Shown piece after piece: positions 1 through 64,000 of a DNA stretch of 64,000 nt. The notes beneath the pieces are model-generated. The model did no database searches. It saw only the letters and a list, made by a program, of their open reading frames with translations, and was not told the origin of the DNA. The DNA comes from Serendipita indica DSM 11827 (Eukaryota > Basidiomycota > Agaricomycetes > Sebacinales > Serendipitaceae). Where the stretch lies: positions 248,001 through 312,000 of the forward strand of contig CAJVGD010000016.1 of the NCBI GenBank assembly GCA_910890315.1, read 5' to 3'. The stretch's first letter is position 1; every line of letters starts with the position of its first letter. The translations under genes were made by a program, and so were the position numbers.

Positions 1-573
1 CTCGGATCCATATGCAGCCTCTATGTGATACTCCAGATCTTCGGGTCTATTCCTCCTCCTTCGGCCGGGTTTCTTGCCCTTTGCACTGCTCGAAGAGGGC
101 ATGGCGTCTACGCGAGGATGCAAAGGTGGATCTCTTGGGTTTGCTCTTGCCGGTTGTTGAGCTGGCTGTGTCGTTCGTGTATTCCACGACCTCGGTGCCG
201 CGGGACCGCTGACATTTGGCCGAGGTTGTAAAGGTGGGTTCCAATGCCGTGGACGCATCGGCCCCGGACGTGGAGCATTGTTTGCCGTTTGTGCGTTTGG
301 ATTCTCATTCCAAGTGTCACGCTCTGGAGGGAGCAAGGCAATGTGATCGCCGCTCGGGAGCGAGGTGGTGGTAGAATTTGGGAGATGACTCTGCGATGAT
401 GTGCTGGGCGTTGATGAGATGTTTCGTAGATGTCGAGCGTGTTCGAGACTGGGGATTTGTTGATTAGAGAGACATTTGGGACGTGTTTGTCATACTCACC
501 GCAGTCTCTCCAGACGTTGTGTGACAGATTCTGACGTATGTGAGTGCGTATCCTGTGCAAAGCGACCAATCAT
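1..573 (-). CDS. Partial gene: basic, proline-rich protein of unknown function (5' part)
   Basis: Two exons are read on the minus strand: 573..500 and 448..<1, separated by a 51-bp intron (449..499, GTGAGT donor, CTAAT branch, CCCCAG acceptor). The ATG at 573..571 opens a frame that stays open to the window edge only after this splice, about 174 codons in all. The N-terminal part is charged and helical (THSHTSESVTQRLERLR). It is followed by Ser/Thr/Pro-rich sequence with several Arg-Pro pairs and then a basic block (GKKPGRRRRNRPEDLEYH). The basic block resembles a nuclear localisation signal. No domain was recognised. The 3' end lies outside the window. Two other minus-strand frames across this stretch are also open for 60-150 codons but break at the intron, so they are treated as shadows. 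Confidence 0.6.
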
Positions 574-1324
574 GGAAACGACAAGTCGTGGCAGAGGTCA
601 AGATGGCGCGCTCAAGGTTATATGCAAACTTAGAATAATGCAGTCTAATCCAGTCAGATTACTAAACCCTAGTCAGACTCGATAATTATTGTTTGAAGAC
701 TAACTCGGATGCGATACAGTCAATGGACAGCCTTCTTGGACTCGACAACAGAGACGCTCGGAGACAAACAGCCAACTCCGCATGAATTACCATAATAATA
801 TAATGCGCATAAAGTCGATGGAGCTGAGGAATGGCAACGTCGGCCATCCATGGAGATTACTATCGCTGATGGCGAGCAGCCGCGACCGCTTCTGAAGCTT
901 CTTCTCGTTTGGGGGTTGCAAGATGATGTATAGAATGTAATATCCATCGACTTTTACTGCTTCTCTGGCCAGTAAAGGTACAAGTCGAGGGAATTCCTCA
1001 TACCGCGAAACAGGCACCTCGCCGACGATCTTTACAGTGTAAAACAAGGTGTCACTCCTTATTTTACACGGATTATTGGCCGCCAGTGTCGCCACTGACC
1101 GCACAGCCGCGTCGTTCCCATGTGCATAATGCCGCGCCTTGGGTTCATCCAGATATTAGACCAGTCTTCACCATCTTCCTTCATCGCTCTTGCCCCTTAC
1201 CTCTTCCCTTTCCTCTCTCCTCTTCCTTTCCTTGGTTTACTCGCCCACTCTCACCACATTTGGGGTCATTTCGTTTATCTTAACGACTTTTACTAGTCTC
1301 TCCTGGCGCTTCAGCAACTCTCTG
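574..1324. other. Intergenic region with a weak coding-like patch
   Basis: This is the shared upstream region of two divergent genes. A minus-strand frame from about 1083 down to 787 has protein-like composition (for example SRYEEFPRLVPLLAREAVK) but no ATG, no clear upstream exon and no family I recognise. It may be a gene remnant or chance. A pyrimidine-rich tract at about 1190-1260 lies just upstream of the plus-strand gene, as is common in fungal promoters. Confidence 0.35.
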
Positions 1325-4312
1325 ATGGCTCCCGTGACTTCACACGACTCGATACGCGACATTTTCTACAACGCGCTCTCAAAGCGTATACCAAGATGGA
1401 AGAGAGCAGATTCAGAGGGTGGTTCAAAACCTAATAATACCGGTTATGTCGCGGCAATAGCCATCCTAAGCGCGATCATCGTCGGTACGTACCAATGCAA
1501 CGTATATACGGCTTGCTCACATAGTCTATAAACAGGGTACATGCTCTACAAGGCCGTGAGATGGTACGCAGCTCGCCATTTCGCGAGGACAGGTCGTCCC
1601 GTCCGCCTTCTCGATCACAAGCGTGCGGCTCGACGAATGAGCAAAGTCCCTCAGGAAGACAGACAAACGATGATTGCAGATATATCTGTCACAGAAGCTA
1701 ACGCCAGCTATAGCCAATTCTCTGCTCTTGGCTCCGCTCAATCCAATGAATTCTCACCTTCGTCTGCAAAGCAGTTTCTCCCTCTCTCTGCCACGGGTCC
1801 AAAGACTCCTAAGCTCGAATGGAGGCCGCCTACTCTCAACTCTTGGTCCAAACTCTCTTCTGCCGGCAACACACCGACGCCTTCAAAGCTCGAATCCGGT
1901 GCAATGGACGCGGGCAGTGTGAGCTATCCGACACAGGCGCATGCAGAACAAGGAAGACGGAAGGAAAAGAGGGATTTCTTCTCATTCGTCAAAGGGCGTG
2001 GTGGAAAGGCGGACGCATACGATGCCCTGACTAGCCCACCTCCAGGGGAAATCCAAGCGCGGATCGACAACGATTCTACCAACACACCTCCAGTCGAAAT
2101 TGCACGCGGACGAGGACATAATGGCGCCATCAGTCCTCCCCTCCCACCTCTCCCTCCAGCAACGCCTACTCCCCTGCGAAGAAAATCAACACGGAAGGCT
2201 GCTCCAGCAATCGATGAGACTGAATCATCTGAAGGAAGGATGAGCAAGGAATTATCTTCAAGACCAGCATCGCGAGCGACGACAGTGACGGTCAAGGGCT
2301 CGAGACTAACCAACGCGTCGATCGACTTTTCCCAACGACGTACATCTGCCGTCCCATCCCCACGTGTATCCTCGCTCTACCGTTCACGCTTGTCGTCGCA
2401 CGCGCTCGCCTCGCCCAATCTCCCACACCCACCAGTGCCGCCCATGCCCTCACTCCCAGCCTTTTTGCTCGCGCAACAACAGGCTGCCACTTCCCTTAAT
2501 CGTTCATCTTCTGTTCGCACCACCGCGAGTACGAGTAAGAACACCGACTCTATGGCCTCGATTCCCAACAATCATCGTGCACACGACACTGCCGCCTCTT
2601 CGACGCTTCTCCCCGAATCGATCGTCCCGCCAAGCATAGCGTCTTCAGAGGAAATGGTGACCGATACTACCAAGGGATTGGATGGCCAGCCGCTCCCCCG
2701 TACTATGGTCGTAACAGCGACGTTTACACCCAGTCTATCCGACGAGTTGCCCATCACGATTGGAGAGACAGTATCTATGCTGGAAGAGTACATTGACGGA
2801 TGGTGCTTTGTCCAACGCGTGCGCGTCCACCTCAAGCCTGGCGTCAAAGCTCCTAGCCCGACAGAAGAGCTCGTCGATCCGGAGGATACGATTGTTGTTC
2901 CCGTTGATGGGGAGGGTAATTCGGGTGCCGTCCCCAGATTTTGTGTGTCCGAGTGGCCATTGCCTGCCGAAATTATTCGCCATCTCCAGGCGCAACACAA
3001 CGCCGAGTTGGCGGGACAAAAGGATGCCTCCACAAAGGAAGGTAGAAACAACAAGGGAATCGTGGAAAAGACTCCAACGCAACCTCTACAATCGTTCCTG
3101 CCCTCTCCGATCGGATTGGAGGACAAGTCGCCAATGATGCCCAACTCGACTGCGCCTGTATATCCACCTTCGACAACGACGATGCCGCTTGCAAAGAAGC
3201 AAGAGCAACGCAAGGGTCTCAATGACTTTGCGATTCCGACACCGTCAGACGTTCCCGACTCCAAGTTTTCAAGTTGGGGCTCTTCCATTGCCCCTTCATC
3301 TGCAAAGATGCCCGGTATCTACAGCACAATGCAGGCGAACACACACATCAACGCGATATCGCCGCCTCTCCCACCGTCTGCATCCTCTTCTGTTCCGCCT
3401 TTCTCTTCTTCGTCTGCTTCGTCGACGGCAGTGCATTCTGGTGCATCGGCTTCTTCGAACACTCTCCATTCCTCTTCAGATGCTCGACATGCCATTTCAT
3501 CGACTAACTCCTCGTCTTCGGCAAGCCAGGCACACACGAGCGACAGCGGTAGCGCAAGCACCAGTCGTGTAGTATCCGTCGTCTCGCAGCCCGCGCCCGC
3601 TGCGCCGCCCGCGTCACCTGCAACATCGCCAACCGAACAAGACCAAGAAGAGGATGATGGAATCAAGCGTGTGTCAAAACCACCGCTTGCGCCTCGCCTT
3701 TCGCGGTTCCCGACCACGGCGGGTGCCCATGACGAGGACATAGGGCCAGAGGAAGAGTTTGATCCACGGCTGCTCCAGCATATGAAGAGTTATACGGAGG
3801 CCAGTAAAGGGCATATCATGGATGTGCCACGCGCAAGCGACCGAACGGTGACGATGCCACCGCTCTCTCGCAAGCTGCCTACCGTATCGGCAGATGCAAC
3901 CGCCCCGCCAGTTCCTGATCTTCCTTCCTCCAATGCCAACGGGTTCCAGCTCCAAAATGCCCAGGGAGGTCGAGCGGCGTATGGATATCCCAACGGATAC
4001 GGAAACGGACTTCCAAGTGCCATGTCATCGGCAATGGATACTGGCGTCGGCACTAGTGTGGGTAGCAAGACGCCCTCGACGAGCAACACACACGCCCGGT
4101 CGGGATCGATTACGAAGCGATTCACGAGCTTTGCAAGTGGAGCTTCTGCGAGGGATAGGAGTGGAAGCGTGGGTATGGGAAGTGTAGCTGGCCCAAGACC
4201 CGTCGCCTCGTCTTCATCGGACAGAAAGGGGGCTGGCGGACCAGGCGTCGTGAGCTTCAAAGCGTTGCGTACTGGAAGCTCGACGGCAAATGTTGGTGTT
4301 GTCGGTCGATAA
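1325..4312 (+). CDS. Membrane-anchored SH3-domain protein (Fus1-like architecture)
   Basis: Exons 1325..1484 and 1536..4312 flank a 51-bp intron (GTACGT/AACAG) that splits a Gly codon. The product is 978 residues. Residues 45-70 form one hydrophobic segment (GYVAAIAILSAIIVGYMLY) followed by basic residues, suggesting a single-pass anchor with a cytoplasmic C-terminal tail. A long Ser/Pro/Thr-rich linker follows, with polyproline runs. Near residue 440 lies an SH3 domain: an ALYDF-like start (VVTATFTPSLSDEL), then ELPITIGETVSMLEEY and DGWCFVQRV, then a closing segment with an unusually long acidic insertion. The remaining ~480 residues are low complexity. Known relatives of this architecture, such as yeast Fus1, act at sites of polarised growth or cell fusion; that role is inferred here from architecture only. 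Confidence 0.75.
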
Positions 4313-4737
4313 TCGATCATCTCAACCATTTTTTATCCCATACTCTTACCCCCTTCATTCAATTCCATCCTGCAGACAACCGCAGTTCTCCCTATTACGA
4401 CATAACTTATCTTGGATATTTCCTTTCCCTCACCCTTCTGCTTGTGGTTGGCTAGTCCAGCCCGCATCGCTTCAAATTGGACCATCCGTTCTTATCACCC
4501 GTGTCCCTCTTTGTCACAAATACCATAGTCACCGACTTGTATATCCTCGCAAGTGCTGCAACCATTCTTTGCAAATAATCGATTAGCTTTAGTAAGCTCT
4601 GTGGTGGCCACTGGAAGATCTTCGGTTCACGACTCAACGCACAGGGTATAGCCCAAAGACGAGGTATATAGACCCCACATCCACTGTTCGGCCCAGTCTG
4701 CACTCTCACCTTCTGTCCTCATACTCGAGCAAAGCTC
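4313..4737. other. Intergenic region, promoter of the dioxygenase gene
   Basis: No gene is seen. The last ~100 bp before the ATG at 4738 contain a TATA-like GTATATAGA at about 4667 and pyrimidine-rich patches, consistent with a core promoter. Confidence 0.35.
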
Positions 4738-5850
4738 ATGGCACCTGCGACGTACAAAGTCCTTACGCCCTCCCAAGTCGAGCACTTTCTCGCACATGGC
4801 TACGTAGTCCTCCCTTCTGCATTCTCACGTGAACAAGCGCAAGATGCAATCGCAAACGTCTGGTCGCGCCTAGGATACGATCCATCAGACCCAACGACTT
4901 GGCTCTCCGACCGCGTTAATATGCCATGGCACAAGCGCTTTGACGTCCAAACGTTTTGCCCCGTCGCATGGGACGCGATTTGCGATTTGCTGGGTGGCGA
5001 AGAGCGCGTCGACCCCAATGCCGCTTCCTGGAGCGATGGGTTCATTTGCAACTTTGGGAGCGCAAAGTGGGATGAGGCAGTCAAACGCGGTGAGAATCCC
5101 AATGATCCCAAGAAGTTGGACAATTGGCACGTCGATGGCGACTTCTTTGTCCATTTCTTGGATTCCAAGGAACAAGGGCTGTTGGTGATTCCATTGTATA
5201 CGGATATCCCAGAGAATGGGGGTGGGACTATGATCTGTCCAGACGGCATTGGTAAGCTAGCCAAGTGGCTAATGGATCATCCCCAGGGCGTCTTCCCCCT
5301 GATGCGGCCCGTGGACGCTCCGGAGAAGGAAGACTTCGACTCGCTCGAATGGTACTTGAAAACGATCCAAGAATGCGGTGACTTTAGGCAGATGACCGGA
5401 AAGGTACGCTTGTCTATCCTAGTTCTGTCATTAGCTAGCGCTCACAGGCTCTAGGCTGGGGACGTGATCCTGATGCATCCATTGATGCTCCATTCGGCAT
5501 CTCGTAATCTGCTCCGTACACACCGCATCATCACAAACCCACCAGTCTCTCTCAAAGAGTCATTCAACTACGACCGCTCAGACCCATCCCAGTACTCTCT
5601 CGTCGAGCAAAAGACACTCCAGGAACTCGCAAAACTTCTCAAAGCAGAAGGCAGAATCCAGTCTGAGGACGAGGTGAAGAATGGGTTGCGAGGATGGAAG
5701 ATTTCGGGAGAGAGAAAGAGCCTTGTGCCGCGTCGCATGAAGGCCCAAGAGCAGCTTAGAAGGGCAGAAGAGGCTCGTTTACGTGGAGAAATAGTCGACG
5801 CGACCAAGGGCAATGGAATTCTTGCACAGGCCGATATAATGATGGCCTAG
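4738..5850 (+). CDS. Phytanoyl-CoA dioxygenase (PhyH)-family Fe(II)/2-oxoglutarate oxygenase
   Basis: Exons 4738..5403 and 5455..5850 are joined over a 51-bp intron (GTACGC/CTCTAG, phase 0). The product is 353 residues. The metal-binding HxD pair is visible in WHVDGDFFVHFL. The distal histidine is in LMHPLMLHSASRN, with an Arg 6-9 residues downstream (RTHRI) as expected for 2-oxoglutarate binding. The N-terminus (LTPSQVEHFLAHGYVVLPSAF) is the standard start of this family. The family hydroxylates diverse small molecules; the substrate cannot be told from sequence. The C-terminal ~100 residues are lysine/arginine-rich and helical, beyond the core fold. No signal peptide is seen, so it is probably cytosolic. 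It stands alone, without a biosynthetic cluster. Confidence 0.88.
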
Positions 5851-6086
5851 AACGACTCTTCCGGCAATTGTCTTAGGACGCACAATGAATGTAAAATTGC
5901 TTCTTGTTCCTTCTAGCGTACCCGATTCCTACAACATCCTAGGATCACAGGATGGTACCGAGCCTAATTAGTAAATGTCAGCATGTCTGCAAGGTGGAAC
6001 TATAGTAGGTGAAAGGAATGCATTGGGTGTAGAGAGCGTGGACATGAGGTAAATAAGGTAAATAATGGAGCGACGAGAGGATCAAC

Positions 6087-7528
6087 CTAGCGTCGTCCGG
6101 CACCCATGAACGCAGGAAGGATGCTCGCCACGAGAACCAGCCCAGCAATGGCAAAGGCCGCAAAGCCTTTCCAGTCGATGGACTTTTGTTGCGATGCAAC
6201 GGGTTTCGATGTGCGTAGAGGTGACGAAGGTTCATAATGAGACACCTGGACGTACCCCATGGACTTGAGACCGCGAATACTGTCAATGGTGAGCGCCTGA
6301 AGGGACCATCTTTCATATGGAACTCACTAGTATCCTTCCAAACCTCGCTCGACTTCTTCCTCTTTCCCTTTTGGTACCCCTTTAAGAGAGAATTCGACAT
6401 TTGTCGAATCGGATTCTTGATTAAATGTAGTAGTAAGCGTTCCGTAGTGATCTATCGACGGTCAATAACATCGCAACTTGTTCACCCAATAGACTTACTA
6501 TCTGGCCAACCGCCACCGGTAAGTCGCCACTCCTGGACCGTCTTCTTCGGTGGGTCGAGTTCCACATACTTTCCTGCAAGTATTTAAAGTCTGTTGCTGT
6601 TGCTAATCAGCAATACGTACCAGTCACACCGCCAGAGAACAATGAAAAGGCTCCACCTGGGGAAGGATTTGACTGATTCATGATTAGCGAGGACTGCAAC
6701 TATCACAGACATACTTACCTGTGCTGGTGCTCGACTCCACATTGGTATTCTCTTCTCGTCTGTTAGGAGACTATAGAGATCGTCGGCGCTCGCCATAAAA
6801 CGGCCAGATACCGTGACTGTAGCCGTATTGACAACGGAAACAGTAGTCTGCTTTCCGGAAGTCTTTGTACTCGAAGGCGCAGGTGCAGCTTTGGGTTGAA
6901 CAGGTGTCGCCGTTCCACTGGCGTTTGGTGTATCGTCCGTTACCACGGTAAGGTCTTTTCCATGAGTTTCGAGTAGTGCTTGTGGGAATGCTTTGAACTT
7001 TGCCTCGAGCAACGTCGGAAGAACCTTTCGGACATGATCGAATAGCGCGTCAACCGCCTTTCCGTCGCCTTTGGACGTTGTTTTTGTATACTCGTACTGA
7101 TAAAATTACATTATTACACCATAATCGATGCTTTGCACGCGAAATACACGTACCGTATAGTCGCTGACACCGTCGAGGGTATTCTCGTGCGAGACTTCTG
7201 GAATCACGCACGTTCCTTTGATGCTCGTATCGTCCTTCCCACTCGCATTCCACTCGACGACGACTCGACAGTCGTAGATGGTGATGAGCCTGTGCGGAAA
7301 TCGATGAGCTCGTTTGTTCATGAAACCAGAGAAAAGATGGACGCACTTGCTCTTCCGCTGGCCCAACTCGACGTCTCCTTCGACTTCTGTGACTCGAACG
7401 ACGGTCACCGAGCTGTCTCCTTGCTCGCTAGACGCGCCAGCGAGCTCTTTGCTGAACCATTCTTTAGCCCAGGGACCAACATATTTCGTCTTCCAGTGCC
7501 AGTTTGCGGTAGAATGAGGCATAGACAT
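6087..7528 (-). CDS. AHA1: AHA1, activator of Hsp90 ATPase, with a C-terminal membrane segment
   Basis: Seven exons: 7528..7347, 7289..7154, 7096..6719, 6672..6621, 6573..6499, 6451..6328, 6279..6087. All six introns are 44-57 bp with canonical borders; the joined frame is 379 residues. The N-terminal Aha1_N domain starts NWHWKTKYVGPWAKEWF and includes GLITIYDCRVVVEW after the first splice. A Pro/Thr-rich linker follows, then the AHSA1 domain (VTVSGRFMASADDLYSLLTD, IPMWSRAP, PGGAFSLFSGGVTGKYVEL, QEWRLTGGGWPD). The family stimulates Hsp90 ATPase in the cytosol. The oddity is the end: after a short linker comes a ~20-residue hydrophobic helix (FAIAGLVLVASILPAF) and a basic tip, which looks like a tail anchor. 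Standard yeast Aha1 lacks this. It lies 175 bp downstream of the next minus-strand gene. Confidence 0.92.
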
Positions 7529-7703
7529 CTTGATGTTTTGCAGGGAATTACGATGTACGCGCAGAGAAAGAGGGAGAAGGTCAAAGAAATCTGAGTGGCA
7601 GTCACCACCTCGCTCGGCCGCTTCTGCTCTCAGATGAGATTCACAAGCCTCGATTCAGCATATTATAGACTCGTAGATTGACAATTTAATCCATTTCTAG
7701 GTA

Positions 7704-9740
7704 TTATCTATACACGGGATATACCGGTCCATAGTCTGCAGGACTATACTCTTGGGTTGGTACATAATAGTTAGGAGCATATTCAGCACCATGATAAGCA
7801 TAGCCGGCATAATGACGATGACCTCTGGGCTCGCGCCGGTCATAGTCAGAATAATGTCCATAAGGATCTGCATAAACATATTCAGGCCTTGCTGCAGATG
7901 TGCTCGATCGACGACGGGTTCGTGGGTACTCCTGGTCCGAGTAATAGATGGGTTGAACCGGCACACTCCCATACTGGAGGGCTGGTGCCGCGTCACGATG
8001 CGGTTGATACGTTAGATTAGTAGCGTTGTGCTTTGTATTCACCTTGACTTGCTCCGCACGTTGACCGCCAGACTCTGTCGAATAGCGTGTGCTTGGAGAG
8101 TGAGACCGTATGCTGCTTTTGGACGTCACCGATCTAGCAGGTTCATGATCATAGTGACTAGAAGAGGAAGGAGGTCGCTGAGTCGAGCGATTGCTATCAC
8201 TTCGACGCCGACGATACTCGGAATGCCGTGGATCGTAGCCGCGCTCAACGCCCGAGTGCGGCATGTCATCGCCCTCCCATGGTAGACGAATTGCACTCGT
8301 AGAAGGTGGTGGCTTGAGAATGGAGCGAAGGCTCGGTGCACGTGGGCGCTGGCTCGGCGCTGCTGTCCCATCAGTCGACGGCCTGTCGCCTGTAGTAGGC
8401 CGCTCCGACTCGAGGACACTATGTGATCTTTCTCTGTTGGATATAATGCTGCTGGCCTTTTGCAGTGGGACTGCCACTTGAGATGGGTCGGCTTTGACTA
8501 TCGGATGCGACTCTTCTCGCCGAGACTTGTACCCTTCGTCCATAGATTTTGAGGTGTAACCGTCTTCCCTGGTCGAATAACGCCGCGAGGATCGGCGAGG
8601 GCCTTGATCTCGCTCTCTCGACCGACTACGAGGACGTGCAGGCGCTCGGCCATACCTCGAATCGCCAGCGTCCAATGGAGTCGGAAGTGGCTGGGACATT
8701 CCACGTTCTCGACGACGCGACGACTGGGTAGGTACCGCCTGTGCGTGAGCAGGCTCATTTCCCCGCCTCTGATACTGCGACGACTCTCTACGTCGAGATG
8801 GATCCGCATCCGAGCTACGTCCTCCCGAGTTTCTCCTTTCCAACCTTCGAGAGCTCGAATCACGAGGTGGATTGGCGTACACTTCTGGTGCCCTCTCAGG
8901 TCGAGAATCCCGTCTACGCCGCTGATCACGCCCATTAGCACTATCCACCTCTTTCTTGGGGATATCTACCTCTACAGGAGATACTTTCTGCAGAACAACG
9001 GGCCCGCCACTGGGCCGCGACTGCGCATGTCCAGACGAGCGTATGAGGCTCTTAAACCATAACATGGTCTGCCGTCGAAGACGTGTAGCCTCTTCTGTAG
9101 CAGAGCCTTGTTTTATACTTGTCTCGTCGAGGCCCTGACCATGCGGCGGCAGACTCTCGAGTTGGGGCCCCTTGGAGGCGGGAAGGGGCTGGGCTGATGC
9201 CGTAGCCTCTTCGACGTTCGGTGTAGATTTGGCCTTCCGACGAAATTTGAAGGGAAATGCTGGTCGCTTCGGTTCCTGGACGGTGGACTCATCCTGCCCG
9301 ATCGATCGACGAACTTGCTGTGGCTTCATAGGCGGGGCTGGGGGCGTTTTAGAGTGGAGAGGAACGGATGAATGATATTCGTCATATGCTGGGCGATGGG
9401 ACGCTTGATAAACGGCGTTGCTTCCGTATTCAGCGGGCGGCTGGGCAGGATATTCTTCATAGGCGGTCAGAAATGTATCTATAGTGAACAGTAAGTACGT
9501 ACGCGACATAATTTGATGGAGCGGCTGAGATGGATATGGCGGTTGAGCGTCATATCGTGGGTCTACGACATTGCGCTGCGAAAACCCGACCGGTTCCGAA
9601 TAATTTCGATGTAGTCGACCATTGGGGTGTCTTTGATAGTCCGATGGAACTGGCAAGTCATACGTCGGGGGGACGTTATAACTGGCGGCGTGATAAATAC
9701 GTGGTCGGTGCGGCGCTGAACCGTATCCTGAAGGTTCCAT
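7704..9740 (-). CDS. Hypothetical Arg/Ser/Tyr/Pro-rich protein (RS-dipeptide rich)
   Basis: One uninterrupted frame of 678 codons starts at the ATG 9740..9738. No domain is recognised. The N-terminal 150 residues are Pro/Tyr-rich; the middle is strongly basic with many RS, RR and SR pairs (for example SRRRERGMSQPLP, PRSRSRERDQGP); the C-terminus is Tyr/Pro-rich (EYSPADYGPVYPVYR). The composition suggests an intrinsically disordered, perhaps RNA-associated or scaffold protein; this is inference. Around 9484-9507 the coding strand contains a 24-nt in-frame block with intron-like borders (GTACGT...CTATAG). It is far shorter than any other intron here, so I read it as exon. A hydrophobic stretch (TYLLFTI) encoded by that block is the only non-polar patch in the region, which keeps the question open. 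Confidence 0.7.
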   Translation of the reverse strand: MEPSGYGSAPHRPRIYHAASYNVPPTYDLPVPSDYQRHPNGRLHRNYSEPVGFSQRNVVDPRYDAQPPYPSQPLHQIMSRTYLLFTIDTFLTAYEEYPAQPPAEYGSNAVYQASHRPAYDEYHSSVPLHSKTPPAPPMKPQQVRRSIGQDESTVQEPKRPAFPFKFRRKAKSTPNVEEATASAQPLPASKGPQLESLPPHGQGLDETSIKQGSATEEATRLRRQTMLWFKSLIRSSGHAQSRPSGGPVVLQKVSPVEVDIPKKEVDSANGRDQRRRRDSRPERAPEVYANPPRDSSSRRLERRNSGGRSSDADPSRRRESSQYQRRGNEPAHAQAVPTQSSRRRERGMSQPLPTPLDAGDSRYGRAPARPRSRSRERDQGPRRSSRRYSTREDGYTSKSMDEGYKSRREESHPIVKADPSQVAVPLQKASSIISNRERSHSVLESERPTTGDRPSTDGTAAPSQRPRAPSLRSILKPPPSTSAIRLPWEGDDMPHSGVERGYDPRHSEYRRRRSDSNRSTQRPPSSSSHYDHEPARSVTSKSSIRSHSPSTRYSTESGGQRAEQVKVNTKHNATNLTYQPHRDAAPALQYGSVPVQPIYYSDQEYPRTRRRSSTSAARPEYVYADPYGHYSDYDRREPRGHRHYAGYAYHGAEYAPNYYVPTQEYSPADYGPVYPVYR

Positions 9741-10345
9741 TGAATAAAGATGAGTTATTTTTTAATTCCTGGCTTTCTTTCTCGACTTTTATCTCGTCTT
9801 TGGTTGTCGTCGAGAGCAAGCCTCGTGGGGATGCGAACGGCCGTTAGATGGGTGGGAAGCATGCCGTCCATGGACGCCAGCGACGATCCCCAAGTGCGCG
9901 AGCCGTGCTCGAGGGAACTTGAGGCCAAGGTTCGATAGCAGGGCCGTTATGCAGAATGGCCTGCCCTATTGTCAGTAACCAATCAGCAAAAATTATGACG
10001 CACAAAATATAGAAATGGGTCTCTTGAGTTTAATTTCGCCAAGTTACTGGAATGACACGAATTCGGTACATCCAGATACCATTACATGTGTATAGTAATC
10101 TTTCCAGCACCCGTAACAAAATCCAGAATTGCAGGCAGTGTTGGCATCCGAGGCGCTACCGTCAAAATGAGGCTCGGCGGCTGTCGTCACATATCATAAG
10201 TCAGAGTACATATTCCCAGGCCTCAGGGAGTATAGTTCTTGTTGTAGGGCCCACCTGCACGTTGTTGACCCGACAACAATACGGTTGTTCCCCGAAGACG
10301 CAAATACAGAGTCATTAAATCGTCAAGGATTGCATCTGATTACCT
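9741..10345. other. Intergenic region
   Basis: No gene or repeat was recognised. The first 150 bp act as upstream sequence for the minus-strand RS-rich gene. Confidence 0.4.
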
Positions 10346-12648
10346 TTGGTGAGCATTGAACAATTCAGGAACGCGCTTTCTCACTGGTGTGAAGACGGTT
10401 CAGGGTTAAGATGCTGCTCGCAGTTGTTGGTCCTACGGGAGATCATGAACAGACTCCAATACGACGCAGAAAAGGAAGTAGACATTCTGCCGTGCGATTA
10501 CTTTCATCTGATGGCAGGAACCGAGCTCGGTGGGTCAGTAGATTATCTTTGGCCCGGATTACAAGTCACTAAGAATTTACAAGCTTTATTGTTGTTCTAT
10601 TGGTTGCTCTGTGGCTTTCTGTTGACGAGGTCATTCGAGAGCTTGCGGAAATCCTCCATACGGTCCATCTGCCTGAGGATCTGACCCCGTCAATAAGGAC
10701 AGATCGATTGAAAACAGTGATAGCGACTCTTCTGGAGCGCCACGGCATCCTTGAGGTCTCTTTACTACAGGACAGCTAGCGACCTATGAGCACGTGCAAA
10801 GGGCAAGTTCCCTCTGTAATCCTCGGCTCAACTAACCACTCATTCAAGGCTGTTGCTTGTACTCTCTGCTGCGAATATTGCAACTTCAATACGAATGAGA
10901 ACGTACTCATCTCGACGCAGCCTCCCCAGCGAACCCACTATCGTGGACACTATCACGGCCACCTCTGCATCAGATCCCTTGATGCCATCGTATTTCATCG
11001 AGAAGGAAAAGTTTATTGGTGGAGTTATGGGGTACTCCAATCCCTGCCGCGAGCTGCTCAAAGAAGCGGAGTTTGGAGAAACCCTTGTCTCGACAATCCT
11101 AAGTCTTGGATCGAGTACGGGTGAATGCGTCACAAAGGAAGACTCCGCTTCCTTGGATAAAATCCTCTCTAGGTCGCTACTGATGCGGAAAAGATTCACC
11201 GAGACCTCGACCACCAGATGGGCCATCTTGGACTCTATTTTCGGGTTTCACCCATACTCTGTGGTGGATCACTCCAAATCTCTGAAATAGAAGCAAAGAC
11301 TCGGTACTATATTTCCTCAACTACCAACGCAATAGTTGACTGCGTGCACCGGCTGCAGATGACGAAGGGCATTCTCCCCCTACAGCAACTCAGTAAGCTG
11401 GTCACTACTATCTTTCAGCTCTCACTATCGCAGATCACTCAATTGTACCAGTACCCCGTTACTCAGGTAATCCAACCTGGTCGGCCGGGTTCGGACCTGT
11501 AAGGTGAACCAATCCTTACATACTGGAGCGTCACCCAATATTTTGTAATGCAGTCGATCTCCTGCACGGCATTTTTCTGGTCGATGGATTATGGGATGAA
11601 GAAGCATTTGATGATATGCTCTCAACCTACAACTCTATTCGACATTGGCCACTATTTCTACACCAAACGATCTACTACTACGTTTCCACCCGCCAATATA
11701 CGCTTGGGCGCACGACTGTCTGGGTGAAGACAATATTGAGGATTCAGCCTACCAAGAAGCGACCTTGGGTCTTCTCCTTTGCCGTGTAGACATTTCACAC
11801 GTACATTTGCACCAATACGCGATTTTACAAGTCGAACACATACTTTTTGCCCCTTCATTCATACCCCTTCTCAACGACCGGGTCTCCTATGTGACTATGA
11901 TTCTGCGTGCTGTGCCGCATAGATCCATCTCGATACTCCAAAATTGCCGATCGGAAGTGCTTGCATCTGGGCTTGGCGAATCAGATGGAATTGCGGAGAT
12001 TCTCTTCTGGCTCTGCGACGCATATTCGCGGATGGGAGAGCTGCAGCGCGCAATTGACATTGCCGAGGAAGGGTGCATGATCGCTGCTGGACGGCACGGG
12101 CCGGAAAGCAGGTACCAACTCAAGTTAGCTTGCGAACTTGGTTGTACAAAGAATGAGACCGTTTAGAAGATGCGGAAGATATTCCCAGTACAACAATTGA
12201 TCGTGCACCATGTGCTTTCGGTATCGAATCGTGGCTCACAACGCGTCCAATGTATAACCTTGCGCGAGCATATGATAGTATAAAGAGGTGGGACGAAGCA
12301 TTGGAGATTGAAGAAAGACTATTAGAGGTGGATAAACGCATCTATGGCGAGAGGAGCGAAATTGCCCTTGTAGCCCTGACAAACATCTTAAATACCTATT
12401 TGCGCAAAGGAGACTTCGACAAGGCGAAGGAGATTAATGTCAAGGTGGTCGAGTTGAAGGAGGCACTAGGTCCAAAGAGTCCCAGCACCGCATTGAGCAT
12501 GTACAGTCTCACTGCACTCTATTACCATCGAGGTATATACAACAGGACCCTGGTACTGGCCCATCAAGCAGAAGCCATTCAACGGGACCAAATGGGCGTT
12601 CCAGGTCCTTATTACTCGGAAGCAATAAAGATGATTGAGGACATATAA
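10346..12648 (+). pseudogene. Remnant of a patatin / TPR NLR-type receptor gene lacking its nucleotide-binding core
   Basis: Protein-level similarity runs in order along the plus strand but over several frames. Patatin-like N-terminal part: LLVLREIMNRLQ, CDYFHLMAGTELGG, then after an intron-like gap (about 10538-10587) SVDEVIRELAEILHT. Patatin C-terminal part: SAANIATSIRMRTYS, EPTIVDTITATSASDPLMP, STILSLGSSTGE, then LYFRVSP. Residual winged-helix-like sequence at 11640-11860 (HPPIYAWAHDCLGEDNIED). A TPR tail at 12250-12648 (LARAYDSIKRWDEALEIEERLL repeated in variant form). In the family, patatin is followed by an NB-ARC/NACHT ATPase of about 300 residues; here no P-loop or Walker B is present. 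The usual GxSxG nucleophile elbow reads GTELG, so the lipase would be inactive. At least one in-frame stop and one or two frame breaks are present. Such receptors are linked to non-self recognition in fungi. Confidence 0.72.
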
Positions 12649-12735
12649 CAAGAGATGGCCAATCAGGAGATGTAATTATTAGCATGCACCCCTACCATAC
12701 TTTCAGCGAGTTATCTCTTCAGTATTCCGCACTAA

Positions 12736-14657
12736 CTACTCTTCATCTTCTTCGTCTTCCTCGTCGTCACTCGCGACACCGACAAGTCCGTCGCCTTGCT
12801 TCTCCTTGACGGTGCGGTTGGCTTCTCTGAGTTTTTGCGCAAACGACTTGCGTACACCAGAATTGGCAGCAATGTCCCAGATCTGTAGCTTTCCTTTTGA
12901 TCCTGCGGCAGCAACGGTAAGCGCGTCGTCGGGTGACCACGACGCGGAGAATACTTTGCCCTGAGAACCATCGGCAGTGAGCATGTGCGCAGGTACGGTA
13001 CAGTAAAGGGGTAAAGGACTCACAACGCCTAAATCTCGTGAAGTAACCAACGAGACATCTCGCTTCTCGCCGCCTTCTAACTCGTTCACGTTCCATACTT
13101 TGACGAGTTTATCGGTTCCACCTGTCAGGATGCACCCACGGATATGCGGGTTGACATCGAGAGCAGAGGCGGCGCCGTCATGCGCCGCGAGGGTAAAGCG
13201 CGTTGGTGCCACCGCAGTTGGATCGTTGGACAGCATCCGCGCATCAAAGTTGACAACCAAACCATTTTCCAAAGAAACCTATACCGATATGTCGGCCTCG
13301 ATCATAGGAAAGAACGAAGACGCACATAGAAGCATTGTGGCTGCCATGGATCCCATCGAACAGCCTCTACGTCTGCCCCCAAGAGACTTCCCACACCAAC
13401 GTCTGGGGCGCGGCTATCAAATGTCCTAACCGTGCGATCATAGCTCCCCGTGAGCAAAACGCTTGGATCCATTGCATTCCACTGGACCGCCTGGACTTTA
13501 TCCTATGAACCTCAAAGGACCGAATCGCACCGCCAGCACTCCCATCGACCAACTCCCGACTCAGGTCCCACAGCTTGACCGTCTTGTCCGCACTCGCGCT
13601 TGCAAGGAGGTTTCGGTGTGTTCGGTTCCATGAGAGCGAGAGGACAGCATCTACGTGATGTTCTGGGTCGATTCCACGCGGTTTCTGTTTCTTCTTCTTT
13701 TTCTTCCCCGTCCCAAGCGGTGTGGGCACGTGCGCTTTCGTCTTGTCTGGTCTGCCAAGGAGAGCAGTTGGGAAAAGTGCGTCGACTGTGTCCAGCGACC
13801 AGATCTCGATCTCTGGTTCAAATGTTCCGACGGCTATAAAGTTTCCAAATGTCGTGGAGGGCTGCTCGAGGGATGTCCCGGGCGAAAAGTCGAGCCATTC
13901 GAGACAGAGGGGAAGAGGGAAGTAAAAGGTCATGGTGGACATATAGATTGTCCGCGCTCTCGTCGTATACGTATACTTCGAGCTGCGCAATCTCGTCCTC
14001 CGTTTTGGCAGCAACGAGCAAGTTGTCAGTTGAATACACTTCTAGCTCCTCCTTTTCGTCTTCTTCCTAGGAGTAGTCATCTGTTACCAGGTGCGTGCAA
14101 TCGTCTGGGCAGGGCTCACATCTTTGAGGGTAATATAAGGATCGTCCTCGTTATCCTTGTAGTATGTCAACCCCTTGATATTCGAGAAGAGACTTCCTGT
14201 AAACTGTGAGAAAGGTTCAAACAGAAGGGAAGAAAGAGGTTGCACCTTTTTGCCGACCGACATCGTCGTCGTACTCGTCGAGCTTGTACTCTGACAAGTC
14301 ATTTGGGTCCTTTTTATCGACTTCCATACCATCTTCATCATCAGACACACTAGATGCACCAGAAACACGAATCGCCACCATATCCACAAGGCGCAACGAA
14401 AAGTCCAAAAGTCAGATCAATTGACACGAGAAAAGAGAGGAAACATACTCTTCCCAATCTTCTTCATGATCTTCTTCATCTGCACCTTCACCCATCTCAT
14501 CCAACAGTACTTTCTCGTCGAGCTCGGCATCTGCGAGCTCTTCTCGAGCAAGCTTACTAACGCGCTTGAGCTCTTCATCGTCAACGGTGTACGTTTGTGG
14601 ATTTTGAGCAGCGACGCCCCGTCGGACCCATGCGAGTGATGAAATGAGCGTCGCCAT
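12736..14657 (-). CDS. PWP1: PWP1-like WD40 ribosome-biogenesis protein (frame interrupted in this sequence)
   Basis: Exons 14657..14449, 14349..14246, 14196..14120, 14066..13326, 13278..13024, 12960..12736, with introns of 47-99 bp. The start is classical for PWP1 ([20 protein letters not shown]), followed by an acidic region, then [21 protein letters not shown] and WD repeats ([48 protein letters not shown]). The acidic C-terminus is typical. PWP1 acts in the nucleolus in rDNA transcription and 60S assembly and is normally essential or near-essential. In the fourth exon the conserved frame jumps twice: near 13900 (between [10 protein letters not shown] and CLEWLDF) and near 13501 (between SFEVH and DKVQAVQWN). 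The two shifts compensate, so exon length stays a multiple of three, but the stretch between is only conserved in the shifted frame. Base-calling errors or a young pseudogene are both possible. Confidence 0.85.
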
Positions 14658-14755
14658 CTTTTTACCCCCACCCTACCTGTGAACCAAAGTTCTCGAGAAG
14701 CCGTGATGAGATTGAAAAGAGGGACTGGATTGCGATAGGAATTACAAGTTACACA

Positions 14756-17125
14756 TTATTGGATCTTTAGAAGCCAGACAGACCGCAGCTCGCAAGACTG
14801 TGGTCGTCGCGCGGGAGGGGGGGAAAACATGTATCGGAACAGAGAAAGGACAGAGGCCAGGTCAGAGCCAGGAAACATACTTTTCATGACCACGCATGTA
14901 ATCATACGGGTCATGAATAACCTCGTCCTCGTCATGGTCTGTGAAACTCGTCCTACTCCGCGATCGATGTGGGAAGAGCCACCACCACCAATTACCCGTA
15001 CGCGAACTAATGGACGAAACATCCCCTGTTCCTCCTGTCGTCGCACTGCGACCACCGCGAATGCTGCCCCTGCAATGCTCCCTCCTCCTCCAACCGGAGT
15101 ATGATGGGGTACACCAAGATGGCTCGCATGGATACTTGGGAAATGAGTCGCTTGTAGGGGCTTTCCGACGAGGCGACCCCAGGTCGGCTGAGGTTGCATG
15201 TCCATAAAACTGCTCTGGCTCTCGAGTGCATTTGGCGAATTGGGTCCACTTGTCACGGTACTCGTCATAAACGACACCTTTTTCGTGTTTTTGCCATCTG
15301 TCGGCGACGCGAGCGAGGGGGATTCGTCCATCTCCATCTCGTCACTCTCGTTTCGACCATGTCCACCTCCGCTGAAATTGGAATCATCGTGTCCATGCAA
15401 GGTGAGCCTTCGTCGTCGCGAGTTGTGGAAATGGACGACCTGTGTCGTCTTGAGCGAGAGGAGTAATCTGGACATGGCAATGGTGAGAATCATCCAGCAG
15501 CTGTAGAGTGGGAGTCCGATCCAGAGGTAGTGCGCAGTCTTCCAACTCTATAGAAAAATTGAGTAAATGATCCGCTTTGCGAGACGGAAATCAAAGGGAC
15601 GCACAATAAAGGAGAGTGTGATGGCCGTCAAGGTGACGGAATAGTAGATGATGCCATCCGAATAGAGCACGGCAAGCATCCGCGTCTGGCTAGACCTATA
15701 CACAACATAATTATCAGTCATTTGCAAGACGCAACGAGTTTGAGGAAAGAATGGATTGAGCTCCGGAGAGGCGAGCCAATGCATGAATCAACGAGTCCGA
15801 GGGGGTGGAGGAGGGGTGAAACGAGGAGGGGTAAATCTCCGTCCCAGCCATCAACGTCGTGCCATCACGTCGAGCCTCTGTGTCTATCCAAATTCCCAAA
15901 AATGGAAATTGGGAATCTGTTTCGAGGGAGTAGAGGACGTCGACCGCGTCGGGCCCCGATAGATTAAGGACAGACGTCGTCTTCGCACGGGTGGGACCAA
16001 AGGGGCGGCGGAACGGAAGTGGGCCAGAGTCCGCCCGGATCGGCGAGCCTGGGCCTCTCTCCCCCCCCTTTTCAGGTCCCCTCCCTGAACGTTCTCGAGC
16101 GAGGGATTATCGTAGGCGATGAGGCATCTGGCGTGGCGTCGACGTTTGGCAGGTTGATAATTCGGGGACGCGTCCGGAGCGAAGATGGGCCGAGACAACT
16201 CAGGCCTCGATATGATGATCATGATGCAAGGGAGGGATATGAAAGATGAATGTTGGACGAACCTTGGCGTGGCAATGGCTTTGAAGACGAGGAAAAAGAC
16301 GAGAAAGGCATGCATGACGATATCCGGCAGCCATAGTTTCCAGACATTTGGAACGAGGGTAAAACACACGTTTGCTCTATCTTCGTAGTAGATCACTATC
16401 CGAGGCGGTTGAGCAGAGTCCACGGGCCTAGGCGAGTCGAAACCACTCACATCGCTTATTCTTGTAAAAGACTTCGATGAGCATTGCAATCGAAGCCGAA
16501 GTACCGGCTATCCAGACACCCATGAGGAGGTAGAGCGTCCGACGAGAAGCTTGCCATACGGCATGTAATCTACGAGTTTTTCCGTAAGTCGACGGTCAAA
16601 ATTGTCAGTAGAACGCACCGGAGGATAATAATAAACGCGACAAGCGCAAGAGAGACTTGCTCGATGGAGACGGAGACGAGGACCCATCTGCGGCAGCCCT
16701 GCAAAGAGGTCAGGGATAGCAGAGAAAGGAGTTTAATGACGCACTTCGTCTGTGAGATCGGTCGCCAGTCCACTGAGTGCTACTTTTGTCAGTACCGTAC
16801 GACCACCGGGCGCAAGGGCGGAACCAACTGTAGAGGCTTCCAATGACCACGATGGGGGTAACGTATCGGTTGAAGAGGAAGACGACTTTAATGACTGTCC
16901 AGGGTGCTTTCCATATGTATTTCACCTGCATTAACATCCCATAATTAGCGTTGCTCTCGAGACAGGCGAGGGACGGCGGACCTCGTCGGCGAAAGTGAGG
17001 AGCATGTCCCAGATCATGCCGGCGAAGAGACCATAGTTGAAGGACCGAGTGACGAGAATAACCTTGCCGATGAGGAGGAGGTGAGAATATGTGAGCGGGA
17101 TATTGACACCCTCGGGGAGAGGCAT
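14756..17125 (-). CDS. Seven-helix membrane protein of the DUF6533 family
   Basis: Eight exons: 17125..16982, 16925..16829, 16779..16745, 16698..16619, 16569..16451, 16395..16263, 15695..15605, 15547..14756; joined frame 496 residues. Seven hydrophobic segments are visible, one per exon or so: GLFAGMIWDMLLTF, TVIKVVFLFNRYVTPIVVIG, VSIEQVSLALVAFIIIL, LYLLMGVWIAGTSASIAMLI, DIVMHAFLVFFLVF, IIYYSVTLTAITLSFI and YLWIGLPLYSCWMILTIAM. The DFADEVKYIWKAPW-like motif before helix two is the DUF6533 hallmark in basidiomycetes. Function is unknown; a receptor-like role is often guessed. A 240-residue polar tail follows. The exact C-terminus is uncertain because further weak splice sites in 14830-14990 would give a shorter acidic end. 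The intron after exon six is 567 bp, ten times the local norm. Confidence 0.75.
15696..16262 (-). other. Unusually long (567-bp) intron in the seven-helix gene
   Basis: The flanking exons join in phase (CCA AG | G TCT), giving contiguous family-like sequence, so this stretch behaves as one intron with a GTTCGT donor and TATAG acceptor. All other introns of the gene are 46-57 bp. It contains no recognised element and no terminal repeats that I can see; a small inserted sequence that has lost its ends is possible. Confidence 0.5.
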
Positions 17126-18012
17126 CCCCCAGTTCTAAGCAGGTGGTATCCGAATGCAACCCAAATGATCCAGTCCTGAATATTTTCCTGAAAAATATAA
17201 AACGTCCAAGACGGAGAGGAGACGAGAGAAGAAGGGGGTGCAAGAAGTGAGGGCGGGAGAAGGTATGCGATGGCACGGCCCAGGGGTTGTTATACTCTGG
17301 GATTGATCGGGTTGATGGGACGGACAATGCCCATGACTTCGAGGCCCATTGCCTTGTCAAAACTAACCCCTTGGCACACACGCAGTGTCCCTGTACTGTA
17401 CTCTACTAATCTATCTACTGATACGTCTAGCAGTTTGCGTTTCCCCGCCGGGCATCGATTCAGGTTCCGCTTGTCCAAACATCCACGATCTCTCGGTCGT
17501 CTCTTTTCTACGGAAGCTATCAAAGATTGGCTGCTCGAGGTGACCCTGAGAGTGGGCAGCGTCTGCCACTTAGCCGGCTGCTCGATGTCCCGGAGAGAGA
17601 GAGAGCACGGTTTCATCCGAAGTTCATAACCGGTAGCTCCAAAGTGACATCCTCGCGCACCACCCATCGCATTACGGAACCCACGGAACATGAACCGATC
17701 GTCTGTGAGAACGGCGGAGGAACGGTGTGAACAGATTAACCGCACCCGCACTAGCCTCTCGAACATATTTTTATTTACAAATTTTCTCACGAGAATGCGA
17801 TGACTAGAGGAGGCACTAGAGGCAAACACCCCCCACTCCAGAGGAGAGAGCCAGATCTCGTCGGTATCTAGATATCTAATTTAGACTCGACCTGGCGACC
17901 CGACAATTCGCATCAGTCACCTTTCGGGTCGACAGGTAAGCGGAGCCTCGAGCACGTGCCTCGCGATTATACCTTGTCCCACTGATCGAACTCAACTTTT
18001 TTGGCTTGACCG
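17126..18012. other. Intergenic region
   Basis: Upstream of the seven-helix gene. Several short open frames occur on both strands but none has a start, family match or splice logic. Nothing else recognised. Confidence 0.4.
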
Positions 18013-20134
18013 TCAACATCCATCCGACATCGAATTCCTTGGCCATGCCTGTTCATATCCGCCTTTATCTCGGGGTCTCGACCACGTAGTCAGTTCTGGG
18101 TTTGAGTACGCCTCAGGGGAAGCTATTCGGGGATGAGAACGAGGTTTACGCGTTGTACTAGGGGCGCACGCATTGATATAGTTGCTCGTTGCAAAGTTTG
18201 GTGGGTCACACGTCACGTTCATCTCGTCCTCGTATTGATACACACGGATCCAATCCACTTTCATATCCGCCGGAAATGTCAGCTCGTCGAATGGGATCCC
18301 ATGGGAAAATCCCTCGCTGATACCCAAGTTGATGATAATGTACTATCACACTAAATGAGTGCCTTCTCAAAGCAACGAATATACACACCATCGGCTCCTT
18401 TGAAATCCCTCGTTTGTCAATGTTTGCAGTCGTCTCCCCTCCGAATCCCTGCGCATCCATGCACCACGCCAGTTTGCCGTCGTTGATCCACGTGATATGC
18501 GCTCCATCCTCTGCGTATCCGTGTTTGTACTGGAACCCGTACGTAGCAAAACACCTTTCATCCGCGAGCTCGTAGCACCCTGGGTTCGTCTTGCTGACCA
18601 CGCTCGCAGTCTGCTGCCAAACTCCACCCGGGTACGCATTCACATACTGATCATCATCCAGTCTTCCATAGTAATGTCCATACTTGCTATGATCCCACAT
18701 ATACCCGGCATTGAATAGGGCAAATTGAGCAGACTGCGAGACTGCAGACGCGTTCATGATGGGATCGATGATGGCCTCGAAAATATCAATCTCTGGTGCA
18801 CCTCTGCCAGCATATCTTCCATCCGCGAAAACAGGACCAGGATGTGCCTCACCTGGACAGGTGCATGCTGAGAGGCGTTGGCCTGGTTGAAAGGAGAGGG
18901 GGATTGTAGGTGGTGGGTTAGACGCGTCGGACTGGTTCTTGAGAGTCCCGAGGTCGCAGGCTTCGTAGCTGTATGGTCATAGCCCCTCAGTGGTGGCGCC
19001 GAAGCCAGCTCTTCCGAGGTTACCCATCGTCCATACTGCTGGCTAGAACGAGTTAGGTTGCAGCCAAGTGTTGTGGAATAGAGAGTGCGCACCCAGAATC
19101 CCTGGACTTTGGGGGAACCGGGTAGTTGAACGCTCGCTATGACCTTCAGCTCGAGTGGTTATTATCCAACCCAAACTCGCACCTTCAATCAATCCACCGG
19201 TAAAGCAAAGCTTGTTCCATGTCGTTATCATTGCGCTCACATACTTGAGGTTGTGGTTATCCTCCGGTTTCTCTACCTCTGCCATCTCGATCCAGAGCTG
19301 GCCGTCTTTTGTATACGCTTGTTGCGGGTCATACCTATTAAGCTCAGTCAAACACTCTCTTCTCTCGTACGTCCTCACCACTCAAGGTCGTCCGTCCCCT
19401 AGATACCATCACCCATCAGCGAATGTAGCTAACATGCGGAGAAGACGCACCCAATAATGCATATCTACTGCTTCCCAGTATGGTCATCACCAGGCCAAAA
19501 CGTGCGACCGTCAATCAAACTCGTCGCTGAACACCAGCACCATTTCGCGGTTGTCAACCGGCGAGGCCTTGCGGCGTACATTTGCAGGCGTATCCTTGTC
19601 AATGAGTGCAAAGGCACTCTCAAATACTTGTACCGTGGCGTTGATCCCACCAAGGTTGAATCCACGCAGGTGCTTGTCTTTGAGCATCTTGCGTATGCCA
19701 TTCTGTAGGGGCCAAACGAAACTGTTACGTAGTTAGCGTATCATGTACCATTCATACTCATACTAAAGGTTCAAGTGCAACAAATGGACGTACAATACCC
19801 CAACTATACTCAGAAAGACAAGGCCGATACATCCCAGCGATGATATTCCCCGAGCGCTAAATATCGATCCATTATCATCAAGATGTTTGTCTGGGATGTG
19901 CAACCAGTCGTCGGGTTCAGCCTGCTTTGGTGAGGTGTTGTAACCCCATTGCCTTGGATCCGGCGAAAGCGCAAACTATCCTCATCAGTCACATCCCCAT
20001 GTACTTTTCTTACTCACCTGATTGGTAATAAAGCCCTTGGCGGGGGGTCGAGGAGGGGGTAGGGGACTTTGGGGACCGAGAGGTGCATAGTCGCCCCCTC
20101 CATCGTCTCGGTACTTGGAACGCTTCCGCCCGTG
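18013..20134 (-). pseudogene. KRE6/SKN1-like GH16 beta-glucan synthesis gene, disrupted
   Basis: The minus strand encodes, in order, the KRE6 layout: a cytosolic Pro-rich piece (SPLPPPRPPAKGFITNQ), a membrane helix (LGCIGLVFLSIVGVL, exon 19975..19794), LVFSDEFD, HYW, DLEWYDPQQAYTKDGQL, the GH16 catalytic motif GAPEIDIFEA, then QSAQFALFNAGYMWD, FSHGIPFDELTFPADMKVDW and a Cys-ending tail (RNSMSDGC). KRE6-type proteins are type II membrane proteins needed for beta-1,6-glucan. The E-x-D-x-x-E residues are present. However, the frame breaks twice close together at about 19500-19535 (SDEFD / DGRTFWPGDD / YWEAVD), and a conserved Trp in the segment ATT-GLWPYSY reads as TGA near 18975. No good start codon joins the first exon. 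Introns of 42-65 bp remain recognisable. It is probably a recent pseudogene, unless the sequence has errors. Confidence 0.8.
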
Positions 20135-20771
20135 AACATTTGACAGAGAAATTTATTAGCTAGGTGAGAGCGCAATCAAGTTGGGCCAGCTGGGCAGCCA
20201 AGTCGCTCGGCCGGTAGTGGTGTGCAAAGAAAATGTAGTCAGCGCGTTCAGGATATATCTCATCCGCGGAAGAAATAATCCATCTTCCAATATTATGAAC
20301 ACAAAAAAATGCGCGCGTCTACATCTGACGAATACAGTTGACATAAAGTAGATGCCTCGAGTGAATGCATTATGCGGAGCAGGAAATACATCGTGTGTGA
20401 ACCTTATTGAAGGGTCTAGATCGCAGTAACATTGTAAAACAAAGGCGCCTCGTGGGTTGCGTAGTGATACTATGTAGAGTTCTCCATTTGCTGACTGTTG
20501 TGCATATATAGAGAGGGCGGATACGCATACCGGAGTACTTGTTGATTTCCATTAGAAAGATGACACAGCAACGGGGATAATCCACCGACAATCTCGGTCC
20601 CTCGACTCCTTTACATTGAAGGAGCCAGCCTCTTCGGCGTTAGTGGGCTAAGGTGCGAGATGGCGAAGGCCAAGACTCGCTCCTGCCGTCCATACGTACG
20701 TGCACGATTCGGACCGCTATAGTAATTATACACAATAGTTTCTGAATACAAAGTCCATAGACGGAAACGAT
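20135..20771. other. Spacer between the two KRE6-like pieces
   Basis: No gene recognised. It should have contained the start of the downstream copy, but no in-frame ATG joined to its first recognisable exon is found. Confidence 0.35.
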
Positions 20772-21281
20772 CTAACCCTCCGTTGCATTCTTTGCACTAC
20801 TCCGCGTTGCTATTTCTTTTATTCCTATCTCTAATGGCCAGAAGAAGCTATGGTGTCTGTTAGTCATGTCAAACCGACGAGTATACGGAATACTTACAAG
20901 ATTCCAAAGATTGCGATGAAGGTGATTGCAATACATCCTAATGCTGATGCCCCACGAGTAGTGAAGATGGAGCCCGTATCGTCGATATTCTCGTCTGGGC
21001 TGTGAACCCAGTCATCCACCTCTTTGGATTCGGGTGATATGTCGTAAATCCATAACACCGGATCAGATAGCATGACCTACAAGCTAGTTACTTTATATCC
21101 TGTGATTTATTTTAGTACGTGCCCCTCTCTTGGTGTAATAAATAGGGAGAGTCTGGGTCGCAGCAGCCACCGACGCGCTCGCCCGCTTCTCGCTTGCGGC
21201 GTACTGGGAAGTAGGTCGTCTTGCGCCACTTGATGTATTAATGGAGTATTTTCTCCCTTCTATAGACGGTCTACTTGTCAT
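20772..21281 (-). pseudogene. Detached N-terminal fragment of a second KRE6-like gene
   Basis: An ATG at 21281 opens a Ser/Thr-rich cytosolic segment (MTSRPSIEGRKYSINTSSGA) to about 21119. A second piece (21076..20898) matches the KRE6 region preceding and including the membrane helix: EVDDWVHSPDENIDDTGSIF, then ALGCIAITFIAIFGIL. An intron-like gap (GTAAGT/CATAG) leads to a short tail ending at 20772. No catalytic GH16 domain follows. The splice between the first two pieces does not keep frame in any arrangement I tried. It lies directly upstream of the disrupted GH16 gene, in the same orientation, which suggests a tandem duplication followed by decay. Similarity to the corresponding part of the main copy is clear at protein level. 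Confidence 0.6.
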
Positions 21282-21767
21282 GACGCGCCAGGCGAATGCA
21301 AACTAGTGAGAAGAAAGTGGATGTATGTAGAACTTGGCGCCATCGACCAGAGAGCATGAAGGTAAATATAGGTCTAGTCAATATAGCCAGACCGACCCCC
21401 GGCCATGGACATCAATGCTGGGCGCCGAAGGTGCATATGGAATCTAATATACTGGTCCAAGCGCGAGCGAGAGGACAGCTGATGGATAGCCCGCACTGCT
21501 TCTGAGAGGTACGGAATTTGCGGACAAGTAAGAGAACTGTCCTAGCGGATCATCACGTCTGGCCCAAACGAGCTGGCGAGCGCTGCTAACGCTCCGAGTC
21601 GGTCAGACGCGAAGTATCGCCGACATCAACGAGCAGAAGATCGCACTCCATATCGGCGGGCATACAAGATTATTCATAGCTCGCCACGTAAGTCTTGGCC
21701 GAGACCATGTCTTGATCAAGGCGACGTCTTGAGAGAGAGAGCAATATGTGGTACACATTCAATCAGA
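21282..21767. other. Intergenic region
   Basis: Sequence between the 3' end of the polygalacturonase gene and the KRE6-like fragment. Nothing recognised. Confidence 0.4.
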
Positions 21768-23394
21768 CTATTTATGGATGGGGGTCGCCACAAACTGTCC
21801 GTCCCAGCACTTGAATCCCAAGCTATCTTGCGCACCTGGTGCCAGGGTCGCAGGGTCGCAGATCACCGTCGTATCCTTCTCTGTACCCTTGTATGGTCGC
21901 ACATGGAAATTCTTCACTTGCAGGCCGGTGGCGGTCCCATTATAGAGATCGAATATGATCCCCTGCGTGCCGTTGATACCCTCGACATAATTCCAGCATG
22001 GATCAGAAATGCACGTCCCGTCAGCTGCCCGGCATGTCAGCAATCATACATAAGGAAAATGGAATGCATACTCCAATTTGGGTTCATATAACCACTAAAG
22101 TTTTCGAAGCGGAAGTTTTGGACGTGGGTACTTGTCGGAGCCGTATTGTTGGGCTTTGGTCCTTTCGATTGGTCATAGTAGCTACTCCAATGTTAGAAGA
22201 TTCGCGGATCAAAAGGCGACGCGCACTTTTGTGTAATGAAGATGGGTGTCGACACGTTCTTGAGGACGATATTCCTCCAGGTAATATTGGCGGCCAGTCC
22301 GTTTCCACCAGCCCAAGACTTGAACTACCAGGCGTCAAGTTACCACCAAATAAGTTGTGGTGAAACGTACCCTGGCCCCGTAAACCGCACCATCCATTAC
22401 CCAGTTCTCAAATAGAATGTTGGCGACTTGACTATTTTGGCCATTGCTGCCCAAAGAGCCAATGGATAGACCGTGGCTCGAGAATCCGCAGTATCCGTTC
22501 CTCGCAACGACGTTGTTGGCTTTGTTGACGATTGAGACACAATCGTCGCCGTTATTTCCGTAGTATCCATCAATGGTGATATTCTGGCCACCAATATTGA
22601 AACCATCCGTGTTCTACAAGGGAATATCAGCGTCACTGGTCGCAGTGAGAGAGGGTACGCACAAAGGGGAAGGAGGCAGGCGAGTCGCGTGTTCCGTTCG
22701 TCGGTACCGAGTCGACGTAATGATCCGTGATCTTTATATTCTTCCCAGGCACGTTGAAGCCGTGAGCAATTTGCTGGATCATCTTGATCTTGGACACTGT
22801 TCCAGTCGAGACGTTGAACATAACCATCAGCGGTCTCGACGTCTACCAGAGTAAGCACTGTACGCAGTAATGCATTAGGCATACCCGTACGCCAAGGTCC
22901 CACCAGTGCTGGCCGTGACCGTGGATGATGCCTGCTTTGTACGCTGCCTCGCCACGAAGATTGACGTTGGTGCCCTGTATATTAAACCAAGGTGCCGTGG
23001 ATGACTAGAACTGGTTAGAAACCTGTGCACATAGAGCGTTAACACTGACACCGTATGTAGCCACGACCTTTTGTTGAATCTCCGTAATGTTTGTCGGGAG
23101 ATGGAGTTGCCCACGGAGCTCAATATTGACGTTTGCTGTACGAAACTAAGTATAGCATGGCGCGGTGATATCGCACATACTCAGATTGAACCACTTCATT
23201 GGGGACCATGCATTGTAGATAATGTTTGTGTTGAAAATGATGTTCGAGTCCACGTTGCAGCGGCCAAAGACCTCCATGATCGCCGGCGAGTCGTCCACGC
23301 CGTCCGTATGCGGTACATAGCAATTCTTCCTCGCGTCTACCGAGACCACGAGGAACAAAAGGAGTGAAGTGAGAACCTTTTTAGATAATTGCAT
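21768..23394 (-). CDS. Secreted GH28 polygalacturonase (exo-type features)
   Basis: Eight exons: 23394..23181, 23135..23050, 23004..22885, 22842..22663, 22613..22371, 22324..22227, 22181..22072, 22024..21768; introns 42-49 bp; joined frame 435 residues. A signal peptide is clear ([17 protein letters not shown]). GH28 signatures follow in order: [27 protein letters not shown] (catalytic Asp pair), [11 protein letters not shown], and several N-glycosylation sequons. The family hydrolyses alpha-1,4-galacturonan in plant cell walls. The SSHGLSIGS form, instead of GGHGLSIGS, is the version usually seen in exo-acting enzymes (established for the family; inference here). Even Cys spacing near the C-terminus ([19 protein letters not shown]) fits disulfides. 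The gene appears intact, unlike the GH16 gene beside it. Confidence 0.93.
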
Positions 23395-23992
23395 CCTCGA
23401 AGGTTACGAGAGCGATAAGGAATGGAAAGTGGGGGACCGTCGAATGAGATTTCACGCCTGGGCAGGCAACACGAAGAGTGCGGGCCATCTTAAGAAGTTG
23501 TCCGCGGGGAATTGAGGAATAGGAGACGCCGTAAAACCAATACATATCCTGTGGTGACAAGAGCTTCTTTCCTGCCGGACGACTTCTTCCACTCCGCGGC
23601 CCGCCTCTCTGTATTATCAGCGGTCCGCTTTATGCACTCATGCTCCATTTAAGCGATTCTCACGGGCGTCGCTACCGTACGGGGCGAAATACCGGTAGGT
23701 ACAGACATTACCGACTACGTTTGAACGGCACAGAAAGGGCCCCAGAGGAGAGGTTGCGTAGTCATGATATGGAATTGTCTGAAACATCTCCGGTTTCCTC
23801 GTGCACGACTATCCTGGGAAAATACTGGTTACGGGGAGGAGCAAGTTACATGACGGCCCGCAAATGCCGCCTATCGCGGCCAGATGAGCCCGCTCCAGAC
23901 GGTCACTCTTTTTCATCAGACAAATCTAGAAATTGATTCAACCTGACATTACAAAGGTAGTGATACCAATTTTCCATGCATGGTGTTCAATT
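23395..23992. other. Intergenic region, promoter of the polygalacturonase gene
   Basis: Upstream of the minus-strand pectinase and downstream of the first tandem paralogue. No gene recognised. Confidence 0.4.
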
Positions 23993-25706
23993 CTACGTCG
24001 TTGGGCCTGGGAGACCTTGATATTTGTGGCCATTGGCAACATTGTCTGCCACCACGTCCTTGTTATGCTGGGCTTGGTCCCTGACCTGCGCCAATTTTAA
24101 CATGCTGCCCATGAGAATGTCGATATGAAGCTGGACAGGAACACCCTTCTTGAGCGGCCACCGCTTAATCTTGGCCATCAAGTCTTTCACAGTTGCCTCG
24201 ATCTCCTCCAGCTGGCCAAGCGTCCATACAACGTGTTTGAGTGCAACGTCGCTATATTCGTGTGCGCGGTCCAGGAGCTCTTTGTTGGTCTTGAAGGAAT
24301 GTAACTTATCCTTGTTACCTCCTATTTTGGTCCACCATTGCCTCAGCTTCAGCATAAAGTCAGTGTATCTTTGCCAGCTTTCGTCAAACGCTACATACTG
24401 TCTCTTCGTTGAGGATGTGGTTCGCTCTTTCGTCTGAGCCTATAATCTGCCGTGTCGTTCGGAGAAGCGATTGTTGTCTATCAAGGTCATCCGAGAGTCT
24501 CATTCCTATTCTCAACTGCTACGCGTTAGACTCATTCTTAGTTGGTTGAACAGGGTACATACCAGATCAGTCAGGTCTTCTATCATGTCTAGGCATATAG
24601 TCGAAAAGATCTCGACAAATCTCTCCTCGGTCATTCGTGCTCCCCAGAGGAATGAGAGTGCAGAGCTCAACCCAGATGATTGCTTGATCTCCCCGAGAGA
24701 CTGAACGGCGTACTTGTTCGTCGCCAGCATACTGGCCGCATGTGAGTGATCTGATCAGGTGGAATGGATATCCCATACTGAGTAACGGCCCCAACAAGGG
24801 CTGTATCCAGGCGAGGAAGTTGCTTTGCTACTTTGGCCGAGGTGAGCACATATTCGCTCAGAACAGGCGTGAGCCTGTCACGACACTTGAGGTCCGACTC
24901 TTCGACCTGTTCAAAGTGTCATATAAATCGAAGAGCTAGAGCCAAGGGCACATACGACAGACTTGAGATCTTCCACCGCGAGCTCGGCCTTTGTTATATC
25001 CCATTTCATCATCAAGCCACTCCCAGAGTGTCTCAAAACCCCTTCAAACTGATCTTGAATTTTAGCTATCGCCGCTACTGGAGAGTCGGTTTGTTTGGGA
25101 TGGGAATTGCTATTGTAATAAACGTGAGATGAAGCAACTCCAGTGGTGCAAGTGAGAGACTGACCCCGTGTCTGTCACGTAAAGCTCAAGAAGGCATGCG
25201 ATCACGAGAATGGCGACGGTGAGGAAGAATGAACGTGACCAAACCGTTTTGTCGATAATAGATGCGATTTTCCTGATAGGTGAGCCGATTGCGCCTCCCA
25301 GCACATTCTTTTTCTTCTTAGCAGGCTGGCGATGAGCCGACGAAAGAGAATCGACCCCAGCTGGGAACTCCTTTTCTGAGAGTCGACAGCTACGGTGGAG
25401 AAATCACTTTCTTTGGATCCATGGACATGGAAGGCCTCTCTCGTGGGATCTATTACACCTTGGCGGTGCTTGGGACTGTCTGTTCATTGTTGTCGTCAGC
25501 TATCGACTGTCCCCCTCCAGCCAGCAAGCGCCTGGTCGCTCACCTCTGGCGTCTGTCAACAGAGACTGGGCAAACGATTCTGCCTCTATTTTCATGGCAC
25601 TAATCGTATTTCCAACCCGGATGAGAGTCCCTGCGAAGCGAAACGCTCGATGTTGTGTGATGGTTCTGTACGCGTTGTCAATGCTCTGGAGCAGTCCGTT
25701 GAGCAT
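23993..25706 (-). CDS. Membrane-anchored helical protein, tandem family member 1
   Basis: Eight exons: 25706..25544, 25479..25394, 25325..25165, 25109..24956, 24906..24779, 24731..24563, 24518..24399, 24346..23993; joined frame 444 residues. There is no signal peptide. A ~54-residue helical first exon precedes a charged linker and a Lys-rich block (PAKKKKNVLGG), then one membrane helix (FFLTVAILVIACLLELYV). About 310 residues of charged, heptad-like helices follow (IAKIQDQFEGVLRHSGSG, LRQWWTKIGGNKDKLHSF, NANGHKY-like end). The same order recurs in the two genes upstream. Rhizoctonia genomes contain many such genes, often labelled 'laminin domain protein', but I see no real laminin fold. Function unknown; a helical membrane-tethered scaffold or death-effector-like role would be speculation. 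The exon 2/3 join uses a weak GTAGCT donor. Confidence 0.75.
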
Positions 25707-25918
25707 GGGAGGAAATAAAGCTGTATTTTTTGTTTATGCTCATATAACGCTAATCATCCAGCATCTGGCCGCCGAAATATCGCAAGCCTACTTTGCATCC
25801 AGCTTTGAATCGAATGTCTGCATGCATACCGCACAGCCGTAGCTTATTGTTTCCCACATGATGTGCAACTACAATGAGTCAAGGTAGTTTATATTTGGAA
25901 CAAACAGAGGATGAACGA

Positions 25919-27702
25919 TCAAATGGTTGGGTACTTGTGCCCGTTTGCCACCCAATCCGCAGCTCCTTCTCGGTTCTGCCTGACATTCTCCTGAAGGCCA
26001 CTTAACCTGAGTGCGCCGCTCATTACCACCTCGAGGTGACGCTCAATCGGGAGCGCAAACTTTTCCGTATGTACCCAGACGGTAAGTCTCTCCCGGAGGT
26101 CCTTGATTGCCGAAATGATTTGTAGAAGCTGATCAATTGTCCAAGATACTCTCTCGGTGGCAGTTTCGACATGAACCGTGACCTCCTTGAGAAGCTCATT
26201 GTGACCTTCGTAGTATTTGAGACGGTTTTTATTTCCACCTACACGAGTCCACAACTGAGCCAGCTACACGCGCAAGTATGAGTTTAGAGAAGTATATTAG
26301 CCGCAGTGCGTACCAATAGACCAACGTTGGCATCATTACTCTTTATATCTGAGTTGAATTCTTTTCGAATCGAGGCAAAGTTGTCTTCTTGAATCTTGAG
26401 CAATCCCCAAATGCCATGCGCATGATTGACCTTGAGCCTTTGTAAGATCTCGTGTACTTCAACTCGTCACACTCACTAGTGAATCGACTCCACCCAACAT
26501 TTGATCACACGCCGCGTCGAGCTCCTCGCGTAATTGTTCCCGGGCGTCCTTTGGGTGGAAGTAGTGATAAATGGCTCCAGATAGCGATTTTTGACTTAAT
26601 GAAATCGCCTTGAGCGATTGAATAGCATGATTATTGATCATGGACATTCTACAAATTATTGAGTCATTCCCCGAGCGAAAATAGATGGCCACATACGTAT
26701 CTGAGGCTCGAACCACCTTTGAATCCAACTCGAATAGATCGGCTCCAGTTTTGGTGGCGGATTGGGCGATAGCCTGCAAAACCGGGATGACTCTGTCACG
26801 AGATTCAAGGTCGGATTCCCCAACCTATGGTTTTCCATGATAATATGTTTCAAGGGAGGCGCAGGAACTCACCAATGCCTTTAAGTCACGAACGGCCTTG
26901 GTGACTTGATCCATGTCACGTAAAGCTGTTATCCCTGTGCCTGAAGAACGCAGTATAGGTGCAAACTGGTCCTGGATACGAGCCAGTGCAGCCCACGGGG
27001 ATTCTGGTTCTGCTTCAGTTGCATTTCCTGCTCCGGCACTATAAAACAATGCATTAGTCATGGCAAGTGAGCGGCCTCTAGCACCTACTGCAATACCCAA
27101 TGAGGGTTCAACTGGATAGCTGCAATGAACATGACACTGAAAATGCTTCAATAGTGATAAAGAATCGAGAACGTGTAAGAACCTGAAGAGTAAGACCCCC
27201 GTGAGCCAACCCCATACAGGGTGGCGATTCTGAATGCCATAAGGAGAAGCCAAGGATCGACGATAAGTGAATCGAGTCTCCTTCAGACCAAGCGTTCTTC
27301 TCTTGGCCAAGTTGGGCAATTCAGGCTCGGTCGGGTCGGTTAACGCGCTGTCATTTGGACTATCGCAGAGCGCTTCGTCCAGATCATCATCATGCACTGA
27401 GTCGCTTTCGTAATCTTCAACGACAGTCCCGCCTCTTGATACGCTTCGACAACTCTTTGAGTTTTCCCGCTCTCTGTACAAGTCTGGTACCCCTATTCGA
27501 AGTGTGAGGCCAGTAGAAATTGCGCATTAAAAGACGTACCACCCGCGACGTCGCTGAGTGTATTCGTAGCGTGTTGTGCGACGCGCTTGATGGCGTCGGC
27601 GCGATCGGCAAGGTGCATGAAAGCTTGAGCGGCCTCGAACACTGGGTGCGTTGTGATATTTTCCAGGAGCTCGTTAGCACGCTTGAACAAGGTGCTCAAC
27701 AT
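25919..27702 (-). CDS. Membrane-anchored helical protein, tandem family member 2
   Basis: Eight exons: 27702..27540, 27492..27183, 27136..27089, 27038..26873, 26824..26697, 26648..26477, 26430..26314, 26263..25919; joined frame 482 residues. The first exon is 163 nt, exactly as in member 1, and reads as a helix (MLSTLFKRANELLENITTHP). An acidic exon follows (SVHDDDLDEALCDSPNDS), then the membrane helix built across a short exon (WGWLTGVLLF + VMFIAAIQL). The C-terminal helices align with member 1: ALARIQDQFAPILRSSGTG, RVIPVLQAIAQSATKTG, AQLWTRVGGNKNRLKYYEG, WVANGHKY. Introns are 46-50 bp. Only ~210 bp separates its stop from the start of member 1. An additional open piece at 27951..27820 upstream could be a further 5' exon but no splice supports it. 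Confidence 0.78.
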
Positions 27703-28906
27703 TGGGGCGTTGAGTGTTCGTCGTCAAACGAGCGGCGCCTTTATTTGTACCAAGGCGTCAGGATCCCATACAATTCCAGTCAAATTCCGAAGGTTGAATG
27801 ACCTAAGGTCGCTAGGGACATACCATGGCAGATTTCCATTTGCCGGCTCTTTTGCTGGCAGACGCATACCGAAAGTGGGGCGATTGAATTGGCTTTGTTG
27901 CTCTTGCTGGTTGGTTCGAAACATTTCACTGCCACTAGATATCGACTTCATTTATACCTTTTGGAACGTTGACAGTCCGCAAGTTTTGCGAATGACCATG
28001 CGGGGGGCATGTTGCGGTCAATGCGAGCGACTATTGCGCCGACTACTGGTCGCTGGATTTCGAGAGAATAGGAGTATTTTAGCAGGATTACAATGGTGTC
28101 AAGTGCAGTCTAGGTGGCGAAGATGGTGAATGAAAACATGGCAGGACGATTTCAGCGCGCTTACGGAAGCAGTTTCGGTTGCCTAGAGCCAAAGTGTATT
28201 GGCTGTATCGTATTCTCGATATTCATCCTGTTCCAGTGTGACTTGGAATGCTGGGTTGATCGTTGGTGTGCTTCGTTGTGTTATCTTGAATCGCATAGGC
28301 GTATCTAAATCCCGAGATCAGCGAGTTTGATGCATTCTCCGGACCATCTCCATCTGAGCCCAAGTGTGGTAAAGTTCAACTTTGACCACCGTCTATCGAT
28401 TTCAGCGCTCGGCGTATTGTGATTAAGACAGTAGCACATCCTCAAGGCTTCATAATTGATGTGCCAATCACTCTATAATGTCGCTTAAGGAGGAATTGAC
28501 TGTGGTGATGTCGGGCTCACCGCTTTGCGCACGCAGCCACGAAGAGGAGGGAGGATCCTGAGAGCTCTTCTAACTCCTCCGAGTATTCGCAACATAGCCA
28601 GTGAGAAGAAGCGCTGCTAGTAAAGATTCCCAAGTTCTCTGCATCACCACAGTTTGAACCCGAAGAAAGAGTTACTGAAAACGTGGCATCTTGACCCTGA
28701 GATTGGGAGTCTCGACGTGATCTCAACAGTTTACGCATACCATCGCCTCTACCCGCCGCTCGTGTGTCGACAGGTGCATCGTACATATATAGCTCTCGTC
28801 TTTCGTAAGCTGACCCAAAATTGGTCCTCTCATACCAAATATATAGTTGCGCCTGGCTTTATTAATTTGGTATACAGTAATCGGGGCTCATACATTAGTG
28901 ACGCTT
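27703..28906. other. Intergenic region between family members 2 and 3
   Basis: No gene recognised. It contains the first copy of the duplicated upstream segment (28355..28660). Confidence 0.4.
28355..28660. repeat. Duplicated upstream segment, copy 1
   Basis: Collinear patches are shared with 30984..31290: an exact 20-mer (TGAGCCCAAGTGTGGTAAAG) at 28355, a CAATCACT patch, GCGCACGCAGCCACGAAG, a GAGAGCTC, and CCGAGTATNC near the end. Between patches the two copies have diverged. Both copies lie at nearly the same distance upstream of their tandem gene. Confidence 0.65.
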
Positions 28907-30351
28907 CTATCCGAGAATATCCTTGTATTTCTCCAGAGCCGCGAACCCATTCTTGAGTACAGCAATGTCTCGTCGTACTGGAAAGATGGCCTCATCCAAA
29001 ATAGTCCCATCTGCGAGCTTCCTTTCGAAACCATGAATGGTCGCCATGATCGATTCGAGGACAAGTTGTATAAGCTCGACATGTCGAGTTGCCTCCTCCA
29101 TGTGAGAGAAGAAATGAGAGAGGAGGACCCTGGCGTTATGCCTGTTCCCTCGCGTGCCGGGCCCTACACGGGACAATAAGTCTGCCAGCTGTATATGTAT
29201 GAGCACCAGAGAGTTATTTCTTTCATAAACACATACCAATTCTCCGATATGGTCACTGGTACGGAAGTTATTTCGCCGAAAATACGTATTGAGTGCAGTG
29301 GCTGAGTCGGATTGAAACTGGAGTGACGCCTCCAAGCCCTCAATCAGTTCCATCTAAGTGGTTTATGAGATATTGCAAAGTGTATACCTACATACTCACA
29401 AAGGGTTTGACCTCGGTCAACATTTCGTCGCATGCGCTGACCAAATGTCGGCGGCGTTTTCGTCGTACCGCATAGGCTTGAATAGATTTGGGAATGAACC
29501 CTGTCAATGCATCACGCGGCGCGAGGAGTATCTCGAGCTCGTGAATATTCCGCTGGCTCGCCTTGATAACACTGACAAACATGATTCATGGTCATCTACA
29601 TCCACCGCCAATACTCACTTATCAAATGCTCTTCGAATGGCCTCTTCTAGCTCGAGTAGGCGATAGTCGGCTTCAGTAGCTGAATCCAGAACCGTTTGCA
29701 GCTGTGATACGATAGGCTTCCGAAACACGAGAGTAGAGTTTAGTACCTAGGTGTTTCAGCAAATACTAGCGTCTGGAGGTTGACGGCGTACTGATCCACT
29801 GAGTTCGTCGAGAATCTCGCCAACTTTACGAATATCGGAATATCCCTGTCTCAGTATGCTTGTTGAGCGTGGTATGAGCCCGAATTGTTTCTGAGCTCGG
29901 ACAAAATCAACCCATGGCGATTCCTCTATTGGCCTATTGATCAGAGAGAACCGGCCCATCAGTTACGTTGACGTGATGTGGTATTTGGACATACTTTTCT
30001 GCGGCAGGAAAAAAGCAAATTAACCAGGCGAATAAAAGGACTAATACGCTAGAGTAAAGTTTGAGCAAAGTTGAGCAAAGAGACTATGGCGTACTTGAAG
30101 AATGTAAAGCTATTCATAAGTTTCTTTAGGACGTTGCATTTATCATTATCTCGGCGTTGTGGAAGAGCGGAGCGGGGTTCAATCACTGCCGAGCTAGGAG
30201 GTTTAGAACGAGGGGTGTGTGTCGATCCATTATGGCGCTCCTGGCGACTGTCGTTTAAATTATGTTCAAGGTTTGGCGATCTAATAGAAGCTCTCGACTG
30301 GTGAACGCCAGCGAGATGCTCTGCCATCCTATTAGTCGACCGGTCCCACAT
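28907..30351 (-). CDS. Membrane-anchored helical protein, tandem family member 3
   Basis: Seven exons: 30351..30095, 30048..29995, 29933..29792, 29746..29619, 29571..29400, 29353..29237, 29188..28907; joined frame 383 residues. Exon lengths 128, 172 and 117 nt are identical to those of member 2, and 128 to that of member 1. The N-terminal part is a Ser/Arg/Pro-rich cytosolic segment (THTPRSKPPSSAVIEPRS) that replaces the separate 163-nt first exon of the other two. The membrane helix is VLVLLFAWLICFFP. The helical C-terminal part (FVRAQKQFGLIPRSTSIL, LELEEAIRRAFDN, LADLLSRVGPGTRGN) is diverged from its neighbours. The gene appears intact. Sequence 633 bp upstream of its ATG is also found 653 bp upstream of member 2. 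Confidence 0.76.
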
Positions 30352-30983
30352 CCTTGAACCTATTTACCGTTACCTGTGCTTGCGTGTGTACCCGCTGGAT
30401 CCTTGGAGTTGATCCTCATTGTGGAATTGGGCGGAAGAATCTGGATTATGAGAGCGTATCCAAGCTGGATGCTCGGTGATGTAGTCTATGTGATCGATGG
30501 ACAGTCAAAGGGGACTGGAGCGACTTTGGAAGAGGATTAATTACGCTCTGAGCTCATGGAGCAGCATATATATCAGCAGAGGCGATAATCCGCGAAATGA
30601 CTCATGGGAATGAGCGCTGGGATCCCGAGCTTACGGTTGCCAAATTTTTGTCAAGAGCATAGTATCTGTTCATATCTCTATGCATTACATGCAGCGGACT
30701 GAGGCGGTAATTTGAACTGGCCCTGCTGCCCCGCTGGTCAGCAGAGCATTCGGAAATACCATACCGGCGTTGAGACTTTGACACCCATGATCATCCTAGA
30801 AGACTTCAAGAATTTAGGGGTGAATAATGACCTCGGGTCCATCTTGCGGTCGAAACGGCAGGGTACAATCAGCTACAAGGCGCCTTTGAACCCTGGGGAG
30901 ATAACCAGTATGCTTTATAATGCACTTTGAATTGCATAGCATATCTAGATCAACGCGCTGACATAGTGGCGTCCATTGACCGT

Positions 30984-31290
30984 TGAGCCCAAGTGTGGTA
31001 AAGAGCGACATTGGGCCGACCGCCGTCGTCGGCTGGCGTCGCACTGAGAATACTGCACTGAAAACTGTAGTATATCATGAAATGATGCGAATTAGACGCA
31101 CCAATCACTTTTATAAAAATGAGTTGACGTCGGGTCCACTGCTTCGTGCGCACGCAGCCACGAAGAAGAGGGAGAAGAAGCCCGAGAGCTCCTTTTAGGG
31201 GGGTGATGACTCGTCCGAGTATGCCGCAACAGGGCCAGTAAAGAAGACGCGCTCCTGGTGAATGTTCCAAGCGCTCCGGATCACTTGAAG
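30984..31290. repeat. Duplicated upstream segment, copy 2
   Basis: Second copy of the segment at 28355..28660, in the same orientation, 633 bp upstream of the start of family member 3. The shared blocks occur in the same order and at similar spacing. Confidence 0.65.
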
Positions 31291-31814
31291 AAGGAATATG
31301 CGAGTCGAAAAAGGCGGGACCTTGGCCTGGAGACATGGACGTTGATCTGGACGGGACGGTACCCCCACATCTACCGTCTGGTTCATGGGCGAGGGTATGA
31401 ACCCTACGGTACGAGTCGCCATTGTTTGCCGACGAAGGAGAACCCTGTGCCACTGTAGCGATGGCATGTACCTTGACAGATCCACCGCCAAACTTTGTGA
31501 ATACGTCTACTGGTCAATTGTCGACCTCCGGGACGGGTATGCCGGTAGTCTAAACGCCGATGGTGGGCGAGGTGGGCGAGGTTGCGATGCTTTGACTGCA
31601 TGTGTATTACGCTGATCGTAGAGGCTATTCGTCGACCACTGGCCCGTTTCGACTCGCACACCAGGTCACAATCCACGTAAATGGATACGCTCTGCAACTG
31701 TGCTTTTCTTAGATATGGACTGGAGTCGATTCACATAGAAAAAGTGGGGCTTGCTTTAGGGGACATTTGCAGCGTCATGGCTTTTGTCATGTGCGCTTGT
31801 GACCGACGGAACGG

Positions 31815-31821
31815 TATAAAA
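31815..31821 (+). promoter_or_regulatory. TATA box of metallothionein gene MT-A
   Basis: TATAAAA lies 69 bp upstream of the MT-A start codon, in a GC-rich context. The MT copies in the segmental units have a similar CATAAAA at a similar distance. Confidence 0.6.
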
Positions 31822-31883
31822 GGTGGTGGTCTGGACGGGGGTTGAGGGGTCAAGATCACATTTTAACCAGTACTCTATCGAAT

Positions 31884-32087
31884 ATGCAATCAGTGAGTGC
31901 GCGTACCTTGCAAGGCGGCCATTTTACCTGGTGTAGTCCATCCAAGTCCCCGTTGACAGCCACTGCGGCAACTCGAACTGCAATTGCGGTGACAATTGGT
32001 GAGTACGTCCTGGATGGATGTATGAATGATATTGAAAAAGGGTGTAGCGGATGCGAGGCCGGAAACTGCAAGTGCGGCTCCAAGTAA
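31884..32087 (+). CDS. Metallothionein MT-A (36 residues, three exons)
   Basis: Exons 31884..31892, 31937..31998 and 32048..32087 with introns of 44 bp (GTGAGT/GTGTAG) and 49 bp (GTGAGT/GTGTAG). The product has 36 residues with seven cysteines at 13, 18, 20, 24, 26, 31 and 33, a C-x4-C-x-C-x3-C-x-C-x4-C-x-C pattern, and ends CKCGSK. This closely resembles the seven-cysteine fungal copper metallothioneins such as that of Neurospora, which bind Cu(I) in a single cluster in the cytosol. There are no aromatic residues except one His. The exon pattern 9/62/n nt is identical to three other copies in the window, which is strong support for the splice model. Regulation by copper is expected for the family; I see a TATA box but did not identify a convincing metal-response element. 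Confidence 0.85.
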   Translation: MQSVSARTLQGGHFTWCSPSKSPLTATAATRTAIAVTIGEYVLDGCMNDIEKGCSGCEAGNCKCGSK

Positions 32088-32551
32088 TCGAGCGCGTTGT
32101 TCTCGCTAAGCAAAGGTGGGGTCACCACAGAGTAAGATGAAATAAAGCTGTTTTCTCGCAATGAGTGTATACCCAAGTACGAGTGGCCCATGGACGGCCT
32201 CTGAGCGCAGCGGATCCCCGAATGTCCCTGAGGATATGCCAACGGAGGCATTCTGTGCAGATTTCAGGACGCAGCGTATATTTTGAGAATTATTTCGGCG
32301 GTCAAGGTGTGGGCCTGAAGGACCTCGAGGCAACGAGTGGGAGGCTTCGATCGGCACGAGGTTGAGCATCCTCCAATCAGCTGTTAGCCCCGATTGAATA
32401 CACCTGAATATCCCAAATAACTCTTGAACCAAATAAATCCTCGACACATCGAAACACTTTGGACTCTGCCTTGACCCTTGTCGCCACCGCCGCCGTCGAC
32501 GATATACCCACCACCAGTGTATTTGGCTGGTAGATGGACTAGGATTTAGCC
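32088..32551. other. Intergenic region between MT-A and the Byr4/Bfa1-like gene
   Basis: No gene recognised. It is likely to hold the MT-A terminator and the promoter of the next gene. Confidence 0.4.
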
Positions 32552-35500
32552 ATGCTAGGTCGCAAACAACAAGGTGAGCCAGAACACGCTGTCCACGCGG
32601 CGGAGATGCTGCCTGGGGTTCATCTTTCGACTGCAAATCTCGTCGAAAATCAGCTCAGAAATAAGAAATAATTCTAGAATCATCATTCCCATCTCTACAT
32701 TCCGTTATCGATGCGCCATTGGCCGTCCAGTGGCCCCAGACGATCCCGCCCAACCGTCCCTGTCGGATCACTTTCAGCGACATATGACGCCTTTCAGAGC
32801 TTATTAATCCCTTCTTGAATCGTCTCTGAGCGTCAAGGATCCATTCCGAGCTGCCTGTAGGGCACATTCCCCGCCTTCTTCGTCCCCCCCCCCCAAAGCG
32901 TCCCCGTCAATTCGCCGCGTGTTGTGATTTAAAACTCAGTTCTGACCAAATTCTTACAGTCGTAGAAGAGAATTGGGATGACGACTTTGAATTTGGCAAT
33001 TCACCCCGCAACTCGCCCGTTCCGACAACGGCCCCTATCCATCATCTCGTCCACAAAACACGCTCCCAAAACTATCATGCAAGATCTAACACGGACCTCC
33101 ATTCGCAATCATCCCGAGAAGGCGGCTTTAGAACGGCCAGCCGCACCAATCTCCAACGGGCGGCCCTGTCCTCGACAAGGATTGCCCACCCACCACCCAG
33201 CTCGGCGCATTTAGCCGTCATCTCCAAAGATAGGAAAGCAAGATGGAGTGGGAATAGCGAAGAAGATTGGGATTTGGAGGAAGCGGATACTACGATGAAA
33301 GCCCCTCCCCAATTGGTTAGTTTCACTTCGGACAACCCTCCGAAGGGACTTTACTGATGTCCCTCTTTCTAGCCTCAAACGTCTGCTGCTCCTCATGCTT
33401 CCTCGCATGCGCAATCACATTCGTCCCATAACCGTGCGTCGACGGACCAAGAGAGTCAAATCGTCCATTTCAACAGTCGCCGCTCTCCTTCACCTTCTGG
33501 AAATGCATCACCCACCATGTCTGCATTCTCTATCCCACTTTCCGCCACCTCTTCCATCCGACACCACGCTGCTCCGTCCATTGGCGGTTCTTCGACAAAC
33601 TTCCTCTTACACAACGGACGTCGAAGTGTTATGGAGATTGAAAAGAGCCGACACGACCGCGAACGGAGGCGTCTCAGGAAAAAGTCTCGTCCGTCGGGTG
33701 GTGCGACACAAATGGAAGACGGCTTTGACTCGTCGGATATCCCAGCTTCCAGTGGCCAAAAGCTCGTGATACCACGTCGATACGCTGTAGGAGGTGGACG
33801 GGACGCTCATAGTTCGTCTGAATCAGACGACTCTGGCGGCGAGCTATCCGAGCTCGAAGAGGAAGCGTCTGGGCCCGGTCCCGCCACCTTGAACAAAGCC
33901 GTTGCTGCTGCTGCTGCAAACACGAGCTCGGCTGGTACTACCCAGACTCCATCTCGCGCTCCAGTCCAGCTCAAGCCGACGTCGTCGAGGCCCACTTTGG
34001 CTTCGGTCCTCTCGCCTCGCGGGTCGACTGCACCTTCAACATCTGGCACGAGGACACCTGCTGCGCCACCTTCAGGTTCCGGTGCACAAAGTGGTCCGTC
34101 CAAGTTGATTCGCAAATCGTCGAATCTTTCCAAGACGGCTTCGCCTGTCATTGGCACTCAGCAGCTCAAGCCCAAATCGTCGATCCCACTTTCGTCTACG
34201 TCTAATGTCCCTCAAATGCAAATCTCACCTGCGAGAAGTGCGACGAGTGGCCCAAGTCTTCCACCCACTTCGCCACCTCGTTCTGTCCTCGAACTGAGGG
34301 CGGCTGCCCAGCCACGACATGATGGATCAGAGGATGGACATGTAAATGATTGTGGATCGTCGATTGCTGGGTCCTCACACAAGGCTCGTACGCCGATTCT
34401 CGCTCGTCTCAGTGGTCTCAAGCGATGGAGTAAGAGTCCATCTCTCGGGGCGTCGTCCAAGCTTCCTAGTCTGGGGAGTACCACTGCTTTCCCTACGTCG
34501 CCGTCGACGACGGATGTCACCTCTACCCCTGGCTTAAAGTCGTCGAGTGGGTCCATTCGCGCAAAAACGCTTGGACTCGTCCGACGCGCCTCGCAAACGT
34601 TCCGTAACAACGATGAACCGACTCCATCTACTTCGACCTCGAACGCTGCTGCATCACCTTCTGGAAATGACGAGGGCCGTCGTGGGATGAATCCCTTTCG
34701 GCGTGTTTCGCTTACGGGGATGAAAAGACTCGTGACGGATCATCATCATCACCCACCATCCCGTCTCAGCACGGAGCAAACGCGGGATGGTGATGACGAG
34801 GCGGAGCAGCCTCCTCAGACGCTCCTCGAGCTCGCGGCTGCTAAACGCGCTGCGGCGGCCAAAGCTGAAGCGCAAAAGCAAGAAGAGCGACAAAAGGAAA
34901 AGGAGCGAAAGCGAGAGGAAAAAGAGAAAGAAAAGGCGGAACATGGCGGCAAGACGACGTCGCATCTTCGCAACTCGCTCAACTTTGCCAGTCGGCTTCG
35001 GTCAAAGTCGGGTGGGAATGATGGCAAGACAGAGGTGGCGTCTAATGTGCACAAGGATGCGGGTGCGAATATTGGTGTCGCACGTGCTCCGCATACGCTT
35101 GGACGGACTGCGGCGTTGGCAAAGGCGCCCAAGCCTCCTGTCAAGTCGTTGATGTCTGGAGTGGCCTCGTCGAGTGATGATACGTCGTCTCTTTCTGCAT
35201 CCCCCGCGTCCAGTCGTCCTCGTCAGCAGCTACCGCCAGTCCCTACGGATTCCAAGCCACGCTCGTCTGCGACTCCATCCAAGTCCGCTGCAGACTCGAT
35301 CTCTCGTGGAACGTCTCGACGACGTGAAGAGGGGAGTACGCGACATACTCGCGAAGGCACCGCGCGTCCGCCTTTGTCTACGACGAGCGCGTCCAAGTCG
35401 AGTTCATCTGGCGCGCAGCTCGATAGCACCCCCCGTGCGTTTAACAGCGTCAAGGCTCTCCCACCCACTGCGGACGCTCGTGCGGCCATTCCAGTTGAAT

Positions 35501-36977
35501 ATCGCATGACGAATACCGCCGATGATCGAGCGTCGTTGACGCCCACGACTGCTGCTACGATGGGTCGTGCCATGGGTGCTACTGTTCAGGAGAAAAAGGA
35601 GCCCGGAGGAGTAGCGTCGGCGAGGCGCAGCGGCATGCGCACGGTTCGTCTTCGCGGCGTGGTGGTGAGCTTAGGATTCCGTCGAGGATTAGTATGAAGC
35701 AAGGCGCGTTGAAGCGTGAGCTCGAGGCTGTCAAAGAGTTTGCGAGCAGCGTCGAAGGTGGGTTTTTTTTGGATGTTTTTCTAGCAGGATCTGATAAGTT
35801 TTCAGAGCTCAAGCGGTTCCAGTCGACGTATCATGACATCCTCAATAGTCTGCCTGCGTCTCGTCGCAATACTTCTTCGCGCTCGGCGGCGAGACAACTC
35901 GCTGCGGTCGAGAATGTGAGCTCGCAGTATGCGCTTTGGTGGGAGTGTGCAGAGCTCCTTGTCGAACTTGGTGGTGCTGCACCTCCTACGGTTGCTGGGA
36001 CACCAATTCACGAGGATATTCCTGCGAGTACGAGCGCCTACAGTACCTCTGGTGCGTATTCTCATATCATATGGGTTCGATACTCATGTCTTGATAGGAA
36101 CCCAGCGCTCCTTTTCAGCACCTCTAGTCATGGCGACCTCAGCCACCGACAGCTCAATCTTCTTCGCCAGATGCTCTCGACACCCAATCCACGTTCCTTT
36201 AACGAAGCCGTCGCCTCTATTAACCCCAGCACGTCGCAAGCGACACTCTCCTCGCAGCAGAGCAGTCGAAGTACTGCCGAAGACTCGACGAGGCCCCGAC
36301 GACCGGGTCACTATCGCGAATTGAGTGGATCTGGCTCTGACCACGTCATGTCCGACCAGGCGTCGACGACGGGTAACAAGAGCAGTATCGACTCGCGCGA
36401 CAGCCATGACCCGGCGTCAATGAGAGGTGGCAACTATCCTTATTATCACGGTACCTGGAAGCACAGTGTGCGCTCTGGAACACCGGCTGGAACTTCGTCG
36501 ACGACGGGTAGTCGACCAAGCCTCGCTGGCATGTTTGCTAATAGTCGCGATATTACGCCCACCAATGCCCCCAAGTCAAAGGACAGCTCTGCATACGAAA
36601 GCAGCTCGTCTGCTGCTGGACAGACTGGCGGAGACGGCAGCGGTTCGGATTGGGATGCCGAGTCGGACGGGGATAAAAACACGTCTGCGTCTCGACATCT
36701 CCCGTCTCTCCCTTCTCCTTCGACGACGACTTCTTCTCTCGACTCTCTTCCCATGCGTCTTGCACTCACACCGGAGAATATCGCGCCCTTGCTCGCTTAT
36801 GCGAAAGAAGTCAAGGCGCGGCTTTCCGAGTGTCTGCAAGAGCTGGGCCAAATCAAGAACGATACCAATAATACCATTCCGATGAACGTCCATGCTGTGC
36901 CTGTCGCTCAACCACTCGCCAGCGAAGGACGACGACGAGAGCAGGGATCCGGCACCTCGACGATTCGTCGTGCGTGA
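32552..36977 (+). CDS. Byr4/Bfa1-like septation/mitotic-exit regulator (candidate), with frame breaks
   Basis: The proposed exons are 32552..32573, 32960..33315, 33373..35757 and 35806..36977. The first exon (MLGRKQQ) joins in phase over a 386-bp intron to VVEENWDDDFEFGNS. That acidic WDxDFE-type motif, with a second NSEEDWDLEEAD, is characteristic of Byr4/Bfa1-like and related septation-network proteins. The long middle is Ser/Pro/Lys-rich and disordered. The C-terminal part has QYALWWECAELLVELGG, HGDLSHRQLNLLRQML and a final conserved LALTPENIAPLLAYAKEVK. Byr4/Bfa1 is the scaffold of the two-part GAP that restrains the septation GTPase at the spindle pole. Near 35605 the frame is lost by one base in a C run; the inverted copy at 44.7 kb is continuous there. 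A second one-base problem may exist near 36115 in a T run. Family assignment is moderate. Confidence 0.6.
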
Positions 36978-37754
36978 GGGTCGGAACGTCATATCCCTAC
37001 ATCTCGTCTCTACTCTATCCCTCTCGGGCCGACACCTACGTTTGGCACCTCTTCTGTTTAAACTGTGTGTAGCACCAATGTATCGCAACACGGACGCTTT
37101 CTTTTCTTGACTTATCGGAATCTCTCGGCAATGGTCGACGAGTCTCTCCCTTGATTTGCTGTACTTGTACTTGCTAAAACAATGGAATGGAACTCTGATT
37201 TCTCTCTCATCCATGATGGGCGCGAACGTGTATTCATCAAAGAACTTTGACAGGATGTCAATCGATAATTTCTATATTAATGACTCCCAGCACTCCTATG
37301 CAATGTCGGACTTGATGATCATAGCGACTTGAACATCTGCTGCGTGATTTGTCGCGATACCTCCCTAACACACCCAGGGGCTGGGCGTTCACGCCTGTCA
37401 TCTTCAACTCTGAAGAATGCCAAGCTCCTTTGCTGTTCAGCATGTACTTTGCATAGCCCTCGTGCTGCCATTCAGCCCATGGTATCTCCCACAGCGCGGT
37501 TGGGTCATCACACCATCGTCAAAACCAGATATGTGAGAGGATTGAAGTGTATAGACGATGAAGAAGGCTGAGTTACACGAAAGGTCTGTTGGCATATGGT
37601 ATGAATGAAAATGCCTATAGGACCCGTACCTCGTACATAGGCTGGTCGATACCAGTGATGAATCAGCGGCCGCGGGAAGCGTAGACTACCCATATGTATA
37701 AAACATGTACGTGCCAATATCCCCTGCAACAGCTATTCGCCGCTGTAGGTAGAA
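36978..37754. repeat. Spacer S1 downstream of the Byr4/Bfa1-like gene (repeated at 40.8-41.3 kb)
   Basis: From about 37080 to 37600 this matches 40790-41300 in the same orientation (for example CACGGACGCTTTCTT, TCGGAATCTCTCGGCAATGG, CATCTGCTGCGTGATT). Part of it (37290-37400) resembles a piece of the SLY1 coding region at 49160-49240 (GTCGGACTTGG, CTGCTGCGT). It thus appears to be the old junction between the two flanking genes, copied with each unit. Confidence 0.6.
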
Positions 37755-38833
37755 ATGGAAGAGTTAGAGACTCGTGTTGGGATTGATATGTTGCGCATCA
37801 TCTCGATGATCATTTGGAGTCTGATTTAAAGTGTCTTCGTATATGGCTGCTTATCGTCCTTCCCATCGCTTTCCGCAAACGGGGGTCTGAACTGCCGCGG
37901 AGATGCGACGATTGTGGACTGGCTGGAAGGAAGTGAGTTTAAGAACCCTCTCTGTGGTATTCCGTGCCTAAGCGGGGGAATGTGTATGAGCAGGGTGAGG
38001 ACCATACCGGTGATGACTTTATGTGAATAAAATGAGCCCAATAGGATCCAGCGCATTCCTTGGTCCTCCCTCCCCATCAAGTATCGTATCTAGCAAGTCC
38101 TAAATGTCCTCAGTAAGGCCATATCGCGAGAGGGAATATGGACGTGTCCCAAGCGTGATGCGCAATTCATCTCCTCGTGAGTCGTTGCCTTCATCAATGC
38201 GTGTCTCTTCCATCCTATTGCTCCCTCGTACTTGTCCTCGACCATCCCACCAGTGGATTTCGACTCCCTCCCGTCCCCACACCCCGTCTTGTACGCACCA
38301 GTAATCGAGGTGTCCAGAGAGGCTGATAAAACATCCTATCCACCAGGAATACCACCTGGCTGATATTACAGCCTAATTTCGTCGTCTCCAGCACAGGAAA
38401 GCGTCTCCAACTCTTCGCCCGCTTGGGACAACGTCCCCGTCCCGATCATCGACGCAGTCTGGGGGCATCGTCCCTTTGGCTCCAGCATACCTGCCGTGCG
38501 TCAGTCTCTTGGAATCTGAAAGCGGAACCAACGCTCACTGGCGACACCCACCCAAATAGGCAGACGCTCAACGTGATCCACGGCTAACGAACCAACGCGC
38601 CCCAACTCAGAGGCTCTCTCTTGATAAGAAAAGGCAGACTAGACTCCGAGTTTGGTCCACAGGCATCAAAGAGTCTTGTGAGTATCTCATCGGTGCACGG
38701 CCTCATCAGGAAGCTCAGTTAACTCCTCGTATTTCTCATTTCTCAGCACATCAAGTGGACAAACGGAAGCAACTTGCATTTACTCGCTGCTACAACGGAT
38801 CAACGACTTGGGGGGCCGAGGCTACTCAGCACT

Positions 38834-39042
38834 TCAGCACTTGCACTCGCCAGTCTTGCATTGGCTACAACAAGGCTCAGAATACTGTCGAATATCAGGA
38901 GAGGGGGCATACCAGGCATCACCGCAGCCGCAAGAAGAGCCACCGCAGTTCTGGTTGACAGGGACAATGGTTTGCTGGACGGACGCTCGTATCAGTACCA
39001 GAGCCAGAGGGCCAAGGAGGGAGAGGGACGTACAGAGATCAT
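38834..39042 (-). CDS. Metallothionein MT-C (33 residues, three exons)
   Basis: Exons 39042..39034, 38974..38913 and 38864..38834 with introns of 59 and 48 bp (GTACGT/GTCCAG and GTATGC/TTGTAG). The product has 33 residues, starts MISQTIVPVNQN and has seven cysteines at the same positions as MT-A (13, 18, 20, 24, 26, 31, 33), ending CKC. The encoded protein is identical to that of MT-B in the inverted arm. Exon lengths 9/62/31 recur in all copies of the units. A TATA-like box (minus-strand CATAAAA, at 39121-39127) lies about 80 bp upstream, and a short tandem repeat of a 9-mer lies in the leader. Function inferred from the family: cytosolic copper binding and detoxification. Confidence 0.85.
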
Positions 39043-39049
39043 GGTGAGT

Positions 39050-39095
39050 TTGATTTGTTCGAAGTGTTCGAGGTGTTCGAGGTGTTCGAGATGCT
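39050..39095 (-). repeat. Tandem 9-bp repeats in the MT-C leader
   Basis: On the coding (minus) strand, CTCGAACAC-type units are repeated about four times immediately upstream of the ATG. The same array precedes MT-B; MT-D retains only about one unit. Confidence 0.7.
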
Positions 39096-39884
39096 CAACT
39101 CGTGCCAGCATCCAGCCGCCTTTTATGCGTTTTCGAGGCACCCCTCCCTAAATCCCGGTTACGTGAACAGCTAACCGAGGTGACATCGCCTACTCAACCG
39201 AGACGCGAGCATTACCAAGCTTAGCAGCGTATATTGACGTGAATCAAGCTCGCTCCCTCGATCGGCGGCAAGCAGCTTACGATAGCCAGCCTCAACTGGC
39301 CTTGTGATTGGATGGTAACAACGTAAATCCATTATCCAGGCGCGAGTGAAGGCCCAGAGGAGGGCGTTATCTTAGCGTCAATCAAGGTCCGCCCGCTATG
39401 GACTTCCTCAAAGGGGTACTACAGCATCAAGAGTCATGCCGTGTACAAAATGTATGTATGCACGTACCTTAACGCATCGTTCAATGCCTCGTTGCTGATC
39501 TTGTGAACGTTTTCAGAGGTGGCAGCCATGACACAAAAGACTGATCAAAGGGCCGTATGGATGATGGCGGCCTTCTTTGACAGAATGGAACTCGCGGGTA
39601 GAAAATTCAAACGTAATTTGGCGCGCTTGAAGAGACTGCACAATTGACTCGAGCGCGGGACATTCTTTTGTCATTATTGGCGGAGCAAAGGAGCTGTCAA
39701 CTGTATGAAACCAATCCGTACGATGATGATTGTGGCTATCGATTGAATTTGGATACAAGTGTTGAGAGGTGCACTTCCTCGTGAGTCCCTGAATAGCGTT
39801 CGGAGACCAACCGAATTCTACTTGACATGAGGCCTTCATAGGTGCACTCATACTCTTGAATATTCCCTAAATCGCCGACCCGTC

Positions 39885-40745
39885 GCACAAGGCCAATCCA
39901 CCGATTCTGGCTCGTCGTAGCTGTCTCAAGTGATGGAGCAAAGGTCCATCTCCCAAGCAAGCTTCTCAGTATAGAAGACCCCGAAATTTCCATCTACCAC
40001 GAGCGTCTCCTCTCCCACACTGGGTGCTACTGGACTGAATTCGTCGCCCGGTCCCTTTCGCGCCAAGACGCTCGGACCTGTTGAATGTACCTAGCAGGCG
40101 TTCCGAAACAACGGTGGACCGATTCCGTCTACTTCCACCCTGAACAATTGTTGGGTGACAACGACCACTTGGTAATAAGTACTCAGCCCGGGCTGTTAGG
40201 CCCCTCTATATGGTGGGCAAGCTCGTGTAGAATCTAGTTCTATGTACACGAGTTTATATAGATTGATATGACTAATCCATGAGTAATCATCCATCTTAAA
40301 AGTAAAGCCGCGCATAATCCTTGATTACTTCATCTGGCTAATCTCCAACAACAATGCTGCGCCACCCTCTGGGAACGACGAAGGACGTTATAGGATGAAT
40401 CCCTTTCGACGTGCTTTGCTTATGGAGATGAAGGCTCGTGGTGGAGCATTAATATCATCAAAAATTGCGTCCCAGCACGGAGCACATGCGCGACGGCGAC
40501 GACAAGGCTCGAGCAGCTTCCCGGACGCCCCTCGAGCCCTCTGGCCAAACATCCTGCGGCAGCCAAAGCCAAAGCGCACATCGGCTACTCCGTCCAAGTC
40601 CACTGCAGGCTATATATCTCGTGTGACGTCGCAACAACGTAAAGGTGCGAGTACGCGACATGCCGTCAAGGTCATTGTGCGTCCGCCTCTATCCACCGCG
40701 ACGAGTGCGTCTAAGTCGAGTTCATCTGGCACGTAGGTCGATAGT
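39885..40745 (+). pseudogene. Fragment F1 of the Byr4/Bfa1-like gene (direct), split by a solo LTR
   Basis: 39885..40143 matches 34375..34640 of the intact gene (CCGATTCTGGCTCGTC, TCTACCACGAGCG, CTTCCACC), and 40356..40745 matches about 34650..34760 and then 35260..35430 (GAATCCCTTTCGACGTG, CGTCCAAGTC, GTTCATCTGGC). The internal ~500 bp corresponding to the Ala/Glu/Lys-rich part is missing. By eye identity is about 75-80 percent. It is not expected to be expressed. Confidence 0.75.
40149..40350. mobile_element. Solo LTR of an LTR retrotransposon (202 bp)
   Basis: The element begins TGTTGG and ends CCAACA and is flanked by the 5-bp direct repeat ACAAT (40144..40148 and 40351..40355), the classical mark of LTR-element integration. 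It interrupts fragment F1, so it inserted after that copy was made. No internal coding region is present; it is a fossil left by recombination between two LTRs. Family (Copia or Gypsy) cannot be told from the LTR alone. Confidence 0.75.
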
Positions 40746-40789
40746 ATGCCCCTTGCGTTTGACAGCGTCAAGGCTCTCCCACAGATGGC

Positions 40790-41300
40790 AAACACGGACG
40801 CTTTCTTTCTTGAATTATCGGAATCTCTCGGCAATGGTCGAGGAGTCTCCCTCTATTTGCTGTATTTGTACTTGTTAAAATAATGGAATGGAACTCTGAT
40901 TGCTCTCTCATCATTGATGGGCACGAACGTGTATCAATCAAAGAACTTTGACAAGGTAAAGTCCAATCGATGATTTCTACACCAATGATTCCCAGCCTTC
41001 CTATGCAGTGTCGGACTTGGCTTGATTGTGCTTGGAATGATCGTAGCGACTCGAGCATCTGCTGCGTGATTGTCGCGATATCTCCTTAACACGCCCAAGG
41101 ACCGGGTTTTTACGCCTTCTAACTTCAACTCTGAAGAAATCCAAGCTCCTTTCCTGTTCAGTGTGTACTTTGCGGAGCCCTCGTGATGCCACCGGACCCA
41201 TCTCCCACGGCTGGGCCATCATACCATTGTCACACTGACTATTTGAGGTAAGAGTACAACAAGAAGAAAGCTGAATGATGTGAAAGTCTGTTGGCATCCG
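40790..41300 (+). repeat. Spacer S2, direct copy of S1
   Basis: Matches 37080..37600 with scattered differences; ends at a shared TCTGTTGGCAT (37583 and 41285). It sets the period of the direct duplication at about 3.7 kb. Confidence 0.65.
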
Positions 41301-41469
41301 CACGGGTAGTGGGAGGGCCTATGATTGGACCGCAAACATCTGATTGCATCGGCCCCTGTGAATTGGCAGCCACAGGAGAACTAGAATGGATTATCCGTGT
41401 TCGTAGGAGATGTATGTAGCAATATCCCCTGCGAACTCTATTTGCCATTGTAGGTAGAGTTGGGAGAGC

Positions 41470-43560
41470 AGCGGCTCATGATGAGATCGATATGCCGCGA
41501 ATCATCTCAACAATCAGTTGAAGCCTAATGTGAAGTCCCATCGTACATGAGGTGCTGTCGTCTTTCCCATCGCTCTCAGCGAAGCGGGTTGACCCGCCAC
41601 AGAAATACGACGATTGTGACTGGCTGGAAGCTAGTGAATGTAGGAATCTTCTCTTTTGGATTCCGTACCTGAGCGAGGAAATGCGTATGAGCGGGGCGAG
41701 GACCATACCGGTGATGACTTTATGTGAATAAAATGAGCCCAGTAGGATGCAGCGCATTCCTTGGTTTCCCCCATCAAATATCGTATCTCGCAAATCCTGA
41801 AGCTCCTCATTAAGGCCCTATCGCCAGATTGTATATGGACGCGTATCCCAAGTGTGATGCAATGATTGCGCAATCATCTGCTCGTGAGGCATCCTCTTAA
41901 TCGGCGTGTGTCCGTTGCATCTTTCCGATATCTTGTGCTCGCCCTCAAGCACCGCACCGGCAGTTTTGGAGGGGGTCTCCACCTTTCGTATGGACCAGGG
42001 AATCGAAAGGTTTGGCTGTGCAGAGTGGCTAATAGGCACCATATACACCCATCAAAGCTATTAGAATACTCCATACTACTCCTCTCGCGGCCACCCGAAG
42101 AGACATATGCTCAACCGACGCTCAACGTGATCCATGGCTGACGAACTAGCGCGCGCCAAATCAGAGGCTCCTTGTGATACAGCCAACGGTCTAGATCTTG
42201 AATTTGGTCCACAGGAGTCAAAGAGGGATGTGAGGATCTCATCAGAGCACGCGTTATCAGGAATCTCAATTGTTTTCTCATCTCTCAGCACGGCAAGTGA
42301 AAAACAGGAAAAGGTTGAATTTCCTAGTCTTTACAACGAATTCGCAACTTCAAAGGCAAGACTGCTTAGCACTTCAGCACTTGCACTCGCCGGCCTTGCA
42401 TTGGCTACGAACAAGTCTCAGAATAATGTCGAATATATAAGGATAGGAATCATACCAGGAATCGCCGCAGTTGCACGAAGAGCTACCGCAGTTCTGGTTG
42501 ACAGGGACAATGATTTCCTATACGCTTTATCAGTACCAGTGTTTTTCACCACGGAGGTACAAGTATGGAGAGGGACACACAGAGATCATGGTAAGTTTGA
42601 CTTGTTCGAGACGTCCAACTCTTGCCAGGATCCAGCCGCCTTTTATGCTGTTCTTGAGGCTCTTCCTGGAAAGCCGTAGTATGAACAGCTAGCGAGGTGA
42701 CATCGCATACCGAGTCGAGGTGCGATCATCACCACGTTCGTGCCAAGTATGGCAGGGTATGTTGACATAATCATTCTGTCTATGGGAAATGGCCTCGGCT
42801 GGTGTAACGATTGGATGGCGTAGCGTAATTGCCTCATCCAACTGCCTCTACAGAGTGGGGCCCAGAGAAGAGCATTTTCTTAGGGTCAAAACAAACGTGT
42901 CGTGCTGAAGATTACAGAAGGCATAGGGTGGCCTCGAGAGCCATCCTGTACAAAATAGACGCACCATTTTTCCCTAACTTGTGGATGGCCTCATGGACGA
43001 TTATCGAAGCACTTTGGATGATCAAGAAAGGTCCTGGTACGTCACAACGGCTGATTTCCCATGTCGATAATGTATGGGTGTGCTCCATCAGCGGCGACTG
43101 CCAAGCCCAGATTTGGCCGACAAGAAAGTTCCGTCAGACCCTCAAAGAGGCTGGAGCATTTGATCTAGCGGAGGTAATAATATCGACGGGCGCCTTGCTA
43201 TCTCCCCCAAAAGTCTACCCTCAATGCCTTGATATCTACAAGGTACGCTATTGGTGCACTCGGAAGGCACTTTCCCCAGGGGCGAGAGGAAGACAGATAT
43301 AGATGATGGGGTACTCCGACAGAAACGTATCCGCGGATGGAACAAACGGAATGGCGCACTTGAAATGACTGATAATCCACTCAGTCGTGGACATTCTCTC
43401 CTTATCGCTAGCAAAGGATAGGTACCGTCAACTATACGAACTTATTTGATACGATGGTGATTCAAGTCGGCGTTTTAAATCAGGATACAAGTATCCCGAG
43501 CGTCCGAACACCACCCGAGTTCGACTTGACATGAGGCATTCATAGGTCTACTCATACTCT
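41470..43560 (+). repeat. Segmental unit M carrying metallothionein MT-D
   Basis: Direct-orientation copy of unit L. It is clearly older or faster evolving than the L/R pair: substitutions and indels are frequent outside the metallothionein exons. Recognisable anchors include CATACCGGTGATGACTTTAT (about 41706, also near 38005) and GTTCTGGTTGACAGGGACAA (about 42491, also 38949). Confidence 0.7.
42374..42589 (-). CDS. Metallothionein MT-D (33 residues, three exons)
   Basis: Exons 42589..42581, 42517..42456 and 42404..42374; lengths 9, 62 and 31 nt, the same as MT-B and MT-C. The introns (63 and 51 bp, GTGTGT/ACGTATAG-type and GTATGA/TCGTAG) differ in sequence from those of the other copies. 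The 33-residue product starts MISEIIVPVNQN, keeps all seven cysteines and ends CKAGECKC. Changes relative to MT-B/C are mostly conservative. Retention of a clean reading frame and splice sites inside a strongly decayed unit suggests selection to keep this gene. Confidence 0.82.
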
Positions 43561-43564
43561 TGAA

Positions 43565-44125
43565 GGGCCTATCAATTGCTGACTCGCCTCACAAGTCAAT
43601 CCACCGATTCCGGCTCGTCTCAGCTGCGCAGCGCTGTCTCAAGGAATGAGGCAGAGATCCATGCCCTTCACAATCTAGGAAGTCTCGGATCTACCATAGA
43701 CCATGGATCTCTCATCTCCACACTTGGGTGCTACTGGCCTGAAGTCGTTGACCAGCTCATTCATACCAAGATACTCGGACTCGTCCAACAGGCCTCGCAC
43801 ACGTACTGAAACAGTGATGAGCTGACTTCATCTACTTCCACCTGAAATACTGCTGCACCTTCTGAGGAGGAAATCGTGGTCTGAATTCCTGTTTCGCCTA
43901 CAGGGATGAAGAGGCTTGAATCATAGTCACTGGACATAGCGGAACAGACATGTATTTGTGACAACGAGGTGAAGCAACCATTCGGATACTCTTCGAGCTC
44001 GAGGTGGCAAAACTGCCGCAGCAGCAAAAGTCCAAGCGTAAAAGCAAGAGGAAGACAGAGAAAAGAAGAAACCTTCAGAGGAAAGGTTAAAGGAAAACGT
44101 GGAAGATTTCTCGATGTCTGATGAT
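43565..44125 (+). pseudogene. Fragment F2 of the Byr4/Bfa1-like gene (direct, strongly decayed)
   Basis: Matches 34375..34950 of the intact gene in order (CCGATTCCGGCTCGTCTCAG, TACTCGGACTCGTCCAACAGGC in part, TTCGAGCTCGAGGTGGC, AAAAGCAAGAGGAAGA). Many substitutions and frame losses make it the most diverged copy. It follows unit M exactly as F1 follows unit L. Confidence 0.7.
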
Positions 44126-44514
44126 GCCTCACAGAGAGGTGAAGAAGGGATGCGGCGTACCTGGGAAGGCTGCTACTCTTTACTATCCATACCCACTAGG
44201 TGAGGTGTATTTGTAATTTCATTTTCCGCATTATTTATCTGTACAAGTTGTCGCAGGCTTACTCTTATACATGTTTCGGGGCATACAGGCGCACGAGTTA
44301 GGGGTGGCCTTGGGTCGGATCGCGGGCTCACACGTACCATCCCCGCCGTGGTCTGTGAGTCAAAACTTTTGCCACTGCCTTTTCTATTCCGCATGTATAG
44401 ACATAAATACATACATATATCTTTAATACTTCTTTTCGTGAGGAGCTGGCTTCCACTGCTCCTTTGTTCTCGCAGAACGGCGAAGACTCTGGTCTCCAAC
44501 CAGGACCAAAACAT
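44126..44514. other. Unexplained spacer between two opposed gene fragments
   Basis: Lies at the turning point between the direct copies (F2) and the inverted copies (F3). It does not match the Byr4/Bfa1-like gene. No open frame, terminal repeats or target duplication were found. Confidence 0.35.
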
Positions 44515-45840
44515 CAGATCATGCTCAAACAACGCCAGAAAGATGCACCTTCGACGCCACTCGCAAACTCTTTGAAAGCCTCGGGCAAGCACTTCAACGC
44601 GCCTTGCTTCATACTAATCCCCAACGTAATTCTAACCTTGCCACCGCGTCGCGAAGATGAGCCGTGTGTATGACGCTGCGCCTCGCCGAAGCTACTCCTC
44701 CGGGACTCCTTTTCCTCCTGAACAGTACCCGCAGATGCACCCATGGCACGACCCAACGTAGCAGCAGGCGTGGGCGTCAAAGAAGCTCGATCATTGGTGC
44801 TGTTGGTCGTGCAGTATTCAGCTGGGATGGCCATACGAGAGTCCGCAGTGGGTGGGAGAGCCATGGCGCTGTTAAACGCACGGGACGTGCTATCGAGCTG
44901 CGCGCTAGATGAGTTCGACTTGGACGCACTCTTCGCGGCAGATAGAGGTGGACTCCCCTCTTCACGTCGTTATAACGTGCCACGAAAGATCGAGTCGGCG
45001 ATGGATTTGAACGAAGTAGCCGATGAGGGCGATTTGGAATCCGTAGGGACGGGCGGTGGCTGCTGACGAGGACGACTGGAAGCAGGGGAAGCAGGGAGAG
45101 ACGACGTATCATCACCTGACGATGCAACACCAGGCATCAACAGTTTTACAGAGGGCTTAGGCGTCGTTGCCAAAGCCACAGTCCGCCCAAGCGTATGCGG
45201 CGCAAGCGCGACGCCAATGTTCGCACCCGCATCCTTGTGCGAACTAGACGCGACGCCGCCTCCGTCTTGCCACCATATTCGGCTCTCTCTTTCCCCTTTC
45301 CTCTCGCTTTCACTCCTTTTCCATCTGTCGCTCCTCTTGCTTTTGCGCCTCGGCTTTGGCTGCCGCAGCACGCTTGGCAGCCGCTAGCTCGAGGAGCGTC
45401 TGAGGAGGCTGCTCGCACCTTGTCGTCGCCGTCGCGCGTCTGATACATGCTGAGACACGACGGTTGGTGATGATGATACTCCATCATGAGCTTCTTCATC
45501 TCGGTAGGCGGGCACGCAGGAAGGGAGACATCCCGCAACGTCCTTTGTCGTTTCCAGAGGGCGATGCAGCAGCGTTCAAGGTGGAAATAGACGAAGTCGG
45601 TTCTTCGTTTGTTGCGGAATGTCTGCGAGGTACATTAAACTGGTCCGAGCGTCTTATCGCGAAAGGAACTGGGCGACGATTTTAGGCCAGTAGCACCCGG
45701 TGTGGGGGAAGAGACGCCCGTGGTAGATGGCAAATTCGGGACTTCCTAGCCTGGATAGCTTGCCTGGGAGATGGAACTTTGCTCCATTGCTTGAGACAGC
45801 TGCGACGAGCCAGAATCGGTGAATTGGCCTTGTGCGAGGA
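44515..45840 (-). pseudogene. Fragment F3 of the Byr4/Bfa1-like gene (inverted, longest copy)
   Basis: On the minus strand, 45840..44515 corresponds to about 34375..35760 of the intact gene, including ARRSCLKQWSK, MKKLMMEYHHHQPS, DGDDKVRAASSDAP and the stretch NDRASLTPTPAATLGRAMG to SMKQGALK. At about 44700 its frame is continuous where the main gene loses one base. Elsewhere it has frame losses of its own. It is adjacent to unit R in the same relative arrangement as F1 to unit L. Confidence 0.78.
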
Positions 45841-46615
45841 GTAAGCGACTGATGGAACCTCCAAATGTGTGACTACGTCTATTTAGGTCTCATGTCATAT
45901 AGAATTCGGTTGGTCTCAAAGTGCTATTCAAGGACTCACAAGGAAGTACGCCTGTGAACACCTGCACCCTGATTTCAATCGATACCCACCATCAGTGTCG
46001 TACTGATTGGGCTCATACAATTGACAGGACCTCTGCTCTGGCATGTGATGAGAAAGAATGTTCCATGCCCGAGTCGATTGTGCAGTCTCTTGAAGCGCCA
46101 AAATTCTATTTGGATTTTCCACCCGCGGGTGCCATGCTGTTAAGGAAGGCCGCCACCATTCATGCAGACCTTGCTGCTGTGTCATGGCTGCCACCTCTGA
46201 AATCATCCATGCAATCAGCCAAGAGGCATCTACGGGTACGCAAAAGCATGAGAATGCGTACCTTTTGTGCGCGACATGACTCTCGATGCCGCAGCACCTC
46301 TTGAGTAGTTTGGGGCAGGCGGACCCTGATGGACGCTAAGATAATGCTCTCCTCTAGGGCTCTACCTGTGCTTGGATGATGAATTTATGGTATTATCGTC
46401 CAATCACAAGGCCAGTTGAGGCTGGCTATCGTAAGCCGCTTGCCGCCGATCGAGGGAGCGAGCTTGATCCATGTCAATATGCGCTGCTAAGCTTGGTAAT
46501 GCTCGCACCCCAGCTGGGTAAGCAATGTCACCTCGGTTAGCTGTTCACATAACGGGGATTTATGGAGGGATGCCTCGAAAACGCATAAAAGGCGGCTGGA
46601 TGCTGGCACGAGTTG

Positions 46616-46656
46616 AGCATCTCGAACACCTCGAACACCTCGAACACTTCGAACAA
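46616..46656 (+). repeat. Tandem 9-bp repeats in the MT-B leader
   Basis: CTCGAACAC units repeated three to four times just upstream of the MT-B ATG (46669), mirrored at MT-C. The unit contains TCGAA, but I cannot assign a known metal-response element to it. Confidence 0.7.
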
Positions 46657-46668
46657 ATCAAACTCACC

Positions 46669-46877
46669 ATGATCTCTGTACGTCCCTCTCCCTCCTTGGC
46701 CCTCTGGCTCTGGTACTGATACGAGCGTCCGTCCAGCAAACCATTGTCCCTGTCAACCAGAACTGCGGTGGCTCTTCTTGCGGCTGCGGTGATGCCTGGT
46801 ATGCCCCCTCTCCTGATATTCGACAGTATTCTGAGCCTTGTTGTAGCCAATGCAAGACTGGCGAGTGCAAGTGCTGA
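46669..46877 (+). CDS. Metallothionein MT-B (33 residues, three exons)
   Basis: Exons 46669..46677, 46737..46798 and 46847..46877; introns 46678..46736 (59 bp) and 46799..46846 (48 bp). The product is identical to MT-C: 33 residues, seven cysteines at 13, 18, 20, 24, 26, 31 and 33, ending ECKC. It is the mirrored copy, so MT-B and MT-C point away from each other's arms. A CATAAAA box at 46584..46590 lies 79 bp upstream. The tiny exons mean no single frame exceeds about 20 codons of metallothionein sequence, so automatic ORF calling would miss it. Inferred role as for the other copies: cytosolic copper chelation, with dosage raised by duplication. Confidence 0.86.
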
Positions 46878-47949
46878 AGTGCTGAGTAGCCTCGGCCCCC
46901 AAGTCGTTGATCCGTTGTAGCAGCGAGTAAATACAAGTTGCTTCCGTTTTTCCACTTGATGTGCTGAGAAATGAGAAATACGAGGAGTTAACTGAGCTTC
47001 CTGATGAGGCCGTGCACCGATGAGATACTCACAAGACTCTTTGATACCTGTGGACCAAACTCGGAGTCTAGTCTGCCTTTTCTTATCATGAGAGAGCCTC
47101 TGAGTTGGGGCGCGTTGGTTCGTCAGCCGTGGATCACGTTGAGCGTCTGCCTATTTGGGTGGGTGTCGCCAGTGAGCGTTGGTTCCTCTTTCAGATTCCA
47201 AGAGACTGACGCACGACAGGTATGCTGGAGCCAAAGGGACGATGCCCCCAGACTGCGTCGATGATCGGGACGGGGACGTTGTCCCAAGCGGGCGAAGAGT
47301 TGGAGACGCTTTCCTATGCTGGAGACGACGAAAGTAGGCTGGAAAATCAGCCAGGCGGTATTCCTGGTGGATAGGATGTTTTATCAGCCTCTCTGGACAC
47401 CTCGATTACCTGGTGCGTACAAGACGGGGTGTGGGGACGGGAGGGAGTCGAAATCCACTGGTGGGATGGTCGAGGACAAGTACGAGGGAGCAATAGGATG
47501 GAAGAGACACGCATTGATGAAGGCAACGACTCACGAGGAGATGAATTGCGCATCACGCTTGGGACACGTCCATATGCCCTCTCGCGATATGGCCTTACTG
47601 AGGACATTTAGGACTTGCTAGATACGATACTTGATGGGGGGGGAGGACCAAGAATGCGCTGGATCCTATTGGGCTCATTTTATTCACATAAAGTCATCAC
47701 CGGTATGGTCCTCACCCTGCTCATACACATTCCCCCCTTTAGGCACGGAATACAAAAGAGAGGGTTCCTACATTCACCTCCTTTCAGTCAGTCCACAATC
47801 GTCACATCTCCGCGGCAGTTCATACCCCTTTTGCGGAAAGCGATGGGAAAGACGATAAGCAACCATATACGAAGACACTTTAAATTAGGCTTGAATTAAT
47901 CTTCAAGATGATGCACAACGTATCAATCCCAACACGAGCCTCTAGCTCC

Positions 47950-48412
47950 CACGACTCGTATTCGCGACGGGGTGGTTTGCTCAAGATTCCGTCGCGCACT
48001 GGCATGAAGCAAGGCGTCGAAGCCGTCTACTTTGCTTTGCGGACATCACTTACGCATATTTTGATACCATTGCGATTCCAATTGGCTCACCATGACAATC
48101 TCAACACTTCGCGTTCGGCAGCTCGGCAGCGAGCTGCCGTCGAGAACGTTAGTTACAGTGCAATATTTGGTAGGAGTGTGTAGAGATTTTTGTTAAGCTT
48201 GGTGGCGCTACAGTTCTCACTGTCGTCCAGACTTTTCTATCGAAATCACTCACGACAACAGTCGAGAAGTTTCTCACTTGATTGTCGTACCCGTTCTTGA
48301 CCTACACTTGATGAAACAACGGAATGAGACGCTGATTGCTCTCCTGTCCGAGATGGTCCCAAACGTGTATTAGCCAAAGACTTTGGTAGAATGCAGTTAC
48401 AAAGGAGAACTT
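47950..48412 (+). pseudogene. Fragment F4 of the Byr4/Bfa1-like gene plus old junction sequence
   Basis: 47950..48240 matches about 35650..36010 of the intact gene (GATTCCGTCG, GCATGAAGCAAGGCG, CGGCAGCTCGGCAGCGAGCTGCC in variant form). 48245..48412 matches the downstream spacer around 37180-37290 (ACAACGGAATGAGAC, ACGTGTATTAG) and runs directly into the 3' end of SLY1. It looks like the right-hand half of the original Byr4-like/SLY1 junction. Confidence 0.65.
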
Positions 48413-51016
48413 CTACATAGATCCCAGTTTCCCTAGCACGTCCAAGAACGTGCATGGATCGAGAATTTCTGTGCCGCCGTAGCTCACGCGTCGATTCGTC
48501 TTGGCCGACCACTCGCCCAAGTTGCCATACTCGGCATACCCAGCACCGCCAACGACAAAGACCATAGCATCTTGGAACGTCATTCGTCGCGCCTTTTGTT
48601 CCCCGTCTGCGCCAGCGGCGGGGGTCGCGCGTGCGCGCGGATCGAGGAAGATAAAGTCGTCCGTCTCCGTCAACGAGGCCGTACTCGCGGACGATGGGTC
48701 CATGAGCGCCTCTGTGATACGGGTGACGGGTAAGAGCTTGGAGGATGGTAAAAAGTTTTTGACGCCCGCGAGAAGGTTGTCCAAACCACCTTCTTTCAGC
48801 CTATCCGTGAGCTAGAGTCATCCAGGTGAGTATCAGCTCAAGGTGGTTCTGAATACCTACTTTGTTGCCCAATACACCCCACCCACGACCCCATCCATCG
48901 GCCATACCGCCTCCAACTGGTGTCGCAGTTCCGGTTATTGCTCCTGGAACGCTCATCTTCATGACATCCTTCATCTTGCGTAGATACCTAGGGCAATTTA
49001 GCACGTCCACGGCGCTTTAGATATGACCAACCTGAAACTACTAAGATCCCACTCTTCAACGCCCGCCTTTGTAAGTTCCTTTTCTAGCGCCTCGACATCC
49101 TCTTTGCTAATGTTGGGCGCACTAAGATAGTACACGCATACCAGTCGTAGCTGATCCTGCGGTGTCGGACTTGGCTCGCTTTTCGTTTGGAAAGAACGTA
49201 GCAACTCGAGCATTTGCTGCGTAGTCTGTCGCGATATCGCCTCTTCTGTCGAAAAGAGTTCATCGAGTCCGCGGGCTTTGATCTCGGCTAGCAATGCTGT
49301 CGCGAGATTCATATGCGCATCCAATGTCGCTTTTCGCGCGGTGAGTTCTGGTAGTAGCGTGATTGCCGCCTTGAGGTGAGCTGCCGACGACGATACGTCT
49401 CTGCAACGGGTCAGTCTGGAGACAGAATAAGTCGAGAGGACGTACAGTTGTGAAATGTCGTTGACATCCTTGACGCCAGTCGATCGCGTAATGTCCGCTG
49501 CATCTTGCTTATACCTGGAACCTATCAGTCCTGCGCTTCGATAAACGTCAAGACTTACTTGGCCAGCTCCGCATCAATTTCCTCAGCAACTTGAGGAAAC
49601 GGGCTTGCTGCATGTTTTGCCCAGAAATAGTCTGACGAGTTGAGATCGTAAGACTTTTTCGTCTTTTTCTGTGGCTCAGCCTACCAATACGTTCAAAACC
49701 AGGGAAACAATCGCAGTATGCAACGTACCACAGTGACACGACCAAGCTTCATCTCGAGGCAATCGTGAATAAGACTTTGGTACGTCCATCCATGCGCAAT
49801 CATGGAGACGAGGTCAATATTACGATCAAGGATAATGAGAACTTTCGTCTGGATTAAAAGACGACCACGAACAGATAGAGGCCACGCACCAGGTCTTCCC
49901 AGTGCACCTACACCACCTCCGTCACTCGCAAACAGACTCCTGCCCGTGCGTGCAGCGTTGAGAATGTGATCCCGAATCTTTGCATTAAGCTTTCGCGCAA
50001 CCATCTCTGCTGCATTCCGTCGTGGACTACGAATATAGGGTACTTGTCCCGACGTGACGACCACTGAGAACAAGCCACTCGCAATTCGATCAATCTCCGC
50101 TTCGATGGTTTGTTCTGTTGCCGATGGTGCGTTGAGCGTGTAGTACGACGTTAATTCGGTTGTGAGGTTGGAGACTTCTCCTGCTTGGGCTGAGCCACTT
50201 GGTTGAGCTGGTGCTGTCGACGATGCCGGGAGGAGAGAAAAGAGTTGTGGTGATGGCGTGACGAAGGATAGATATTGATCTAGTACCTGATAGACGTTGG
50301 AATATATCATTTAGAAGAGTAAAATGAGACTCACCTGTTCGATAGATTCGCTGGTGCCATCTCGTGCAACGAGACTTGCAAGCTCCTCAAGTAGCGCTCG
50401 AGGTAGAGGTTCTATAAATGAGAGGTGATAACTCTCGTACAGTCCGGCGTTGAGATCTTCTGCTATCCTCTTGATGTTCTGGAGGGTGGGAGACACGAAA
50501 TAAATGGCAGGAACATCAGGCAACGCTGGTCTTGTGGTATGTAACTGCCTATATTAAACATATGGAATCATCAGCACCACGGTAACGCACCAAAGCACAT
50601 GACGAGGACGCGACGTTGCGTAAAAAACGGCCACGTACACATGCAATGTGACACCAACGTCTCTCAAGTCTTGAACTCGTAGCACCGTCGCGAGGACGTC
50701 TTTACTTCTGTTATCCAGAATTAAGACTTTCCATACTGTGGGTCCACTAGGCGCATTCGCAGCTCCTATACACAAAGCTACACGTTAGCCGAGGACGGTA
50801 AATGATAGCTGTACAAATAACCTAATGCGGTGGATTTCTCTGGTGCGATTGTCGGTGGTGGAGCATTCAGGTTTAGCATCGCGAGCAGTGACTGCGTCTG
50901 GAGGTGCTGTATTGTAGACGAGGACGTGATTGTCTAAGTAAAAGACGAAAATAAGCTGCTGTTTACATCGGGAACTAGACGTGACGATGCCTACGGACCG
51001 GTTTTTGAGACGCCAT
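48413..51016 (-). CDS. SLY1: SLY1, Sec1/Munc18-family protein of ER-Golgi transport
   Basis: Ten exons: 51016..50999, 50933..50822, 50765..50639, 50548..50335, 50286..49729, 49680..49559, 49514..49446, 49400..49032, 48987..48861, 48811..48413; introns 44-90 bp; joined frame 704 residues. Sequence features of the family: [60 protein letters not shown]-type core, [18 protein letters not shown], and the C-terminal [22 protein letters not shown]1 binds the syntaxin Sed5 and promotes SNARE assembly for ER-to-Golgi fusion. The frame is intact throughout and splice sites are canonical. It is convergent with the Byr4/Bfa1-like gene, now separated by the metallothionein units, and divergent from the NACHT-WD40 gene. 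Confidence 0.93.
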
Positions 51017-51569
51017 TTTCGCGTTGTGGTAGATATAAATCTATTCTTCGCCCTAGCGCTTATATATTTTCTTCGGCAACCTGTTCAGCGAGAAACCGGC
51101 GCGTAATCCTAGTAGCTCGTGGTAATGGAGCGTGGCGGTCGGGTCGAAGTTATTAGAGCGACGGCAGAATATTCCGCAAGTGAGTAGAGGGATGAGAACA
51201 AGCTCTATCCATATCGTTACAGAGGAATAAACAAGTCGATATAAACGCCTTCATCAGCGCATGAGAGCTGGTTTCGCCGTGACAGTTCCACACGTTATTC
51301 AAAGGAGCATTAAATGTAAGAGATGAATTATAGGGTCTCACTCTAGACACTCCGAGGCTCAATAATGCCTAGGCACCCAGTGAGGACAAGTCGATGGATA
51401 ACTGCTGTGTTTCCGAGAAAGTACGCGAAGTGTCAGCAAGTCTGAAGAATGCACTAACCAATTTCCAAAGGTGATATGAGCTCTGTATTCATCAAGCCCG
51501 CTTGTGGTCGACGGCACGACGCAGAGACTGGCAGACGCCCATCACACCTTGGAGTTCTCCACGTTCACG
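51017..51569. other. Divergent intergenic region between SLY1 and the NACHT-WD40 gene
   Basis: A TATATATT-like stretch near 51058 is the best core-promoter candidate for SLY1. No gene recognised. Confidence 0.4.
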
Positions 51570-54500
51570 ATGTCGGAGAAAAGGCCAGACAAGGCCAAGA
51601 AATCACGCAAGACTGCTAGTAGACCGGAACCTCCATCTGTTGACCAGGCATCATCATCAACCAAGAGAGCCCAAGTGCAAGACACGGCCATCTTTAGCCT
51701 GGGCCTATTGGCGAATATATCCGAAGGATCAGATATACTGAGCCCTCTCAAGGCAGCTTGTCTGGCAACCAAGTCTATCCTCGAAGCTGCCCAGGTCAGT
51801 TGGCGAATAATAGTTGCGTGGGTCGCTTCATCTAACGAGCACGATAGGCCATAGACAACAACCAAGAAGAATGGAATGACCTCAAACGTCGTCTGGTGGA
51901 ACAAAGCTCTACTCTCGAAGAGCAACTCACGCTGTTCACCGCAAGCCCCCTTGAGGACGGCACCATCGATAGCGCGATCAGTCGGGCCCTCGTTAACTAT
52001 GGCGAGTACGTGGATCACTCTACAGAGAGACTGTGGGCTGATCGAGTCAGATCCCTCAAGGATATGCATGATATGGTCGACAATCTGCAGAAGAAGCGCA
52101 GTGGCAGCAAGCTCGGCTTCTTGAAGGCATTCATTAATGGAAAAGTGGATGTAGGAGAGATACTTAAGCTCAACAGGGATATCGAGCACAGCCATAGGCT
52201 GTTCATGGTGCGAGCATTATTAGTCTTATTCAAGCGCTCACCTCAAATGCAGGACGCCTTGAGTGTTTATACCTCGTTACGTCTTCGAACCATCGAAGAG
52301 ACCACAAAAGCTACAAGTGCAAACGTGGAAACAATTCTCACAGACGGTAAGTTAGAGCTTGGTGTGAGTCGCTTGCTTAGAAGTTCAAGCCGACAACGCT
52401 GCTATCCTCCAGCTGCCAACGTCAACATTCATTCCATCCTCTGTCCATAGAACATGTCTGAATGGAACCCGAGAGGCTGTTCTTCAGACAATCTGGGAGT
52501 GGGCCAAGGACGATGCATCAGAGAACCCGATATTTTGGCTATGCGACATAGCTGGCTCGGGCAAATCCACAGTGGCCATGTCTGCAGCAGAAACATGGCA
52601 GAGAGATGGGATACTAGGTGGCCAATTCTTCTTCTCCCTCGCGAGCAGCGAAGGGTCAACTACCGACAAATTTTGCTCTACCGTAGCGAGAGATCTCGTT
52701 CACTACATTCCCGAACTCGCGCCACACATTGCTGCGGCCGTGAAGCAGAAACCTTCTATTGTGCGGTGCTCTCTCGAGGAACAGTTCCAGACCCTCGTCA
52801 CTGGTCCCCTTCAGCAAGGGTCAAAACGCGTAATCCTTGTCCTCGATGCACTCGACGAGTGCAAATCCGCAGAACAGAGAAGAAAGCTACTCGAAATGCT
52901 TTTCACCGCCGTCCGAGATTGCAAGAATCTCAAGATATTCATGACGAGTCGGCCTGACCCTATCATCGAAAGCGCCCTAGGATCACTCGCGATCAAAACC
53001 AAGTTGGAGGACCGCCTCCATGATGTTCATCATCGCGATAATGTCGATGACATTGCGGTCTATATTCACCAATCGCTAGATGGAGTGCTGTCGGTGGACC
53101 AGAGGCAAAGGCTGGTTGAGAAGGCCGACAGGCTGTTCATCTGGGCGAGTACAGCGTGTCGAATGCTTACAAGCCAATCCACCTTCAGTTCGCCGCAAGA
53201 CATATATGACGATCTGGTCTCTATGGATCAGGCTGGAGCCATAGAGAACGTATACGATCTGGTCTTCGAGCGCGTGGATCCCGAATTCTACACGGTAATA
53301 AGTGCGATGCTCGGTCTGCTGCTTGTTGCGTTCGAACCGCTCACTGCCGGTGATCTGGACGATCTGCTGAAGCACGCCAGCATACGTGGAAGCGCCGAAG
53401 CGTTGGTGCGAAACCTTGGAAGCGTCCTCACCAAAGATGCCACCACAAATCTCCTCCAATTTCGTCACCCCACAGTGGTCGAGTATCTTCGACGACGCTC
53501 GTCTGCCTCTCCAACACCCGATAATCGTAACAGAATCCGCCCCGATATCGTCAACATGCACGGCCAAGCTGCATCCTGGTGTCTCAAATCCCTCATGTCG
53601 CGGACCGAAGGCCTCAAGTTCAATATATGTCAGCTCGAGTCATCTTTTCACCTAAATAGGCAGATCCCAGACATCGACACTAGAATATCTCGCTTTATTT
53701 CGAGAAGACTCCGATATGCCAGTTCGCATTGGTTGTTCCATTTGGCGGAAACGGGAGACGACTGGCGACGCACACTCGAGAATGGGGTAAAGCAAATGAC
53801 TCAAACCCTATATGTGCTGCCCTGGATGGAGATTCTGAGCTTCACTGGAGGAGTACCACGAGCGATAGCAGGGCTTCGGGCCGTTGCAGACCATACAGGA
53901 GTGAGTCGTAACTCTGAAACAACTTCGATAGCTTACAGAAATAGGTTAATGAGGAGACTAGCAACAGGATAACGGAGATCCGGCGGTTTATCATGGCATT
54001 TTCAGTGCCGATCCAGGACAGTGCTCCACACATTTACATTTCGGCCCTTCCGTTTATCCCTAAAAGGTCAAAAATACGCCTTGAAGCTTTGGATAAATAT
54101 ATGAATACCTTGAAAGTGACGCAAGGACTTGACGAAATGTACCCTGGACTCCCCAGAACTCTGCGAGGCCATATCCTCCCTGTCACAGCGCTGGCATTCT
54201 CCTCGGATGGCTCTAGATTTACCTCTGGTTCGGAAGACACAACAATTCAATTATGGGACGCGGAGACTGGTCAGCCTTTGGGTGAACCGCTTCGAGGCCA
54301 CGAAGGGTCTGTCATGGCAGTCGCATTCTCACCAGATGGCTCCAGAATTGTCTCTGGATCAAGCGACATGACAGTTAGAATGTGGAATGCGGTGACTGGC
54401 CAGCCTTCGGGGCAGCCACTCCGAGGACATGAACACTATGTCACGGGTGTGGCATTCTCGCCGGATGGCTCTCGAGTCATATCTGGCTCATTAGATACAA

Positions 54501-56294
54501 CAATTCGATTATGGGATGCGACCACTGGTCAACCGTTGGGAGATCCTCTCCGTGATCATGGCGGATTTGTATGGGCAGTGGCTTTCTCTCCAGATGGCTC
54601 TAGAATTGCCTCTGGCTCATCCGACCAGACGATTCGAGTGTGGGATGCTGAAACTAGTCAGCTGGTAGAGCTACTCCGAGGTCATGAAGGACCTGTTACT
54701 GCGGTCGCATTCTCCCCCAATGGCTCCCAAATTGTCTCTGGCTCGCAGGATATGACAATTCAGTTATGGGAGGCACAGACCAGTCGGCCAGTAGGAAACC
54801 CACTTCGAGGGCATAGCCACCATGTCACAACTGTGGCATTCTCACCAGATGGCTCAAGAATTGCGTCTGGCTCGAAAGATAACACGATTCGAATGTGGGA
54901 TGCAGCAAATAGGCAGCCATTGGGAGAGTCACTGCAAGGTCATGAAGGACCTGTCAGAGCAGTCGAATTTTCGCCAGACAGCTCTAGAATTGTCTCTGGC
55001 TCAGATGATGGGATGATTCGATTCTGGGATTCAGGGACTGGTCAGTCATTGGGGGAGCTACTCCAAGGTCACCAAGCCTATGTTACAGCTGTGGCATTCT
55101 CGCCAGATGGCTCCAAAATCATCTCTGGTTCGGACGACATGACGATTCGAATGTGGGATGCAGGGACTGGTCAGGCCTTGGGGCAGCCACTTCGAGGTCA
55201 TGAAGACTATGTCACGACGGTGGCATTCTCACCAGATGGCACCAGAATCGCATCTGGCTCGAACGACATGACGATTCGAATGTGGGATGCTGGCACTGGT
55301 CAGATGTTGGGAGAGCCACTCCAAGGTCATGGACACAATGTCACAGTGGTCGCATTCTCGCCAGATGGCTCAAGAATTGTCTCTGGCTCTGAAGATACGA
55401 CGATTCAATTATGGGATGCGGAGACTGGTCAGCCATTAGAACCATTCTACGGTCACGTAAGGTGTGTCAAGGCAGTGGCATTCTCTCCAGATGGCTCCAG
55501 AATTGTATCTGGCTCCCACGACCACACAATTCGATTCTGGGATGCAAGGACTGGTCGGCCGTTGGGGGAGCCAGTCCGAGGCCATGATGGGCCTGTCATG
55601 GCGATTGCGTTCTCGCCAGATGGCTCCAGAATTGCCTCTGGGTCGGAGGACGAGACGATTCGGATATGGGACACTGTAACTGGTCAGCTGTTGGGGGAGC
55701 CACTCCGGGGGCATGACTGGTATGTCATGGCAGTCGCATTTTCGCCAGACGGCTCCCAAATTGTCTCTGGCGCATTTGACTACACAATTCGGCTGTGGGA
55801 TGCAGGAACTGGTCAGCCTTTGGGACAGCCGCTGCGAGGTCATCAGAGTTATGTCAGCGCGGTGGCATTCTCACCTGACGGCTCCAGAATTGCATCTGGC
55901 TCATTAGATAAGACAGTCTGTTTATGGTCTACGAGTGCCAGTAAGTAAGTTCCCGTATTATATAGAATGGCTGATAACATCATCAGTTACAAGTCAAAGG
56001 AACTCGAACCAGGATGATAAAGGACTTGAAGATTCAAGACCTCCGAATGTCTCTGGCGTCTCCCTGAGACTCCGTGTACCTGGATTCGAACAGTGCTCAC
56101 TTTTGCGCGATGGCTGGGTGCAATCATCTGGTAAATATCTATTCTGGGTACCACCAGAGAATAGACATGGACTCGAATATCCCCACCTCCTTACAATGCC
56201 AACGACGAGTTCCTTGCGCGCAACCAAGCTTGACTTTACTCGGTTTCGATGCGGTCTCTCATGGACAAAGGTTCGAAACGACACCTATGACTGA
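51570..56294 (+). CDS. NACHT-WD40 STAND receptor with 14 WD repeats
   Basis: Exons 51570..51794, 51848..52207, 52253..52346, 52390..53900, 53945..55940, 55987..56294; joined frame 1,497 residues. Residues 1-~290: Lys/Ser-rich start and helical N-terminal domain (SLGLLANISEGSDILSP, HSTERLWADRVRSLKDMHD). NACHT domain: P-loop DIAGSGKSTVAMS, Walker B RVILVLDALDECK, FMTSRPDP sensor-like motif, then RLFIWASTACRML. From about 54139: 14 WD40 repeats of 43 residues (GHEGxVxAVAFSPDGSRI type). A final 100-residue cap (GFEQCSLLRDGWVQSSGKYL) is joined by the last intron. Such STAND proteins work as signal-operated switches; related Podospora proteins control heterokaryon incompatibility. The 45-bp second intron (52208..52252) is in frame and free of stops, so its retention would also give a protein. 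Confidence 0.92.
54139..55930 (+). repeat. Array of 14 nearly identical 129-bp WD40-coding repeats
   Basis: Successive 129-bp units begin at each LRGH/LQGH and share most bases, including SPDGSRI and GSxDxTIRxWD. Variation concentrates at a few positions, chiefly after the GH and after GS (for example EGS, EHY, GGF, SHH, QAY, DWY). This is the high-internal-conservation pattern seen in fungal non-self receptors, produced by unequal crossing-over within the array. Confidence 0.88.
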
Positions 56295-56674
56295 ATTGTT
56301 GTAGTCTCTCTATCAATCGATTTACTATACTCAAACAGCCTAGATTGTGACACCACATTAGATGCCTATTATCTCCCGGTATACTTCATTGGTCATACCA
56401 CGAACCGTGACATCCAGCTCAACTTATTGCCGTTGTGTTGATGAGATGGTGTATGGACTTGAGAGGCAGCCGGTTTTTCGGCGTGAGTACGATGAGGTAG
56501 CGTCATGGAGAAAGCTGAGCCTGAGGTCCCGCGTGTGCGTCGGTAAGGTCTACCGATCCGGGTGTTCGATGTGATTTGGGTCGGTAAGACCCTCCTCGAC
56601 GGTCGGAAGCAACTCTATCTACATCAACAAGTCGCGGTGGACTCTTGTTCATCAGCGGGAAATAGTGTACATTG
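56295..56674. other. Convergent intergenic region
   Basis: Lies between the 3' ends of the NACHT-WD40 gene and the PQ-loop gene. No gene recognised. Confidence 0.4.
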
Positions 56675-59004
56675 TCACCCATGGGCATCTATTGGATGCA
56701 CACTCTGCAAAAGCTTGTCCGGTGACTGATCAGAAGGATGAGCTTCCTTTCGCAAAGCGAGTCCACGCAACCCATCCTGCTCAACCTCTTCAATCTCCTC
56801 CTCCAGTCCTTCCTCTTCATCCTCTTCGTCTTCTTCGTCCTCCAATTGCTCTCGTCGTCCGTAAATGATACCTTGCGTAACGATAATCACATCAAAACAC
56901 AGCGTCCCACCACTCCCCAAGAGATAAGGTAGCGACTCGCGGATAAACGCAGTTGCGCGCGGTGAGCGATACGGTGGATCGACGTGGCCGAATAGGTGTC
57001 CTAGAAAAGAGGCAACGCCCGCCTCGATGGGTTCTCCACCGGGGGCGTATTCCCATAAGATTGGATTGCTGAGAATGCTGGCGACGTAGAAGCTGTTTCC
57101 AAGAAAAGCAAAGACAAAGAGCGCCAACGAGAGTCCTTGGACAGACTTGCGCGTATACTGTAAAGCCGTTAGCAAGAGGTACTCTGATAAGGGGAAATGG
57201 ACCTACATTCTTCCAAATCTGCGGCAAGCGACTGGTGAGATAGAGCGTCGTGCAAGCCCAGGCGCTAATCCGTCCAATAATCCGTCGCTTTTGCTCACGG
57301 GTAAGCGGTGGCTGCTCTCGACGAGGTCGTCCCTTTCTCTGCTCATCCTCTTCAGAGTCACCTTGAAACGAATAGAATACCGGCTGATCAAGTGACGGTA
57401 TTCGGGGAGCCTCTTCGACATCCGCAGCCCACGTCAACACCTCTCCCCGAAGAGGCGTTGGGTCGCCAGTCGAAAGCGAGGTGGAACGTGACAGGACGCC
57501 ACCACCGCCACTCGCCATAAACAGCGCGCCAATACCAACACTGAGAAAGACAATGCTGGCACTTCGCTTGCGTGAGCCACTCTTGCTTGCCCTCTCCCGC
57601 TCCCTCGCCTGCTCCGCCTCCAAGTCGATGTCAATCGCATGCGAGCTCCTCCCGTCTGTGCCATGCAACACAACCGAACGTCCGGCTTCTGCCGTCGCCG
57701 GTCCTTCATAGCTGGACATGGTACCAAGTCGAGACCGACGTGAAGGTCGACCACGTGAGCGAGAGCGCTGTCGTGCTTCGCTATCTCCAGGAGTCGGTGT
57801 GGTTTCACCAGTGGGACTCTCGACATGTTCAATCTCTGATAGTCGTCGCGGCATTGTGATATGGGACGCTCCTCGGGACCACGACACGCCGTCCACCAGA
57901 CGTAGTCGCAACCGATGCCTCGGAGTAAACACTATCTGTCAAGGCAGTGACCTCGTCGTCTTCTTCTCCATCATCCGTCGTCCTCTCCTTTCGGTGTGCG
58001 CCTTCCTTTTCCTTGCCCTTGTCGCCCATACTCTCGAGTCGGAGTCGCAAGCTGTTGATGCTCGGCTTGCTCAAACTCTTGCGCGCTTTGACGGTGCCAC
58101 TCGCAGCCACATGCAGCTCTTCCGAGCTTGGGAGCAGTCCCGCAGGTGGGTAGGCGGCCATGACGCCTGTAAAGCGAATACTTCCAGCACGTGGATGACT
58201 CCGCTCCCTTCCGTCGTATGCCCGGTGGCCTGCTTCGAGTTCGTCGATGGATAAAAGGGGAGTGCGTGAGTGTGGTCGCGTGAGAGACCTTGGCGCGTAG
58301 ATCACGCCTGTGGGAGTCAGAGTGACTGCTGGAGAGAGTGTAGGAGAAGGAGTTAGCGATACTGAGGGCGAGGTTGGTGGGCTAGGCTTGTAGTAATAGA
58401 TGTATTGGGCGACCAAGGTAACGTCGACGAATACGAAATAGGATGCCAGGTAGGTCTGAAAGGGGAGTTGATGAGTGAGTATGCATCCGACCAGGTTGGT
58501 AATGTCGCCTGCTCAAAGTGTCAGTGGCTTCGATCACACCGGAACGGGGGATCGGCTTGAAAAGCAAAATACGTAAGAGCGAGGCGATGAGGAAAATCAG
58601 ATAGGTTATCGAGCACCATACACAGAAGCTCAAGAACTGTCCATATGCAGTGCGGAAATGGAAGATGGAGCACGCGTGATAGAAGAGTTTGCTAACCGAG
58701 CAACCAATTTGCAAGAAAGGGTAGTGCCAATCCTTCAACAGACTGAGTTTGAATGTTGACGATTACTTGACTGGTTTTTGAGGACGTCCAGCGTGTTCAG
58801 GAGAAAGGACGCCAGTATACAAAGACGTGTTATAGCGTAGAGAAGAGATGGAAACGAAAAATAGTTAGCATTTAAGCATACAAGTAGACATGAATCACAG
58901 AACACGCCATGGCAAGGAAGAGGGACTCACGGAAACTGGGCTCCGAGCCAACAGAGGATGGATAGATATCCTAGTGCATGACTAGTAAATGCAAGATCAA
59001 GCAT
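56675..59004 (-). CDS. PQ-loop repeat membrane protein (Ypq/RTC2-like vacuolar amino-acid transporter)
   Basis: Clear exons: 59004..58931, 58742..58697, 58508..57897, 57835..57207 and 57157..56675. The first (LGYLSILCWLGAQFP) plus SVEGLALPFLANWLLG and DITNLVGCILTHQLPFQTYL form PQ-loop one; SRLPQIWKN with YTRKSVQGLSLALFVFAFLG forms PQ-loop two. Between them is a ~350-residue hydrophilic Ser/Arg-rich insert and near the end YLLGSGGTLCFDVIIVTQGII plus a Glu-rich tail. Relatives export basic amino acids at the vacuole. The stretch 58743..58930, which should encode the few residues between FPQ and SVEG, could not be resolved: only intron-like sequence and a weak VLKNQ are visible. The intron 58509..58696 is 188 bp, longer than usual. 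The large insert is much longer than in yeast homologues. Confidence 0.8.
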
Positions 59005-59640
59005 CAGCCGCGTTCCGAGGGCTCTAGAGGCGCTCCCAGAGGTGCTGCCGCCTGTGTAGAATGACTCGCAGCGCGTGTGCGATGGTTAAAGTAAAGTCAA
59101 TCGCCGTTTGCTATGCTTTGCAAGATGAATCGAGGCAGAAGAAAGGGCCAGGAGATGTCCAGCGCTGCACGAGAGACGCGGACGAGGTCAAGTTTGCTTG
59201 CTAGACGTCGCCCAATCTGGACACTTTCCACCGGAACTTACAGGGAACGCTCAGATGAACAGCGGGGATTATACAACTTATATTCGCAGATTATACGCAC
59301 AGACAAGGCCTATCCGACACTGAAGAGGACCACAGTCTATCCTTGGACCCGGCCATGTCCACGTAGTGGCTATCAGTGCCTTCTTGGAATACACCTGTAG
59401 CATGACATACACATAAGCAGTCATTCTATCTGAGCCTTTCAGTCGCTCCTCTTTGCTCAGCACACGGCGGTGGTGGTCAGATGGGAGACATCTAAACGCC
59501 CAACTGTTACCAGTCCTTTTGGGCGTTGTAAATTATAGTGAAATATCAACCTTATCCTCTAAGAAATTCCCAAGGATATCAACCGGATAACTTACCTCTA
59601 TGTCACAATCCCTGAAAGCTCGCCTAAAGGACAGTCCGGA
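59005..59640. other. Intergenic region
   Basis: Upstream of the PQ-loop gene. No gene recognised; an unremarkable promoter-type region. Confidence 0.4.
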
Positions 59641-59930
59641 TACTTGTCTGGATGATCTTCTGGAGACCAGTCTAAAACCCCGTCTGGAGGCTCTTCTGGA
59701 GACCCGTCTGGAGATCCGTCTGGAGACCCATCTGGAGACCGGTCTAAAACCCCATCTGGGGGCTCTTCTGGAGACCAGTCTGGAGATCCATCTGGAGGCT
59801 CATCTGGAGACCCTTCTGGAGATCCGTCTGGAGACCCGTCTGGAGACCGGTCTAAAACCCCGTCTGGAGGCTCATCTGGAGACCCGTCTGGAGACCCATC
59901 TGGAGACCCGTCTGACAGATGCAGCAGACG
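59640..59930. repeat. Minisatellite, 12-bp unit (GTCTGGAGACCC type)
   Basis: About 24 degenerate copies of a 12-bp unit alternate GAGACC and GAGATCC forms, with TCTAAAACCCC variants at about 59671, 59743 and 59851 (spacing 72 and 108 bp, multiples of 36), so a higher-order period of 36 bp exists. Because 12 is a multiple of three, both strands are open: plus reads Leu-Glu-Thr-Arg/His-like repeats, minus reads Pro-Asp-Gly-Ser repeats. Neither frame has supporting start context or splice structure, so I do not call a gene. Confidence 0.85.
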
Positions 59931-61433
59931 ACCTTCTAAACCGCCGTAAGCAGGGACGGACAGCTTTCGCAATCTTGAAACATTTACGCGTACTCTCCTG
60001 CTTATTGGTAACCGACCGGCGTCTTTATTCGATGTCTCTATTTACGTACAAGTGTTTGTTTCAGCGAGTGATCTCAAGCAAACTTTGGAAGATAGCCACC
60101 TCTTTTTGTGGCGGCATCATCTGGGTTTCATTCAATCATTGCCTGTAGGGCTACCACAGTAACTTACATTTTCCATTTCTGTTTGAGGCTGGTATTGTCC
60201 CAACAAGACATACGCTGACTACACAAACCATCGGCGATTGCAATCACTTTATATCACCCAACATCAAATCAAGGAGCTTTTCACTTCACTCAGGACGATA
60301 TACTTTACAAGAACCCATCACAGCTTCCGGTATGCCAAAACTGAATTGGAAACCAACCTGGGAAACCAACCGGGGAGATTCTCGGCTTAGATGCACATAT
60401 TTCAGCAACAAGGGGCGTCTGCGAGTTAAATGGGTCCATTTGAAACTGTAGACAAAGAAAGAGGCCTGCCCGTTGCGATCTTAGCTCACCAATTCTGTAC
60501 CTACAATCTCTTCAATATGGTCCGAGCGAGCGAGAGTGTGTGTATGGATTAAATAGCCTAACCACCAGCTTTTAACCTGATAACTGTTCTCTGATGATGG
60601 GAAAAACTTTGCTGCAGGCATACGCATGCTTCGCCATACTGTGGGCATCTGGGATATAGATCAAAGAACTATCCATCGAGCTCATAAACAAGCATCTTAC
60701 CATCTTGCGTCTATATTTCTAAGAAAGTGACTGTGTCTGGGGACCTGGCTCCATTCCGTAAGGAAATAACAAGACATTATCCATTGGTCCAAATTCTTCG
60801 ATCAAGTCAAGTGCGACGCAGTGGCCGAGTTGTCCTTTGTTCTGCTCTATTGTGAGCAAAGGGGAGGTAGTGAAGGGTGGAGGTCCAGAACCATTTGGAA
60901 TGGCCACTCTCATATCCGGTGGACTATGTCTGTCGACTTGGCACTTGACACCTTTAGAGTTTTAGATAGGCAAACAACAAATCGGAGCGCGAACCAGAAG
61001 TAGGTGCCTGGCATCCAAGTAAGGATGAAGCGCACTGACAAAGATGTCAATAAATGGTGGATGAGTATGTTATGCGACAAACAGAATGGGGAAAATTCTA
61101 TGAGCCAGACAGTTGTAAACGCATCTGAGACCATTTGCATTGCCTCGAGGTTTAGCTTGGTCAACTTTGGCCCGTGGGTCTTGATAATCGTCTCGCCATA
61201 AGATAACTAAATCAACGAAAAGTCAGTGATACTACAAGAGCATTCAGAAAAGCCACTGGCCGGATGAGAAAGGGAGCGCACCCATAGACAATTGGCTCTG
61301 ACTGCCCTGCAAGGTTGAGAGCCGAAGGAACATTTCACGCACATTATGCCCAATCATCGTATCCTTGACCGGCACTTTGAGTGGACCAATACATCTGCGC
61401 AATAGTTTGCATCTGGCGGTATGACGTTTACAT
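59931..61433. other. Intergenic / unassigned region
   Basis: Some minus-strand pieces (for example KLNLEAMQMVSDAF near 61150, and a 64-codon frame at 60719..60913) may be decayed downstream parts of the carnitine acyltransferase remnant or of another gene. None is strong enough to annotate. Confidence 0.35.
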
Positions 61434-62345
61434 TCATGAATCCGACCTCCCACCTCCAGTCTTATTATCGCTCGTGAGTGCACCAACAGCATGTCCAGCA
61501 CCGATCTTGTCTGCCGCTCTGACAACCTTGGTGATCAAAGCCTCCAAGTCTGCCACGGAGAGCTCCTCGCCGACACCAATTGCAACTTCACAGAAACGGC
61601 TCTTTCGAATGAGCACAACATGGTTGCGCGAATCGGCCGGGTACTTTTGCAGTGTCGGAACCGGCGGTCGGCAGTCGGGTCGGGTTGAATCTGTACCGAG
61701 GGCTTTGTGAGCAACCTTTCAACGAGGTTAGGTAGAGACGCATAGTCACTTGTACGAGCTCAAGGCGAGGTAATAGTCCTTGAACTTTCCGACTTGAGTG
61801 TTCGGCTTTCGACGAGTTGCCCAAACATGAGCAGACCCTTCAAAACCTTTGCTGCACCTACATCTCGTCCTCTTCCTTGTTGAATAGCTATGTGTACGTA
61901 GATGTAGCTAGTGAAAACGATAACGGAGTCCCGATATGCCATGTAGCTATCCTCATAAGATCAGCACCAGCTATCTCAAGAGCGAAATAAGGGACATACG
62001 CAGCATAAGTCCACCATTCGCTAAGCCATTTACTCCTCCCAGCACTCTTTTCGCTGGCTGCGCGTTCCCCGGGGGGCGTTTGTGGACGAGCGGGAACAAA
62101 ATACAGTCGCTGACGGCGAGGGCTGCGTCGTCCGGAATTGAGACGGTATCAGGTATGGACAAGTCGTTTCTGGAGACTTTTTGCTGTAGACTGGATGCTC
62201 AGAATGGGGAGTCCAGGCAGCTTCGTGTGAAAGCATAGGGGTAACGGATGCAATTTGCGCAATGGTCGGAATGACCTCAGTCTCTTCTGAAACCTCCACC
62301 GCTCGAAGACGTCATGGATAGTTTGAAGCAAAACACGCGCTCTGA
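61434..62345 (-). pseudogene. Carnitine O-acetyltransferase-like gene remnant (N-terminal third)
   Basis: The minus strand encodes, in several frames, LPGLPILSIQ (start of family), SKWLSEWWTYAAY joined over a GTATGT/GGATAG intron to MAYRDSVIVFTSYIYVH, then VLKGLLMFGQLV, FNPTRLPTAGSDTAKV, and NHVVLIRKSRFCEVAIG followed by ADLEALITKVVRAADKIGAGH and VGALTSDN. These are consecutive landmarks of carnitine acyltransferases, ending where the family has LTSDNRDxWA. The catalytic His region and C-terminal half are not found downstream. A frame change lies between SDTAKV and RNHVVLIRK. So the gene is truncated and decayed. The enzyme transfers acetyl groups between CoA and carnitine in peroxisomes and mitochondria. 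Confidence 0.65.
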
Positions 62346-62908
62346 GGGGGCTGACCTCGGTCGCGGTTGGGTTCAAAAGTATATTAATCCGACTGGCCAA
62401 GCTACTTGAACCATCTAACCTGTCGGACCGATGTTAAATAAATACAAAATCAATCTGAATACTGAGTCCTGGCCATTGTTTCCCGCTCTCAGCCCACCTC
62501 TTGCCTCGGTTTCTCATGGTAGGTTCGATCATGATTAACCCCATGGGACGATGATAACAATAAAGGAATACCGTTTAACAGTATACGAGAAATATTAGTG
62601 TTACGAGTATTATCTTCTGATGTGAGAGGTATAGGAAATAAGATAAGACGACAAAGTGAAAGTCAAGTCAAGACCTTATGTTTGTGGAATGATGAATCGA
62701 GTTGGCTCAGACAAGATATGGCCTTTGTAACGGTTTTATGTTGCAAACGGTTACTAGGGAGTACAAGCCTACCCTCTGGATCAAAGAACAGGCAAGTACA
62801 ACGGTTGATAAAGACGGAGAGGATATTGATCGGATGGAAAGGAGGAAATGAGAATGGAATTTAGAATGAGTGGAAGGCAGTCGACTGCAATAAGGGGGCA
62901 AATGAGTG
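62346..62908. other. Intergenic region
   Basis: No gene recognised; AT-rich patches around 62420-62600. Confidence 0.4.
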
Positions 62909-64000
62909 TCAATGGTCAAAGGTCCGTGGGGAAAGAAGTGATGGGATATAAATAATGGATACGGTTAGTCCGAGGACTAAAGCGACGAAAGAGATAAAAG
63001 ACGTAGACTTGCATGAGGCTGCGCGTCGCACGGAGTCGACGGAAAGCCTACACATGGTTTCCTTCAGAGCCTGTGTTGGGACTGAGCAGTTCAGACAGTC
63101 GTAAATGTGGGAGACCCATTGCCCAACGGCCCATGGATAATGCTCCTTGATGTATCGATCATAGGCGGCGAAACTAGGGAGTGCCGCAGGAGTCGAAGGT
63201 GCAGGACAAAGTCGATGATAATCCCCAGTTGCCTCGAGCTCCCTGAAGAAGCTTTCCTCGTAAAAGTTTCGAGGCATTTTGGGTTGAACCTTCCTCTGGG
63301 AGTCCTCCAACAAGAAGATCCGCCTCAATTGCTTGGAGGGTTTGGGGACAATATTGATCTGGTATGTTCCCTTAATCTTGCGCTGGTTGGGCTCGATGAC
63401 ATCCAAAGCGTGGAAGAGTGCACCTAGGAGTGGATTGCGCCATGGAAGTTCCTTAACAGCGAGGATTTTTGGGCGATCTCCACCTTCGTTTCCAGTTGTC
63501 GATTCATCTTCTGATTCCTCGTCACTATGCATGGCAGAGTGGACAGAAACGTAGGCCTGGAGGGCCTGGAGGCCGGGTTCCGCCATTGCCACTTTTTGTC
63601 GGGATTTACATTTCTGGTGAATTCGCGTCAGATATATCGATTAAGCAACAAATACATACCTGATAACGGCGTCCAGCTCGTCTCTTGAGTGCTGAAAGCT
63701 GCTCACGTTCCTCCAGGGCTCGGAACACATCGTTTTTCCTTTCGGTAGCGATTCTTGCCTTGACATGGGAAGTGACTCGCGCGAGGACAACGTCCGGTAT
63801 GGAAGCATCAGGCGGGAGATCATAGCCACTCAAGACGCCATCCGCATTTTGTTGAAGGAAGTGGTACACAAATATGATGCGTGCAAGAACGTTGTGCCGA
63901 TATCCCAATGGTTCGTCCATCAGAATTGTGAACTTTGCATTGGGACCTCCAAAGTCCTCAATATTCGCAGCCAAATCTCCGTTATCGAGATCGAGGTTCA
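62909..64000 (-). CDS. Partial gene of unknown function with a C-terminal membrane segment
   Basis: Two exons are visible: >64000..63660 and 63613..62909, with a 46-bp intron (GTATGT/CACCAG, phase 0). The first part is helical and charged (LGYRHNVLARIIFVYHFLQQ, DVFRALEEREQLSALKRRAG). The second exon begins KCKSRQKVAMAEPGLQAL and carries an acidic run (HSDEESEDESTTGNEGGD), then LPWRNPLLGALFHALDVIE. Near the end a hydrophobic helix (FISFVALVLGLTVSIIYI) precedes the stop. Basic-acidic-LPWR arrangements of this kind recur in multicopy agaricomycete genes of unknown role, but I cannot name the family. The 5' end is outside the window. Confidence 0.65.

Follow-up and report, generated by a model that had tools for sequence, protein, structure and literature searches.

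Candidate metallothionein genes with three tiny exons in an old duplicated segment of the Serendipita indica genome

Predicted three-exon genes in the window and across the genome

Four genes, each predicted to be spliced from three very short exons, are confirmed in the sequence of a 64,000-nucleotide stretch of Serendipita indica DNA (contig C16, positions 248001-312000; hereafter the window). MT-A lies on the plus strand at 31884-31892, 31937-31998 and 32048-32087, with exons of 9, 62 and 40 nt separated by introns of 44 and 49 nt, and encodes 36 residues. The other three share exon lengths of 9, 62 and 31 nt and encode 33 residues each: MT-L on the minus strand at 39042-39034, 38974-38913 and 38864-38834 (introns of 59 and 48 nt), MT-M on the minus strand at 42589-42581, 42517-42456 and 42404-42374 (63 and 51 nt), and MT-R on the plus strand at 46669-46677, 46737-46798 and 46847-46877 (59 and 48 nt). 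The original prediction had placed three-exon genes at 31884, 38834(-), 42374(-) and 46669, with exons of 9/62/31 or 40 nt, and enumeration of the three-exon parses at these four sites recovered them as described, with GT..AG boundaries in all introns. Alternative splice parses that preserve the cysteine core are present in every gene. The 9/62 parse is preferred because it is the sole listed parse in which the first two exons have equal lengths in MT-A, MT-L, MT-M, MT-R and a further gene, MT-E, described below. Exons as short as these conceal the genes from ordinary inspection of open reading frames.

The product of MT-A, which is located outside the repeated units, is MQSSIQVPVDSHCGNSNCNCGDNCGCEAGNCKCGSK and has a heptaCys motif and a GSK tail. 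MT-L and MT-R encode the same protein, MISQTIVPVNQNCGGSSCGCGDACQCKTGECKC, and are identical in introns as well as exons. The product of MT-M, MISEIIVPVNQNCGSSSCNCGDSCQCKAGECKC, differs from it at 6 of 33 residues. Seven cysteines with the identical spacing C-x4-C-x-C-x3-C-x-C-x4-C-x-C occur in all four proteins of 33-36 residues, just as had been claimed. The further statement that genes named MT-B and MT-C encode identical proteins is right if B, C and D stand for L, R and M, and wrong if the letters follow the order of coordinates: the identical pair is formed by the genes at 38834(-) and 46669(+), and the divergent gene is the one at 42374(-). ATG-initiated three-exon genes with exactly this spacing number four in the window and were found in 0 of 200 dinucleotide-preserving shuffles, in a scan that halts at the first acceptable first exon and whose N-termini for MT-L and MT-R deviate from the preferred model.

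When the genome (24,708,602 bases) was searched with a degenerate pattern for the core of exon 2, six matches were obtained, and a pattern for the core of exon 3 found the same six loci and none else; the reversed patterns gave 0 matches each. Both patterns were derived from the window genes, so that members with other spacing would escape them. The set of six loci defined by the two patterns is new here, and comprises MT-A, MT-L, MT-M, MT-R, MT-E on contig C16 and MT-F on contig C1. Another pattern, laid across the exon-2 donor, gave 12 matches (5 of them the C16 genes of this set) and 5 control matches and missed MT-F; it was too loose and was left out of the count.

MT-E starts at C16:410233 on the plus strand, about 115 kb from MT-R, and has exons of 9, 62 and 31 nt and introns of 71 and 51 nt; its product of 33 residues is MISETIVPVNQNCGNSSCSCGDSCQCKPGECKC. 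MT-F lies on the minus strand of C1 near 1034300-1034560. Its preferred model, with introns of 47 and 56 nt, encodes a long form of 47 residues and eleven cysteines, MPECEVKQSSCDWPACGCEKPPTSQNCGSSSCSCGDSCKCAQGECKC, in which the C-terminal heptaCys is preceded by an extension, C-x6-C-x4-C-x-C, with four further cysteines. Exon 1 of this model would be the start codon alone, followed by the 47-nt intron, which contains TACTAAC; the N-terminus is uncertain, and several other parses exist.

The GC content of the window is 51.1%. About 24 kb to its left, at C16:223362, translated phosphate-transporter sequence has the solved transporter PDB 9b49 as its best match, with full identity across query residues 23-270; 7sp5 and three more PDB entries are near-equal to 9b49 for the same query. 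We take the transporter of 9b49 to be PiPT of Piriformospora indica. The published P. indica genome is 24.98 Mb in size with a GC content of 50.68%, and its strain is reported to be heterokaryotic, at 2.6 SNPs per kb (PMC3192844).

Conserved signals and coding constraint

A TATA-like element lies upstream of all six genes; MT-A has TATAAAAG upstream. In an upstream k-mer search it was the only convincing element common to all, and no metal-response element is claimed. A block of about 30 bp that ends in TCCAATC is partly common to MT-L, MT-M, MT-R and MT-E. Near the 3' end of intron 1, a GTACTGAY block is invariant in the same four genes, in an intron much of which has diverged, and looks like a branch point; no block of this type was seen on inspection of intron 1 of MT-A.

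Among MT-A, MT-L, MT-M, MT-R and MT-E, no difference falls on any of the seven cysteines. Of the first 33 residues, 15 are different between MT-A and MT-L, and all seven cysteines are kept. dN/dS is 0.17 between MT-L and MT-E, and 0.20-0.29 between MT-A and the others, at dS values of 1.55-1.72 that are near saturation.

It might be supposed that some copies, chiefly MT-M, are dead or dying relics whose short coding region is open by chance. For the L-M pair, 7 nonsynonymous and 3 synonymous changes yield a dN/dS of 0.56, a value that taken alone is compatible with relaxed constraint or neutrality, and the first donor of MT-M is GTGTGT, where MT-L, MT-R and MT-E have GTACGT in a donor context that is otherwise conserved in intron 1. 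However, MT-M retains the ATG, both splice-site pairs, the frame, the stop and all seven cysteines. Moreover, it agrees with MT-E at 92 of 102 coding positions (90%), against 38 of 61 (62%) and 31 of 50 in the two introns and 100 of 188 in the 200 bp upstream, and the dN/dS of this pair is 0.16. The relic reading is thus unlikely. The claim that a gene named MT-D keeps its frame and splice sites inside a decayed unit is borne out, if MT-D is MT-M.

Duplicated units and the tract shared by MT-L and MT-R

As had been proposed, three of the four genes lie within duplicated sequence: MT-L, MT-M and MT-R in units L, M and R, respectively. Unit L (34372-40145, from self-comparison) holds MT-L, most of an open gene X and remnants of a gene Y. 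Unit M (40355-44092), which holds MT-M, is oriented as L and rearranged, and unit R (44508-48016), which holds MT-R, lies mostly in the opposite orientation to L. Where the units align, identity is 68-84% (mostly 68-82%), with the exception of a 2.4-kb L/R stretch at 89% that includes the tract described below. The stretches aligned between L and M are 69-79% identical, and the two longest 73-75%.

Gene X (33373-36977, plus strand) is serine-rich, has no match in Pfam and comprises two open frames, of 774 and 483 codons, that overlap. This open copy appears to have given rise to the broken fragments found in the three units, which have stops at places where its own frame runs on uninterrupted. 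Fragments with stops lie at 39871-40145 in unit L and at 40344-40802 and 43759-44079 in unit M; the copy in unit R (44538-45852) runs through several frames with several stops, and an additional fragment lies at 47947-48305. Gene Y, a putative gene with an open frame of 360 codons at C16:411190-412269, adjoins MT-E. In Pfam it has no match; of three other frames at the E locus, one matches a serine carboxypeptidase and two match nothing. Sequence downstream of the metallothioneins resembles gene Y, and at the protein level units L and M match it in part, with a stop in each match; the remnant in unit M is at 41479-41799, its stop being counted in a slightly longer match. The flank of MT-E (409665-412325 on C16) aligns with the units at about 59-64%, which assigns MT-E to this old set as well.

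Every unit has an open metallothionein, whereas all copied pieces examined, apart from the gene-X copy in L, are broken or partial. The expectation of intact genes beside decayed copies was accordingly correct: stops and frame changes occur in the copied parts of other genes and in none of the metallothioneins. The cluster offers a clear natural example of metallothioneins that persist as the gene pieces copied with them decay. A Sec1-family gene with three matching frames (48416-50310, minus strand) borders the repeated region, and short stretches in or beside it resemble sequence of unit M.

Units L and R share a tract of about 1.15 kb, at 38030-39180 (minus strand) in L and 46530-47680 (plus strand) in R with approximate ends, which spans the promoter region, the metallothionein gene and about 0.8 kb downstream. 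Within it, the two copies are 95-100% identical per 100-column window. Beyond it on the promoter side, identity is 67-90% per 100-column window (67-86% over most of that kilobase) and climbs over about 100 bp from 72% to 90%, holds at 88% for roughly another 100 bp, and then reaches 95-100%. On the other side, it passes through 87-93% and falls below 75%. Differences occupy 232 of the 2303 aligned columns; the best 1150 columns contain 14 of them, and the other 1153 contain 218. Identity is unbroken for up to 362 columns, the maximum among permutations is 163, and 0 of 10000 permutations reach either measure.

Constraint alone fails to explain this tract, because L-M identity across it is 51-88% and drops to 51-57% within it. 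The simplest and most likely reading is ectopic gene conversion between the inverted units, and homogenisation of the tract in this way is most likely why the L and R proteins are identical. The two-stage rise, with shoulders of 83-93% on both sides, may indicate more than one event. A recent partial re-duplication followed by loss could also leave a similar tract.

Segmental amplification, as invoked in the original prediction, is not supported as the reason for the identical proteins: an identity of 68-84% in all aligned stretches but one marks the units as old, and the near-identity of L and R is confined to the tract. The identical proteins are thus no sign of recent duplication. A reading in which metal selection recently multiplied the units, as at yeast CUP1, with L and R as the newest pair, is improbable. 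It would draw on the near-identity of the L and R proteins, introns and tract, and on the association of CUP1 copy number with yeast growth on copper (PMC8150848). Against it stand the divergence of L and R beyond the tract on either side, the many stops in the gene-X pieces of M and R, and the 69-79% identity of L and M. From these it follows that the duplications, and hence the amplified segment, are old as judged by sequence divergence, and that only the patch is young.

Family assignment, possible function and comparison with known systems

The hallmark of Agaricomycete metallothioneins is described as a C-terminal heptaCys, C-x4-C-x-C-x2,3-C-x-C-x4-C-x-C, in short types of up to 35 residues and long types of up to 59 residues; AcMT2 has three exons and introns of about 50 bp, and AcMT1 has four exons (PMC12508003). 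The motif is found in all four window genes and in 6 of the 6 genes of the genome. MT-L, MT-M, MT-R and MT-E, at 33 residues, are of short-type size; MT-A, at 36, is one residue beyond the stated limit, and MT-F, at 47, is in the long range with the uncertainty of its model. The predicted introns, all GT..AG, are 44-63 nt in the window, 71 and 51 nt in MT-E, and 47 and 56 nt in MT-F, and fit the gene structure of the family.

Searches of Pfam and NCBIfam at E values up to 10 returned 0 families for the five distinct peptides (A, L=R, M, E and F). In the PDB, searched for the L peptide alone, the matches were three ribosomal uS5 sequences (E 0.45-0.47), which were set aside as due to chance. 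The assignment to the family is accordingly based on the spacing of the cysteines, the size and the exon-intron layout, as one paper defines them (PMC12508003). On these grounds, the four genes are placed in the known Agaricomycete heptaCys metallothionein family and in a six-gene set in Serendipita indica. Together with the mode of action and the history set out below, this is the explanation that we prefer and hold to be very probable (about 0.86); the lack of the GTACTGAY block in MT-A and the two-stage identity step count slightly against it. That the peptides are instead other small cysteine-rich proteins, for example secreted ones, would accord with the empty Pfam and NCBIfam searches and with metal binding being a prediction, but is scarcely credible given CxC pairs at the exact family spacing, the exon number of AcMT2 (PMC12508003), and, by eye, no hydrophobic leader in the first 12 residues.

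The identification as metallothioneins made in the original prediction agrees exactly with the published consensus (PMC12508003). As a whole, that interpretation is partly supported: the family is right, the history was too simple, and a gene-dosage role, thought there to be tied probably to copper, is a plausible proposal. Copper cannot be singled out, since each of the 17 members listed in Table 1 of PMC12508003 protects yeast from Cd as well as from Cu, with results for Zn that vary or are missing. Transcription in the family is often induced by Cu and/or Cd (PMC12508003).

By analogy with the family, transcription of each gene would start from a promoter that contains the TATA-like box, and the three tiny exons would be spliced to give a peptide of 33-36 residues that is probably cytosolic and, as expected of an isolated metallothionein, disordered. 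The seven cysteines (three CxC pairs and one more) would bind soft metal ions, Cu(I) and Cd(II) among them, as thiolates and thereby buffer excess metal. As for the history, three of the four genes arose, on this view, through an old and since rearranged segmental duplication, in which the co-copied pieces of other genes decayed and selection retained the metallothioneins. Later, L and R were homogenised over the tract, most likely by gene conversion. Several copies would raise the amount of transcript, with a possible dosage benefit, and homogenisation would keep at least two of them alike.

A stronger proposal is that the cluster is a metallothionein dosage device under concerted evolution, in which selection for metal buffering repeatedly fixes conversions between the inverted copies and so keeps L and R identical at high dose, and in which the remaining genes (M, E, A and F) drift apart in the direction of different metals or regulation. 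We regard this as a tentative and rather doubtful extension. If true, it could help explain how Serendipita indica tolerates metals and holds them in and around roots. The six loci, in a plant-associated root endophyte, are concrete candidates for its reported effects under metal stress. The terms "metallothionein" and "heavy metal" each occur 0 times in the main text of the publication on the P. indica genome (PMC3192844). A literature search with "PIIN" and "metallothionein" led to a metallothionein gene (MT2) in the context of tobacco only. No report of Serendipita's own metallothioneins was found by a search mostly at the level of titles, which is no proof of absence.

The closest known relatives are the short heptaCys metallothioneins (AcMT2, PiMT1, LbMT1, PaMT1, AsMT2, CcMT1/2 and ShMT1/2), which have the same motif as the window genes, a size of up to 35 residues against 33-36 here, three exons with introns of about 50 bp in AcMT2, as here, and several copies per genome in some species, again as here (PMC12508003). 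The members in Table 1 of that paper belong to Agaricales and Boletales, whereas the present host belongs to Sebacinales; the names Serendipita, Piriformospora and Sebacinales do not occur in its text, and in the parts consulted no member is described as lying in a four-gene, 15-kb cluster where copied pieces have decayed and one pair is homogenised (PMC12508003). It is suggested in the same paper that intron divergence may shield metallothionein duplicates from gene conversion; in contrast, the inverted pair here is homogenised across its introns (PMC12508003). The long heptaCys type (AcMT1, HcMT1/2, HmMT1-3 and LbMT2a/b; PMC12508003) is the closest known counterpart of MT-F, which has the heptaCys at its C-terminus and an extended N-terminus. 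Unlike that type, the extension of MT-F is not a plain heptaCys copy, and exon 1 of the preferred model holds the start codon only.

CUP1 is a tandem array of near-identical head-to-tail repeats. In Saccharomyces cerevisiae at CUP1, as in the window, metallothionein genes have been multiplied by segmental duplication. However, the units here are few, one is mostly inverted, and they are mostly 68-82% identical; near-identical head-to-tail repeats of the CUP1 kind are not found, since L and M are direct but only 73-75% identical and R is inverted. Gene conversion is also known at CUP1, according to the title of a reference cited in PMC8150848.

Sequence upstream of the metallothionein genes

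A 54-bp block (window 42809-42862) lies upstream of MT-M, one of the predicted metallothionein genes, and has its counterpart upstream of MT-E, a family member outside the window, at positions 409914-409967 of contig C16, which also carries the window. The two copies, about 220-320 bp from the respective start codons, are 87% identical within diverged surrounding DNA, and the block, which contains CCAATC, is a candidate regulatory element. In both MT-L and MT-R, the 9-bp unit CTCGAACAC occurs three times directly 5' of the start codon (window 39055-39092 for MT-L, and the corresponding leader of MT-R); MT-M has a single similar unit.

Family members outside the window

MT-E, the fifth gene of the family (C16:410233-410456, plus strand), is adjoined by an open frame of 360 codons, the presumed gene Y, remnants of which are present within the window in two of its duplicated units, L and M. 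The sixth, MT-F, is a longer form on the minus strand of contig C1, near 1034300-1034560; its predicted product has 11 cysteines, and in the preferred model the start codon alone makes up the entire first exon.

Phosphate-transporter and NACHT/WD40 loci

Two phosphate-transporter loci are found on C16, about 21 kb apart (201016-202698, minus strand; 223051-224696, plus strand), and the second is identical to a solved transporter at every residue across a stretch of 248 positions. Window 52368-55948 (plus strand) holds a frame for a NACHT-type ATPase and, overlapping its downstream end, a second frame in which Pfam matches 14 WD40 stretches; taken together, the two resemble fungal NACHT-WD40 proteins.
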